NCBI GenBank assembly: GCA_012032775.1
Contig: JAAUQO010000014.1
Coordinates: 1-50,161 of the forward strand
Direction of reading: 5' to 3'
Source: Oscillochloris sp.
Lineage (GTDB): Bacteria > Chloroflexota > Chloroflexia > Chloroflexales > Chloroflexaceae
Length of the DNA stretch: 50,161 nucleotides
The notes under the pieces were generated by a model, which saw nothing but the letters and a program-made list of their open reading frames with translations, searched no databases and had not been told where the DNA came from. The number at the start of each line of letters is the position of its first letter. The first letter of the stretch is position 1. Made by a program: the position numbers and the translations under genes. Shown here piece by piece: positions 1-50,161 of the stretch.

Positions 1-884
1 AACCGCCGGCCGGGCATCACACCTATGCCGCGCAACGCTATACCGGCAGCCTGACGGCTGAGATTGTTGCGCATTCACCGGTGCATATCGGTTCCGGCCT
101 GCTGGAGCCAATGCGCGGAAAACATCCCTTAGTCAAGGGCATAGTACGCAGCATGGTCGATGGCGAGTTGCGACCGGTTATCCCCGGTACATCATTAAAG
201 GGATGCATCCGGGCGATTGTTGAGGCGATCAGCCGCTCCCGGGTGCAAGTAACGCGCGCGCGCGAACTACCGCGCCAGTATGTCGCTGGTCGGAGCGTCG
301 ATGAACTTGATGTGGCGCAACGGATTTTCGGCACTCTTGGTTACCAAGGCTGTGTGCGTTTTGGCAATGCGGTGCTGCAAGGGTATACGACCACAGTAGT
401 TGAGTCGGTACAACTCTTTCGGCCGCGTCCGGAATCGGTGCGCACCTATTTCGACGGTGTCTTGCCGAAAGGGCGCAAGTTTTACATGCACGGCAAGCCG
501 GCAAAAGGCGATCTTCCGCTGGAAGCGTGTGATGTAGGCAGCCGTTTTGCAGTACGGATGGACTTTGAACAACTGAGTGCCGGTGAGCTTGGCCTGTTAT
601 TGATTGCGATGGGCCTGGGCGATCCGTCGTTTTATCCCAAACTCGGTGGGGCGAAACCGGCCTGCTTGGGGACGATTGCAGTCACTGATCCCCAGATCAC
701 CGCGTACAGTGGCGCCGCTGCCTACAGCGATTTCGATGCGAAACCGGAATCGCTCGATCCAATCGCACTCTTCGGCATGGCACGCGCCGAAGGCCTGCTT
801 GAAACCGCACAACTCGAACATCTCGCCGAAATCTTGCGCTGGCCGCCGGCAGAGGATCGGGAATGCCCGGATCGGAATTATTAA
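1..884 (+). CDS. CRISPR-type RAMP (Cas7-fold) protein, 5' end missing
   Basis: The frame is open from base 3 and the start lies outside the window. The visible N-terminal stretch has the RAMP opening strand followed by SPVHIGSG, then the signature IPGTSLKG (about bases 180-203) and an IFG/GYQG region (about 325-350). The glycine-rich LGGAKPACLG near base 645 is the usual C-terminal RAMP loop. RAMP proteins are RRM-fold subunits that line crRNA in type III effector complexes. Relatives of this subgroup usually carry a Cys-rich zinc loop before the FG motif; here that stretch has no cysteines. The stop is 33 nt before the CHAT gene, so they are probably co-transcribed. Which complex (type III or stand-alone) cannot be told without the upstream genes. 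Confidence 0.85.
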   Translation, partial: PPAGHHTYAAQRYTGSLTAEIVAHSPVHIGSGLLEPMRGKHPLVKGIVRSMVDGELRPVIPGTSLKGCIRAIVEAISRSRVQVTRARELPRQYVAGRSVDELDVAQRIFGTLGYQGCVRFGNAVLQGYTTTVVESVQLFRPRPESVRTYFDGVLPKGRKFYMHGKPAKGDLPLEACDVGSRFAVRMDFEQLSAGELGLLLIAMGLGDPSFYPKLGGAKPACLGTIAVTDPQITAYSGAAAYSDFDAKPESLDPIALFGMARAEGLLETAQLEHLAEILRWPPAEDRECPDRNY

Positions 885-917
885 GGTGGAAACCGACATT
901 ATATACCCGGTTGGACT

Positions 918-2618
918 ATGGCTGTCCTCGATTTTCGCTTGATAGTCCGGCGGAAAGAGCAGGGCTTTGAAATTCGTGTCGCCTCAGAAGAATCGACAAT
1001 CCGTTGCTCGCCCGTTTTCGTTCGTTTGGAAAACCTAGAACAGCGACCGAAAAAATCTATCCTCACAATTCAGGAATGGATTTTGGCGGCCTACCAACTG
1101 TGGATAATTGAGCCGGATGAAATCAGCTTTGAAGCAAAAAGCAAAGCTGTCGGGCAGTACCTTTTTTCAAGCGTATTTCAGGGCGACGTTCTAAGAGTCT
1201 TTCAAGTAGCTTGGAAGCTTTCACAATACAGTAACTCTGGCTTTGATACCTTACTTATCAGACTCGATCTTCCGGTTTCTCTAGCCGAGCTGCCTTGGGA
1301 ACTCATGCATTACAAAGGGCCAAGCGAATCTAGCCTTGGTGGGGTAACGTATCTGGCGCGTACTCCACAAATGGCTCTGGTGCGTTACTTTGCAGAGGAT
1401 GATGAAGCGCCGCCGCGAGTGCTTTCAGCAGTTGATGAGTTGCGTATGCTCAGTATTGTTGCTGAGCCTCAAAGATGGGGATTTCAAGAATTTTCACGAG
1501 ACGAGTATTATCAGTCACTTGAATTACTGAATAGAAAGCGGAAAATAGCAACTATTGAACATATTGCCGGATCGGCAACGCTCGTTCAGTTGCGCGAAAA
1601 ATTACAGCAACCATTACATGTTATTGATATTGTATGTCATGGAGTAAAAAGAAATCATAGTGATTTTGGGGATTTACTATTTGAGAATGATTACGGGGAA
1701 GTTGATGAAATTGGAGCAGATGATTTTTGGATGCATCTCCATGCAAATCGTGACTCAACTCGCTTGGTATTTATTTCTGCCTGTGTAAGTGCGAATCAAT
1801 CCGATGAGAATCCATTTAGTAGTGTGGGCGGTTCTTTGGCGCTCTTTCAAGGTGTGGCAGTAGTAGCCATGCAATTTTTAGCAGATCAGAAAACTGTACA
1901 ACAACTGATTCGCTATTTTTACGACTTTCTGGGAGATACGGGTGATGTAAGTCAGGCTATGACGATAGCACGTTTATGGACGAGAGCCACCCACGATCCT
2001 TTTGGTTGGGCTGTTCCGGTTTTATACCTTCAAGCGAAAAGTGCTAAAATTATTGAGATTGACCCAGAAGTCAACGGTGAACAAAAACGCGAAAACGAGT
2101 TTTTGCTGAATGCAACGCCACCAAGTAATGAGGTTGATACTCGTCCGGAAGAGCATATCGTATACGAGAAGGACCGTGCCCGCTTTGAGTTGTCGCTTGA
2201 GAAATATGGGCGAAGGCATCAAGAAAAGTATCGTCGTTTGATGGAACGTGCAAAGCGACTTGAAGCTCAACGATCGGATCTCAAACGTTCAAACCTGATT
2301 GATACCTGGCTTCTGCAAGAGTTGCGTAAGGAATCGATTAGTTGTTATATAGGAGCATTGGAACTGCAGCCGGGTTATGAGCCTCACCTTTACCTCGGTG
2401 ATATCTACTTTGATGAAACTCGATGGTATCAAGCCAAACACCATTTTGAAGAAGCACTTGACTACTGGTCAGACTCAGTTTCCATTATGAGGAAACTGGA
2501 AAAGGTTTTAAGGAATATTGTGGGTGACAAAGATGAAACCGATGAGGCGCGTGATCATGCCCGGACGCGACAGCGCGAGGTTCGACAAAGGCGTCAGGAA
2601 TTGGAGGCACAGATATGA
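918..2618 (+). CDS. CHAT-domain protease-like protein with TPR-like tail
   Basis: A 566-residue protein. Residues about 95-385 form a CHAT (caspase-like) peptidase domain: the catalytic His is H241 in the VCHG motif and the Cys is C289 in ISACVSA, both intact, and the domain closes with PFGWAVPVLYLQ. A charged helical region follows, then a TPR-like pair at about residues 470-525 (GYEPHLYLGDIYF, AKHHFEEALDYW). CHAT proteins are effectors in several defence systems; in type III-E CRISPR a TPR-CHAT partner cleaves a target protein when a RAMP complex binds RNA. Being between a RAMP gene and an RNA-binding-type gene suggests a similar logic here, which is inference. The gene is visibly AT-richer than its neighbours, hinting at a separate origin. 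Its last codons overlap the next start (ATGA). Confidence 0.88.
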   Translation: MAVLDFRLIVRRKEQGFEIRVASEESTIRCSPVFVRLENLEQRPKKSILTIQEWILAAYQLWIIEPDEISFEAKSKAVGQYLFSSVFQGDVLRVFQVAWKLSQYSNSGFDTLLIRLDLPVSLAELPWELMHYKGPSESSLGGVTYLARTPQMALVRYFAEDDEAPPRVLSAVDELRMLSIVAEPQRWGFQEFSRDEYYQSLELLNRKRKIATIEHIAGSATLVQLREKLQQPLHVIDIVCHGVKRNHSDFGDLLFENDYGEVDEIGADDFWMHLHANRDSTRLVFISACVSANQSDENPFSSVGGSLALFQGVAVVAMQFLADQKTVQQLIRYFYDFLGDTGDVSQAMTIARLWTRATHDPFGWAVPVLYLQAKSAKIIEIDPEVNGEQKRENEFLLNATPPSNEVDTRPEEHIVYEKDRARFELSLEKYGRRHQEKYRRLMERAKRLEAQRSDLKRSNLIDTWLLQELRKESISCYIGALELQPGYEPHLYLGDIYFDETRWYQAKHHFEEALDYWSDSVSIMRKLEKVLRNIVGDKDETDEARDHARTRQREVRQRRQELEAQI

Positions 2619-3265
2619 TTGAACAGAATGAAATCGACTTTGCTCGCGCTGAACTCCTCGCCGCCGACCTGGCCGGCTCGCAAGTTGATGCGAACGAGGC
2701 TCAGAAGGCATTGGCATACCTACGCAGCAAGCGTGGTGACGGCAAGGCTTTGTTTACGTATTTGCAGGCAGTAGTCAGTAATGGGCAGGTAGTTGTCCGT
2801 TCGCGTCGAACTATTGATTACTATCGTAACTTGCAGTCGGCGTGCGAACGTCATCTGCGCTCGTTGCAGGGCGACTACGAACAACTCCTCGCAACCTATG
2901 CCTGGAGCCTGCAGATCCTGCGATACTATCGTGCCGTTCCAGATGCCGCGCCGCGTCGCAGTGTTGCCGGTAATGATCGTATCGTTGAAGAATCAGTCTC
3001 TCAGGTGAACACTGCTCCACCACCGGCACCGGAGATTCCCAAGATCGGCGATGTATTTCCAGGGAAAATTCTCGGTGTGGACGATACGGCGATGCTGATC
3101 GAGATTCCCGGTTTCGCTGACGATAAAGCCCTTGGTGTGGTTGAAGGCGAAGGCTTGGACAAGCGCTACAAAGTTGGAAATGCGGCGCGCGTTGAGGTTG
3201 CCGGCACCCGGACGCAGAAAAGTGGTCGGGTGATTGTCAGCTTGAAGTTGGCGCGCAAGGCGTAG
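2615..3265 (+). CDS. Helical protein with C-terminal S1-like OB domain
   Basis: A 216-residue protein whose ATG overlaps the CHAT stop by 4 nt, so it is translationally coupled. Residues 1 to about 115 are predicted helical and rich in Tyr/Arg (IDYYRNLQSACERHLRSL), followed by a Pro-rich linker. Residues about 145-213 read like an S1/OB RNA-binding domain: IGDVFPGKILGVDDTAMLI at its start, a VGNAARVEV strand and the closing GRVIVSLKL. The placement after RAMP and CHAT suggests an RNA-binding accessory subunit. The helical half could play the role of a small subunit of an effector complex, but I see no specific match to Csm2 or Cmr5. The function is inferred from context. Confidence 0.7.
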   Translation: MIEQNEIDFARAELLAADLAGSQVDANEAQKALAYLRSKRGDGKALFTYLQAVVSNGQVVVRSRRTIDYYRNLQSACERHLRSLQGDYEQLLATYAWSLQILRYYRAVPDAAPRRSVAGNDRIVEESVSQVNTAPPPAPEIPKIGDVFPGKILGVDDTAMLIEIPGFADDKALGVVEGEGLDKRYKVGNAARVEVAGTRTQKSGRVIVSLKLARKA

Positions 3266-3293
3266 CAGGGTTCATGTAACATCAATCGGTATT

Positions 3294-3321
3294 ATACCAA
3301 ATGAAGTTGCACTTTCCGCAA
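3294..3321 (+). repeat. IS630 left terminal inverted repeat
   Basis: This 28-nt end is an imperfect inverted match of 4441-4468: both read ATACCAA inward, then a variable core, then TTCCGCAA. It marks the left end of the IS630 element. Confidence 0.75.
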
Positions 3322-3373
3322 GCATGCGGTACGCTGGTGCAGGGCGAGGCGGGAGGTAGGGGAGCGGAAGCAG

Positions 3374-3829
3374 ATGTACAAGCCAATGCCGGAGATCCAG
3401 GAAAGCGCTGAGGAATTGCGGGCGCTGATGAAGCAGGAACGGAACCTCAAAGCGCGGCAACGGCTCCACGCGCTCTATGTGGTGGCCAGCGCACAGGCCG
3501 ACAGTCGCGCCGCCGTTGCCCGGCTGCTTGGGGTGAATCGCGATACCATTGGTGCCTGGTTCGCCTTATATGCTGACGGCGGGCGTGAGCGCTTGCTCGA
3601 CTTGTACGTGTCGCCCGGCAAACCCTCCGGTGTGCCGCCTGCGGTGCGTGCGGCCCTGGTGACGCGGCTCGAAGCGGAAGATGGGTTTGCGTCCTATGGC
3701 GAAATCCAAGCGTGGCTCGCCGAACAGCACGGGGTGACGATGCGCTATGGCGCCACGCACCACCTGGTCGCCTACCAATTGCAGGCCCACCCCAAGGTGG
3801 TGCGCCCACGCCATATAAAAAAAGCCTGA
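3374..3829 (+). CDS. IS630 transposase, N-terminal frame
   Basis: A 151-residue frame with the helix-turn-helix DNA-binding part of an IS630 transposase (AVARLLGVNRDTIGAWF and the following winged part, ending VRPRHIKKA). It stops at 3827-3829 just after a run of seven A. The DDE domain follows in another frame, so the full enzyme needs a +1 (or -2) shift. Confidence 0.85.
   Translation: MYKPMPEIQESAEELRALMKQERNLKARQRLHALYVVASAQADSRAAVARLLGVNRDTIGAWFALYADGGRERLLDLYVSPGKPSGVPPAVRAALVTRLEAEDGFASYGEIQAWLAEQHGVTMRYGATHHLVAYQLQAHPKVVRPRHIKKA
3817..3823 (+). other. A7 run where the IS630 frames meet
   Basis: Seven consecutive A bases lie at the end of the first transposase frame. The downstream frame is open from 3819 and reads KKPDAEAAFKADVAEHIRAAV across the join, which is the expected IS630 linker. 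The run could be a site of transcriptional slippage or ribosomal frameshifting, or simply an indel. Confidence 0.6.
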
Positions 3830-3854
3830 CGCCGAAGCGGCGTTCAAAGCCGAC

Positions 3855-4460
3855 GTGGCTGAGCACATCCGTGCTGCGGTGCCTCCGGATTGTGCGCTGC
3901 CCGTCGAGATCCACTGCCAGGATGAAGCCCGCTTTGGCCTGAAAACCACGCAACGCCGGCGGATCACCGCCCGTGGGGTCACGCCCATCGGCATCGCGCA
4001 GCACCGCTACGCGAACACCTGGCTGTACGGCACCGTCGCACCGGCGAGTGGTGATGCCTTTACGCTGATTTTGCCCAAACTGAACACCACCAACATGCAG
4101 ATCTTCATCGATGCCTTCGCGGCGGCCTTCTCCGCGACCTTCAACGTACTGGTGCTGGATAACCGTGCGGTGCACACGACCGAGCGGCTGCGCCTGCCGG
4201 CCAATGTCGCGTTGGTGTTCCTGCCGCCCTATAGCCCGGAACTCAATCCTGTCGAGCGCCTGTGGCAGGAACTGCGCGCACGCCTTGCCTGGCTCCTATT
4301 CGATGACCTCGACACGCTGGAAGCGGAAATGTGTACCCAACTCGACCGCTTTACACCCGCAATGGTGCAGTCGTTGACCCGTTACCCATACCTGCGGCAG
4401 GTCATTGACGAGGTCGGCCCCTTTCCGCATGCTCCCGAGATTGCGGAATGCTCAAATTAA
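3855..4460 (+). CDS. IS630 transposase, DDE catalytic frame
   Basis: A 201-residue frame carrying the whole catalytic core of an IS630/Tc1-type DDE transposase. The acidic residues are in QDEARFG (about base 3920), VLDNRAVH (about 4155) and PELNPVERLW (about 4250). The frame is open from 3819, before its first ATG at 3855, which shows that it is the continuation of the 3374-3829 frame and not a separate gene. The stop lies within the right inverted repeat. All three acidic residues are present, so the enzyme could work if the shift at the A7 run occurs. Confidence 0.85.
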   Translation: MAEHIRAAVPPDCALPVEIHCQDEARFGLKTTQRRRITARGVTPIGIAQHRYANTWLYGTVAPASGDAFTLILPKLNTTNMQIFIDAFAAAFSATFNVLVLDNRAVHTTERLRLPANVALVFLPPYSPELNPVERLWQELRARLAWLLFDDLDTLEAEMCTQLDRFTPAMVQSLTRYPYLRQVIDEVGPFPHAPEIAECSN

Positions 4461-4468
4461 ATTGGTAT
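4441..4468 (-). repeat. IS630 right terminal inverted repeat
   Basis: Inverted partner of 3294-3321. The last IS630 codons overlap it, and on the minus strand it supplies the final codons and stop of the truncated Rpn fragment. Confidence 0.75.
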
Positions 4469-4666
4469 CAAATCGTTAAGGCGGGCACGCAGATCACCTG
4501 GCAGAGGCCCAAAGCGATGGGTGAGCAACCGCTCCACCAGCAGTCGCTGTCCTTCAATCACCCCTTCGGCACGTCCCTTCTGTTCCCAACTGGTTACCAG
4601 TTCCACAATAGCCTCCTGTTCTGCTGGGGCAAAGGTCGCGATTTCGGCCTGAAACACCTCCTTCAT
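4457..4666 (-). pseudogene. Truncated Rpn-family nuclease, C-terminal part only
   Basis: This 69-residue frame repeats the C-terminal part of the neighbouring intact gene: FQAEIATF, then EQEAIVELVTSWEQKGRAEG, then EGQRLLVER. The nuclease domain is absent, and the 3' end runs into the IS630 inverted repeat, which supplies the last codons (IPI) and the stop. The DNA match with about 4870-5030 is close, so this looks like a partial tandem duplication later cut by the IS. It probably makes no functional product. Confidence 0.75.
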
Positions 4667-4691
4667 GGCAGCGTCGAACCACTGGTTCCGC

Positions 4692-5657
4692 CTACGGCGT
4701 GGCGGAGCGATCGCCAGGTTGCTCAGCGAGCGATGCTTGGAGCCATGCCTCCAGATCCGCCGGTGCCGTGAAGTCGAGCAGTGCTTCGCCCAGAGCCGTC
4801 AGTTGTGCATCGTTCAGGCTTGCAACGCGTTCCCACAGGGGGGCCGGTACCACACCCAACTTGCGAGTTAACTGCCGCTCGACCAACAGCCGCTGTCCTT
4901 CAAGCAGCCCCTCGGCACGTCCCTCGGCACGCCCCTTCTGTTCCCAACTGGTTACCAGTTCCACGATAGCCTCCTGTTCCGGGCGAGAAAAGGTCGCGAT
5001 TTCGGCCTGAAATGCCTGCTCCTCAGCGGCACGAAGCGGCAGGTACAGATCGATGAATTGGCTGAGCAGCCGTCGCTGCGTTGCGGTCAACGCGGCACCA
5101 GCCAGGAGCCGCAGACTCGCCGCCTTTACCTGCCAGCGATCCCGTGGCGCGATCCGCATGCGCGCCATCAGGGCGATTGCGGCTGGGTTCTGTGTCTGCA
5201 AGAAATCGCGCCAGTCCAACTGATGTAATTGTACCACCTGATACCGGAAATCGAGCACCGTGTAGTCGAGTACTCGCACTTGATGGCGATCGGCAGCACG
5301 CTGTCGCGGGCTGGTATAGGAGCAAAGCGCAATAGGAAATACGGGCAGATCAAACGCGTCGTAGAACCGCGCGAAATAGCGAAAGAGCCGCCGGTCGAGC
5401 ATGGCATCGTGCTGCGCTTGATGTTCGAGATGAATAAGCAGGGTCGCCGGCTGGTTCCGCATGCGCGCCTGCACCACCAGATCGGCCTCGCGCCGATCAG
5501 GGTCGATCAAATTACTGAAGGTTTCTTTGTCGAGAAACGTCAGCGGTGTCGGATCCAGGGCGGTCGCAAGGTCGGGGAGAAAGAGCTCCAAGAATTCGCG
5601 AAAAAAGGCGGTAAGCAGGAGTTTGAATACCGCATCGTGATCAATTGAACGAGCCAT
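4692..5657 (-). CDS. Rpn-family recombination-promoting nuclease (PD-(D/E)XK, DUF4351)
   Basis: A 321-residue protein when started at the ATG at 5657 (MARSIDHDAVFK), which has a GGAG about 8 nt upstream; an upstream start at 5690 is possible but less typical. The N-terminal half is the YhgA-like/Rpn nuclease fold with READLVV and LLIHLEHQAQ providing the D and E-x-Q of the PD-(D/E)XK site. The C-terminal part holds the GRAEGRAEG repeat and the LLVERQLTRKLG motif of DUF4351. Rpn proteins are mobile-element-like DNA endonucleases that promote RecA-independent recombination; such genes multiply in cyanobacteria and Chloroflexota. A partial second copy lies just downstream. Confidence 0.88.
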   Translation of the reverse strand: MARSIDHDAVFKLLLTAFFREFLELFLPDLATALDPTPLTFLDKETFSNLIDPDRREADLVVQARMRNQPATLLIHLEHQAQHDAMLDRRLFRYFARFYDAFDLPVFPIALCSYTSPRQRAADRHQVRVLDYTVLDFRYQVVQLHQLDWRDFLQTQNPAAIALMARMRIAPRDRWQVKAASLRLLAGAALTATQRRLLSQFIDLYLPLRAAEEQAFQAEIATFSRPEQEAIVELVTSWEQKGRAEGRAEGLLEGQRLLVERQLTRKLGVVPAPLWERVASLNDAQLTALGEALLDFTAPADLEAWLQASLAEQPGDRSATP

Positions 5658-5708
5658 GGCTGATCGCTCCGTCAAACAGATGTTCCGCACACAATAGCAC
5701 TTATGTTC

Positions 5709-5936
5709 CTATCCGTCAACGGGTAAACGTGTTCGTTCAATGGTGTGGAGCGCCGGGCAACGTGTGCGCATGTCGTTGCGCCCGACGCTCCGCACTGCGA
5801 CGGAACTACAAGCCTGGTCGTGCACATACTGCAACGTTTCCGCGAGATGCGCCGCGCCGATCTGTTCTGCCCCGGCGAGGTCGGCGATGGTGCGGGCGAG
5901 GCGGAGGATGCACTGGTAGGCGCTGGCCAATCACAT
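5709..5936 (-). pseudogene. comM: Fragment of comM/yifB (Mg-chelatase-like ATPase), C-terminus
   Basis: The start of this minus-strand frame, ASAYQCILRLARTIADLAG followed by AEQIGAAHLAETLQY, matches the C-terminal helical domain of ComM/YifB, a AAA+ helicase used in natural transformation. The rest of the roughly 500-residue protein is missing, and after the conserved part the frame runs on into unrelated sequence. It is a dead fragment in a region that has been rearranged. Confidence 0.7.
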
Positions 5937-6392
5937 TGAGAATGAAGAAGAGTGAATAGAGAAAGGCGCCAACCAATGGAACGACCGCTGCTGGGTGCCG
6001 GGCCCAGCAGCGGCACATCTCTCTGACTTAGCGCGGCCCGTGAATGGACTCAGCCACGTGCGGTCGCCCATATGGGGCCGGTCGGCCGATTCACAGGGCG
6101 CTACGCCAAACCCGACCAGCACTCGGCATACAGGCCGGCTGTCGCGCTGCGCAGTCATATGCCATATGGACTCAGTTGCGTAGGTGTCAAGCGGCACGAG
6201 ATCCGGCGCCAGGTATTCCGTGATCGTGGCCGTGTAGCCGGCTTCGTCTGCGAAGAAGCGGTTGTACGTCCCATGCCTCAGTGCCGCACCGCCCGGGTGT
6301 CCCCAGACGATCACGATACTCAAAGCGAGCGCTACGCCTCCGATTACGCCTACGATTCCACTCAGCCGCCATCCTGACATCCGCCTGCGCAC
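5931..6392 (-). pseudogene. Possible remnant of a small membrane-anchored protein
   Basis: The first 90 or so residues look genuine: a membrane segment (IVGVIGGVALALSIVIVW) and a soluble part (YNRFFADEAGYTATITEYL). The second half looks like out-of-frame sequence, and in another frame a hydrophobic stretch (VPLVGAFLYSLFFILNVIG, around 5940-5995) appears just before the comM fragment. I read this as a decayed or frameshifted membrane protein gene of unknown role, not as one intact gene. Confidence 0.35.
5985..6013. repeat. Perfect 11-bp hairpin
   Basis: CCGCTGCTGGG and its exact complement are separated by a 7-nt loop. No T-run follows on either strand, so a classical terminator is not supported. 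It may be a REP-like palindrome or part of an old mobile element end. Confidence 0.5.
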
Positions 6393-6506
6393 CTGCTGGG
6401 TTTATTGCCGGTTCATTGGATCCTCCTGATGTGCTGTGCTTTGTCACCCTGCTCGCAGTAAAGCAGTTGTCCGGGCCGGCGCGCTAGTCCCGCAGCGATA
6501 GCGCTT

Positions 6507-6559
6507 GCGATACAGTTCGCTTTGTGACTCTCGCCACAAGCGATACAAGAGCCGATACA
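6507..6559 (+). promoter_or_regulatory. Repeated GATACA sites upstream of the XRE-kinase gene
   Basis: Three copies of (G/C)CGATACA start at 6507, 6540 and 6552. Between the first two lies an imperfect hairpin, TCGCTTTGTG with CACAAGCGA. The cluster is about 85-135 nt before the start of a gene that encodes an XRE helix-turn-helix, so autoregulatory operator sites are a reasonable guess. Confidence 0.3.
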
Positions 6560-6642
6560 TGTGCCGCGTACGATCTTCACAATGGTGAAATCAGACATTA
6601 GAATGCGTGTATCGCTGCTGAGCCAATCCGGAGGAGGGCGCC

Positions 6643-7190
6643 ATGCAGGAGATCGCTTTCGGCCAGGTGGTGCGTGAACGCCGGCGGGCGCTGGACTTGA
6701 CGCAGGATGCACTGGCCCGCCGGGTGGCCTGTGCGGCGATCACGGTACGCAAAATCGAGTCCGGTGCGCTGCGCCCCTCCCAGCAAATTGCCGAGCGGCT
6801 CGCCGTGGCGCTGGCGGTGCCGCCTGATGACCGGGCCGCCTTTGTGCATCTCGCTCGCCGCAGCCTTCCCGACGGGCGCGAGACGCCGCAGCCCCCACCA
6901 ACGCCGCCACCCACCCCCGAGGAGGTCGGGTTGGAGGATCTCAGCGGGCGCGCCGTCTGCGGCTACCAACTTGGCGAGCGGATCGGCTCCGGCGGGTTCG
7001 GTGCGGTCTATCGCGCTATGCAACCCCTTGTTGGGCGCGAGGTGGCGGTGAAGATCATCTTGCCGCGCTTCGCCGACCAGCCGGAGTTTATCCGCCGCTT
7101 CGAGGCCGAGGCCCAGATGATCGCGCGTCTGGAGCATCCCCATATCGTGCCGCTCTACGACTACTGGCGCGAGCCGGGGGTGGCTTACCT
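6643..7190 (+). pseudogene. XRE-Ser/Thr kinase gene, cut by an IS element
   Basis: A good Shine-Dalgarno (GGAGGAGGG) precedes the ATG. Residues 1-60 are an XRE/Cro-type helix-turn-helix (RRALDLTQDALARRV), followed by a Pro-rich linker and the N-lobe of a Hanks-type kinase: glycine loop GSGGFGAVY at about residue 116, the VAVK lysine at about 137, and the alpha-C region EAQMIARLEHPHIVPLYDYW. After residue 182 the IS4-type element begins, and the catalytic HRD and DFG loops are absent. The frame continues by chance through the IS to 8361, but that part is not protein sequence. Without the C-lobe it cannot be an active kinase; a short DNA-binding product is possible. Confidence 0.85.
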
Positions 7191-8561
7191 CTCAGGTGTA
7201 GGGTTTTTGCTACGCCGCGTTCTGAAGCGGTCGGTACGCCAAGGGTCGTACGATATGACTGTTAAGACTTTTCGGCCAGGGTTCCGGGATCAACTGCATG
7301 GGCGGGAGCGCGTGTCCATGAATGAACGCGGCCACAAGCCGCAAGCGGCCCCGGTGCAAGCAACTCAGGCTCCGCAGCGGTCGTTGTCCGGTTGCCCGTC
7401 GGCGGGCGACATGCGTTTCCGGCAGGGCGGTCAGCACGACGGCTGGTTGGGTCGCCTCGGCGTAACATCCGACGCTGACGACCCACAACGTGGCGAGCGC
7501 CAGCGCGAGCCAGAGCCGCTCGGCCCGGCGCGGGTTGGTCATCTTGGTCTGTTCCCACTGCCAACCACCCCGCTTCATGGCCTTGTAGCTGGCTTCGATC
7601 CAGGCGCGCAGGCGGTACCAGGCCACATCGGCCACCGCCGGCGGGAGGTCGGTCAGCACCAGCCACGGATCCCGATAGCCCGCATCCCAGCGCGCCACCA
7701 GCGTACACGCCCGTTGGCGCTTCGGGGTCGTAAAACAGCGCACGGTTCCCTTCCAGCGACCGCCGTGCATCGTCACGCCCTGGCTGAGCGGACGAAAGGT
7801 GTCCACACCGTCAGGGCAATAGGTGCCCTGGCGGTTAATCCGCAAGAACGGATGCCAGCCCAGCGCGGTAATGGCCTGAAACAACCACTTCGCATCCAGC
7901 CCCCGGCCGGCCGTGACAATGACCGTCCAGGCGGCGGGCACACTGCCCTGAAGGTGCTGAAAGAGCGCTTCCCAATGCGGTTGCCAGGCACCTTTGGCCG
8001 TCGCACGCACCATCGTCCACGCCACCGGGATCGCGCAGCCCCGGATGAGCACATGAATCGAGAGGACAGTGAACCGCTGGCCGAGCGTCGAGGCGTCCAT
8101 GCCCAAGGCGAGGTGCGTACAGTCGGGGGGATGGAGCGCCACCACCCAGCGCAGCAAGGGAGCAAAACAGGTCGATACCTCCAGACTGCGGCGCTTGTCA
8201 CCGCGTTTGGCCCCGGATTTGGCAGAGGCATCGCGATACCCGTCGCGGAGCTGTTCGCGCACCGCCTGCTCGCGGCGACCCAGCAGATCCGCGAGGACGA
8301 CCGCGACCTGGGTCAGGCCACAGCGTTGGGCGAGCACGATGCCGAGAACTCCACCGGCTGAGCACGACCACCTGCGGTGTGCTCAGGTGCGGCAGGTGGG
8401 TTGACACGGTCTGTTGCCATTGCGATAATCCGGTGAGGCGAGTCATCCGATCCTCCTGGTAGGGCTGTGGTGGTGGTAAACCGCATCGTACCAGACGGAT
8501 GCCTCGCCTTCAATAAGTCTTTACACATGGCCTACCATGTCCCAAAAACCCTACACCTGAG
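7191..8561 (-). mobile_element. IS4-superfamily insertion sequence
   Basis: The ends are perfect 19-nt inverted repeats (CTCAGGTGTAGGGTTTTTG at 7191-7209 and its complement at 8543-8561). Inside is a minus-strand IS4-type transposase. The bases just outside the two ends do not match, so no target duplication is visible; the right flank was probably deleted, which fits the missing kinase C-lobe. Confidence 0.88.
7210..8446 (-). pseudogene. IS4-type transposase, frameshifted and with a damaged catalytic site
   Basis: The ATG at 8446 (MTRLTGLSQWQQTVSTHL) starts in one frame and the rest (8337-7210, GIVLAQRCGLTQVAV onward) is in another, so one base is lost or gained near 8350. The IS4 signature Y-2-R-3-E-6-K is exact (YRLRAWIEASYKAMK), and the first Asp is in GMDASTLGQR. 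The second catalytic site reads TAGRGL where relatives have a DRG, so the second Asp seems replaced by Gly. Two independent lesions suggest a dead element. Confidence 0.8.
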
Positions 8562-8854
8562 AGGGGGTTGGGCCGGCCCGCATCGGCGGCCATGCCCCAT
8601 TGGTTGACGGAGACGTTGGTGCATTTATCCCGGCCGGCGCCGCAGAGCACGCTGGCGATAGCCGGATGGTATATAGTAGCGGGCCGGTATGCACGGCTTC
8701 GAATGAACTGCCGGATGGTATCGCCGGGATGATTGGCGCCCCGGTTGACATCCAGATCACTGCGGCCACTGTAGCCGGCGATCATGCCTGGGGAGCATTC
8801 GGTATCGTGCCGGCTGATCCAGCACTGCAATTGCCGGCCAGAATAGCGATCTGA
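8562..8854 (+). pseudogene. Possible 3' remnant of an unknown gene
   Basis: From the IS4 end to 8854 one frame stays open with sensible codon use (VDGDVGAFIPAGAAEHAGD, then TASNELPDGIAGMIGAPVDI and GIVPADPALQLPARIAI). It has no convincing start or ribosome site, and begins right at the IS border, so it may be the tail of a gene cut by the element. I do not recognise the family, and it does not continue the kinase. The rest of the gap up to 8957 shows nothing else. Confidence 0.3.
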
Positions 8855-8957
8855 ATTGGATTCATCTGATGCCGCAAGCGTTCGGCGGCAATGGTGAGCA
8901 ATACATTCTGTCCTATGTTCCCTGATGGTCGCACCTATCAAGCGAAGGAGGTTCGTT

Positions 8958-9263
8958 TTGCATCCATCGTTGTACTTGATTATACAATTTGACTTTCCTA
9001 CGCCTTTTCAGCAGGAGCATGGCCGAAAAGCACGTGCGCTGCACGATCTGCTTGTTGAACAAGATTGGATCCAGGAAGTGTTGGCGGCCAGCGGCGGTAT
9101 TGGGCCGGGTCCGTCGGCAATCTGGGTGTTCAAGCTCGCGAACTATGCCGCCCTGGATCGACTGCTGCATAGTGATGATCCGCTCTCAAAGGTGTATAAG
9201 GAGTTCTTCGACACGATGACCAGTGTCACTGATATCATTCGGGAAGAAGTGCAATTTCTTTAA
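8958..9263 (+). CDS. Small alpha/beta protein, family not recognised
   Basis: The start is a TTG at 8958 (MHPSLYLIIQFDF): GGAGG at 8947-8951 sits 6 nt before it, while the in-frame ATG at 8925 has no such site. The 101-residue product has the strand-helix-strand pattern of small dimeric alpha/beta barrel (Dabb-like) proteins, with LYLIIQFDFPTP, a long helix (RKARALHDLLVEQDWIQEVL), SAIWVFKLANYAALDRLL and a C-terminal EEVQFL. Role unknown. The nearest downstream gene is 139 nt away on the same strand. Confidence 0.55.
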   Translation: MHPSLYLIIQFDFPTPFQQEHGRKARALHDLLVEQDWIQEVLAASGGIGPGPSAIWVFKLANYAALDRLLHSDDPLSKVYKEFFDTMTSVTDIIREEVQFL

Positions 9264-9402
9264 ATGTCTGCAAGCGCAGATTGCAGCAGCGAGCGGGTGC
9301 GCGGTGGTTTGTTCAGAGAAGCAAGCCTTCTGGCCCTCCCCACGCCGCACCATTAAGCTCAAAGTCCTACCATTCCTTCGGTTTTGAAGCGAAAGGAAGC
9401 CG

Positions 9403-10029
9403 ATGCATGCCAAATCGCTCGCCATCTATCAGAAATACTATGGCGATCCACGGCACGATCGCCGCAGTCTCTTCCGCGTCCTCGCTGCACACACCGCGAT
9501 CAGTACTGCACTCTATCCTGGAAGTTTTGTGCATATTGTTCCATCGTTTTTCTTTCCAACCACGGTGTATGTGGATACGGATAAACACGCCCGGCGTTTT
9601 TTCGCGGATCCGGATCTGATCGCGTTTATCCAAGTCCGCAAGGAGTACGCGCACGATCCAACGGTGCGATTCCACGCCGTCTCCTATCTGCATCCGCTCC
9701 CGGAGCCAGATCAAGGGGCGGATGTGCTGATTTCGCAGTTTGCCGGGTTCGTGTCACAGCACTGTCGGCGCTATCTGCGCATCGGTGGTTTCCTGGTCGC
9801 GAATGACAGTCATGGCGATGCGAGTATGGCGGCCCTTGATCCGTCCTATACCCTGCTTGGTGCATGTATTGAGCAGGATGATGTGTATCGCTTGCAGACG
9901 AGCCACCTCGACCACTATTTCATCCCACGTCGCGGGGAGCCGGCCACGAAAGAAGATCTTGAGCGCACCCAGCGCGGCATTGACTATACGCATTCAGCCG
10001 ACGCATACCTCTTCCAGCGCGTTGCATAG
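9403..10029 (+). CDS. Putative Rossmann-fold (methyltransferase-like) protein
   Basis: A 208-residue protein with an AAGGAAG ribosome site before its ATG. The pattern is that of a class I methyltransferase-like fold: a strand ending FVHIVPSFFF and TTVYVDTDKHARRFF (place of motifs I-II), then GADVLISQFAGF and YLRIGGFLVANDSHGDA (place of motifs IV-V). The usual GxGxG cofactor loop is not visible, so the activity is uncertain. No partner genes indicate a pathway. Confidence 0.6.
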   Translation: MHAKSLAIYQKYYGDPRHDRRSLFRVLAAHTAISTALYPGSFVHIVPSFFFPTTVYVDTDKHARRFFADPDLIAFIQVRKEYAHDPTVRFHAVSYLHPLPEPDQGADVLISQFAGFVSQHCRRYLRIGGFLVANDSHGDASMAALDPSYTLLGACIEQDDVYRLQTSHLDHYFIPRRGEPATKEDLERTQRGIDYTHSADAYLFQRVA

Positions 10030-10494
10030 CAAGGATCGACCCGATTGGCAGCCCTAGCGATTGTGGCTACCAGCCGAGTTGGAGTGACGCCGGCCTGCTG
10101 CGCGGTGCAAGCTTCGCACGTATCGCCGATGCAGAAGGTTGCCAGTCAGCGTGTCATAAGGAAACGGAGCGAGCAGAAGGTGGAGCGAGCGCATCTTCGC
10201 GAAGCACCGTTTCTATAGATCTTCAGAAAAAGAATTTGGAAGGTAGATCACCCTGCCGCTTGCTGATGCGCTCGCTATTGCGGTCGCAACACGGACTCTG
10301 TTAAAGGAGACCGAAGATCATTTGCGAACGCAACCCAATTAGGGCATCGCCGCATCGCTGCAGAACGCAATCCTGCTCAGTTTCAGCGTCGGGCTGTCGG
10401 GCGCAATCAGTATGACAGGGTTCGCAGACCTGATTATAGGGCCGGAATTCAGGTTGCTTTTAGGCGTTCCTTTCGGGAATGGATAAAGTCGAGC
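10030..10494. other. Gene-free stretch
   Basis: No convincing gene, RNA or terminator was found. A short plus-strand frame around 10255-10330 and 10335-10440 has coding-like composition but is broken by a TAG, and may be a decayed remnant. Confidence 0.4.
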
Positions 10495-11052
10495 TTAGTC
10501 GCGTGTGTTGATATTGATCGTGAGATGCACAATATTGCCGCCGGCAACATCACGTATAGTGATATCACCCACTTGATTGTCTGAGCCGAATTGCAGCAAC
10601 GTCCCCCCAAAGGTCACCTGATACCCGGCGAGGTCGCGGAGCACATGTCCAAGCGCAATATTCTCGCGCAGCAGGCGCTCAATATCGGCGGCCTGAGTCG
10701 GATCGCTCATTAATGGTGCGAGGAGCGCCGCAAGTGGTTCCACCTGCGATTGCTGATGTTCCGGTAACTGCGAGCAGAGTGTACGTGCTATCGCCGCTGG
10801 GGGGAACTCGGTCTCACCTGCATCGGGCCAGATGACATGAGGCCGGTTACGACGACAGGTATCCAGCAACTCAGCCACCATGCGCCGCCGCTCGCAATAC
10901 AGGATCAGTTCACGCGCAAATGCAGGGCGAGTGTCACCGGGTATATCTTCATGGCTAAAACCCAGATTGAAGCAAATATTGTGCAGCTCACTAAGACTAA
11001 AATGTGCTTTGAGCCCTTCGAAAAGAGCAGTGCGCTGATTCAGATTATTCAC
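10495..11052 (-). CDS. Effector-associated domain (EAD) protein
   Basis: A 185-residue protein starting with GTG. Residues about 8-75 form an EAD of the type seen repeatedly in this window: LSELHNICFNLGFSHEDIPG, then FARELILYCERR, then RNRPHVIWP. The C-terminal part ends FGSDNQVGDITIRDVAGGNI, a glycine-rich tail often joined to EADs in Chloroflexota. EADs are small adaptor domains thought to recruit effectors by pairing with EADs of the same type. Here the protein has no enzyme domain, so it probably acts as an adaptor or sensor for the EAD proteins encoded nearby. Confidence 0.75.
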   Translation of the reverse strand: MNNLNQRTALFEGLKAHFSLSELHNICFNLGFSHEDIPGDTRPAFARELILYCERRRMVAELLDTCRRNRPHVIWPDAGETEFPPAAIARTLCSQLPEHQQSQVEPLAALLAPLMSDPTQAADIERLLRENIALGHVLRDLAGYQVTFGGTLLQFGSDNQVGDITIRDVAGGNIVHLTININTRD

Positions 11053-11096
11053 TAATTATACCTCATCGTTACCATTATGACCGCCGCTAATTGGGA

Positions 11097-11283
11097 TTAA
11101 TTTTCGTGCCAGAGTTGTGCAAAATACTCCATCAGCAATCGATGAGTGAAAATATATCCACCTCCAACTTTGCGTAGCAAAATGCGCTGGGCGGCATATA
11201 GCAATCCTACCAGAACCGAGAACCCAGAACCAGGAACCGCAGTATCAGTACGCAGAACCGCCTTCACAACTCTGATGAGATTG
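11097..11283 (-). pseudogene. C-terminal remnant of a STAND/NACHT-type NTPase
   Basis: Directly after the stop of the nSTAND1 gene, one frame over, the minus strand reads LLYAAQRILLRKVGGGYIF then THRLLMEYFAQLWHEN and a stop. This GGYIF-HR-LLxYFA tail is a recurrent C-terminus of large Chloroflexota NTPases. It has no start of its own and does not match the end of the preceding gene, so either the nSTAND1 gene has a frameshift plus deletion near its end, or a second NTPase has been lost. Confidence 0.5.
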
Positions 11284-13722
11284 CTATAGCAACGCTGATG
11301 TGCGTAGCCAAAAGATATAAAGCCCGCCGCAAAAGATCGTTAAGCCGAGACATACAGCAATAACGGTGGCGACGATAAGCATTTTAAGCTTATTGCGGCT
11401 CTCTGCGATCAACAGATCCAGCCCTTCAACAGACCCAAGCGCGGAACTATACCTCTCCCGCCACTGCTGTGCTGCTTCGATCTGCGAATGCCGGCTTAGG
11501 GTTTCTCCTGCTGTGCGCCAACTCATCACCCGTTGCTCAAGGGTGCGGCGAGTCTGTTCGGCCTCTCGCAAGCTTTGTTCACCGCCCTGATACGGCTCCG
11601 CTGCGAGCCAGGTGCGGAGGGTTTGCCAATGCCGAATCAGTGCCTCGTGGACGATGTCGATCCGTGCGGAGGCGCTTGTGTCGCTGGTCGTCAACAATCG
11701 GCCGTTGATCAAGTGATTAAGGGTGTGATCAAAGTGTTCGTCATCATCAGGGGCTTGCAAACGGGCGATCGGTAATTGCCGGCGCGTATCGTCGTGGCCT
11801 TCGCCGAAGTTGATCAGACGCAAAAAGATGCGCCGAGCGATCGTGATATCGCCCTGATGTGCTTCCAGTTCACTAATCACGCCGTCGGCATATGTTTGGA
11901 CAACTCTGGCCAGTCCGCCGATCCGTTGGTCGTACAAAGACTCGGTTAAGTTACGGTGCTGATTGGCATACCAAAGCCGTTCGAGCGCAAGCTGCAGTAG
12001 TGGTAAGGCACCTTGATCGCGCAGTACCTCGGCCTCACGAATGAGTCGCGCCACCAGTTGCTGCTCAATCGGAATGTTCTCATGGCGCGCCGGCCGTTCA
12101 ATGATCGCACGTAAACCCTTCGCATCAAGCGGGCCAAGCAGGTAGTGCTCACTCTGGGTCTGGGGTGCGAGATTCAGTGCTGCGAGATCAGCTACGAAAT
12201 CATCGCGGATGACGAGCATCAGCGTGACTTGAACCGCCGTATGTCGGCGCAGTGCGGAGAGGATGCGCGCAAATTCAGACTGTTGGTCGCTGTCGATATG
12301 TCGGCGCGACTCATGCTGATTCGTAAATACCTCTTCAAACTGGTCAAGAATCAGCAGCAGACGTTCACATCCCCGGCGTTCGAGGAGTGCGTCCACCGCC
12401 TGAAGTGCTTGATCAGCCGCAAGCTCGCCCATCTCAAGGGCTGATTGTAGATTATGGGTCGGATTACTGCCGGGGCGCACAATCAACACCAGGAGCTGCG
12501 GAAATCCGGCGCTGAGATGCCGGTACAATCCGGCGTTTACCAGTGAAGATTTGCCGCTGCCGGAAGGGCCGCTGATAACGATCAGACGCAGACGCGGTTC
12601 TGAAACCAGTTGCTCGATCTCGTGAATCACTTGCTCCCGCCCATAGAAATACGCACTTTCATCGATCGAAAACGGGCGGAGCCCAGGATAGGGGCAGCGC
12701 GGCGGACGCGGCACCTCCGGCGGAAAAAACGGCCCCGGCGCAACAAACTGATCGCTGATCAGCGTGTCGATCCAGCGGGTATCGACGGCATGGTAGCGCT
12801 GTTGCGCCGCCTGAATCTCCGCGAGCAAGCCGGCATCAAACAGGCTCGCAATCGGTATTGCCCGTGTCTGGTCGTCGCTGTATTCACGCTGGAACGCTGT
12901 ATCGACGGCAGTGGCGGGAACATGGGAGGCTGTGCCGGCTTCAGTTGAGGGCGTCAACCGCGGCCACGGATCTTTCACCCCGCGGGCGTACAACAACTCG
13001 ACCACTTGCTCAACCTGATGCTGCCGCTCCAATTCGACGGCAAGCGCGGCGACTTTGCCGGTGAATGTTAGGTCCGGCAATTGTTCATACGCTTTATTGA
13101 GCTGAAAGCAGATCTGTTTAACGTCATCCTCATTACAATGGTCGAGGATGAAGTGGTAGAGGGCATTGATCAGGTTGCGGCGAGCATGATCGATCGCGCG
13201 CACGCCGACCATCACTCCGCAGATGCCGCCGGTACGCTCATTCAACAGGGCCGCCCCGCTGTACCTGGCGGCGCGGGGGAATGCTTCTACGCTTATTGAA
13301 GGCCATGCCGTTCGTAGTTCGCTGCGAATGCTGGTGGTATGAACCTCACGTTCGCGTCCTGGGCTGTAGCCGATGCAGCGCAGCGCATCCCGCAACTGAT
13401 ACTCGGGATGGAGGAACACACAGGCATGTTGGGTGACGGGAACGCGAATGAGGGCAATATCAGCCTCGCCCCACCATTGGACAACCTCGCCGTATTCGCT
13501 GTTCCCAGGAGCGTGATCAACTCGGATCACCGATCCATTCAGGGCAATCAGGTGATCACCGCGCCGTTCGGCCACAAGGTTGGCGCAGGTCAGCAGCAGC
13601 CCCGGAGCAACAAAGAAGCCGCTGCCCGATTGTGGGCCGCGCTCACTACTGACACGGACGATGCATGCCTTGAGGAGCGTCTCAAGATTCTGGAGGGGCA
13701 TAGCTGTACGGCCTATCTCCAT
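11284..13722 (-). CDS. Trypsin-like domain - EAD - nSTAND1 NTPase
   Basis: An 812-residue multidomain protein. Residues about 15-190 resemble a trypsin-like protease: GSGFFVAPGLLLT, the Asp in EADIALIRV and the Ser in RYSGAALL. At the place of the catalytic His the sequence reads TCANLVA, so His is replaced by Asn (codon 13579-13581) and activity is doubtful. A divergent EAD follows (about 190-255, FILDHCNEDDVKQICFQL). From about residue 340 comes the nSTAND1 NTPase (CPYPGLRPF, Walker A GPSGSGKSS at about 385, Walker B LLILDQFEEVF at about 455). A single membrane helix ends the protein (about 777-807); the WD40 repeats that often follow nSTAND1 are missing. Such NTPases act as signal-sensing switches in conflict systems. 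An alternative start is the ATG at 13701. Confidence 0.85.
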   Translation of the reverse strand: MEIGRTAMPLQNLETLLKACIVRVSSERGPQSGSGFFVAPGLLLTCANLVAERRGDHLIALNGSVIRVDHAPGNSEYGEVVQWWGEADIALIRVPVTQHACVFLHPEYQLRDALRCIGYSPGREREVHTTSIRSELRTAWPSISVEAFPRAARYSGAALLNERTGGICGVMVGVRAIDHARRNLINALYHFILDHCNEDDVKQICFQLNKAYEQLPDLTFTGKVAALAVELERQHQVEQVVELLYARGVKDPWPRLTPSTEAGTASHVPATAVDTAFQREYSDDQTRAIPIASLFDAGLLAEIQAAQQRYHAVDTRWIDTLISDQFVAPGPFFPPEVPRPPRCPYPGLRPFSIDESAYFYGREQVIHEIEQLVSEPRLRLIVISGPSGSGKSSLVNAGLYRHLSAGFPQLLVLIVRPGSNPTHNLQSALEMGELAADQALQAVDALLERRGCERLLLILDQFEEVFTNQHESRRHIDSDQQSEFARILSALRRHTAVQVTLMLVIRDDFVADLAALNLAPQTQSEHYLLGPLDAKGLRAIIERPARHENIPIEQQLVARLIREAEVLRDQGALPLLQLALERLWYANQHRNLTESLYDQRIGGLARVVQTYADGVISELEAHQGDITIARRIFLRLINFGEGHDDTRRQLPIARLQAPDDDEHFDHTLNHLINGRLLTTSDTSASARIDIVHEALIRHWQTLRTWLAAEPYQGGEQSLREAEQTRRTLEQRVMSWRTAGETLSRHSQIEAAQQWRERYSSALGSVEGLDLLIAESRNKLKMLIVATVIAVCLGLTIFCGGLYIFWLRTSALL

Positions 13723-13749
13723 GTGAAGAGCGAAAAAGATACTTGTATG

Positions 13750-13763
13750 TTATTATACAATAA
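13750..13763 (-). promoter_or_regulatory. Possible promoter of the nSTAND1 gene
   Basis: Within the 78-nt divergent gap the minus strand has a perfect -10 box TATAAT (13757-13752), inside a small TTATT/AATAA palindrome. It is 30 nt before the nSTAND1 start. No good -35 is visible. Confidence 0.35.
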
Positions 13764-13800
13764 TGAGAGTCACTAAAAGCTACCGATATCAGTTACATCT

Positions 13801-14757
13801 ATGAGACTATTTTCAATTCTGTTCGAAGATCTTCTCGATGCAACGCATATCTTCTTCCAAACACTAACCACGCTCTGGAAGCATCTCGCTACCTACGTCC
13901 TGGTGGTGCTCATCCTCTGGCTGCCCTTACAAGTAGTGCATGGAATATTGCTGTATACCATTTCAGGCGATATGCTGGAGGTATTAACTCCTTTCTTCTT
14001 TGTCCGTGCGGCAATGAGCCCTGACGCCTTCAACGAGATCCGCAACGCTGTTTCCTTGAACGATGCGGCCATCTTTGTACTTTTGGGGTTTGGGCTGATG
14101 ATCTCTGAGTCGTTCATCGCCCAGAATGTGATCCAGTGCGCGGTTATTCAAACCGCTCACACCGACTCACGAGGCTTGCTCGGGTATCGTCTGCCGCTCT
14201 CAGCATATTTGAATGTCCTGGTGGTGGCATTTCTGAGCGGCGTACTGATTCTCGCGCCGACCGTGATTGGATTGCTGCTGATCGTGCTGACGGCTTTGAT
14301 CAGTTGGCCGCCGCCGATCGCGGCGTTCCTGTCGGCAATAGCTGCCCCCGCCGTCATTATCGCCTTTGTCCTGTTGATCCCGATGACGATTATTATTATT
14401 GTGCGCTTAACGCTGGCTCCGCAAGCAATTGTGATCGATCGTCTTGGTCCGTTCCGCGCGATCGGGCGTAGCTGGCGCCTCCTCTCCGGTCTGCGGCCCT
14501 CCTTCATGATGGCCCTGTTTATTTTCGTGCTTGCGGCGCTGCCGATTATGTTTGGCCTGATTTCGCCCGATGGGCAGCGCGATCTTGCCTTTCGTGTCAG
14601 TGACGGCAGTCCAGCGAGTCTGTTGGCCTGGCTGGTGCTCTCACATGTGTTCGCCAATCTGAGTACCGGTTTGTTGATTCCACTCCAGGTAGTCACCATG
14701 ACGTATTTCTACCGTGAGTTGCAGTTGGGCAATCTACCACGACCGCAGTATCAGTGA
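13801..14757 (+). CDS. Polytopic membrane protein, unknown role
   Basis: A 318-residue protein with about six to seven membrane segments (YVLVVLILWLPLQVVHGIL, AYLNVLVVAFLSGVLILA, AVIIAFVLLIPMTIIIIV, MMALFIFVLAALPIMFGLI and others). It resembles the membrane part of glycerophosphodiester phosphodiesterase-like families (SWRLLSGLRPSF between helices) but has no enzymatic domain. It is divergent from the nSTAND1 gene and its 3' end overlaps the convergent membrane gene at 14751 by 7 nt. The only plus-strand gene in this part of the locus; the link to the conflict system is by position only. Confidence 0.65.
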   Translation: MRLFSILFEDLLDATHIFFQTLTTLWKHLATYVLVVLILWLPLQVVHGILLYTISGDMLEVLTPFFFVRAAMSPDAFNEIRNAVSLNDAAIFVLLGFGLMISESFIAQNVIQCAVIQTAHTDSRGLLGYRLPLSAYLNVLVVAFLSGVLILAPTVIGLLLIVLTALISWPPPIAAFLSAIAAPAVIIAFVLLIPMTIIIIVRLTLAPQAIVIDRLGPFRAIGRSWRLLSGLRPSFMMALFIFVLAALPIMFGLISPDGQRDLAFRVSDGSPASLLAWLVLSHVFANLSTGLLIPLQVVTMTYFYRELQLGNLPRPQYQ

Positions 14758-15416
14758 TTGCTTGTGCTTGCCGACTCGGTCTGCACCGGTGCGACTGCGG
14801 GAAGTGTGTTTCCACGGATCTCACGGCGAATCGCACGTACCGTCGTCACGCAGAAACCAACGATCGCAATCGGCAGTAAACACACAATGCTGGAAAGCAA
14901 CACCGCGAGCCAGAAGATGCCGTCGCCGGTACCCGGCGTTCCCAGCATGATCCCCAGCATCTCCGCGATCAGATCGCCGCGCACCCACCATGTAATCGTC
15001 GCAACCCAGACAAACACCAGCGAGAGCGTGCCGATCAGCGGCAGGGCGATATCGCGCTGAAACAGCACAACACCCGCCCCGACCAGCAGCGCCACCCAAC
15101 TACCGAAAAAGATTAAACTGCCGAGCAGCGAAAGCCAGCCCGGCACCTGACCCTGCAACTGATTGCCGACACCGCCGAGGATCCACAGACCGATCAAGGC
15201 AGTCCAGATCCACCAATAATTGAAACTGCTGCGGTAGATGATCGCCAGAATCGCTGGGAAAATGAATATGCTGACGATCAGGTAGCCCGCCAGGAGCAAG
15301 AGGAAAGTCATCTGTTCCGCGCTGAATTGCCAGCCGGCGACAATCGCGGCGAGGATGAAATTGAATCCAAGAATGGCCCAGCATGTCAGGCCAATCGTGC
15401 GTGCGGTGCGGCTCAT
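14751..15416 (-). CDS. Small polytopic membrane protein
   Basis: A 221-residue protein with six likely membrane helices (GLTCWAILGFNFILAAIVA, FLLLLAGYLIVSIFIFPAIL, WIWTALIGLWILGG, LLGSLIFFGSWVALLVGAGV, LIGTLSLVFVWVATITW, FWLAVLLSSIVCLLPIAIVG). Its ATG overlaps the stop of the M48 protease gene (ATGA), so it is translationally coupled to it and is the last gene of the long minus-strand operon. Probably a membrane partner of the protease; no family recognised. Confidence 0.65.
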   Translation of the reverse strand: MSRTARTIGLTCWAILGFNFILAAIVAGWQFSAEQMTFLLLLAGYLIVSIFIFPAILAIIYRSSFNYWWIWTALIGLWILGGVGNQLQGQVPGWLSLLGSLIFFGSWVALLVGAGVVLFQRDIALPLIGTLSLVFVWVATITWWVRGDLIAEMLGIMLGTPGTGDGIFWLAVLLSSIVCLLPIAIVGFCVTTVRAIRREIRGNTLPAVAPVQTESASTSNH

Positions 15417-17314
15417 GGCTGTGCCTCCACGCGATAATGTGCCTCTAGCCAGGGATGTAAGGCCTGATTACAAGCCGGATTGTCGCAGCGCCGGCCAAAC
15501 ATATACGGACCGGGTACAATCGCACTGCAGTGCGGGCAACGCCCGGCGTAGCGCCGATCCTGACGCAGAAACCAGATGCCGAAAGCGAGGCAACCAAGCA
15601 TTCCGATGGTAGCGCCGGCCCAGAACCAGAGTGAGGGCAGACTCAGCGGCGCACGGCGTAAGATCAGGTCGCTGATTGGCGGCAGGATTGCCAGACCCAC
15701 GAACGCAGCCACTAGCAGAATCAGGATCACCACCGCCCGCATCAGGCGCCGTTCGATCTGCGGCATCCCGTACCAGGTGAGCATCCGGCGAATCAGAGTT
15801 GCCAACAGTGCCACCGAACCGCCGATCACCATGATCAGTGTGGGGATTTGCAGCAAGTTGATCAACGCAACCTCACGGAGCAAACCCCAGGTATCTTCGA
15901 CAAGCGGTTCAGTCGCGGGGCCGCTGTACCAGATAAAGGCATTCACGGCAAGCTCAAGCCCCTCATTGACAAAGGCCGGATCGATCAGCGCCCCGCCTAT
16001 CAGCAGTATCAGCACAAAAAGCACTAACCCGCCATAGATTGCGACGGTAATCATAAGGATCACAAGGCTATTACAAAACACTTGCCTCAACGAACCCATC
16101 ACCAGGGCCGGCAACAGATAGAGCGCGATCAGGATCACACTCGCAACCACGGGGAAGTGCAGCGGCCAGTTACCGATAACCAGGATTGCAGACGTACCCA
16201 CGAGCACGAGATTGAGAAAGTTTACAAAAAAGCCGCTTAACAGGCCATATTTCCAGGCCACGCCGTACAACTGCTCGGGATGATGCAGATAGTTGATCCG
16301 ATCGATGAGATCATGGTCGGAGGCTAAATAGCGGGTACGCAGAGCGCGCAAACCTTGGCCTAGCCAGGCAGCAAAATTGGTAGGTTGACTATTCGCCGTA
16401 CCGCCGGCTAACGGAATTGCCTTAATTAAACTATACACTTCGCCACGGATCTGAGCTACACCGGCGTCAGCGTAAACCTCGCGTAGACGCAGAAAGCGCC
16501 GCCAGAATTGGAGCAGCAGAATACCGCCGAAAAGCAGGAACGGAAAAATATTTAAGACAATATTCCAGATCGTCTGAGAAAAACTAATATGTTGGGCTTG
16601 ATCGCGGATCCGCTCAAACTCTTCCTGTGAGCCGAAGAGTGTATAGGCTAAATCGCCGCCTTGCCCCGCTAGGATTTGATTGAAGGTTTGAGCAAGTTGA
16701 TCGGGTGAATAGTTGGCGAAGAAGTTATCCTGAGCCAGATTCGCCAGCATCACCATGCCGATGATTAAGCAGCCAAACCATAAATTGAGGATGAGACCAT
16801 TGCGAAGCAATGATCGTGCAAGGCCCATCCAGATGTTGTCGTTATGGCGAAAGTGAAAGAGTTCATGAACCAAAACTGCATCGACGGATTGAGCTTGTTG
16901 GGGGTTGTCGATCGCGGTGAGGAATCGTTCGGCGAGTTGGCGATCCATTCCGATGTACCAACGGCGCCAACTACCGAACACGCGCACATCATATTCTTCC
17001 GCAGTTATCAGCAAGATGGGGCTACGTGGTAAACCGACCTGTACCGCAAGGCGCTGGATGCGTTGTTGAAGCGGGGCGAACTGCTCGTCGCTAGGTGTAA
17101 GCCCATAGCGTCTCCGTTCATCATCCGGCCATGTGAGTAACTGGCGAAATGAAACGATCAGCAGGCCCAGCGCCAACAACATGAAGATCGGATCGCTGCG
17201 ACCGGCATTCAGTGCGGCGAGGCCGCCGACCAGTACGAGCGCGATAAGCACCACAATCGTTATCATCTGACTCGGTAGGCGTAGAATGTCCAGATGTGGT
17301 CGAGCGTTCATCAT
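15413..17314 (-). CDS. M48-family membrane zinc metalloprotease
   Basis: A 633-residue protein. Two membrane helices open it. The zinc site is HELFH at residues 150-154 (codons 16867-16853) in VLVHELFHFRHND, and a downstream REVYADAG supplies the expected third ligand region of M48 (HtpX/Ste24-like) proteases. Several more helices follow, and a C-terminal zinc ribbon is visible (CPHCSAIVPG, then CDNPACNQ). The start at 17314 overlaps the stop of the EAD pseudogene directly upstream, so an EAD protein was once translationally coupled to this protease. Its place in the MoxR/vWA operon suggests an effector or processing enzyme acting at the membrane; that is inference. Confidence 0.85.
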   Translation of the reverse strand: MMNARPHLDILRLPSQMITIVVLIALVLVGGLAALNAGRSDPIFMLLALGLLIVSFRQLLTWPDDERRRYGLTPSDEQFAPLQQRIQRLAVQVGLPRSPILLITAEEYDVRVFGSWRRWYIGMDRQLAERFLTAIDNPQQAQSVDAVLVHELFHFRHNDNIWMGLARSLLRNGLILNLWFGCLIIGMVMLANLAQDNFFANYSPDQLAQTFNQILAGQGGDLAYTLFGSQEEFERIRDQAQHISFSQTIWNIVLNIFPFLLFGGILLLQFWRRFLRLREVYADAGVAQIRGEVYSLIKAIPLAGGTANSQPTNFAAWLGQGLRALRTRYLASDHDLIDRINYLHHPEQLYGVAWKYGLLSGFFVNFLNLVLVGTSAILVIGNWPLHFPVVASVILIALYLLPALVMGSLRQVFCNSLVILMITVAIYGGLVLFVLILLIGGALIDPAFVNEGLELAVNAFIWYSGPATEPLVEDTWGLLREVALINLLQIPTLIMVIGGSVALLATLIRRMLTWYGMPQIERRLMRAVVILILLVAAFVGLAILPPISDLILRRAPLSLPSLWFWAGATIGMLGCLAFGIWFLRQDRRYAGRCPHCSAIVPGPYMFGRRCDNPACNQALHPWLEAHYRVEAQP

Positions 17315-17580
17315 TCCCCGCTTTGATCTGTGTGATAAATTTCATTCCAGTCTACGTGAGGCCGTTCTTCTCGACAATAATCGATCAGTTCCTGTAAGCG
17401 TCCCCTACTTTTGAAGTGTTGAATAACTTGGAAGTGTCATACTCTAGGGTTTACACCTATAACGATATAATGATTTTCTTCTAATTCAAAACACAGCGAT
17501 TGAAGCTCAGATATATCGAATGTTTCTTGTAATTTTTTTCTAAAGACCTTATTGTTTACTTCGTTAATTATAGTCTTAAG
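17311..17580 (-). pseudogene. EAD adaptor gene with an in-frame stop
   Basis: After a TAA at 17583-17581 the frame reads VFRKKLQETFDISELQSLCF and, later, SRGRLQELIDYCREERPHVD, a typical EAD. In the middle a TGA (17439-17437) replaces one residue: GVNPRV*HFQVIQHFKSRGRL aligns residue for residue, without gaps, with the same part of the EAD at 10495-11052. So a point mutation, not an indel, broke it. No start codon is visible. The 5' half is strikingly AT-rich compared with everything around. Its TGA stop overlaps the M48 start, which shows the former coupling. Confidence 0.75.
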
Positions 17581-17620
17581 TTAAGTGCTTTTTCATTTAT
17601 CCTGTAAGCAAAAATTTCAT

Positions 17621-18352
17621 TTACTCACGTGCTGCCTCCCAATCGATCTCGGGGCGGTCTTCACGAGCCAATTCAACCAGTTCCATAAGCCTTCCTCGCC
17701 GTAACATGTATTCAATCAGTCGGCGCACACTGGCGCTGTGTTCAGTAATCATAATGTCTTCGTGCGGCAGTTCGCAATCAAAACAGAGTTGAGCGATCTC
17801 TTCACGGCTGAAGTGGTTCGTGAAGATGCGGCGCAGCCGCCGACAATGGTAAGGAGCGCACCGTGATCGGTTCGTTGGCTCGGGAGTATCCGGATCAGGC
17901 AGGCTCCGTTGTAATGTGAGCACGAAAAGCTGATTGATCTGCACTGCCACTTTGGCGGCTTCTTTCCGGCCTAGCTTCAAGTCGCTGCGCTGCGCCTGTT
18001 GCAGTACCTCGTCGGCGGTTACTTGCGGCAATGATGCGGGGAGTGTCTCTAATCCGCCGACACCGGCGACACCAGCCGACATGAAGGCGCCGCTCACAAG
18101 TTGGGTGACGAGCGGCACCACGATATATGCCATGAGTTTCCCGCCCCCCAGGCCGAAATCGGCGTCCGATCCGGCGCGCACCGTTTCACCCTGAGCGGCT
18201 CGTTCCAGCAACGGCCCGATGACGTACGGGGTTGCGACGGATTCTCTCGGACGCACGATCGCGATCACAGCGCCACTGACCGCCTCGACGAGCGCCCGAT
18301 TGGCGGCCTTGTCCACCGAGGTGTTGAAGTATTCGAAGCGTGGGTCGTTCAT
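17621..18352 (-). CDS. Unknown N-terminal domain fused to EAD
   Basis: A 243-residue protein. Residues about 1-155 are of unknown family, with a hydrophobic Gly-rich stretch (LGGGKLMAYIVVPLVTQLV) that may contact membrane, and helices rich in Ala and Gln. The C-terminal 70 residues are an EAD: FSREEIAQLCFDCELPHED, then SVRRLIEYMLRRGRLMELVE and EDRPEIDW. The gene starts 8 nt after the propeller gene ends and is followed by the EAD pseudogene, so it is within the operon. It is likely an adaptor that recruits other EAD proteins. Confidence 0.7.
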   Translation of the reverse strand: MNDPRFEYFNTSVDKAANRALVEAVSGAVIAIVRPRESVATPYVIGPLLERAAQGETVRAGSDADFGLGGGKLMAYIVVPLVTQLVSGAFMSAGVAGVGGLETLPASLPQVTADEVLQQAQRSDLKLGRKEAAKVAVQINQLFVLTLQRSLPDPDTPEPTNRSRCAPYHCRRLRRIFTNHFSREEIAQLCFDCELPHEDIMITEHSASVRRLIEYMLRRGRLMELVELAREDRPEIDWEAARE

Positions 18353-18360
18353 GGTGTCGT

Positions 18361-21300
18361 CTACTCCTCTGTCGCCAATCGCAAAACCGGTGCAAGCTGA
18401 ACTGCGTAGATTTCGTGGCGTCCGAACAGCAACACGCGATCTTCGTCGGCGAATGCGGCGATGATCGCAGTTGACTCCGGATAGGCTAGTTCAAATGGTG
18501 CGGCAGGATTTGGCCAGAGTAATGCAACCCGCTCGTCATCTACGGCAAGCTCTGCCTGTGGCGCCGGATTACCCCAGCCGAGTCGATTCTGCTGAAAGCG
18601 CCGCAGGCCAATGAAATTGATCAGCAGCCGGTTGCGGATAGCCCCTTGCGCACTCGCAGGATCGTACAGACTCCAGCCGCGTTGCTCGCCACTTGACCAG
18701 CGGGCGACGAGGAGTCCACCCGGGCCATCCTCCAACGAGTCGATAATGGCGGCTACGGGTAGATCGAGGGTGATCGGCGTCAGCAGTTGATTATCTGCCA
18801 ACCGGTAAATGCCGTCACTCGTCACATAGCCTGGGGTGTCGCCCTCCCAAAGATACAATGCGCTCGGACTGCCGTCGGCTGTGAGCGGCGCAAACGAACT
18901 GATCAGCGCCTCCGTCCGCAACTCGGCATCGAGTTGCAAGACTCCGGCAGCCGTGGGGATGAGGTAGCCGGGACTTTCGCCGGCCGGAACCGCAAGCGGT
19001 AAGCCGCGAACGATCGTATCGGTAAAGCGCCCCGCGATCAGCCTGCGCTCGCCGGTGCCGTCCTTGCCGGTTATCTGCACGGCGTCGGTCGAGAGCGGTC
19101 GGCTATAACGCCAGAGCCTATCATCGCCCAGGTGTTCGCCGCAGAGTGCCGGCTCGCTACTGCCATCGGCGGCTACTGTCGCACTCGTGCTGCCGGTGTT
19201 GCCGGGCGCATTGAGGCAGAGGAACGCCTGGTTGTCCGTGCCGATAATGGCTACCCCAACCGCACGGACATCAGCCGGCTCAATAAGCGTCTCCCGCGGG
19301 CGGCGCCAGGAGGCTGCATCAAAGGCAGTGCGCCCGGTGGTGAACCAACCGCCATCAGTGGCGATCTCGATCTCACCGGGCCTGAAGAGCGCCAGGGAAC
19401 GTAAGCCGTCGAAGTCGAAGCGACCGTTGGCCAGGCTAATCGGCTCTTCTACCGACTGGCCGATCCGTTCCACTACCACCCGGCCTTGCGATCCGCCTCG
19501 CCGTTCGGTAATGCGCCAGCGCCAGAATTGCCCCTCTTCGTCGCTGACCAGCGTTTGCTCACTAAACGGATCTTCGCCATGGGCGTTAAAAATACCACGA
19601 TCACGACTGCCGTCAAGCACGCCGCGATAGACCTGGGCGCTGTCGGCGGCGCACCGCACGAACAGATCGGAGCCATTGAGGGCGAGATCGCTGATTGCAC
19701 ATGCGTCGCCATCACTCAGTGGTTCACGAACCACAACCAGGTTATCAGGGTCGAGAAATGCTCCGCCGTCGGAGCGTCGTTTAAAGCCGACAAGGCCTGA
19801 AGGGGTTGCCGTCCAGAGCGTATCATCGATGGTGATGACCTCGTTCCAGCGGTCGGCCGCTAACCGATCGCCGTCCCAGGGAATCGCCAGCCATTGACCG
19901 GCCTGATTCTGTTGTTCGAAAACGAGACCGGAGTCATCGGAGCCGGTCACAAGTCGCAATTGACGGCGATCAACGATCGGTGGCCGCGCAGCCCGTTCAG
20001 CCAGCGCAGCGTTCAGAACCGGATCGCTGAGAGGATTCCAGGTGTTCCCGTCGTACCGCAGGAAGCCGGTTTCCGTCTCAAGGTAAAGGCCGGCTGGGGT
20101 AGTGATCGTTGGCAGGCGGAGTTCGCGCTCCAGACACACAAATCGTTGCGGCACCGCATCGGCCAGATTGTCGTTGCTCACGCCGGATTGCACTGATGTT
20201 CCCAGTTGCAGATCCAGGGTTGATGTCGGATGGGAGGTGACCCAGCCATCCTCCCAGAGCGCACTGACGCTGTTACTACACACTACGGCATCTTGTAGTC
20301 GATCGTGGGGAAAGCGCCCGGCGCCAATCTGAACCGCCAACGGTGTTGTACTGTTACGCGCGAGGTAGGTGCCGCTCAGAACGTTGTTCACATCGCCTGT
20401 CCAGCGCCAAAAATCCGATTGAAGGCGTAGCCGGGTATTGAGTTGGGCCGGATTGCGGCACGGGGTACTCTGCAGTCCACTCAGTTCGATACAGATGCCG
20501 GCACGGGCGAGGATCAGGTTCGGCGCGACCAGCGGTCGCCCAACCCGCTCAACCGCCGCCAGTGGCCCGTTTGCGTCACTGAGGTCGTACAGGCGATCGA
20601 GTTGCCTAAAATCGAAGTCGGGTCCACCGGCGTAGATCGCAAGCCCCGCTGCTGTACCGACATAAAGCTGCGCATCGTCGGCCGCAAATGAGGTGACGCG
20701 GTCGAACGGAAAATCACCGTCGATCAAGTCGAAGGCCACCCAACGATCGCCGCCGCTCGGCAGATCGAGTCGCACTTCTTTGAGCACTTGATCACTGCGC
20801 CTGGTTATGCGGAGGCGTGATTCATCAATCAGTTGCCACTCAACCGCCGGGTCGGCGTTCGGCGGCAGGCGGGTGAATTGTCGGGCTGCGTTATCCCAAC
20901 GTGCGACGGCGCCGCCGTCATATTGGAAGAGCGCCGCACTGCCGTCGGCGGCTTGAAGCGGTTCAAAGCGGCTTGTCGCCTGCGGCTGGAGGCGATCGGC
21001 GCTCAGGTCGCCGAGATCATCCGGCGAGTCGGCGATCTCCAGGAATGCCTCACTCATCACAAACAGTTCGTCATCGAACGCGGCGGCGGCGTTGATCCGA
21101 TCAAAGGTAAAGCCGTAACCACGATCGCTTGCGCCGTACTGAAAGTTGAATGGCTGGCCGTTCAAGCCGATTTGTAGTGCGCCGTTGATAAGCTGCCAAG
21201 TCCAGATTGTGTTACTGAGTAGGTTGCGGTTCAGCACCGGATCGGCGCTAAGCTGTTGCCAGCCGTTACTATCGCGACGGTACCACTGTGTGCCGGGAGC

Positions 21301-22008
21301 GAGCAGCACGCTATTGCCCTCAGAGACGAGACGGCCATCTACGGCCGGACCTGCATCGAATGAATCAAATGCTGTGGCTGGATGGATACCGGCATCGGTT
21401 TGGACGAGGAGCCCGGCGGCATCATACGCCACACCGCGCCGGTTGCGATCCCAGGTGAAACCGGAATCGCTTAAGCCGTTACGCGTCCGGCCTGATTGCA
21501 CAAAGGACGCGCTCACCCCGGTGCTGCGCACTTGTTCGGTGATCTCCACATCGCCGGATGCGCCCAGCCGCACTTGTTCTTCGGCGACGGCGGTTTGCAG
21601 GGTTCCACCGGGCGCAATATCGCCGCCGGCTGTGAGAAAGCGCCCTCGTACCGCCGCCATCGGGCCACGCAGCGTCTCCGGCTGCCATGCGATCGTCCCG
21701 CCCTCGAAAGCGGCATTTGCCTGGCGGTAAGTCCAGATACCGAAACGGTTGGCAACAAAGAATGTGTCCGGCCCCTGGGCCAGGACGGCCTCAACCGGCT
21801 CGATGATCAATTGCCCATCGACAATGAACTGTGCCGGCGTGAGAGCGATCGGGCCGCTGGTGCCGGCAATAATAACCTGCCGCGCCCCTGCGATCCCAGC
21901 GGAGCCAGCCGACATCCAGAGCCGGACGGCCGGCAAGGCGCGTGATCCCTGCGGTTGCGAGCGACGCACGGGTACTGGGGCGCTGGGCGAATAAACCGCT
22001 GGGATCAC
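18361..22008 (-). CDS. Giant beta-propeller-like protein, C-terminal segment
   Basis: A 1215-residue frame made of short repeating blades with hydrophobic strands and Trp/Asp turns (YDGNTWNPLSDPVLN, TAAGLAIYAGGPDFD, SDGIYRLADNQLLTPITLD), as in two-component-regulator propellers and similar repeat proteins. It continues the frame at 21791-25711: the two overlap near 21900-22000, where a one-base shift joins DPSGLFAQRP to the region of RLWMSAGSAGIAGA. The ATG at 22008 is therefore not a true start. No signal peptide is needed because the full protein is anchored at its N-terminus. Probably a large extracellular or periplasmic sensor or scaffold. Confidence 0.65.
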   Translation of the reverse strand: MIPAVYSPSAPVPVRRSQPQGSRALPAVRLWMSAGSAGIAGARQVIIAGTSGPIALTPAQFIVDGQLIIEPVEAVLAQGPDTFFVANRFGIWTYRQANAAFEGGTIAWQPETLRGPMAAVRGRFLTAGGDIAPGGTLQTAVAEEQVRLGASGDVEITEQVRSTGVSASFVQSGRTRNGLSDSGFTWDRNRRGVAYDAAGLLVQTDAGIHPATAFDSFDAGPAVDGRLVSEGNSVLLAPGTQWYRRDSNGWQQLSADPVLNRNLLSNTIWTWQLINGALQIGLNGQPFNFQYGASDRGYGFTFDRINAAAAFDDELFVMSEAFLEIADSPDDLGDLSADRLQPQATSRFEPLQAADGSAALFQYDGGAVARWDNAARQFTRLPPNADPAVEWQLIDESRLRITRRSDQVLKEVRLDLPSGGDRWVAFDLIDGDFPFDRVTSFAADDAQLYVGTAAGLAIYAGGPDFDFRQLDRLYDLSDANGPLAAVERVGRPLVAPNLILARAGICIELSGLQSTPCRNPAQLNTRLRLQSDFWRWTGDVNNVLSGTYLARNSTTPLAVQIGAGRFPHDRLQDAVVCSNSVSALWEDGWVTSHPTSTLDLQLGTSVQSGVSNDNLADAVPQRFVCLERELRLPTITTPAGLYLETETGFLRYDGNTWNPLSDPVLNAALAERAARPPIVDRRQLRLVTGSDDSGLVFEQQNQAGQWLAIPWDGDRLAADRWNEVITIDDTLWTATPSGLVGFKRRSDGGAFLDPDNLVVVREPLSDGDACAISDLALNGSDLFVRCAADSAQVYRGVLDGSRDRGIFNAHGEDPFSEQTLVSDEEGQFWRWRITERRGGSQGRVVVERIGQSVEEPISLANGRFDFDGLRSLALFRPGEIEIATDGGWFTTGRTAFDAASWRRPRETLIEPADVRAVGVAIIGTDNQAFLCLNAPGNTGSTSATVAADGSSEPALCGEHLGDDRLWRYSRPLSTDAVQITGKDGTGERRLIAGRFTDTIVRGLPLAVPAGESPGYLIPTAAGVLQLDAELRTEALISSFAPLTADGSPSALYLWEGDTPGYVTSDGIYRLADNQLLTPITLDLPVAAIIDSLEDGPGGLLVARWSSGEQRGWSLYDPASAQGAIRNRLLINFIGLRRFQQNRLGWGNPAPQAELAVDDERVALLWPNPAAPFELAYPESTAIIAAFADEDRVLLFGRHEIYAVQLAPVLRLATEE

Positions 22009-25000
22009 TCACAAGCGTGGTGATCGGGTCGTAGGCTGTGCTGCCGTCGGGAAGTTGCACCTGATTTGTGCGCAGTGTCGGCCACTGATTTTCGCGCTGA
22101 CCAAGCAGGCGTGGCGGGGTGCCCTGAGTAGAGGTGAGTGTGTAAGTGCCGGTTGCAGCAGTATTCACACTGGCCTGAAGTCCATCGCTGCGGGTCAGCG
22201 TCAGGCCGGTAGCCGTGGCGCCGGCCTGAATGATCGTTGTAGGCGCCCGAAAATCAGCCGGTAATGTGACACTCCCGGCGACAACAAGGCATGGCACCGG
22301 AATCGGCGTCGCTGTGGGCGTTGCCGTCACCGGGGTTAACGATGTGCCGGGGGTGACAGTGACCGGCGTGCCGCCCACCGTTGGGGTGGTATTCAGCGCG
22401 GGCGTTGGAGTTGGGCCGGGGCAACTTCCCGGTGCCATGTGTTGCAAGCGATTGCCGCTCCGCACCCACCACTCACCATCGGCGCCGGGGAGCAGCAGAT
22501 CAACCGAATTTGCCGGTACACTCGGCGGGAGCGGCAGCCCGGCAGCGACAAATGCATCCTGCCAACGGTAGGCTTGGCCGGCCGAATCGAGTGCAACTAC
22601 CGGCCCACCATCGGTCAGGAACATCTGAAACGTCGCTCCCCCGGCACTTTCCGGAAGGCTCAACGGCGCCCAATCATTGGCGCTCCAGATCCGCCACTCG
22701 TTGCCAAAACGCGCCCAGGGTGTTTCCGTATCATCGTAGATCAGGGCGCTCACGCCAACCCAGGTGCGGGCCGCAGCCCCCTCGGAGGTGCGGGTCAATA
22801 GTGCGAGATTTGCACCGTCATAAAGCCATAAACGGCGATCAAAGCTCCGGACTGTGGCGGTGGCGCCAAGCTGAATCGCGCCGTCGATCGGAACCTCGCC
22901 GCCCTCGCCGGGGTCGAACGCGCGCAGGCCGCGATCGGTGCGAAAGAGTGTGATCCCTTCCCACTCATAGGCCGCCTGCACGCCGGCTGTCGTCAGACGC
23001 ATTGGCGGCGCGTATACCGATGCACATGTGTAGCGCTCGCCATCAGGTTCGCAGCGCAATAATTGATTGTTATCTTGCAGCCTCCAGATGTTCCCGGCAC
23101 TATCGACGGCTTCGGCAATATCCGACGCGGTACGCTGATACAAGATAAAGTTCGTCGGGCGATCACCGGTTGTTTCCGCCACCCACCAACTGGCGCCGTT
23201 ATCGCCGATCGCTACGGTGCGATTAATCGCCTGCGCCAGTGTCCGGCCCGGATCGCTGTTTGGGAAAATTGCCTCGCCCGACCAGACTCGTCGATCGGGA
23301 TCAAAGAAGCGCAGTCGATCGTTCAAGAGAAAGATCCAGGGATCGCCATCACCGCCGGCCATATCGACCAATGAGCTTGCCGCTGCGCCAAATGTCGAGA
23401 TTGGCGCGCTCAACAGGGTTGTCAAGGCGACGCTATTGCTTCCCGCAGCCAGTTGCCCGCTAAACCAGCGGTCGCCGCTGCGAACCGTCACAGTGTCGCC
23501 ATTCAGATTAATCTCCGGCGAGACGACCGACGTCGCGTCGAATTGCAGACTGATCTGGCTCCAGGCATGATTGGCAAGCGAGTAGCGCCAGAAGCCGTCG
23601 TCGCTGCTGAACAGTAACTCGCCGTTTCCACTCCGATCAAACACCCGGCGCAGGCTACTCCCGGCGGGACCGCCCTCGGCAGCCAGCACCTCTGTCGTCT
23701 GCCCGGCCTGCCATTCGAGCAGTGCCCCGGCGGGCGTGATCCAGGCGGCGCGATCGCGCTGCTCATCGAAGGCGGCAGCGCGCACAGCAACCGGCTGGGC
23801 ATTCAAACTCACCTGATTGGTCGAGCAGGAATTGGGGATTTGCAGCGTGTCCAAGGGAATGAGCGATAACTGTGAGGTATTGGTGAGCGGCTCAGCCAGC
23901 GCAAGGTGATCACCGAGGAGATAGAGCCGCCCGCCGGTAGCGCCGATAGTTGCTGGAGCGGCGTACCAGGATCGCGCCTGCGGCGCATACACCATCAACC
24001 CGGCGTCGCTTGTCATTACAAGCTGCCCGCTCGGTAACTCACGTGCATCATCAATGCGGGTCGCAGCCCGTGGTGTCCAGGGATTACGGAACAGGCAGCG
24101 GGCCTGATTGCCGCCGACCGCATTGCTGGGGTAGCCTTTGAGATAAAGATGAGTGTCGTCGCGGCGAAGCGTCCAGATCGTATCGTCGGCGACGGAGAGA
24201 CCTGCGACCGGGCCGCGCCGGGGTCGATCGCTTGTTCGCCGAGCGCAGCTTGTTCGCTGCCCAACACAAGTGGCTCGCCGTCGATGAGCGCCTTGATCTG
24301 GACACCTCCATCGAAGGGAAGGTTCCAGCGCCGGGTGATCCGGCGCTCCGCGAAACTGTAACGCTCCACGAGGCCGGCGCGCGAGGTAGAGATCGCTGCC
24401 TTGCACTCGTGCATCACTCAGGGCTGAATCTGCGATCTGCGAACCATCGGCGGCACCGATAAGCTCACGCACCGGCTGATCGATAGCGAGGAGTGTGCCC
24501 TGATCGCTGCGACCAAAAATGCGTCCTTGAAAACGATCGAGCTCCACAACCTTCGTATCCGGTTCGGGTCCCTGCACCCAGTCGCGGATATTGCCGTCGT
24601 AATAGCGCATTCCACCGTTTGTCGCCATAACCAGCGTCGTACCGAGCGCTGTAACATCGTTTATCACCAGGCTGTCGGCACTCTGAAGCGGAGGCCCGGT
24701 GCGGCGCGAGATTCCGGTAGATGTCACCGCAAATACACTGCCGTCATCACCGATCAAACCGAGGCCGATACCGGGCCAGTTCCAAACCCGATCCGGTGCG
24801 GTATCGAGTTGGAAAGGAACTATCGCCTGCAACGTATTGGCGTATGTGGCGGGTCGGAGCAGATCCGGGACTTCCGTTGGATAGACACTCCATTGGCTGC
24901 CTTCGCGAACGAAGAAGTAGACATAACTGCCGGAACGATGGGCCTGCAAGCCATCCTGCTGCATCCAGTCGGGCAGTTGGCGCGCCGGGATATCGGTATA

Positions 25001-25711
25001 GGTTCGTCGCACCACATTATGCAAGAGGGCGCCCTCATTCCCGATTAGCAACACCTCTTCACCGAGGTTGACGGCCTGGCGGAACTGTTCCGGATCCAGG
25101 GTCGTCCCGGCGGTCTGAAAGACAGGTATCGCCTGCTCGGTCTGCCCTACCGCAAAGAGATTGCCTTTATCGGTAAGGGCAAGAACTTCGCCCGCGTTAT
25201 TGCCGAAACTCAGCCTTACCGCCGCTTCACCGGCTAGCTCCCAGCGCTCGATAGTTGCATCGCGAATCCGGCCGACACCGTCGGGATAGGCGAAATAAAA
25301 ACCATTCCCTTGCGGCAGGCCTAACGTCACTGTGACATCCTGATCAAACAATTGTTCCCAGGTATGGCTGCCAGGATCGTAGGCAAAAATCCCGCCCTGT
25401 CCCGCCACGACAAGCCGCTCGTTCCACTGCTGGGCGAAAATAAGATTGCTCAGACTGAGATCAGCGTAGCGGGCCTGCTCGTCAAACAAGGTCGTCACAT
25501 CGCCGGCGGCATCAAGTGTTCCCATCCAGAGACACTCACCCTCGGTCTCAGTGCAGGGGCGATTCGTCAACACCCAGAGGCGGTCGGCTTCCGGATCGAG
25601 ATCGATCACCGCGCCTTCCGCTTCGGAACCGATCCCAGGCGCGGCCGATCGGGGTCGGGGATCAGGGTTGTCAAGCCGTTCGGCCCACCGATCCAGAATC
25701 GATCTTGCCAC
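21791..25711 (-). CDS. Giant beta-propeller-like protein, middle segment
   Basis: A 1306-residue frame of the same repeat kind (GQGGIFAYDPGSHTWEQLF, TNGGMRYYDGNIRDWVQ, FSSDDGFWRYSLANHAWSQ). Around bases 22260-22440 it has a Pro/Thr-rich linker (PTPTPALNTTPT and similar) typical of extracellular spacers in Chloroflexota. Between about 24210 and 24380 the frame is nonsense, while the neighbouring frame reads RAGLVERYSFAERRITRRW and IKALIDGEPLVLGSEQ, so two compensating one-base shifts bracket this stretch. The start at 25711 is not real: the frame continues from the N-terminal segment. Confidence 0.65.
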   Translation of the reverse strand: MARSILDRWAERLDNPDPRPRSAAPGIGSEAEGAVIDLDPEADRLWVLTNRPCTETEGECLWMGTLDAAGDVTTLFDEQARYADLSLSNLIFAQQWNERLVVAGQGGIFAYDPGSHTWEQLFDQDVTVTLGLPQGNGFYFAYPDGVGRIRDATIERWELAGEAAVRLSFGNNAGEVLALTDKGNLFAVGQTEQAIPVFQTAGTTLDPEQFRQAVNLGEEVLLIGNEGALLHNVVRRTYTDIPARQLPDWMQQDGLQAHRSGSYVYFFVREGSQWSVYPTEVPDLLRPATYANTLQAIVPFQLDTAPDRVWNWPGIGLGLIGDDGSVFAVTSTGISRRTGPPLQSADSLVINDVTALGTTLVMATNGGMRYYDGNIRDWVQGPEPDTKVVELDRFQGRIFGRSDQGTLLAIDQPVRELIGAADGSQIADSALSDARVQGSDLYLARRPRGALQFRGAPDHPALEPSLRWRCPDQGAHRRRATCVGQRTSCARRTSDRPRRGPVAGLSVADDTIWTLRRDDTHLYLKGYPSNAVGGNQARCLFRNPWTPRAATRIDDARELPSGQLVMTSDAGLMVYAPQARSWYAAPATIGATGGRLYLLGDHLALAEPLTNTSQLSLIPLDTLQIPNSCSTNQVSLNAQPVAVRAAAFDEQRDRAAWITPAGALLEWQAGQTTEVLAAEGGPAGSSLRRVFDRSGNGELLFSSDDGFWRYSLANHAWSQISLQFDATSVVSPEINLNGDTVTVRSGDRWFSGQLAAGSNSVALTTLLSAPISTFGAAASSLVDMAGGDGDPWIFLLNDRLRFFDPDRRVWSGEAIFPNSDPGRTLAQAINRTVAIGDNGASWWVAETTGDRPTNFILYQRTASDIAEAVDSAGNIWRLQDNNQLLRCEPDGERYTCASVYAPPMRLTTAGVQAAYEWEGITLFRTDRGLRAFDPGEGGEVPIDGAIQLGATATVRSFDRRLWLYDGANLALLTRTSEGAAARTWVGVSALIYDDTETPWARFGNEWRIWSANDWAPLSLPESAGGATFQMFLTDGGPVVALDSAGQAYRWQDAFVAAGLPLPPSVPANSVDLLLPGADGEWWVRSGNRLQHMAPGSCPGPTPTPALNTTPTVGGTPVTVTPGTSLTPVTATPTATPIPVPCLVVAGSVTLPADFRAPTTIIQAGATATGLTLTRSDGLQASVNTAATGTYTLTSTQGTPPRLLGQRENQWPTLRTNQVQLPDGSTAYDPITTLVSDPSGLFAQRPSTRASLATAGITRLAGRPALDVGWLRWDRRGAAGYYCRHQRPDRSHAGTVHCRWAIDHRAG

Positions 25712-26471
25712 CAGACGATCGTGTTCGAACTGCTTGGATTGGCCTCATCGCGGCCCAAAAATTGGCGGGCCGCCCAGACGCCGCGGCTTGTATCATAGAG
25801 GCCGACCCCCTCGCTGCCGGTGCCGAGCAGCAGCCAGCGCCCATCGGCGGAATTGGCCACCGCGTGAGTTGCTCGTCCGATACCGGTTGACCGGATTGTC
25901 CGATCCATGCCAGATCGCCGATCACAACCTCCCAGCTTCCTTCGGCTTTGCGAACCAAACCGCCCGCCTGCGACACCGCCCAGATCGTGTCGGGATCAGC
26001 ACAGGTATCAGTGCGCGTTGTTGCCGGGTCACGACCGCAACCGGAGCGCAGGAAATGTAAATCGGTTTCAATCAGGCTGCCATCAAGGAATGGCTGCTCG
26101 GTTGTCCAGAGATCGGTGGCCGGATCAAAGGTATGAATGGCGCCGCCCTGCTGTAGGAGGTAGATCCGGCTGTCGGCATTATGAAAGGTGGCATCGAGCA
26201 ATGCCTGATCGCTCAGCGAATCACGGACATTCGTGCGCACGCGTTCGTCGGCCAGCGGCTGAACGGCGGGAGGATCAAGCAATCCGCTCCGATCACTGAG
26301 ATACCAGCCGCCGATCCAGAGCAACCCCACGATGATCAGCGCTAATGTAAGGAAGATCAGGAGCGGCAGATCGATTCGCCGGCGGAGCGGAGTTGCGCTG
26401 CCTTGCGCACGCAGGCGGGCTTTGGCGCGATCGGTAGGGGTACGACCTGCATTGTTCCAATTCAATCTCAT
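25671..26471 (-). CDS. Giant beta-propeller-like protein, N-terminal membrane segment
   Basis: The true start of the large protein (ATG at 26471, 6 nt after the stop of the 485-residue gene). A basic cytoplasmic tail precedes one membrane helix (LPLLIFLTLALIIVGLLWIGG, about residues 34-55); blades follow (IYLLQQGGAIHTFDPATDLW, DTIWAVSQAGGLVRKAEGSW). The frame is right to about 25880. The next blade (NSADGRWLLLGTGSEGVGLY) is in another frame down to about 25640, then the 21791-25711 frame takes over. Together the segments would make about 2700 residues with a single N-terminal anchor and all the blades outside the membrane. Confidence 0.65.
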   Translation of the reverse strand: MRLNWNNAGRTPTDRAKARLRAQGSATPLRRRIDLPLLIFLTLALIIVGLLWIGGWYLSDRSGLLDPPAVQPLADERVRTNVRDSLSDQALLDATFHNADSRIYLLQQGGAIHTFDPATDLWTTEQPFLDGSLIETDLHFLRSGCGRDPATTRTDTCADPDTIWAVSQAGGLVRKAEGSWEVVIGDLAWIGQSGQPVSDEQLTRWPIPPMGAGCCSAPAARGSASMIQAAASGRPANFWAAMRPIQAVRTRSSGGKIDSGSVGRTA

Positions 26472-26477
26472 AGCGCA

Positions 26478-27935
26478 CTACTCCTCTTGCTTCCGCAGAT
26501 CGGTACTGAGGCCATCGCCGGCAGCCAGAGCCAGACGATCGACTGCGAGATGGAGCAATTCAGCATCGGATCGGGTGATAAGCGCACCATCTTGGATCAG
26601 ATAGTTCTGCCAGGGTGCTGTAGCGCGCGCTGCGTCCTTGGCGGCGAGGATCGCGGCCAAGCGGTAGTCGATTGGCTCCGGGAGATCGGCCAGCCATAGC
26701 CTCGCCCGGCGAATCATCTGCCGTGAGTCGTCCGGCAATGCGGTGGTCGGCACCATTGCCAGCACCAACGCCAACGCTTCACAGGCATCAATGGTGCCGG
26801 TTGCAATGTCGCTTGCACGTGCTGCCGTTCCGGCGGTATAGGCGCAGCGGATCGCCAATGTGCCGAGCAACATCAGCTCGTCGTCGGACGCATCGGGCGC
26901 AATATGGTTGAATGCGCTGCGTTCGGCGGAGACCAAAACCAGCATTCGCTCGATCTGGCCGCGCATTTGATCAAAAGCCTGCCGGCGCTGTTCACAACTG
27001 CGGATAAGTTGATCGACGAGTTGCAACTGCTGCGGGAGCGACATCTCATCACTCGCTGCGAGCGTCCGCAGATCGAGGCCGGAGATCGCCGCTTGACGAA
27101 GTATATCGGCCACGACACCCTCAAAACTCAGCGGGTCGTTGTTCTGGTTGAGCGTATCCGGCAGGCCGAGATTGTGGCCTGTGAGGACGCGCAGCAGTAA
27201 GGGTTCAACCAGGTTCGAGCGAGTAATGCGGGACACGGCGCGTTGCGCATCAGATACCTGCAACATCAGCAGTGCAATCTGCCAATCGCCACAGGCCTGC
27301 AGCGCCGCTACACGGCGCCGATCGAGGAGCCGCAGGTGAATCATGAGTTGGGTCAGGCGGACGAGGCGGCGGGCTGCGCCGGCGTTATGGGGCTGTGAGG
27401 CAAGTTGGATCAGGCAGATGTCGCGCTCGTATTCGGCCACAATCAAAAGTTGCGCCGGCGGGAATCCCAGCCGGGCGAACAGCCGCGCGCTGATCAGCAC
27501 CGGGCGTCCGAGGAACGGCGCTGGCAGCAAGCGACGGATAATCCACAGGTGAGGCTGCCGTACCCAGGAACGATCGGAGACATAGGCCAGTAACCAGATC
27601 GCACCAATACTCAGGAGGATCCCGTATCCAATCAGGCTGATCGGGTAGAACAGGGTATAGGTATAGCCCTTAATCGGCAGGAAAACCTGATCGTGGATTC
27701 GGTACAATCCATCGGCAACCTGGCCTGTGCCGATCGCTTTGGTGCGAACCGCCAGGGCAAGCCAGATGGCCCCTCCCAGCAGGCAGGCCCAGGCAATGCT
27801 GCGACTGACGATCCGCCTGCTGCGTCCCGGTGTCTGGATGTTCGGCAGCGCGCGCAGCAATGGTGAGCGCGGCGTCGATGTCGATCCGGAATCGCTGGTT
27901 GTGGATATTCGACCGGATTGAGGCGACTGTTGCAT
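26478..27935 (-). CDS. Membrane-anchored helical protein, unknown
   Basis: A 485-residue protein with two membrane helices near the N-terminus (IAWACLLGGAIWLALAV and FYPISLIGYGILLSIGAIWLL) and a long, helical, Leu-rich cytoplasmic part (ARRLVRLTQLMIHLRLLDR, RQAFDQMRGQIERMLVLVS). No family recognised. It begins 2 nt after the preceding gene and ends 6 nt before the propeller gene, so it is in the operon and may link the membrane complex to the cytoplasmic ATPases. Confidence 0.65.
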   Translation of the reverse strand: MQQSPQSGRISTTSDSGSTSTPRSPLLRALPNIQTPGRSRRIVSRSIAWACLLGGAIWLALAVRTKAIGTGQVADGLYRIHDQVFLPIKGYTYTLFYPISLIGYGILLSIGAIWLLAYVSDRSWVRQPHLWIIRRLLPAPFLGRPVLISARLFARLGFPPAQLLIVAEYERDICLIQLASQPHNAGAARRLVRLTQLMIHLRLLDRRRVAALQACGDWQIALLMLQVSDAQRAVSRITRSNLVEPLLLRVLTGHNLGLPDTLNQNNDPLSFEGVVADILRQAAISGLDLRTLAASDEMSLPQQLQLVDQLIRSCEQRRQAFDQMRGQIERMLVLVSAERSAFNHIAPDASDDELMLLGTLAIRCAYTAGTAARASDIATGTIDACEALALVLAMVPTTALPDDSRQMIRRARLWLADLPEPIDYRLAAILAAKDAARATAPWQNYLIQDGALITRSDAELLHLAVDRLALAAGDGLSTDLRKQEE

Positions 27936-27937
27936 AC

Positions 27938-28363
27938 TTACCCCTGAAAGAATTGGCGAACCTGATCAAGGTTGGTGAGCAGCCAGTTCAGCCCGGAAAA
28001 TGCCGCGATCACGACGATAATCAGTAACCCCACGCGCCACACGACCGGCCAGATAAGCAGAAAACTTGCACCCAGAATAGCGAGCCGGAGCCGAATAAGC
28101 GCCTGATGAAAGCGCATCATGAGCCAGAGGCGCCCCCGGCGCACGCGCAGATTCCAGCGGAAACGGCGTCGTCGGCTCTTCCGGGTGAAAGGTCGCAACT
28201 GTTGCCGCCACTCGGCGAATGCTGCAAGTGTTTGTTGCATCTGTGTACGGAGTTCGGGCATTTCGCCCAACTCAGGCTCTGCCATAGCCTTCAGCCTGCC
28301 ATTGGCGCTGCGCAGCCGCGCCATTTCACGGGCCTGCGCCTCGAAGGGATCAGGGTTACTCAT
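27938..28363 (-). CDS. Small membrane protein, unknown
   Basis: A 141-residue protein with a charged helical N-terminal half, a very basic segment (TRKSRRRRFRWNLRVRR) and two C-terminal membrane helices (LAILGASFLLIWPVVWRVG and LLIIVVIAAFSGLNWLL). Its start is 3 nt from the preceding stop. The family is not recognised. Confidence 0.6.
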   Translation of the reverse strand: MSNPDPFEAQAREMARLRSANGRLKAMAEPELGEMPELRTQMQQTLAAFAEWRQQLRPFTRKSRRRRFRWNLRVRRGRLWLMMRFHQALIRLRLAILGASFLLIWPVVWRVGLLIIVVIAAFSGLNWLLTNLDQVRQFFQG

Positions 28364-28366
28364 TCT

Positions 28367-29749
28367 TCACCGCCGGTTGAGCCGGTCGCGCAACTGCTGA
28401 TACAACCGATCCAGTTGATCGATCCGGCGATTAGCTTCTTCATGGGCGAACTCGGCATTCCGAGCCCTGGTTTGCACATCAGTGGATAATGCCTCTGTCG
28501 CCTTGCCTACGGCGGCAAGTGTTGATCGGAGTTGTTTTGTTGTGTCGGTCGCCGACTGTTCCAACGCCTGTGCTTGTGCCTGCGCCAGATAAAGCTCATT
28601 GAGCCGCGCTTTGGCTTCACGCAACGACTTCAGTGTCGCACCGCTCAACTCCAAAACCGCCTGCAGATCATCGGTGAGCGCCTTGGTAAGTTGCGCGGTG
28701 GTTTCCGCAATGGTAGCGGCGCTGTGACCGGCGTAGGCCTGAAATCGCTGGTCACGATCCAGGCGCGTGGCTGCAAGATGCTCAAGAATTTCATCTTCGC
28801 TCAACACATCACTGATCGCAGCCAGGATTTCGGCCCCTTTTGCGCGGGCATGACGAACCTGCAAATGCTTGTTCAGCCAGTCCAGGCGACTGCCGAGCGG
28901 CAGAAATTGGGTTTGATCGAGCACGGCGATCACAAGATAATTGGGTTCGCTCGGATGCGGCTCGAACAGATACAGCGGCTGATCGGGAATAGCCGGTGTC
29001 CCAAACTCAGGGCGACACCACTGTTGCATCACGGCGCGCATGTAAGCATCCAATTCACGCTTGCTGGCGGCATGCATCGTCGGCGTCATATAGTGGCCTT
29101 CAGGCACATAAATCTGGGTTATGCCCTCGCCAAGGTAGAACCGGGCCCAGAAGGGATCAAGCCAGAAGCGAATTGTCGGATCGCCGGCCCGCTCCCAGCG
29201 CGGCAAGGGGTCAACCTCGATTTGCGGCGCCCGTGAAGGATCGACCAGCAAGAAATGAACTCCACTGCCATCAGGTGCGATACTTTGGAAGGCATACCGA
29301 ATCGCCTGCTCGTCGGCAATCACACGCATCGGAAAGCTGCGAATATAATCGGCCATTGCCGGAAGCTGCCGATCGCTGAAGCGGAGAAGTTTCAAGCGCG
29401 GTAGCTCAGTGCTGTCCAGATACTCCAACTTCTGCTCGATCAACTCTTTCTGTTCCAGGAGGCGTTCGCGATCGCGGTGCGGTTCGGCGACATAGCGCGT
29501 CGAGCGCAGCCGCAGATGATAACCGACCCGCACCCCCTGGGCCTTTCCAGCCGTGTCGATCGCTTCGCGGAGCTGCTGGAGCGCCTGCGGACTGTCTTGC
29601 AAGTGCCAGATGTATACGGCGCTCGGCGGCGGCGCCGCTGGGGCAAGTTGGCTCTGATCGGCAAAGGTCAGGTTGCGCAGGAAGAACAGATCCAGCGGAG
29701 CCGTACCATTGCCGGTTGCGCCTGGTTGGGGTATGAGCGCCGCCAGCAA
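28367..29749 (-). CDS. Unknown protein with coiled-coil tail (second part of a split gene)
   Basis: A 460-residue frame with a mixed alpha/beta N-terminal part (SGVHFLLVDPSRAPQIEVD, LGEGITQIYVPEGHYMTP) and a long coiled coil over about the last 130 residues (AQLTKALTDDLQAVLELSG onward). The TTG at 29749 has no good ribosome site, and the frame is open upstream to the end of the 29836-30456 frame (ISYASFTRLVNNLFSPAG is encoded in between). So this is probably the C-terminal two thirds of one protein of about 700 residues, split by a one-base shift near 29840. Function unknown; it sits in the operon between the second MoxR module and the membrane proteins. Confidence 0.6.
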   Translation of the reverse strand: MLAALIPQPGATGNGTAPLDLFFLRNLTFADQSQLAPAAPPPSAVYIWHLQDSPQALQQLREAIDTAGKAQGVRVGYHLRLRSTRYVAEPHRDRERLLEQKELIEQKLEYLDSTELPRLKLLRFSDRQLPAMADYIRSFPMRVIADEQAIRYAFQSIAPDGSGVHFLLVDPSRAPQIEVDPLPRWERAGDPTIRFWLDPFWARFYLGEGITQIYVPEGHYMTPTMHAASKRELDAYMRAVMQQWCRPEFGTPAIPDQPLYLFEPHPSEPNYLVIAVLDQTQFLPLGSRLDWLNKHLQVRHARAKGAEILAAISDVLSEDEILEHLAATRLDRDQRFQAYAGHSAATIAETTAQLTKALTDDLQAVLELSGATLKSLREAKARLNELYLAQAQAQALEQSATDTTKQLRSTLAAVGKATEALSTDVQTRARNAEFAHEEANRRIDQLDRLYQQLRDRLNRR

Positions 29750-29835
29750 CTTACGGTTACCGATCGTCTTGCCCTCGCTCTGCCCTGCCGGACTGAACAG
29801 ATTGTTAACCAGGCGTGTGAACGAGGCGTAGCTGA

Positions 29836-30456
29836 TCAGCGTCTGCGTCCGGGGATGTGGCTTTCGGGCGCAAACATCAGCCAGGGTTCGCCCTGATAGC
29901 GTCCCGCCTCGTAGCCCTGGAGCACAACTGCGCCCAGGCGCTGCCGAACCAGAGTGGTGAATGCCTCATCACGATCCGGGTCGGCAATCACATGGTAGAC
30001 ATACCACTGCCCGTTCGCCGCATCGGCTGCAGCAACCGCCACCTGTGTCGCCGCGGCGGCGATCATGCCATAGAGTTTTTCCGCGCGATCGGGTTCCGCC
30101 TTGCTGATCACCAGATAATCGTTGCGCGCCGGTTGGGCCGGTTCTTCATCATAGTTCGGCAATGTGAGCAGGTTTGTGACCCCCGTCGCGAGATCGACGC
30201 TACCTTCCGGCACCTGTTGAACTTGCTGGAGGCCGGCAACACCACCAACCAGGCCGGTATAGGCCTCTTTCAGCTTTACCGCCAGTTCGCCGCTGGGATT
30301 GGCGACACTCAACATCACCCGCACCGGCTGGTTGGGCGGGGTGAATAGTTTCACCTTGATGTGCTGGTGCTGTTTGGCAACCTGCGGTGCCGCCCCATTC
30401 AACACCTGGATCGCCTGGTAGGGTTTGAGCGATCGCATCAGCAGATAGTTATTCAC
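29836..30456 (-). CDS. Unknown protein (first part of a split gene)
   Basis: A 206-residue frame starting with GTG at 30456, which overlaps the previous stop by 8 nt. It begins MNNYLLMRSLKPYQAIQVL and contains long helices and strands (YLVISKAEPDRAEKLYGMI, GQWYVYHVIADPDRDE). It ends abruptly in a Pro-Gly-Arg tail just where the next frame takes over, so it is likely the N-terminal third of the protein encoded by 28367-29749. No family recognised. Confidence 0.6.
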   Translation of the reverse strand: MNNYLLMRSLKPYQAIQVLNGAAPQVAKQHQHIKVKLFTPPNQPVRVMLSVANPSGELAVKLKEAYTGLVGGVAGLQQVQQVPEGSVDLATGVTNLLTLPNYDEEPAQPARNDYLVISKAEPDRAEKLYGMIAAAATQVAVAAADAANGQWYVYHVIADPDRDEAFTTLVRQRLGAVVLQGYEAGRYQGEPWLMFAPESHIPGRRR

Positions 30457-32146
30457 GGCATGTATCCTCGATCAGCCGGTCAAGCCAGATTTGTTCCAAC
30501 CGACCGGCGATATGGTTCGGGTCACGATGCGGTTCGACCAACAGGCTGCGATGGGCGGAGACAAAGCGCCAGGGCCGTGGTGAAGCGGGTTCTTGGGGCA
30601 ACCACGTCACCGAGGTGTATACATCGGCGCCGATGCCGGAGGCGAAATGGCTGACCATTCGGCGCCAACCTTGATTTTCGGCGACTCCTTCATCGGCGGT
30701 ATCTTTCGGCGCGGCGGGAGCGGGCAAGAAGAGCATCAGGTGGACATGGGCAAACTCCGCGATCACCTCGTTCCAGGGTTGCGGCGTAGCGCTCGGGCGA
30801 TCCTCATGTCGGGCGTTGTCGCGTTGTACTGCCCAGGCCGCCCGACACCAACGCGCCGCTGCCGGACCACTGTCACGCATGTCGGCTTGATCGGGTAGCG
30901 GCAATGCCATGGGCCAATCACGGCGATTGAGGAACGAAGGGATCCAGCGCAACGCCTTGAGAAACATCCAGCGATCGCCGGCGGAGAAGGTTTCGTCATG
31001 GGCAAGGATCGGAAGATCTCGGAGTAAGTAGCTTGTGCTGCGGGCGAGATTGGGACGCGGCGCCTCGATCCAGCGGATTTCGCTGCGGTACAACTCCTGA
31101 CTGCGTAAAAAAACCGCGAATCGCCACATACAATCGAACCAGCATGCCTTTGCCAGCGCGGCAACTGGCAGGCACATGGCTTCAGGCGTCATCATGCCGA
31201 CCACCAGGACGTGGCGGCGTTTCTGATGGCGGGGTGGTCGTTCAATGGTCAAATAACCGGTGTTGAGCACGCGATCCAGGAATACTAATTCGGGATTCAC
31301 TAACTCGGTATGGATAATACCGCTTAGATCTTCGAACCGGCGGGTGAGCTTATAGCCCGTTACGCCCCCTTCATTCAGGCGGCGACTGCGTTGGCGCTTG
31401 TGCGGCGTAGTGACCACTCGCGGCCGGCTATGTTCACGCAGAAACGGTTCTGGTTCGGGTGTCAGCCGCAACATCAAGCCCAGCGCCAACGGATCGCTGT
31501 CGGGGAGTGCCGGGGCATCGCGATGTGCCGCCGGTTTCATCGCACCGCTTGCGTAGGTCAGGGCAATCTCAGCCCAGAATAGGGCGAACGAATCTTCTTC
31601 TTCGCTGTCGGAGCCGGCGATGGACTCGACCAACATGTGCAACTCGCGCTCATATTGCTCGAAACCAGCCTGATCTACACCCTTACCAGGTTCGTCGGCA
31701 CAGGCGAGGATGCTGCGTCCAAGGCGCATACATGCCGTCGCGAAGAGCGGAAGGGCCAGTCTCAAGACCGTATATGCGGGTGATTCACGCAGCACAAAGC
31801 CGGTGCCGCTCGTCGCTTCGGCTAAGCCAGATGCGTTTTTCGCCATTGTGCGGCGCAACTCACGGCGCAGCCGCGCCGTCACTGCCTCCCAGAGATCGCC
31901 GAAGTGCTGCGTCTCGCCGAGCATCAACCGTGCCAGGCCAATTGCGGCTACCGGCGTTATTCCGACATGCCGGCTATGAAGCGTTGCAATGATCGCCTCA
32001 GCCGACTGTCGCACCCGGTTTTGCAATTGTTCGCCTTCGCGGCTACGGTTACTGCGCAGTTCGTGTTGAAAGGCAATTTGCCACAACTCCTGCCAGAGCT
32101 GTGGGCCAACGAGATCGATCTCGATCTGCTCACTAGGATTCGACAT
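30449..32146 (-). CDS. ViaA-like partner with degenerate vWA domain
   Basis: Started at the ATG at 32146 (MSNPSEQIEIDL), which overlaps the end of the MoxR gene by 14 nt, it has 565 residues. An N-terminal helical half is followed, after a basic linker (TTPHKRQRSRRLN), by a region that begins RRHVLVVGMMTPEAMCLPV. In position and pattern this looks like the first strand of a vWA domain, but the MIDAS motif DxSxS is absent. A helical stretch (VAALAKACWFDCMWRFAVF) and later strands follow. The order RavA-like ATPase then vWA-like protein resembles RavA-ViaA. The vWA call is inference; without a MIDAS, metal-dependent binding is unlikely. Confidence 0.55.
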   Translation of the reverse strand: MSNPSEQIEIDLVGPQLWQELWQIAFQHELRSNRSREGEQLQNRVRQSAEAIIATLHSRHVGITPVAAIGLARLMLGETQHFGDLWEAVTARLRRELRRTMAKNASGLAEATSGTGFVLRESPAYTVLRLALPLFATACMRLGRSILACADEPGKGVDQAGFEQYERELHMLVESIAGSDSEEEDSFALFWAEIALTYASGAMKPAAHRDAPALPDSDPLALGLMLRLTPEPEPFLREHSRPRVVTTPHKRQRSRRLNEGGVTGYKLTRRFEDLSGIIHTELVNPELVFLDRVLNTGYLTIERPPRHQKRRHVLVVGMMTPEAMCLPVAALAKACWFDCMWRFAVFLRSQELYRSEIRWIEAPRPNLARSTSYLLRDLPILAHDETFSAGDRWMFLKALRWIPSFLNRRDWPMALPLPDQADMRDSGPAAARWCRAAWAVQRDNARHEDRPSATPQPWNEVIAEFAHVHLMLFLPAPAAPKDTADEGVAENQGWRRMVSHFASGIGADVYTSVTWLPQEPASPRPWRFVSAHRSLLVEPHRDPNHIAGRLEQIWLDRLIEDTCRE

Positions 32147-33179
32147 AAGCCAGATCCAGCATTTTGGCAGCCTGCTCTTTATCGCCGGGCTGAATAAAGT
32201 GATCCAGGAAGTATTCGGGAAAGAGTCGTAGCTGGCGTTCACCGAGTTCGATCGGCGTCGCTGTACGCAGGTGGCCTTCCACCACCGCCTGATACATCCG
32301 GTCGATCAGCATAATGTGGCTCATTTTCACCAGTCGCCGGTTGGAAACTTCGGAAAGCCGGTGGATCCGGGCATGGCGTACCAGAGCCGCGAGATTGCCG
32401 TAAAACCCATGGGCCGTTTTCGGTGCGAGGTCGGCGCTGCGTGCGCGAATCGCCGTCCGAAAAGACTCCAGACCGTCCAGCAATTTCGGCCGTGGTTGAA
32501 GCGATGCTAATGAATCGCTGTAGGTGGTTTGCCAGCCTGCGCGGAGCAACTTCGCAATGTCATCGGGCTCGGGCTCGGCATTTTCAACGTGACAGCGCAA
32601 AACAAAGCGATCGTACACCGCCAGCAGTTCGGCGCTATCCGGGACATGGTTGGTTGCGGCGAACAAACTCTTGAGTTTCACCGGTTTCCGCTTCCCGCGA
32701 TCGTGGAAGTAACGCTCATTCATAAAGGCCAGCAGGGTGTTCAGGATCGCGCTGGATGCGTTGAATACCTCATCGAGGTAGACAACCTCTGCTCTTTGCA
32801 TCATGTTGTCTTCGATGCGCTCCATGCGCCCTTCTTTCGCTTTGGCGATGTCGTAATAGCCGAACAGTTCGCTCGGCTCGGTAAAGGGCGTCAGCAGGTA
32901 TTCAAAATACCGATCATCGCGATTGTCCGGCTTGTCGATTTCGGCGAGATCCAGCACTCCAACCAATCCACAGAAGACGCGAATGATTCGTGATTTGGCG
33001 GTTCCCGGCTTGCCGATCAGCAGCAATGGTGAATCCGATGCTACCGCGAGGATCAGAGCGCGGATCACAGCGCTCATGTCGTGGAAATGCTGATTAAGCT
33101 GTTGCTCGACGTAGACCAGGTCGCGGAGCACGGCTTCGTGATTGTGGGCGAGGGTACGAATGGCTGCAGGATCAAACAT
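32133..33179 (-). CDS. MoxR/RavA-family AAA+ ATPase
   Basis: A complete 348-residue ATPase: Walker A GKPGTAKS, Walker B VVYLDEVFN, sensor 1 in FAATNHVPD and an Arg finger region YDRFVLR. MoxR ATPases act as chaperones that remodel or load partners, usually together with a vWA protein. Its ATG overlaps the preceding stop by 8 nt, and the ViaA-like gene overlaps its own end, so the three are tightly coupled. Confidence 0.88.
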   Translation of the reverse strand: MFDPAAIRTLAHNHEAVLRDLVYVEQQLNQHFHDMSAVIRALILAVASDSPLLLIGKPGTAKSRIIRVFCGLVGVLDLAEIDKPDNRDDRYFEYLLTPFTEPSELFGYYDIAKAKEGRMERIEDNMMQRAEVVYLDEVFNASSAILNTLLAFMNERYFHDRGKRKPVKLKSLFAATNHVPDSAELLAVYDRFVLRCHVENAEPEPDDIAKLLRAGWQTTYSDSLASLQPRPKLLDGLESFRTAIRARSADLAPKTAHGFYGNLAALVRHARIHRLSEVSNRRLVKMSHIMLIDRMYQAVVEGHLRTATPIELGERQLRLFPEYFLDHFIQPGDKEQAAKMLDLAYVES

Positions 33180-33633
33180 GGTCGGGCGTCTCCTTACGGT
33201 TCCACTGCGCCAGCAGATCGAACCAGGGCGGTCGTTCTTGTTCCCAGTTGGGGTTTGCCAGGGTAAAGGGCGGCTGTTCGTGCTGCGGAACGGTCGCGCC
33301 GGCAGACTGATGGAGCGGCAGGGCGGCCAGTGCCTGGTGTAAAGGCGAAGCGGAGTTGCTCTTCGGTTTGCTCCATTGCCGTTGCGCCTCGCTCAACACC
33401 CACTGATCCCAGAAACCGGCCCATCCAGCGCTGAGTGCAATCCCTGCGGCGATCGATTGGAGGCGCTGTAGGGCTGCGCGCACAAGGCGCCGGCGTGGCC
33501 AGGGCAACAGGAGTTGCGGGTTGCCGATCTCGGCCAGCGCGATCAGCGCCCAGTAGCACTGTGGGGCGAGGATCGGTACCGGCGGCAGTCCCGGAAAGAA
33601 CAACACCTGTCGGGCGAGGGTCTGCCGCAACAA
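33172..33633 (-). CDS. Unknown operon protein, C-terminal frame
   Basis: A 153-residue frame that reads on from RSILAARRQRAWADEHFVG upstream, out of frame with 33543-34118, so it is the second part of one gene. Contents: LFFPGLPPVPILAPQCYWAL and a Pro/Gln-rich C-terminus ending PDHV. It overlaps the MoxR start by 8 nt. Confidence 0.55.
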   Translation of the reverse strand: MLRQTLARQVLFFPGLPPVPILAPQCYWALIALAEIGNPQLLLPWPRRRLVRAALQRLQSIAAGIALSAGWAGFWDQWVLSEAQRQWSKPKSNSASPLHQALAALPLHQSAGATVPQHEQPPFTLANPNWEQERPPWFDLLAQWNRKETPDHV

Positions 33634-34118
33634 GCGGGATGTGCGGCCGACAAAGTGCTCGTCGGCCCAGGCACGTTGCCGGCGAGCGGCCAGAATGGAT
33701 CGCTCAACCAGCGTGAGTCGATACCGCCGATGTGGCGATCCACCCAGATCGTGGCAAATCCTCGCCAGTCGGCATCGCTGATCGGGTGCTTCACCACCCG
33801 CCGGAGGCTACGTTCCAACGGCTTGCTCAGTTTTGGCGGCGTCCAGGCGTTACGAGTCAGCGGAAATAACCACCAGATCCCCTGGCGCAGCCAGGCCATG
33901 AACAGGAATCGGCGAAGCGGCACGGCCTGTCGCCCCCAGGCATACGGCAACAAGAGCGGCAGCTCACGCGACGGCACAAGCTGAACGAGTGAGGGCGGCG
34001 GTTGCTGATGCAATAGTGCCGACAGTAAGCGCTCTCCGACCCGTTGCAACATCGCGGCGGCCGGCTCAAGCGGGATTGGCCTCAGATCGAGGGATGACAT
34101 CAACACCCGTGCGTTCAT
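33543..34118 (-). CDS. Unknown operon protein, N-terminal frame
   Basis: Start ATG 34118 (MNARVLMSSLDLRPI) overlaps the vWA stop as ATGA. Rich in Leu, Pro, Arg and Trp (LLPYAWGRQAVPLRRFLFM). The frame makes sense to about 33720 (WRGFATIWVDRHIGG); after that the coding moves to the frame of 33172-33633, in which YRLTLVERSILAARRQRAW is well formed. The intact product would have about 315 residues. No family recognised; it links the Bat-like and RavA-like halves of the operon. Confidence 0.55.
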   Translation of the reverse strand: MNARVLMSSLDLRPIPLEPAAAMLQRVGERLLSALLHQQPPPSLVQLVPSRELPLLLPYAWGRQAVPLRRFLFMAWLRQGIWWLFPLTRNAWTPPKLSKPLERSLRRVVKHPISDADWRGFATIWVDRHIGGIDSRWLSDPFWPLAGNVPGPTSTLSAAHPACCGRPSPDRCCSFRDCRRYRSSPHSATGR

Positions 34119-36778
34119 CGTCCAAGCTTTCCAATCAAAATCGCAATCCAATACATGATTGCCGCCAGCACGAGCAGAATCGGCCAGAGTTCCCAGCGTT
34201 CCCGCTGCGGATCGACAAGTTGGAAGAGTGGCTCGTTCGGCCCTAGCGGCACTCTGCTCGCGCCACCTGCTGCCGCGACTGCATCAAGCAGCGCCAGATC
34301 GCTGCCGAAACTATATGCTTCAGTAGTAACCGGACGAGCGACGGCGCCCTGTGGGGGAATAATCAGCGGAATGCGTTGTGGGCGCGGCAGCGCATCCGGC
34401 CCGCTTTCTTCGATAATCAATGTCGCCTCCTGCGCCTGTTCGGCCCGCGGTACCGTGATCCGGGTGCGGAACGTAGCGGGTGCGCCGGGGTCATCTGTTA
34501 CGACCAGTTCAACCGGGGCTTGATCACCTACCTGGATGCGCATTCCAACGCCCTCGACCCTGGGAAGTTGCGCGTTCTCTGCAACCAGGCTCAGGCTCAA
34601 CCCGATGGCGGCGCCGTCGTCTTGAAGTTGGAAGCTGTAGCGCTCACCGGCACTAAGTGGTGCCAAACGGCTGATCCACTCGCGCAGCGCCTCAAGTGAC
34701 TGCTCGCTTGTGAGCCAATTCTCGGTCAGACCGCTGGTGAACATCCCTACATATCCGGCTTGCGCCTGGCGGTAGGCCAACACCGGATCGCGTACTTTTG
34801 GGCGGATGGCGATGATTTCGGTATCGTCATCGCGGGAATGAGCGATCGCATTGCCGGGCAAAAGCAGTTCGGGAATGGGCGGCGGCGCTTGGATCCGTGC
34901 GATAGGTGCCAATGAAAATGCTTGAAAATCGCCGGATTCCCAGAGGCGGGTTCGTTGTTCCGGCTCGAAGTAAGGAATGGTGATCGTGGTTGGGTTAAAC
35001 GTCGGGCCAACCGGGAATGGATCGGCTAAGGCCGACAGCGCCGGGGTGATGTTGCCGCCGATGGCAAAGGCGGTTGCCCGGCAGTCGGGACGTAGTGAGA
35101 CCGGGTTGAATTCGCCGTCGGTCACATAGATCAGGCCGCAATCTTCGTATTGCTGGCCGGCGACCAATGAGACTGCCTGACTCAGGTCGGTGCGACCATC
35201 CGCTTGCAACGTGGATAATTTGGTGATCGCATCACGTTTGGCGGCCGGCGTCATCGCCTGGTTCTTCACCAGATGGAAGGCTTTATCGGTAAAGGCGATA
35301 ATATCGATCGTATCGACCGGGCGCAGAAGGCGGATGATCACATCGGCGACGATCTCCTTAGCCTTTTCCAACGGCCAGCCGCTCATCGAGCCGGAGGTGT
35401 CGATCAAAAAGATCACATGGCGGGTCGGCGGCTCGGATTCAAATGGACGTGGACCACTTTTCAGCGGTAATATCGACGCAATCGGCGTATCGTCGTAGCT
35501 CTTGATGATGGTCACCTCTTCGTCACTGCGGCCGGCATGATCGCCGTTAAGCATCATCAAGCCAACGCCGGATTGCTCCACTGCTGCGGCGATCTGCGCC
35601 AGTTCGCCGGCGGCGAAATCCTGTGCGGCGACGGCGCTGATCACCATCACATCGTAGGAACGGAGATCGCCGGCCAGTGCGAGTTCGCCGGCCGCCAGTG
35701 ATGTAATCTCAGCGGCGCCTTCAGGAAATGCCGACTGCCAACGCTGATCGCCGCCGATCGCCAGGAGCCGTAGCGGTCGTTTGACATAGGTGTAGAAGCG
35801 CCGGCGCTGTTCACCCAGGCCGGCGTCGAAATTGATCGCAAGATCGAGAAACTGAAGGCCGTAACCTCCCGCGAAGGTGATCCGGCTGCGGAGCGGCAGC
35901 ATACTTTCGGCCGCCACCGTCTGGGTGAGCGGCTCCGTTGCAACGGCTCCGCCGAGGCGCGGGCTGGCATCGTTCAGCCCGGTATTGAGGCTCAAGCTCA
36001 GCGCCACCGGTGTGTCGTCGGTACGTGCATTCCAGAGCACGCCCCGCAGCAGGAGCGGATCGCCGGCATAGGTCTGGCGCGGCAAGTCGGCGGCGAGGAG
36101 GGCGACTTCGGTGCCCTGGCTACGCACCGGATAGACGTACACCGGAATTCCGGCGGCGGCAAGCTCACGGGCCGCCGTCTCGGCTTCACCCTCGGTCTGT
36201 AATCCATCGCTCACCAGCAACACTGCGCCGCGCCCGCCCGCATCGAACACTTCCTGTTGCGCCCGGCGTAGGCCGGCGGCAATGTCACTGCCATCGCCGT
36301 CGATCGCCGCCGCATCAAGTTGGCGCACCCGATCAGGTAACGCTTCAAGCGAGTCCGGCGGCGGTCGGAGCAGGGTGGCATCATTGCGGAAGACCACGAT
36401 ACTCGCCGAACCCTGTTCACGCAGATCGTCCGGCAGCGTTTCGATCACATCTTCCAGGAGATCCCCTACCTCGTTTCGGGTTTGCTCCCAATATTCATCG
36501 GGCCGAATCATGCTCGGCGAAATGTCGAAGGCAACTGCGAGATGGATCGGTTCAGGTTCAGATTCCTCGGTGATGATCGGGTTCCAGGCGGCGCCTGCCA
36601 GCAGCACGACGGCGCTGATCGTACTTCCGATCACGAGCATCCGGAGCACTACATTACCGGCAAGGGCCGCGCGACTGCGGGCGCGCAACAGCGCCAGGAA
36701 GAGGATCAGCCCTACCGCTATAGCCAACCCGGTTGCGGCAAGATGGAACGGCGCTTGTGGTTCGAAGATCAATTCCAT
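34115..36778 (-). CDS. Membrane protein with two vWA domains and a GATase-like domain
   Basis: An 887-residue protein. Two N-terminal membrane helices lead to a vWA domain with an intact MIDAS (VAFDISPSM, about residue 85). Then come Ig-like strands, a glutamine-amidotransferase-like fold (LRLLAIGGDQRWQSAF, YDVMVISAVAAQDF) and a second vWA with MIDAS LIDTSGSM (about residue 460), plus GRTDLSQAV and VTDGEF for the other metal-binding loops. A C-terminal helix (WPILLVLAAIMYWIAILIG) ends it. The order matches large vWA membrane proteins known beside MoxR genes. It overlaps its neighbours at both ends. Both MIDAS motifs look functional. Confidence 0.85.
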   Translation of the reverse strand: MELIFEPQAPFHLAATGLAIAVGLILFLALLRARSRAALAGNVVLRMLVIGSTISAVVLLAGAAWNPIITEESEPEPIHLAVAFDISPSMIRPDEYWEQTRNEVGDLLEDVIETLPDDLREQGSASIVVFRNDATLLRPPPDSLEALPDRVRQLDAAAIDGDGSDIAAGLRRAQQEVFDAGGRGAVLLVSDGLQTEGEAETAARELAAAGIPVYVYPVRSQGTEVALLAADLPRQTYAGDPLLLRGVLWNARTDDTPVALSLSLNTGLNDASPRLGGAVATEPLTQTVAAESMLPLRSRITFAGGYGLQFLDLAINFDAGLGEQRRRFYTYVKRPLRLLAIGGDQRWQSAFPEGAAEITSLAAGELALAGDLRSYDVMVISAVAAQDFAAGELAQIAAAVEQSGVGLMMLNGDHAGRSDEEVTIIKSYDDTPIASILPLKSGPRPFESEPPTRHVIFLIDTSGSMSGWPLEKAKEIVADVIIRLLRPVDTIDIIAFTDKAFHLVKNQAMTPAAKRDAITKLSTLQADGRTDLSQAVSLVAGQQYEDCGLIYVTDGEFNPVSLRPDCRATAFAIGGNITPALSALADPFPVGPTFNPTTITIPYFEPEQRTRLWESGDFQAFSLAPIARIQAPPPIPELLLPGNAIAHSRDDDTEIIAIRPKVRDPVLAYRQAQAGYVGMFTSGLTENWLTSEQSLEALREWISRLAPLSAGERYSFQLQDDGAAIGLSLSLVAENAQLPRVEGVGMRIQVGDQAPVELVVTDDPGAPATFRTRITVPRAEQAQEATLIIEESGPDALPRPQRIPLIIPPQGAVARPVTTEAYSFGSDLALLDAVAAAGGASRVPLGPNEPLFQLVDPQRERWELWPILLVLAAIMYWIAILIGKLGR

Positions 36779-38430
36779 CGCTTACCCCACAGCAGCAGCA
36801 CCGTCCGCTCAATCAAGAGCAGAGCGCTCGCAAGCACAACCAACAGCGGCCACAAACGCCCTTGATCCTCATTCAGCGGTGCCGGCTCCCAGCGATCGAT
36901 TTGCCCAATCGAAACCGCTTCGCCGTCGGTGTTGCCTTCGCCGGGATGAAATGCCAGGCGGGTTCCCTCCGGCTCCGGATTCGCCGGTGATGTCAGCGTA
37001 TAGATCGCTGAAAAATCGCGCTCGCCTAACAGGAACCGCAACGCATTGAAAAACACCGTCTGCGTGAACGCACCGGCATTGTCATCGCTCCAACGGGGCA
37101 AGCCCGGCACATATACCACCGCTGGATCAGTTTGCAAGCCAATCCAGATCGCGCCGTCGCTACCGCTCATAACGGCAGCGATGTCTTGCGGAAGCCCGCT
37201 GACCCTGGGCATGCCGACCTGCTCCGCGACATCAAAGTTCAGATCGGCCAGTAACAGGCTTCGCTCGTCGAAGTAGCCGATCACCTGCGGCGTCACCGGC
37301 GGATCGGTTGCGTATCCCGGGCCGACGATCAAGGTGGGGATGTCGGAAGGGATGCGATCGAGCGATTCGTGGCTGATCACCAGTACCAGCGGATCGGTTT
37401 GCGATGTTGTCCAGTTCAGTTGCTCGAGCAGCGAGCGGTCGGCCAATTGCCAATCGAGCCGAATCGCTTCCGACGCAGGTATCGTGATCCGAATCTCGTC
37501 ATCATATTCATACACACCATCGGCGGAAAGCGCCAACCTGTACTCGCCGGGACTCGTCGGGCGAAACCGATCCTGGATCACCCGAACATTGGCCCAACTC
37601 AGCTGCTCCTCACGTAACATCCCGTCAGGGCCACTGATACGCAGCGAGCTAACTCCCGCTTGTGGCCCATAGGCGACGATCTCATACCGGATCTCGACAA
37701 TCTCGCCGGTGAGGGTGTTGCGAACAGGTTCGATAGCGCTGAATCCGACATTTGGCAGCGGCTGAGCCAGATCGCGCCACTTCACCGCAAACGGTAGCTC
37801 GGCCAACCACTGCGGCGCCGGGCGATCTGCGATCACCACCACATCCGTGATCGGACATATGACCGAAGGCGCTCCTTCCGCTTCCGTCAGCGTCAGTCGG
37901 CTCCGAAGAAGATCGAGATCGGTGCCCAGGGGCCGCGCGCTGAGCTGAGACACTGCGTTTATCGCCTGGCTCGGATCGCCGCTGGTGGCTAATTCGCGCC
38001 ATTCCAGATCAAATGCTGCGAGTTGCACACACCACCCCTGGCTCTCAGCGGCAGTTGCCGATCCGCCGATAACCTCAAGCGCCACCTGCTGGGCCTCAAC
38101 CATGCGGGGTGCGCCGGACTGGATGCTGCTCATACTTGCCGAAGTATCGACGATCAGCCATAGCCCGATGCTCTGCGGCCCGCGTATGACACCCTGCGCA
38201 TTGGCGGCCCAGACGGCCCAGAATAACAATGTCAAAACCAGCAGTTGGAGCCAGAAGAGCGGAGAGGTGACCAGGCGCCTGAAGCGAATCCGTCCGCCGA
38301 GCGGGCGCGGCGGATTCGGCAGCGGCGTAAGAAAGCGCGCCGCCGAGAGGCGCTTGCGCCGGATGGGAGGGCTAATGATGTAGAGCGCCACCAACCCGAT
38401 CAGGAGGGTGCCGAGAATGAAGGTACTCAT
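36769..38430 (-). CDS. BatA-like membrane protein with vWA domain
   Basis: A 553-residue protein with the BatA pattern: two N-terminal membrane helices (FILGTLLIGLVALYIISPP; LFWLQLLVLTLLFWAVWAA), a vWA domain with MIDAS LIVDTSASM, extracytoplasmic beta domains (TSPGEYRLALSADGVYEYD), and a C-terminal helix (LWPLLVVLASALLLIERTV). Genes of this kind follow MoxR and DUF58 genes in Bat operons, as here. It overlaps the DUF58 gene by 4 nt (ATGA). Confidence 0.85.
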   Translation of the reverse strand: MSTFILGTLLIGLVALYIISPPIRRKRLSAARFLTPLPNPPRPLGGRIRFRRLVTSPLFWLQLLVLTLLFWAVWAANAQGVIRGPQSIGLWLIVDTSASMSSIQSGAPRMVEAQQVALEVIGGSATAAESQGWCVQLAAFDLEWRELATSGDPSQAINAVSQLSARPLGTDLDLLRSRLTLTEAEGAPSVICPITDVVVIADRPAPQWLAELPFAVKWRDLAQPLPNVGFSAIEPVRNTLTGEIVEIRYEIVAYGPQAGVSSLRISGPDGMLREEQLSWANVRVIQDRFRPTSPGEYRLALSADGVYEYDDEIRITIPASEAIRLDWQLADRSLLEQLNWTTSQTDPLVLVISHESLDRIPSDIPTLIVGPGYATDPPVTPQVIGYFDERSLLLADLNFDVAEQVGMPRVSGLPQDIAAVMSGSDGAIWIGLQTDPAVVYVPGLPRWSDDNAGAFTQTVFFNALRFLLGERDFSAIYTLTSPANPEPEGTRLAFHPGEGNTDGEAVSIGQIDRWEPAPLNEDQGRLWPLLVVLASALLLIERTVLLLWGKRWN

Positions 38431-39449
38431 AGGGTCTGCTTCACAAACATACTCTGCAAATGCCGGTCGGCGAGCAACTGGTGAGTGAAAAATTGCAGCG
38501 GATTGGCAACGGTTTCACGAGGCCAGATCCAATGCCGGTGATCGAGATCCGCCAGTCGCGTAGCTTTTATGAATTGGCTCCGATTCCGCTCTATTTCTGC
38601 TTCGATCGCCCGGCGATTCTCGGCCCCCGGTTGGTCCGATCCAAGCTGGATTGTCACTTCAGCCCCTGAACCAAACAGCGGCACCTGCCAGACATCAGAA
38701 CCAAGATCGGCGCTTTCGTAAGGCCAACTATCGAGTTCAACCAGCAGTACCCAACACATCCCGGCCTGTGCTTGTGCGACAGTGGCGCTCAGCCGGCGCA
38801 CATCGGTTGTAAATTCAAAGTAGCAATCGGTCACAATCACCCAGACGGCCGTAGGAGGCAGAAAGGGCTGAAGCCGGCGCAGATTGGCCGGAGACTGTTC
38901 CTGATCGGCGGGTGTCAGCGCTGTGATCGCGCGGCGCAATTCCTGCTCGCCGGCAACTGCCTGCGGTGGCCGTTGCGTCTCGTCGAACAGATGATGCAGA
39001 GCGACACTATCGCCGCCGTCAAGGGCAACACGGGCCAAGGCCTCGGCGAGCCAGCGTGCGATGAGCAGTTTCGACATCCCGCTCGTGCGTTCGTGTTCCG
39101 GTTCGGGCAGTGCCATTGTCGGCCGTGTATCGACGGAGATCAGCAACTTGAGTTGCTCCTCGGCCACAAAATTGCGAACCACCAGATCGTGTTCCTGGCC
39201 GTGCCGAGCAGAGGCACGCCAATCAACAAAGCGCACATCCTCGCCCAACTGATACGCCACATGTTCACGAAAATCCAGGCTCTGGCCTTTGCGCCGCATC
39301 AACTGGCCTCCGCTCAAGTTCGGCGCGATTGCCTCACGGGCTTCGAGGCGGTATCGCTGGAGAAGCGGCGGGTCGTGAGCGGCAGCAGCGGGAATTGCTT
39401 CATCAGCGGGTAGCCTCCCGGCCGAGCACCTTGCGCAACTCGGTAACAA
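38427..39449 (-). CDS. DUF58 protein
   Basis: About 340 residues. The DUF58 signature is clear ([19 protein letters not shown] followed by [11 protein letters not shown]), with a vWA-like fold after it ([13 protein letters not shown]), where the MIDAS is incomplete (DTRPT). DUF58 proteins accompany MoxR ATPases. The start is uncertain: the only in-frame initiator is a TTG at 39449, inside moxR, whereas a well-placed ATG (TGATG at 39403) begins [14 protein letters not shown] in another frame and stops after 29 residues. A lost or gained base near 39370 would join MKQFPLLPL to [15 protein letters not shown]. Confidence 0.8.
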
Positions 39450-40383
39450 ACAGCGTCCGATAGTGGGCGGCGTCGGCGGTGCTGGGTGCGGTTACCGCAC
39501 ACAACTCGGCGATAAGGGCCGCCAGTTTGTCGTCTTGGAAGGCGAAGGTAGCCGGAACACCGCGCAACGTGGTGCGATTGGCATCCTCGTACTGTTCGTC
39601 CCAGGCGAACGAAAGCTTGATGCGATGGCGCAAAATCGGGATGACGACGTGGGCGAGCGCCTCCGCATCGCCGATACGTTCGGCGTCAGGAAGTTGCGCG
39701 CTGCCAAACAGCAGCGACCAGGCCCGAGTTGCGCGCATCAAATTGATCACCGCCCTCGGCCCAAAACCATATACCATCAACTTCCCGATAACTTCAGCCC
39801 GCCGGCGCTGAGCGGTATCGATGCCGCTGAGTTCCTGAATCCGCACGTTCGAGGCAAGAAAGAGATTGATAATATGCTGGCGCACGTGTTCATGGAGTCC
39901 CACAAAGCGCACATCCTCATCATCCTGACCATTGTCGGGCATACCCAGTTGATCAACCTCGGCGATGTGTCGGCGAAAGCGATTACGAGTAGCGGTGTAA
40001 CGCTGAATGACCTCTTGTTCCGGATCGCTGATTGGGAGGCCTTTGGTGTGATGCTGGTTACAGGCAATATACAGAGGACGACGACTCGAAGCTACCCCCG
40101 CCTTATCTTCCACAAAAATGCGATGGGTCTTCTTCATGATTTGCGAAATAATATCCTTGTCGGGCACAGGCATGAGGATTTTGAACATAAACCGATCGGC
40201 TTGAGCTTCCGGCAAGGCGTAGGTTCCAACCTGATCGATCGGATTCTGGGTTGCAAGGACAAGAAACGGGTTCGGCAGCTTATAGGTACGGCCGAGTACT
40301 GTCACCTGACTTTCCGCCATCGCCTCCAAGAGGGCGGCCTGCGTCTTCGGCGTCGCCCGGTTTATCTCATCGGCCAACAACAA
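39403..40383 (-). pseudogene. MoxR-family AAA+ ATPase lacking its Walker A half
   Basis: The frame begins only at the Walker B strand ([20 protein letters not shown]) and continues normally through sensor 1 (LATQNPIDQ) and the Arg finger (EAQADRFMF) to the lid domain. The frame is open upstream to about 40460 ([30 protein letters not shown]), which is the normal MoxR sequence just before Walker B, then hits a TGA. The 100 or so residues with the P-loop are absent from all frames: the DNA there codes for the membrane protein. A deletion seems to have joined the end of the membrane gene to the middle of moxR. Without the P-loop it cannot bind ATP normally. Confidence 0.75.
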
Positions 40384-41069
40384 TGAGGTAAATACAGGCC
40401 CCGGATTGAACTGCCATTGATTGAGAGTACCGTTCTCAAAGTCGTCGCATTCGGCTTGAATGGGATGATCGCGCCTTCAAGCCCTACTCGGCCGCGCAGA
40501 TCCGTGACGATGTGAACGAATGATCCCGGTTGTTCAACGGCGGCCTGCACTTGCCGGCTATACCGTGTTCGCAAATTGATCGACGCATCCAACCAGTCAA
40601 GGATGCGGTGTGGCAAGGGAGTAACCCAGCAGAGCACCAGTTGTTCGTATTTGCGGGCCGGCAGAAACTCCAGTGCCTGGAGGCATTGCAATATGGTCAT
40701 ACTACAGATGACAATCAACCCGCCGATTAGCGCCAATGCCTCTTTGCCAAGCCCCAGAAATGCGATAACGATGACAATACCCGTCGCCGAAGCAGTCGCC
40801 CACAGCAAGTGGTACGCGCTGAACCAGAGCCAGAAGCGCCCGCCCTGCAGCGCAATATCTTGCGCGCTGAGGCTCTCGATATGAAGTAAGGTGCCGCGCC
40901 GTAATACGATTGTCAACAGGATAAATCCAAGCGCCGCGCTGCCGCACATGAAGGCGAGCGCGCCGGAGAACCAAAATACCTCTGCCGGAAATCTGCCGGT
41001 GAGATATGCGCCGAGGATACCGATGATGATCGCAATGCTGCTTGTTACGAGGGTTGGTCGAATGTGCAT
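40362..41069 (-). CDS. Membrane protein, C-terminus fused into moxR sequence
   Basis: A 235-residue frame with four membrane helices ([67 protein letters not shown]) and a cytoplasmic part. The last 25 or so residues ([16 protein letters not shown] onward) are moxR DNA read in a different frame, so the natural C-terminus was lost in the deletion. It starts 25 nt after the EAD-nucleosidase stop. Confidence 0.65.
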
Positions 41070-41094
41070 GGATTATAATTGCCGGTTAGGTTGT

Positions 41095-42360
41095 TCACGT
41101 AACCTGTGAGAGCAAGTGGCCGTAGCGCTGCAGAAAGTGGTACATCCAGTGTGCCGACGCTTCTGCAGCATATGTGTGAAATGTGTCGTCCTTGTCGGGA
41201 GTGCCGTAGTCGCTCACGCCTTTGACGGCAAAGGCCGGAACTCCGATCTCGCTTGCGGCAGCGAAGAGCGAGGCAACTTCAAGCTCGATCGCCCGCACCT
41301 TGCGCACCCGCACAGCGTGTGCGAGAAATGGATTCTCGACCGCAATTACGGCTTCAGTGGAAGCGAACGCGCCATAATGAACTGCCGGATTCGCATTGTC
41401 GCGTGTTGGGACTAATTTGCCGTGGTTGCGCCGGCGAATCTCTTTCAAGCGCTCCAGCGCGCGATCGGTAAGTTCACCGGTCGCGCTCACCATTTCGCTT
41501 TCTTCGAGTAGCTGCCGCGCACGTGGGTAGTCGATGTAGTTGCGCTTCACTTTGCTCCAATCGGCGGTGGTTTCAGGGAACGCCGTGCCGCGTTCGGCTA
41601 CCTGACAAAGGAGCCATTCGGCCTGGTAGTGCAGCGAACTCGGCCGAGGGGTGCCGATGCTTTTGAACCACGCGGTATCGGATGCAAAATCGCCGAGCCA
41701 TTGCAACAACCACGGCGGCGGTTGGTAGGTGCGGATGTCGGCTTCGAAACCGGCAATTGTCTGCCGGCCTTCGCCGGCATGAAACGCTCGTTCAGCGACA
41801 ATCACATCACCGAACCGAATGTCTTTCGACTCCCACCCGGCGCAGATACCAGTCATTGCGATCAGGCGCGGCTTGAGTGCTGCCAGACGCAGAATCTCGG
41901 CGGTTGTCGGGTTCCCGCCATATTTCCAAAGTGAACACGCTACGACATTGAGCGAACCGTCGGCGAGATCAAATCTCGCCTGGTGATGGATGTAGCGGTC
42001 AATTACGAGCGGTTGCCAGTGTTGCCTTCCGCCGATCAAATTAAGGATCGGCTCAAGCTCTTCCGGCATGGCGGTCACGATTGCAAGATCGATCCGCGTA
42101 GGTTGCCGGCTCACCTCGGGTGATTGGTCAGGTTCAGGTGTTTGTGGTTCAGGCGGCGTCTGCAGGCGCGTAATCAGCGCCGTGAGCCGGCCGCGCCGAT
42201 TGAGCCAGAGGATCATCTCGCGGGCTTTCGCCTGACGGCCTTCACCGCCGAGATCATCAAAGGGAACGGCGAGTTCCGCGCAAAGGGTTCGTAACTCGTC
42301 CAGGCTGTAGCGTTCAAGCAGCAGTTGATGGATGGTAGCGAACGGCATCTCTTGGTTCAT
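41095..42360 (-). CDS. EAD fused to purine nucleoside phosphorylase-like enzyme
   Basis: A 421-residue protein. Residues about 8-70 are an EAD (YSLDELRTLCAELAVPFDD, KAREMILWLNRRGRLTALI). A Pro-rich linker leads to a PNP/MTAN-type nucleosidase from about residue 88: IDLAIVTAMPEELEPIL, LIAMTGICAGWESKDIRFGD and AIELEVASLFAAASE followed by VKGVSDYG, the usual base and ribose sites. Such enzymes act as nucleotide-depleting effectors in several immune systems. It is the first gene of the long minus-strand operon. An AGGA lies shortly before the ATG at 42360. Confidence 0.88.
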   Translation of the reverse strand: MNQEMPFATIHQLLLERYSLDELRTLCAELAVPFDDLGGEGRQAKAREMILWLNRRGRLTALITRLQTPPEPQTPEPDQSPEVSRQPTRIDLAIVTAMPEELEPILNLIGGRQHWQPLVIDRYIHHQARFDLADGSLNVVACSLWKYGGNPTTAEILRLAALKPRLIAMTGICAGWESKDIRFGDVIVAERAFHAGEGRQTIAGFEADIRTYQPPPWLLQWLGDFASDTAWFKSIGTPRPSSLHYQAEWLLCQVAERGTAFPETTADWSKVKRNYIDYPRARQLLEESEMVSATGELTDRALERLKEIRRRNHGKLVPTRDNANPAVHYGAFASTEAVIAVENPFLAHAVRVRKVRAIELEVASLFAAASEIGVPAFAVKGVSDYGTPDKDDTFHTYAAEASAHWMYHFLQRYGHLLSQVT

Positions 42361-42448
42361 GCTTCGTTCCTGATCCCAGTACGAGCAGGTATCGCGCAGG
42401 TTGGCCGCTACTCGTTTATTGCAGAACTACATGTGAATGATACTGCTT

Positions 42449-42454
42449 ATTATA
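42449..42454 (-). promoter_or_regulatory. Possible -10 box of the long operon
   Basis: On the minus strand a perfect TATAAT lies about 90 nt before the EAD-nucleosidase start, in an AT-rich island. No clear -35 partner. The same CTTATTATACA context recurs ahead of the nSTAND1 gene (TGTTATTATACA at 13749), so a common regulator is possible. Confidence 0.3.
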
Positions 42455-42645
42455 CAGTTGATAGTACCGTTTGTTTCTTCTCTTTTTTGTCATATTCTGC
42501 AGCGACGCCGATAGAAGCCGATACTGTGATCGCTGAGCATATCGATGACATGAGCCTGTTTCAAATGGTTGGATGCTCCGTCCGATTTGCGTTATGATGC
42601 ACGTGCCGACACAGCGCCGTCGGATTGGTGCCAATCGCCCGAGGT

Positions 42646-43117
42646 GTTATCCTATGTCCGGCCCCCTATCTCCAGGGCGAGTATGATCGGGGCAGGCAAC
42701 TGCTGCTCCAGGCATATGAACGTCTGATGGCGCTCAAACGCCTGGATATGGCGGCCGGTTGCGAGCATACGTGCTCAAGCTGAAACCGGCTCGTTGCGTC
42801 GCTATGGCCTGATTCATGTTGCGACCCACGGACAATTAGTAACGACGAGCGGCTTATTCGCCCATCTCAAACTCGCCGACGATGATCTGCGCTACGACGA
42901 CATCGTGCATATAGGGCTTGCCGGGGCGCTTGTGGTTCTGGCTGCTTGTGAAGGTGCTGCGGCGGAAGTGTTGCCGGGCGAAGAAGTACTGAGCTTGAGC
43001 CGGGCATTTCTTGCGGCCGGCGCACGTGGTGATCAAGAATCAGGTCAGTTGTTTCTCGCTCCGTTGGTTTGGGCCGGTATGGTGACGGTCGGAGCAGGCT
43101 TTGCGCCTCAAAGGTAG
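42646..43117 (+). pseudogene. Decayed TPR-CHAT gene
   Basis: The first part (42646-42780) reads a TPR-like helix pair (YLQGEYDRGRQLLLQAYERL, ending in a stop). The next frame, from about 42764, reads the middle of a CHAT domain: GLIHVATHGQLV with the catalytic His and VVLAACEGA with the Cys. After AFLAAGARGD the usual 60-70 residues before the C-terminal strand are missing, and LVWAGMVTVGAGF follows directly. A frameshift and an internal deletion make this a pseudogene. It shows that a second CHAT effector was once present. The 285 nt before it (42361-42645) hold no recognisable gene. Confidence 0.7.
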
Positions 43118-43163
43118 CGAGTGGTACCAGGCTCGCTATCCTCCCGCGTACATCCGACCGAAC

Positions 43164-43313
43164 CTAACCACCGCCACCGCTGCCGGTGCAGTTCCCCGGG
43201 CTACAGGCCACCGCCGGTGTCGGTTGCGCGATCTGGCCAACGCTTACGCCGCCAATCGCGAGTGCCAGGCCGAGAAGCATCGCCGCAACAAGGTTTTTTC
43301 GGTTGCGTTGCAT
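43164..43313 (-). CDS. 49-residue secreted peptide with Cys pair and Gly tail
   Basis: Too short for standard gene calling, but the ATG at 43313 has a strong ribosome site (GGGAGGTGAG, 4 nt upstream). The product begins MQRNRKN, has a clean signal peptide core (LVAAMLLGLALAIGGVSV) and ends with a small mature part: TPAVACSPGNCTGSGGGG. The CSPGNC pair could form a disulfide. The gene lies back to back with the NB-ARC/TPR regulator. It could be a secreted signal or a modified peptide; no family is recognised. Confidence 0.65.
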   Translation of the reverse strand: MQRNRKNLVAAMLLGLALAIGGVSVGQIAQPTPAVACSPGNCTGSGGGG

Positions 43314-43400
43314 GGTCTCACCTCCCTTCGGTAACATCGCTCATGCGCTTTGGTAACAGGCCGAATACCTGTCCCAAGCACAGTCAAACACCGCAGGGAG

Positions 43401-43412
43401 CGGAAAATTCCG
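43401..43412. promoter_or_regulatory. Small palindrome in the divergent region
   Basis: CGGAA and TTCCG separated by two A, between the peptide gene and the divergent NB-ARC gene. Possible operator; weak support. Confidence 0.2.
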
Positions 43413-43485
43413 TAGCAAGAACGGAGATTTCGGCACGTGGGAATCGGAACAATCAGATCAGGACGTCGGTTTGCGCTAAAAGCAG

Positions 43486-45795
43486 ATGGGTGAGGTCAGC
43501 GTGGAGAAACGCAGCGAGAGCTTTGGACGCCTGTTGAAAGCCGGCATCTCCGGTATCGCCGCAATCGAGGGCAAGACCCAGCAGGCGGTTGAGACGGAGC
43601 TCGGCGATTTGATCGGCGTGGCGGGTGTCACACTCCAGCGCTATAAAACCGGGTATCTCCCACCCGAGCCTGCGAGTATCGAACTGCTGGCCGAGGCCTG
43701 CGTGCAACGAGGCTTACTTGGACAGCGTTGGCTGGAGCGCTTTCTTGAAGCCGGGCGCTTGTCGGCCTACACGATTCGCGGGCTTGCGGCGCGGCTCTTT
43801 CCCAGCGTCGCACAAGAAAACGCGCCGGTGACGAAGCCGAATCTGCCACCGCCAACCTATGCCCGCTTCATCATGCGCGATCCCTACTACAAGCAGATTA
43901 TGGCCGGCCTACGTAGCGCATTGCCGATAACGCTGGTCGTTAGTCTTGGCGGCATGGGCAAAACCAGCCTGGCCCGCGCGATTGCCGGTGAATGTCTTGC
44001 CGGTAACCCGGCGGTGCCCGAGTTTGCGGCCGTCGTGTGGGTCAGCGACAAAGATCGATTCGGCACCACGAATCTCAGCAATACACTTGACACCATCGCC
44101 CGTGTGCTCGACTATCCGGGACTGATCGCCTTGTCGTTCCACGAGCGACTGCGTGAGATCGCACAGTTGCTGCGCGGACAACCGGTATTGCTTGTGATCG
44201 ACAATGCCGAGACGATCACCGACACTGCACTCTTTGATTGGCTGAAGTCGGTGCCTGAGCCAAGTAAAGTGCTGGTGACAAGCCGAGTGAGTTTGCCCGC
44301 GTTGGAGCCTTCGTATCTTGTACCGGTCGGCCCGATGACACTGGATGAAACCCGCGCGCTCATGGCCGACTGGTTTGCAAAAAGTCATCTGCGTGGGCTG
44401 GGAGAAATCCTGGATCAGTTGATGCCGATCGCCGGACTAGTTGGAGGGAATCCCAAAGCGATCGAACTTGCGCTTGGGCTCATTCAACACCGCTCACTCG
44501 ATGATGTGACTGCGGCACTATCTGGCGCGGAAAGTGAGTTGTTCAACGGCTTGTTCAAGCAGGCCTGGGAGTTGTTGGCGAAAGCGGCATGTGCTGTGCT
44601 ATCGACGCTTACGTTCTTTCCGGGCAGCGCATCAGTAGATGCTCTCACCTATTGCGTCGATCTCTCGTCGGCTGCGTTCACCAATCAGGCAGAACACCTG
44701 ACTCGGCTCTCACTGGTAGATGTTGAACGCAGCGATATCCGGCTACCTCCGCGTTACAATGCCCACGCGCTTATTCGAGCGTATGCTCACACCCAGTTCG
44801 CCCGCTTGCCAGTTGCGGAACAATATGCCCTCCGTGAACGCTGGCTGGGCTGGTGCCTCGACATCGCCCGGTCGGTCGGCTTTTGTTGGGATCATCTCGA
44901 ACGACTTGATTTGCTTGATGAGGAATATGAGGTGATTCAGGCCGCCCTGGAGTGGGCTGTGCAACAGCATCGAGATAGCGAGATTATCACATTGGTTGAG
45001 GGTATTCGGTATTACTACAATGTGCGTGGCCTGTGGAGCGAAGTGACATTGCGCAACAATCAGTGGCGTGCTGAGGCGGCACACCGGCTTGGTGATCGTG
45101 ATCAGGAGATACTCGCCTACGCACATCTGGTTCAAATTCTCAGCAAGCAAGGACGGCACACGGATGCGGCGGCAGCGATGGAGGCCTTAGTTGGGTTGGG
45201 GGATGATCGCTATCACCGCCATCTCGACGTTGCCGCCACCGATCCCGCCGAGATTGTTGGATGGACGGATATACGCAAAGATGTTGTGTTTGAGTATGGC
45301 CATGCGCGGGCACATTATGCTTTAGCTCAGGGTGATTTCGAATTGGCGAAACACTACTGGCACAAACTACTCAGCCTTTCATCCGTCATCGGCGGGCAGA
45401 AATATGTGGTCAACCGGCGCTGGTTAGCAACCGTCGCCTTTCAAGAAGAAGATATCAGCACCGCACACAGTTTGTTCGAGGAATCGCTGCATGATGCTTA
45501 TCAGATCGACGATGTACGCTCGGTCAGCGGCAATCTGCTTAAATTGGCACGGATAGATTTAGTATATGAGTACCTAAATTCGGTGGAGGAAAAGCTTGAA
45601 AAGTGCCGATTGATCGCAACCCGCTACCGCGATCGGCGTAGGTTAGCCGAGTGCCACTTTGTCGCAGCGCAGTTATTCCTCAAGCGCGGCGAGATCGATA
45701 AAGCACAAGGAGAGTTTGTGAAGGCGCTTGACCTGTTTGAGCGGTTGGGCATGCGTCGTGAGGTGATGATAGCGCAAGCATTACTCAAGGGATGA
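43486..45795 (+). CDS. NB-ARC-type STAND NTPase with TPR repeats
   Basis: A 769-residue protein. An N-terminal helical region is followed by a STAND NTPase: Walker A GGMGKTS (about residue 156), Walker B LLVIDNAE (about 235), the TSR motif (KVLVTSRVSL) and GGNPKAIELALG. From about residue 480 TPR-like helices follow (AHYALAQGDFELAKHYWHKL, CHFVAAQLFLKRGEIDKAQG). It is a signal-sensing switch of the AP-ATPase kind. Starting at the GTG at 43501 is also likely: GGTGAGG lies 5 nt before it, whereas the ATG at 43486 has no clear site. No effector domain is fused, so it could control neighbours such as the divergent peptide gene. Confidence 0.85.
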   Translation: MGEVSVEKRSESFGRLLKAGISGIAAIEGKTQQAVETELGDLIGVAGVTLQRYKTGYLPPEPASIELLAEACVQRGLLGQRWLERFLEAGRLSAYTIRGLAARLFPSVAQENAPVTKPNLPPPTYARFIMRDPYYKQIMAGLRSALPITLVVSLGGMGKTSLARAIAGECLAGNPAVPEFAAVVWVSDKDRFGTTNLSNTLDTIARVLDYPGLIALSFHERLREIAQLLRGQPVLLVIDNAETITDTALFDWLKSVPEPSKVLVTSRVSLPALEPSYLVPVGPMTLDETRALMADWFAKSHLRGLGEILDQLMPIAGLVGGNPKAIELALGLIQHRSLDDVTAALSGAESELFNGLFKQAWELLAKAACAVLSTLTFFPGSASVDALTYCVDLSSAAFTNQAEHLTRLSLVDVERSDIRLPPRYNAHALIRAYAHTQFARLPVAEQYALRERWLGWCLDIARSVGFCWDHLERLDLLDEEYEVIQAALEWAVQQHRDSEIITLVEGIRYYYNVRGLWSEVTLRNNQWRAEAAHRLGDRDQEILAYAHLVQILSKQGRHTDAAAAMEALVGLGDDRYHRHLDVAATDPAEIVGWTDIRKDVVFEYGHARAHYALAQGDFELAKHYWHKLLSLSSVIGGQKYVVNRRWLATVAFQEEDISTAHSLFEESLHDAYQIDDVRSVSGNLLKLARIDLVYEYLNSVEEKLEKCRLIATRYRDRRRLAECHFVAAQLFLKRGEIDKAQGEFVKALDLFERLGMRREVMIAQALLKG

Positions 45796-45829
45796 AATAT
45801 CGCATCCAAAGAGCGGTATACAGCGGATC

Positions 45830-46036
45830 GTGGTGATCGGCGATCTGATCCGCCCGATGCCGCTCCATTTCTGGTCGGAACTCACCCTGGTCGCCTCGGG
45901 TCTGGCCAGCCACAGCTATAATGTATACACTGCCCTGCGTGATCTGGGAAGTGAGCCCGAGATTGATCTACGCCGGATCGAGGAGCTTTCGCCACGGCAG
46001 GCTACTTCGCTGCTCGGTGAGGGACGCGAGCTGTAG
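45830..46036 (+). CDS. Short protein or gene fragment, unknown
   Basis: A 68-residue frame (GDLIRPMPLHFWSELTLVAS, IDLRRIEELSPRQATSLLG) with good codon use but no ribosome site near its GTG. The frame is open further up, into the end of the NB-ARC gene. It could be a small gene or the 3' remnant of a lost one. Confidence 0.35.
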   Translation: MVIGDLIRPMPLHFWSELTLVASGLASHSYNVYTALRDLGSEPEIDLRRIEELSPRQATSLLGEGREL

Positions 46037-46065
46037 CGCTGATCTCGATAAGGAGGAGGAGCACG

Positions 46066-47394
<1,329 letters not shown>

Positions 47395-47490
47395 GGGTCG
47401 TCAGGCTGGCGTTAGCGTGACAGGAGCGGTAATACTGGGCGCGACCGCCAGAGCGCCTGCCGCGTGGCGTAAACTATTGGAGGTGCTGGA

Positions 47491-47867
47491 ATGGACATTG
47501 CTAACATCCCGAACCTGCCGAGCCGCGAGCAGCGGTTTGAGGAGATCACGGTTGATTGCTACAACGAGTACGAGCAACTGAGCGCGTTCGAGATCTACCT
47601 GAGCGACGCGCTCCGCACGCCTTTGCCGCTCTCTGGGGCGCGCCGGGGACGGAGCAGATCCCCGTGACGGTGCTTGGCACGGGGGATGGATCCGACGATG
47701 ACGGTATGCTTCTGCGCGTGCGACTGGCCGATGGTGACGAGCAGGAGGCGCTCGCCGATCAGCTCTATGCCATCGAGACGCCCGGGGTTAACGCCACGGT
47801 GCTGGACGATTATCGCGCCTTTGTGGCCGAGGGCGGCCTGCCGCTTGACAATGATGGGGAGTGGTAG
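47491..47867 (+). pseudogene. CcbP-like calcium-binding-type protein, frameshifted
   Basis: GGAGGT sits 6 nt before the ATG at 47491. The first frame reads MDIANIPNLPSREQRFEEI and YEQLSAFEIYLSDALRTP, then goes wrong; the second frame (to 47867) reads FAALWGAPGTEQIPVTVLG and ADQLYAIETPGVNATVLDDY. Joined, they match the CcbP-type family (acidic, with the EE..FP..A pattern). One base is missing or extra near 47615. The intact product would be about 125 residues; the last codons overlap the region of the next start. Confidence 0.65.
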
Positions 47868-47869
47868 CG

Positions 47870-48928
47870 ATGAGTGATGAGCATCAGCGTCGGCAGAAAG
47901 CTGACCCCAACGCGCGACCGGCGGGCGCCGAGCCGGACGAGGATACCAGCACTGCGGCGCCCGTCAGCGGCGCATCGTATACCGCACCGGTCGCGGGGTT
48001 GCTCGCTATCGGCGATCCTCGTACCGAGGGTGCAGAAGCGCGGGTCGCCGCCCTGGGTCTCGGCCAGGCGCATGTGCCTGAACTGGTGCGCATGGCCGTG
48101 GACCCGGAGTTGAACGAGGCGCCCGGCGACAGTCTGGAGGTCTGGGCGCCGCTCCACGCGTTGCGCGCGCTCAAAGGGTTCGATGCCTCCGCGCACGCCG
48201 CCGAGCTCATACCCCTGGTTGAACTCCATGAGGACGACTGGTTTCGCGAGGAACTGCCCGGCGTATTCGCGCAGATCGGCCAGGCGGCCCTGGCGCCGCT
48301 CCAGGCCTACCTCGCCGACCGCGCGCACTCCGAGTGGGGCCACAGCCTCGTGGCGCATGCCCTTGGTGCGATCGGCCAGCAGCACGCCGCGCTGCGCGCT
48401 GAGGTGGTGGTGCTGCTCAGCGCTGTACTCCAGCATGCCGAGCAGTATGACGAACTGGCCTGCTCCTTCGCGATGGACGCCCTGGTCGAACTGGAGGCGG
48501 TCGAGGCTCTGCCGGCGATCCGGCACGCCTTTGAGCTGGACAAGATCGACCCGATGGTGCGCGGCCCCTGGGATGCGATTGTTGACGAAATTGGGGGCGA
48601 GATTGACCCCGACGACCCGCTTATCGCACGCTCACGGCAGCGCGACGCGGAGCGACAGGAACGGTTCTTTCCACGCCACCTGCGCCGGCAGCTCAATCCG
48701 GCTCTGGGGATCGAGCAAGAATCACCGTTCGCCCGACTGGTGCGCCAGAAGTTCGGAGCGTCCGGAATGCCGGGTGAGTCGCCGGTCAATCCGACTGCCC
48801 TTCAGCATACTGAGGCTCAGGCGCGTAAAGAGCGGCAGCGCCGCGCTCAGGCCCAGGCCCGCAAGCAGAAGCAGAAGCGCAAAGCGGCGTCGGATTCCCG
48901 TAAAACGAACCGGAAAAAGCGCAAGTAG
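47870..48928 (+). CDS. HEAT-like repeat protein with basic tail
   Basis: Started at the ATG at 47870 (MSDEHQRRQKA), which is 2 nt after the previous stop and preceded by GGGGAG; a GTG at 47861 is in frame. The 352-residue product has HEAT/PBS-like helical repeats (VEL, PLHALRALKGFDASAHAAEL, GVFAQIGQAALAPLQAYLAD, LVAHALGAIGQQHAALRAEV) and a strongly basic C-terminus (KQKQKRKAASDSRKTNRKKR), which suggests nucleic acid or ribosome contact. Function unknown. Confidence 0.7.
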   Translation: MSDEHQRRQKADPNARPAGAEPDEDTSTAAPVSGASYTAPVAGLLAIGDPRTEGAEARVAALGLGQAHVPELVRMAVDPELNEAPGDSLEVWAPLHALRALKGFDASAHAAELIPLVELHEDDWFREELPGVFAQIGQAALAPLQAYLADRAHSEWGHSLVAHALGAIGQQHAALRAEVVVLLSAVLQHAEQYDELACSFAMDALVELEAVEALPAIRHAFELDKIDPMVRGPWDAIVDEIGGEIDPDDPLIARSRQRDAERQERFFPRHLRRQLNPALGIEQESPFARLVRQKFGASGMPGESPVNPTALQHTEAQARKERQRRAQAQARKQKQKRKAASDSRKTNRKKRK

Positions 48929-48963
48929 CTGGAGAGCGAAAAAAGCTTGGAGGAGGATACGCC

Positions 48964-50161
48964 ATGACAAGCATCCCCGGCCTCAGTGCGCAGGTGATCC
49001 ACCGGCATGCTGCGGGCGAGACGTTCAGCCGCGGCGAGCACTACGCGCGTGAGGGCATGGTCGCGGGCCTCGACGCTGCGCGGCGGCGCCCTGGAGGCGC
49101 TGGTACACGGCAGCCAGTACGAGCCCTACCGCGTACATGTCACCTTCGACACCGGCGGCGTGACTGCCGCAACCTGCGCCTGCCCCTACGGCGCGGGCGC
49201 CTGGTGCAAGCATATCGTCGCCGCGCTCCTCGTCGCGCTCCACCAACCCGAGGCCATCAAGGTCGCGCCGCCCCTTGAGGCGCTGCTGGAGTCCCTCGAC
49301 CGCGAACAGCTCAGGGGGCTGCTGCTGCGTCTGGTCAGGCGTCTGCCCGAGCTTGCCGACGTGATTGCCGGCGAGGTCGCGGCGACGCAGGAAGCCACCC
49401 CAGATCGCCCGACCCCAGCGCGCCCACCGGTGGATGTCGGGCCGTTCCAGCGCCAGGTACGCGCGCTGATGCGCACCTCGTACCGCGACTACGACAGCTA
49501 CGAAAGCTCCAGTTCGATCGCCGATGGCATGCGCGCTATCCTCGACCAGGTACGCGGCTTTGTCGCGGGCGGCGACAGCGCCAACGCCCTAAGCCTGCTC
49601 CAGGCGATTACCGAGGAGTATGCTGCGGGATGGATCGACTACGATGACTCCTACGGCACCCTCGGCGATGTCTTCGACGACCTGGGGGAGATCTGGGCCG
49701 AGGCGCTGCTTTCGGCGGATCTGAGCCCTGAACAGCTTGAGGAGTGGGCCGATCAGCTTGCGGAATGGGCCGGCGATGCGGCCGACTATGGCATCGACGG
49801 TGGGCTGAGGCTGGCACGGAAGGCTGCGCTGGAGGGCTGGCATGACCCACACATTGTCGGCGCCCTTCACGGCGAGCCGGCGCATGCCCCTGTGGCGAGC
49901 GTGGCCGAGATAGGCGCAGATGTGGAACTGGCCGAGGAGCTGGATGAGGATGAGGAGCTGGATGAGGATGAGGAGCTGGATACGATGGGAGTGGCGGCGC
50001 CCGGCCCGCGTCCGAAGCTGGTTCTGATCCGGCTGCGCATCCTGGAACGCCAGGGGCGTCTGGACGAGTACCTCAACCTCGCCGCCGCCTACGGATTGCA
50101 CCGCGAGCGCGCCCTCATGCTGGCCCACCTGGGCCGGGTGGAGGAGGCCGTCCAGGCGGGC
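48964..50161 (+). CDS. SWIM zinc-finger protein, frameshifted and incomplete at the window end
   Basis: A strong ribosome site (GGAGGAGG) precedes the ATG at 48964. The first frame (IPGLSAQVIHRHAAGETFSR) is right to about 49070; then a one-base shift moves the coding to the frame GALEALVHGSQYEPYRVHV. That frame holds the SWIM zinc finger (TCACPYGAGAWCKHIVAALL, the C-x-C...C-x-H pattern, about 49170-49230), followed by helical acidic sequence to the window end with no stop. SWIM proteins bind nucleic acids or proteins and often accompany MoxR/vWA genes, but here the neighbours are SEC-C and HEAT-like genes. Confidence 0.75.
49934..49981 (+). repeat. 18-nt tandem repeat in the SWIM gene
   Basis: The unit GAGGAGCTGGATGAGGAT occurs twice and then in part (12 nt), encoding EELDED repeats in an acidic linker. 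In-frame repeat number could vary. Confidence 0.85.

What the first reader, a model, noticed from the sequence alone, without database searches (positions are those of the whole stretch)
43164..43313. Unannotated secreted 49-residue peptide back to back with an NB-ARC/TPR regulator
Strong ribosome site, a clean signal sequence and a mature part with CSPGNC and a Gly tail. A divergent STAND regulator next to a secreted peptide suggests a signal-receptor pair or a small secreted effector.
Basis: partly seen in the sequence, partly recalled or inferred. Interest (0 to 1): 0.6.

Follow-up and report, generated by a model that had tools for sequence, protein, structure and literature searches.

The report
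CHAT-protease-linked secreted mini-peptide
A 49-residue gene that matches no known protein family proves to belong to a real family of tiny, probably exported peptides in filamentous Chloroflexales bacteria, encoded beside a caspase-like protease and often a sigma factor, which suggests a dedicated secreted signal or effector controlled by a protease/sigma-factor switch.

Summary
In detail: 43313..43164 on the minus strand encodes 49 residues with a strong ribosome site, signal-like N-terminus, CSPGNC and a Gly tail. It is not chance: 17 loci in 15 Chloroflexales genomes encode relatives ending in A-D-P-G-x-GGG or (A)C-xPxx-C-GGG; no clear relative was found elsewhere in about 300 Chloroflexota genomes. 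The NB-ARC neighbour has the peptide at 2 of 23 NB-ARC loci. The recurrent partner is a TPR-CHAT (separase/caspase-like) protease: in 13 of 17 loci the peptide gene lies tail-to-tail with it, in the window with its decayed remnant (42670-43117). Six loci also place the peptide beside a rare sigma factor, usually followed by a putative anti-sigma gene. Five peptide promoters carry TGATACGTTTT; the two-box motif has 13 sites in 417 Mb, six of them in these loci. Best reading: the peptide is the exported output of a CHAT-protease/sigma switch, plausibly a cell-cell signal (one relative carries the C-terminal unit twice). In the window's lineage no sigma1 was found, and an HTH-NB-ARC regulator occupies its divergent position. 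Export, processing and function are inferred, not shown.

The parts
43164..43313 (-). Short peptide gene, 49 aa plus stop: signal-like N-terminus, linker, C-terminal unit ACSPGNCTGSGGGG
43318..43326 (-). Shine-Dalgarno sequence GGGAGGTGA of the peptide gene
   Evidence: (sequence)
43368..43392 (-). Block GGTGTTTGACTGTGCTTGGGACAGG, 55-79 bp upstream of the peptide start, conserved with G030:C687; candidate promoter or operator of the peptide gene
   Evidence: 0 of 200 shuffles reach the score
43451..43461 (-). Second block shared with G030:C687 (CTGATCTGATT) near the NB-ARC start; candidate regulator site
42670..43117 (+). Decayed remnant of a TPR-CHAT protease gene, convergent with the peptide gene (gap 46 bp): one TPR fragment, frame-shifted, then the CHAT core with an internal deletion
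   Evidence: PF12770, 6.5e-12; 51% identity to the G030:C687 CHAT over 165 residues
43486..45795 (+). Divergent HTH-NB-ARC-TPR (STAND) regulator gene; conserved next to the peptide in one other genus; likely local regulator in this lineage (inference)

Best explanation
The ORF belongs to a Chloroflexales family of short, probably exported peptides, here called CHAT-linked peptides. Shown by sequence: the family, its C-terminal unit, its convergent pairing with a TPR-CHAT cysteine protease, its linkage to a rare sigma factor with a following putative anti-sigma gene (X), and a promoter-like motif shared by several members. Inferred: the CHAT protease responds to a stimulus through its TPR superhelix and cleaves an anti-sigma factor; the freed sigma factor transcribes the peptide gene (in two genomes apparently as a peptide-sigma-X operon); the peptide is exported, possibly trimmed, and its 9-13-residue C-terminal unit acts outside the cell, most likely as a signal between cells. 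In the window's lineage the CHAT copy has decayed and no sigma1 was found; the HTH-NB-ARC/TPR regulator sits in the divergent position that sigma1 has in Herpetosiphon and probably controls the peptide promoter.
For: Family found from the peptide alone; 4 of those hits (G030:C687, G030:C215, G009, G020) lie tail-to-tail with TPR-CHAT genes without having been selected for it. All told 13 of 17 loci are convergent with CHAT or its remnant; 11 measured gaps run from -33 to +288 bp. CHAT partners keep the His and Cys dyad motifs, and the fold matches separase, Csx29 and the anti-sigma DdvA. Sigma1 has only 15 hits in 82 genomes, and most lie near CHAT or the peptide. TGATACGTTTT precedes the peptide in five genera or families; the two-box pattern has 13 sites in 417 Mb, 6 in these loci. 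Tandem copies of the C-terminal unit in G045:C126. Protease/anti-sigma/sigma switches of this kind are experimentally known for Csx29 (PMC10028731) and CalpL (PMC11417357).
Against: About half of the CHAT homologues have no recognisable peptide. Four of 17 peptide loci have no tail-to-tail CHAT (G028, G018, G012, G001). X has an HxxxCxxC motif in only 4 of 10 and no significant structural match. The motif was derived from the promoters it was then tested on, and it is absent in the window, G030 and several Herpetosiphon members. No receptor or processing protease was identified. Export, cleavage and signalling are untested.
Confidence: 0.45

Rival explanations
1. The peptide is a small secreted or membrane-inserting effector (toxin- or bacteriocin-like) made when the CHAT/sigma switch fires: an abortive-infection or competition effector rather than a signal.
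For: TPR-CHAT/sigma modules act in conflict and antiphage systems; small hydrophobic peptides are common bacterial toxins (general knowledge); the window's neighbourhood is rich in conflict-system genes.
Against: The conserved and once duplicated part is the polar Gly-rich C-terminal unit, not the hydrophobic segment; no immunity gene recurs beside it.
Confidence: 0.25
2. The peptide is a membrane-anchored partner or substrate of the locus: an uncleaved signal anchor whose outward tail senses envelope state, or a regulator or substrate of the neighbouring CHAT protease.
For: Tight convergent linkage with CHAT; basic N-terminus and a single hydrophobic segment could stay in the membrane.
Against: CHAT proteins show no membrane segment in the model and are probably cytoplasmic, so they would not meet an outward tail; some loci have the peptide with sigma1 but no adjacent CHAT (G001, G018), and the window keeps it after CHAT decay.
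Confidence: 0.2
3. In the window specifically the gene is a relic: the frame survives by chance after loss of its CHAT/sigma partners.
For: The adjacent CHAT is a pseudogene; no sigma1 homologue at E<=1e-6 in this genome; no TGATACGTTTT-type motif in the window.
Against: Frame, SD and C-terminal unit are intact, and the upstream block is conserved with G030:C687. This does not exclude recent decay.
Confidence: 0.2
4. Signal and receptor pair of peptide and NB-ARC protein.
For: Divergent arrangement conserved in two genera.
Against: Peptide beside only 2 of 23 NB-ARC homologue loci; most peptides lie beside CHAT or sigma1 instead; an exported peptide would have to re-enter the cell to meet a cytoplasmic NB-ARC protein.
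Confidence: 0.08

Closest known systems
Type III-E Craspase: TPR-CHAT protease Csx29, Csx30 and CASP-sigma (PMC10028731)
   Same: TPR-CHAT protease with His/Cys dyad encoded near a sigma factor and a candidate sigma inhibitor; structural match to Csx29
   Different: No Cas7-11/gRAMP gene in the loci read; X shows no match to Csx30 in the PDB profile search; a short exported peptide is added
DdvS/DdvA of Myxococcus xanthus, ECF sigma and transmembrane CHAT-domain anti-sigma (PDB 8rot, 8rw5; review PMC12288465)
   Same: A CHAT-domain protein tied to an ECF sigma factor; DdvA is among the fold matches
   Different: DdvA is described as a transmembrane anti-sigma; the Chloroflexales CHAT model shows TPR helices from the N-terminus and no evident membrane segment, and candidate anti-sigma proteins are separate genes; no exported peptide is described with DdvA in the sources I could read
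CalpL/CalpT/CalpS (PMC11417357)
   Same: Protease, anti-sigma and sigma encoded together; [quoted passage not shown]
   Different: Lon-SAVED protease activated by cA4, not TPR-CHAT; no exported peptide described
HetF with PatS/PatX in Anabaena (from memory; HetF as CHAT protein in PMC8406250 search result)
   Same: Filamentous bacteria that use a CHAT-type protein and short signalling peptides
   Different: Peptide sequences unrelated; no sigma linkage known to me; resemblance is recalled, not tested
Gram-positive peptide pheromone precursors (from general knowledge)
   Same: Signal-like N-terminus with a short C-terminal unit; one tandem-unit precursor
   Different: No dedicated exporter, maturation protease or receptor identified

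Membership tests
CHAT-linked peptide family (defined here) | About 40-60 aa (up to 90), SD, basic start, one hydrophobic segment, C-terminal D-P-G-GGG or C-xPxx-C-GGG unit | tested here: met
CHAT-linked peptide family (defined here) | Gene tail-to-tail with a TPR-CHAT gene | tested here: met
   Window: with a CHAT remnant, gap 46 bp; family 13 of 17
CHAT-linked peptide family (defined here) | TGATACGTTTT-type promoter motif or sigma1 in the genome | tested here: not met
   Absent in the window; no sigma1 at E<=1e-6 in this genome. Present in only part of the family, so not a required feature
Type III-E Craspase system | Cas7-11/gRAMP partner gene in the locus | tested here: not met
   None among the neighbours listed at the TPR-CHAT/peptide loci
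Type III-E Craspase system | TPR-CHAT protease with His and Cys catalytic residues | tested here: met
   Homologues, not the window remnant:
Type III-E Craspase system | Csx30-type substrate | tested here: not met
   X profile finds no Csx30 chain in the PDB sequence search
Zinc-binding anti-sigma (ZAS) factors | HxxxCxxC motif in X | tested here: inconclusive
   4 of 10 X proteins
Zinc-binding anti-sigma (ZAS) factors | HxxxCxxC motif in the protein upstream of CHAT | tested here: met
   Two motifs in all five complete copies; sigma binding not tested
Bacterial lipoproteins | Lipobox cysteine directly after the hydrophobic core | tested here: not met
   Cys absent in the D-P-G members and well downstream of the core in the others (inspection)
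Secreted peptide signals | Export and release of a mature unit | not testable with these tools
   SignalP and mass spectrometry not available; only sequence features support it
   2 of 23 NB-ARC loci

The most novel reading that the evidence does not exclude
A previously undescribed peptide-signalling system of filamentous Chloroflexales: a caspase/separase-like TPR-CHAT protease and a dedicated sigma factor control a regulon consisting essentially of one exported precursor, whose 9-13-residue Gly-rich unit (Asp-Pro-Gly or Cys-loop type) carries a danger or developmental message between cells, a bacterial counterpart of protease-controlled cytokine release.
Probability: 0.25. Interest if true: 0.85.

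Novelty: new variant of a known kind. Interest (0 to 1): 0.62.

Why it matters
Protease/anti-sigma/sigma switches in bacterial conflict systems (Csx29-Csx30-CASP-sigma, CalpL/T/S) are known, but their outputs are mostly unclear. Here gene linkage and a near-unique promoter-like motif point to one tiny exported peptide as a dedicated output, in a group that includes the cultured Herpetosiphon aurantiacus DSM 785, where it can be tested. It also adds a small-protein family that the family databases searched here do not contain.

Tried and rejected
A genome-contig search with the single peptide found nothing: too short and divergent for that method. Pfam and NCBIfam have no family for it. A profile search in 301 Chloroflexota genomes gave order members plus a few weak hits inside longer frames, not counted. 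Rfam: no RNA family match in the window. Sigma1 profile across the phylum: outside the order only weak generic sigma hits. X fold search: nothing significant, on a low-confidence model. Lipoprotein reading rejected: Cys not conserved and far from the hydrophobic core. Chance ORF rejected (and homologues). Antisense or terminator artefact of the CHAT 3' end rejected: the peptide frames mostly do not overlap CHAT and keep SD and C-terminal unit. A weak G049 candidate (MRTMKQILLALWLGL...) was left out of the counts. Papers searched for this locus: eLife 2020 conflict systems, eLife 2021 TRADD-N, PNAS 2024 DGR; no description found by those terms. The 2024 DdvA structure paper and the 2018 DdvS paper are not held.

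Full report
Observation. The minus-strand ORF 43313..43164 reads MQRNRKNLVAAMLLGLALAIGGVSVGQIAQPTPAVACSPGNCTGSGGGG, with GGGAGGTGA close before the ATG. It is the only short ORF in the window with strong SD, basic start and hydrophobic core; first-order Markov random sequences give 0.3 per window and none with a Gly tail. The window is the whole contig C117 of one genome assembly; its relatives with names are Chloroflexales (Oscillochloris, Chloroploca, Viridilinea, Herpetosiphon).

A real family. A search of 100 relatives with the single peptide found homologues at E 1.9e-6, 9.4e-5 and 1.4e-4 in other genera of the family. A four-sequence profile added members, scanning the 3' flanks of CHAT genes added more, and two came from sigma-linked loci. 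In all I count 17 loci in 15 genomes: G000, G028, G018, G030 (two), G009, G012, G020, G001, G048, G042, G045 (two), G051, G059, G057 and G078. Most are 39-63 aa; one is 90 aa. The C-terminal unit comes in two forms: A-D-P-G-x-GGG (for example VADPGSGGGVGGGA, VADPGGNGGGSGG, LADPGSGISGT) and (A)C-x-P-x-x-C-GGG (window ACSPGNCTGSGGGG, VACDPTTCGGGDGG, ITCDPTGCGGG, LACGNPLICGGGGG); G009 and G078 are less regular. The homologue in G045:C126 carries LDLACGNPIVCGGGGG twice, which suggests that this unit is the functional module. In the one close pair (G051/G059) six of eight codon differences are synonymous. No clear member was found outside the order in 301 Chloroflexota genomes, and no Pfam or NCBIfam family covers it.

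The recurrent partner is a TPR-CHAT protease. In G030 (twice), G009 and G020, all found from the peptide alone, the gene lies tail-to-tail with a TPR-CHAT gene. Counting the window remnant and the loci found from CHAT, 13 of 17 are convergent; the 11 gaps measured run from -33 to +288 bp. The loci found by scanning CHAT flanks are biased towards this arrangement; the four found from the peptide are not. In the window the CHAT gene is a remnant (42670-43117): 5'-truncated, frame-shifted, internally deleted, 51% identical to the G030:C687 protein over 165 residues. An intact TPR-CHAT paralogue without the peptide lies on G000:C357. The converse is weaker: about half of the CHAT homologues have no recognisable peptide. 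The CHAT partners keep the His and Cys dyad motifs. The AlphaFold model (mean pLDDT 83) is a long TPR superhelix followed by CHAT and matches separase, Csx29 and the M. xanthus anti-sigma DdvA, at low TM-scores over the whole length.

Sigma linkage. A rare sigma factor (15 hits in 82 genomes of the order) lies next to the peptide in six loci and near CHAT in most of its occurrences. In G001 and G018 the order is peptide-sigma1-X, apparently one operon. X follows sigma1 in most loci; it has an HxxxCxxC motif in 4 of 10 and no significant PDB match, so its anti-sigma role is inferred from position and a partial motif. A second sigma factor and a protein with two HxxxCxxC motifs often precede CHAT.

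Promoter motif. TGATACGTTTT sits roughly 80-90 bp upstream of the peptide start in G018, G009, G020, G001 and G042, and GATACGTTT in G078. The pattern TGATACGTTTTN{8,18}CTYYT has 13 distinct sites in 82 genomes (417 Mb): four are peptide promoters, one is the corresponding slot 3' of CHAT in G013 where no peptide is recognisable, one lies divergent to sigma1 in G045:C140, and seven are elsewhere. The background rate predicts 2e-5 hits in the peptide upstream windows. The pattern was drawn from those promoters, so this shows near-uniqueness, not independent discovery; that sigma1 reads it is inference.

The window and the NB-ARC gene. No sigma1 homologue was found in this genome at E<=1e-6, though a distant sigma of the same broad type exists on C313, and the window lacks the motif. 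The HTH-NB-ARC/TPR gene lies divergent from the peptide, the position sigma1 has in Herpetosiphon. The arrangement CHAT> <peptide NB-ARC> recurs in G030:C687, with a 25-bp conserved block 55-79 bp before the peptide start. But only 2 of 23 NB-ARC loci have the peptide.

Mechanism. By analogy with Csx29/Csx30/CASP-sigma and CalpL/T/S, I propose that CHAT activation releases a sigma factor by cutting an anti-sigma, and that the peptide is the exported output. Signalling is my preferred role because the polar C-terminal unit is conserved and once duplicated, and because these bacteria are filamentous. Export, cleavage, sigma specificity and extracellular action are all untested, and a toxin-like or membrane-anchored role remains open.

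Verdict. I rate it a new variant of a known kind.

Noticed in passing
window 81-2618: A RAMP-superfamily gene (PF03787, 1e-8; 81-884) directly precedes a CHAT-TPR gene (918-2618), reminiscent of RAMP plus CHAT pairings in type III CRISPR; the contig ends here and no second copy exists in this genome.
   Followed up: partly
window 10495-13722, 17621-18352, 32133-42360: EAD7 domains in several proteins (with PNP phosphorylase at 41095-42360 and, weakly, in a trypsin-nSTAND1 protein at 11284-13722) around a bpMoxR/vWA/DUF58 ternary conflict-system locus.
   Followed up: no
window 6643-8361: An HTH-kinase gene appears to be interrupted by a DDE transposase gene on the other strand (7210-8337).
   Followed up: no
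L163 6146-6418 (G045:C126): A 90-aa homologue carries the C-terminal unit LDLACGNPIVCGGGGG twice.
   Followed up: partly
L160 5080-5330 (G013:C146): TGATACGTTTT motif and an SD stand in the usual slot 3' of CHAT, but no recognisable peptide follows: lost or strongly diverged.
   Followed up: partly
L159 7089-10499, L162 1713-4975, L164 7048-10327, L165 6004-9288, L170 7994-11468: A second, shorter CHAT protein (618-700 aa) and a hydrophobic membrane-type protein (456-485 aa) recur near sigma1/X.
   Followed up: no
L216 4373-5555 (G000:C313): The window's own genome has a distantly related sigma factor followed by a 119-aa HxxxCxxC protein, with no CHAT on the stretch read.
   Followed up: no
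L074 and L075: Two other NB-ARC homologues (G012:C25, G016:C302) have a more distant CHAT gene just upstream on the same strand but no peptide between.
   Followed up: partly
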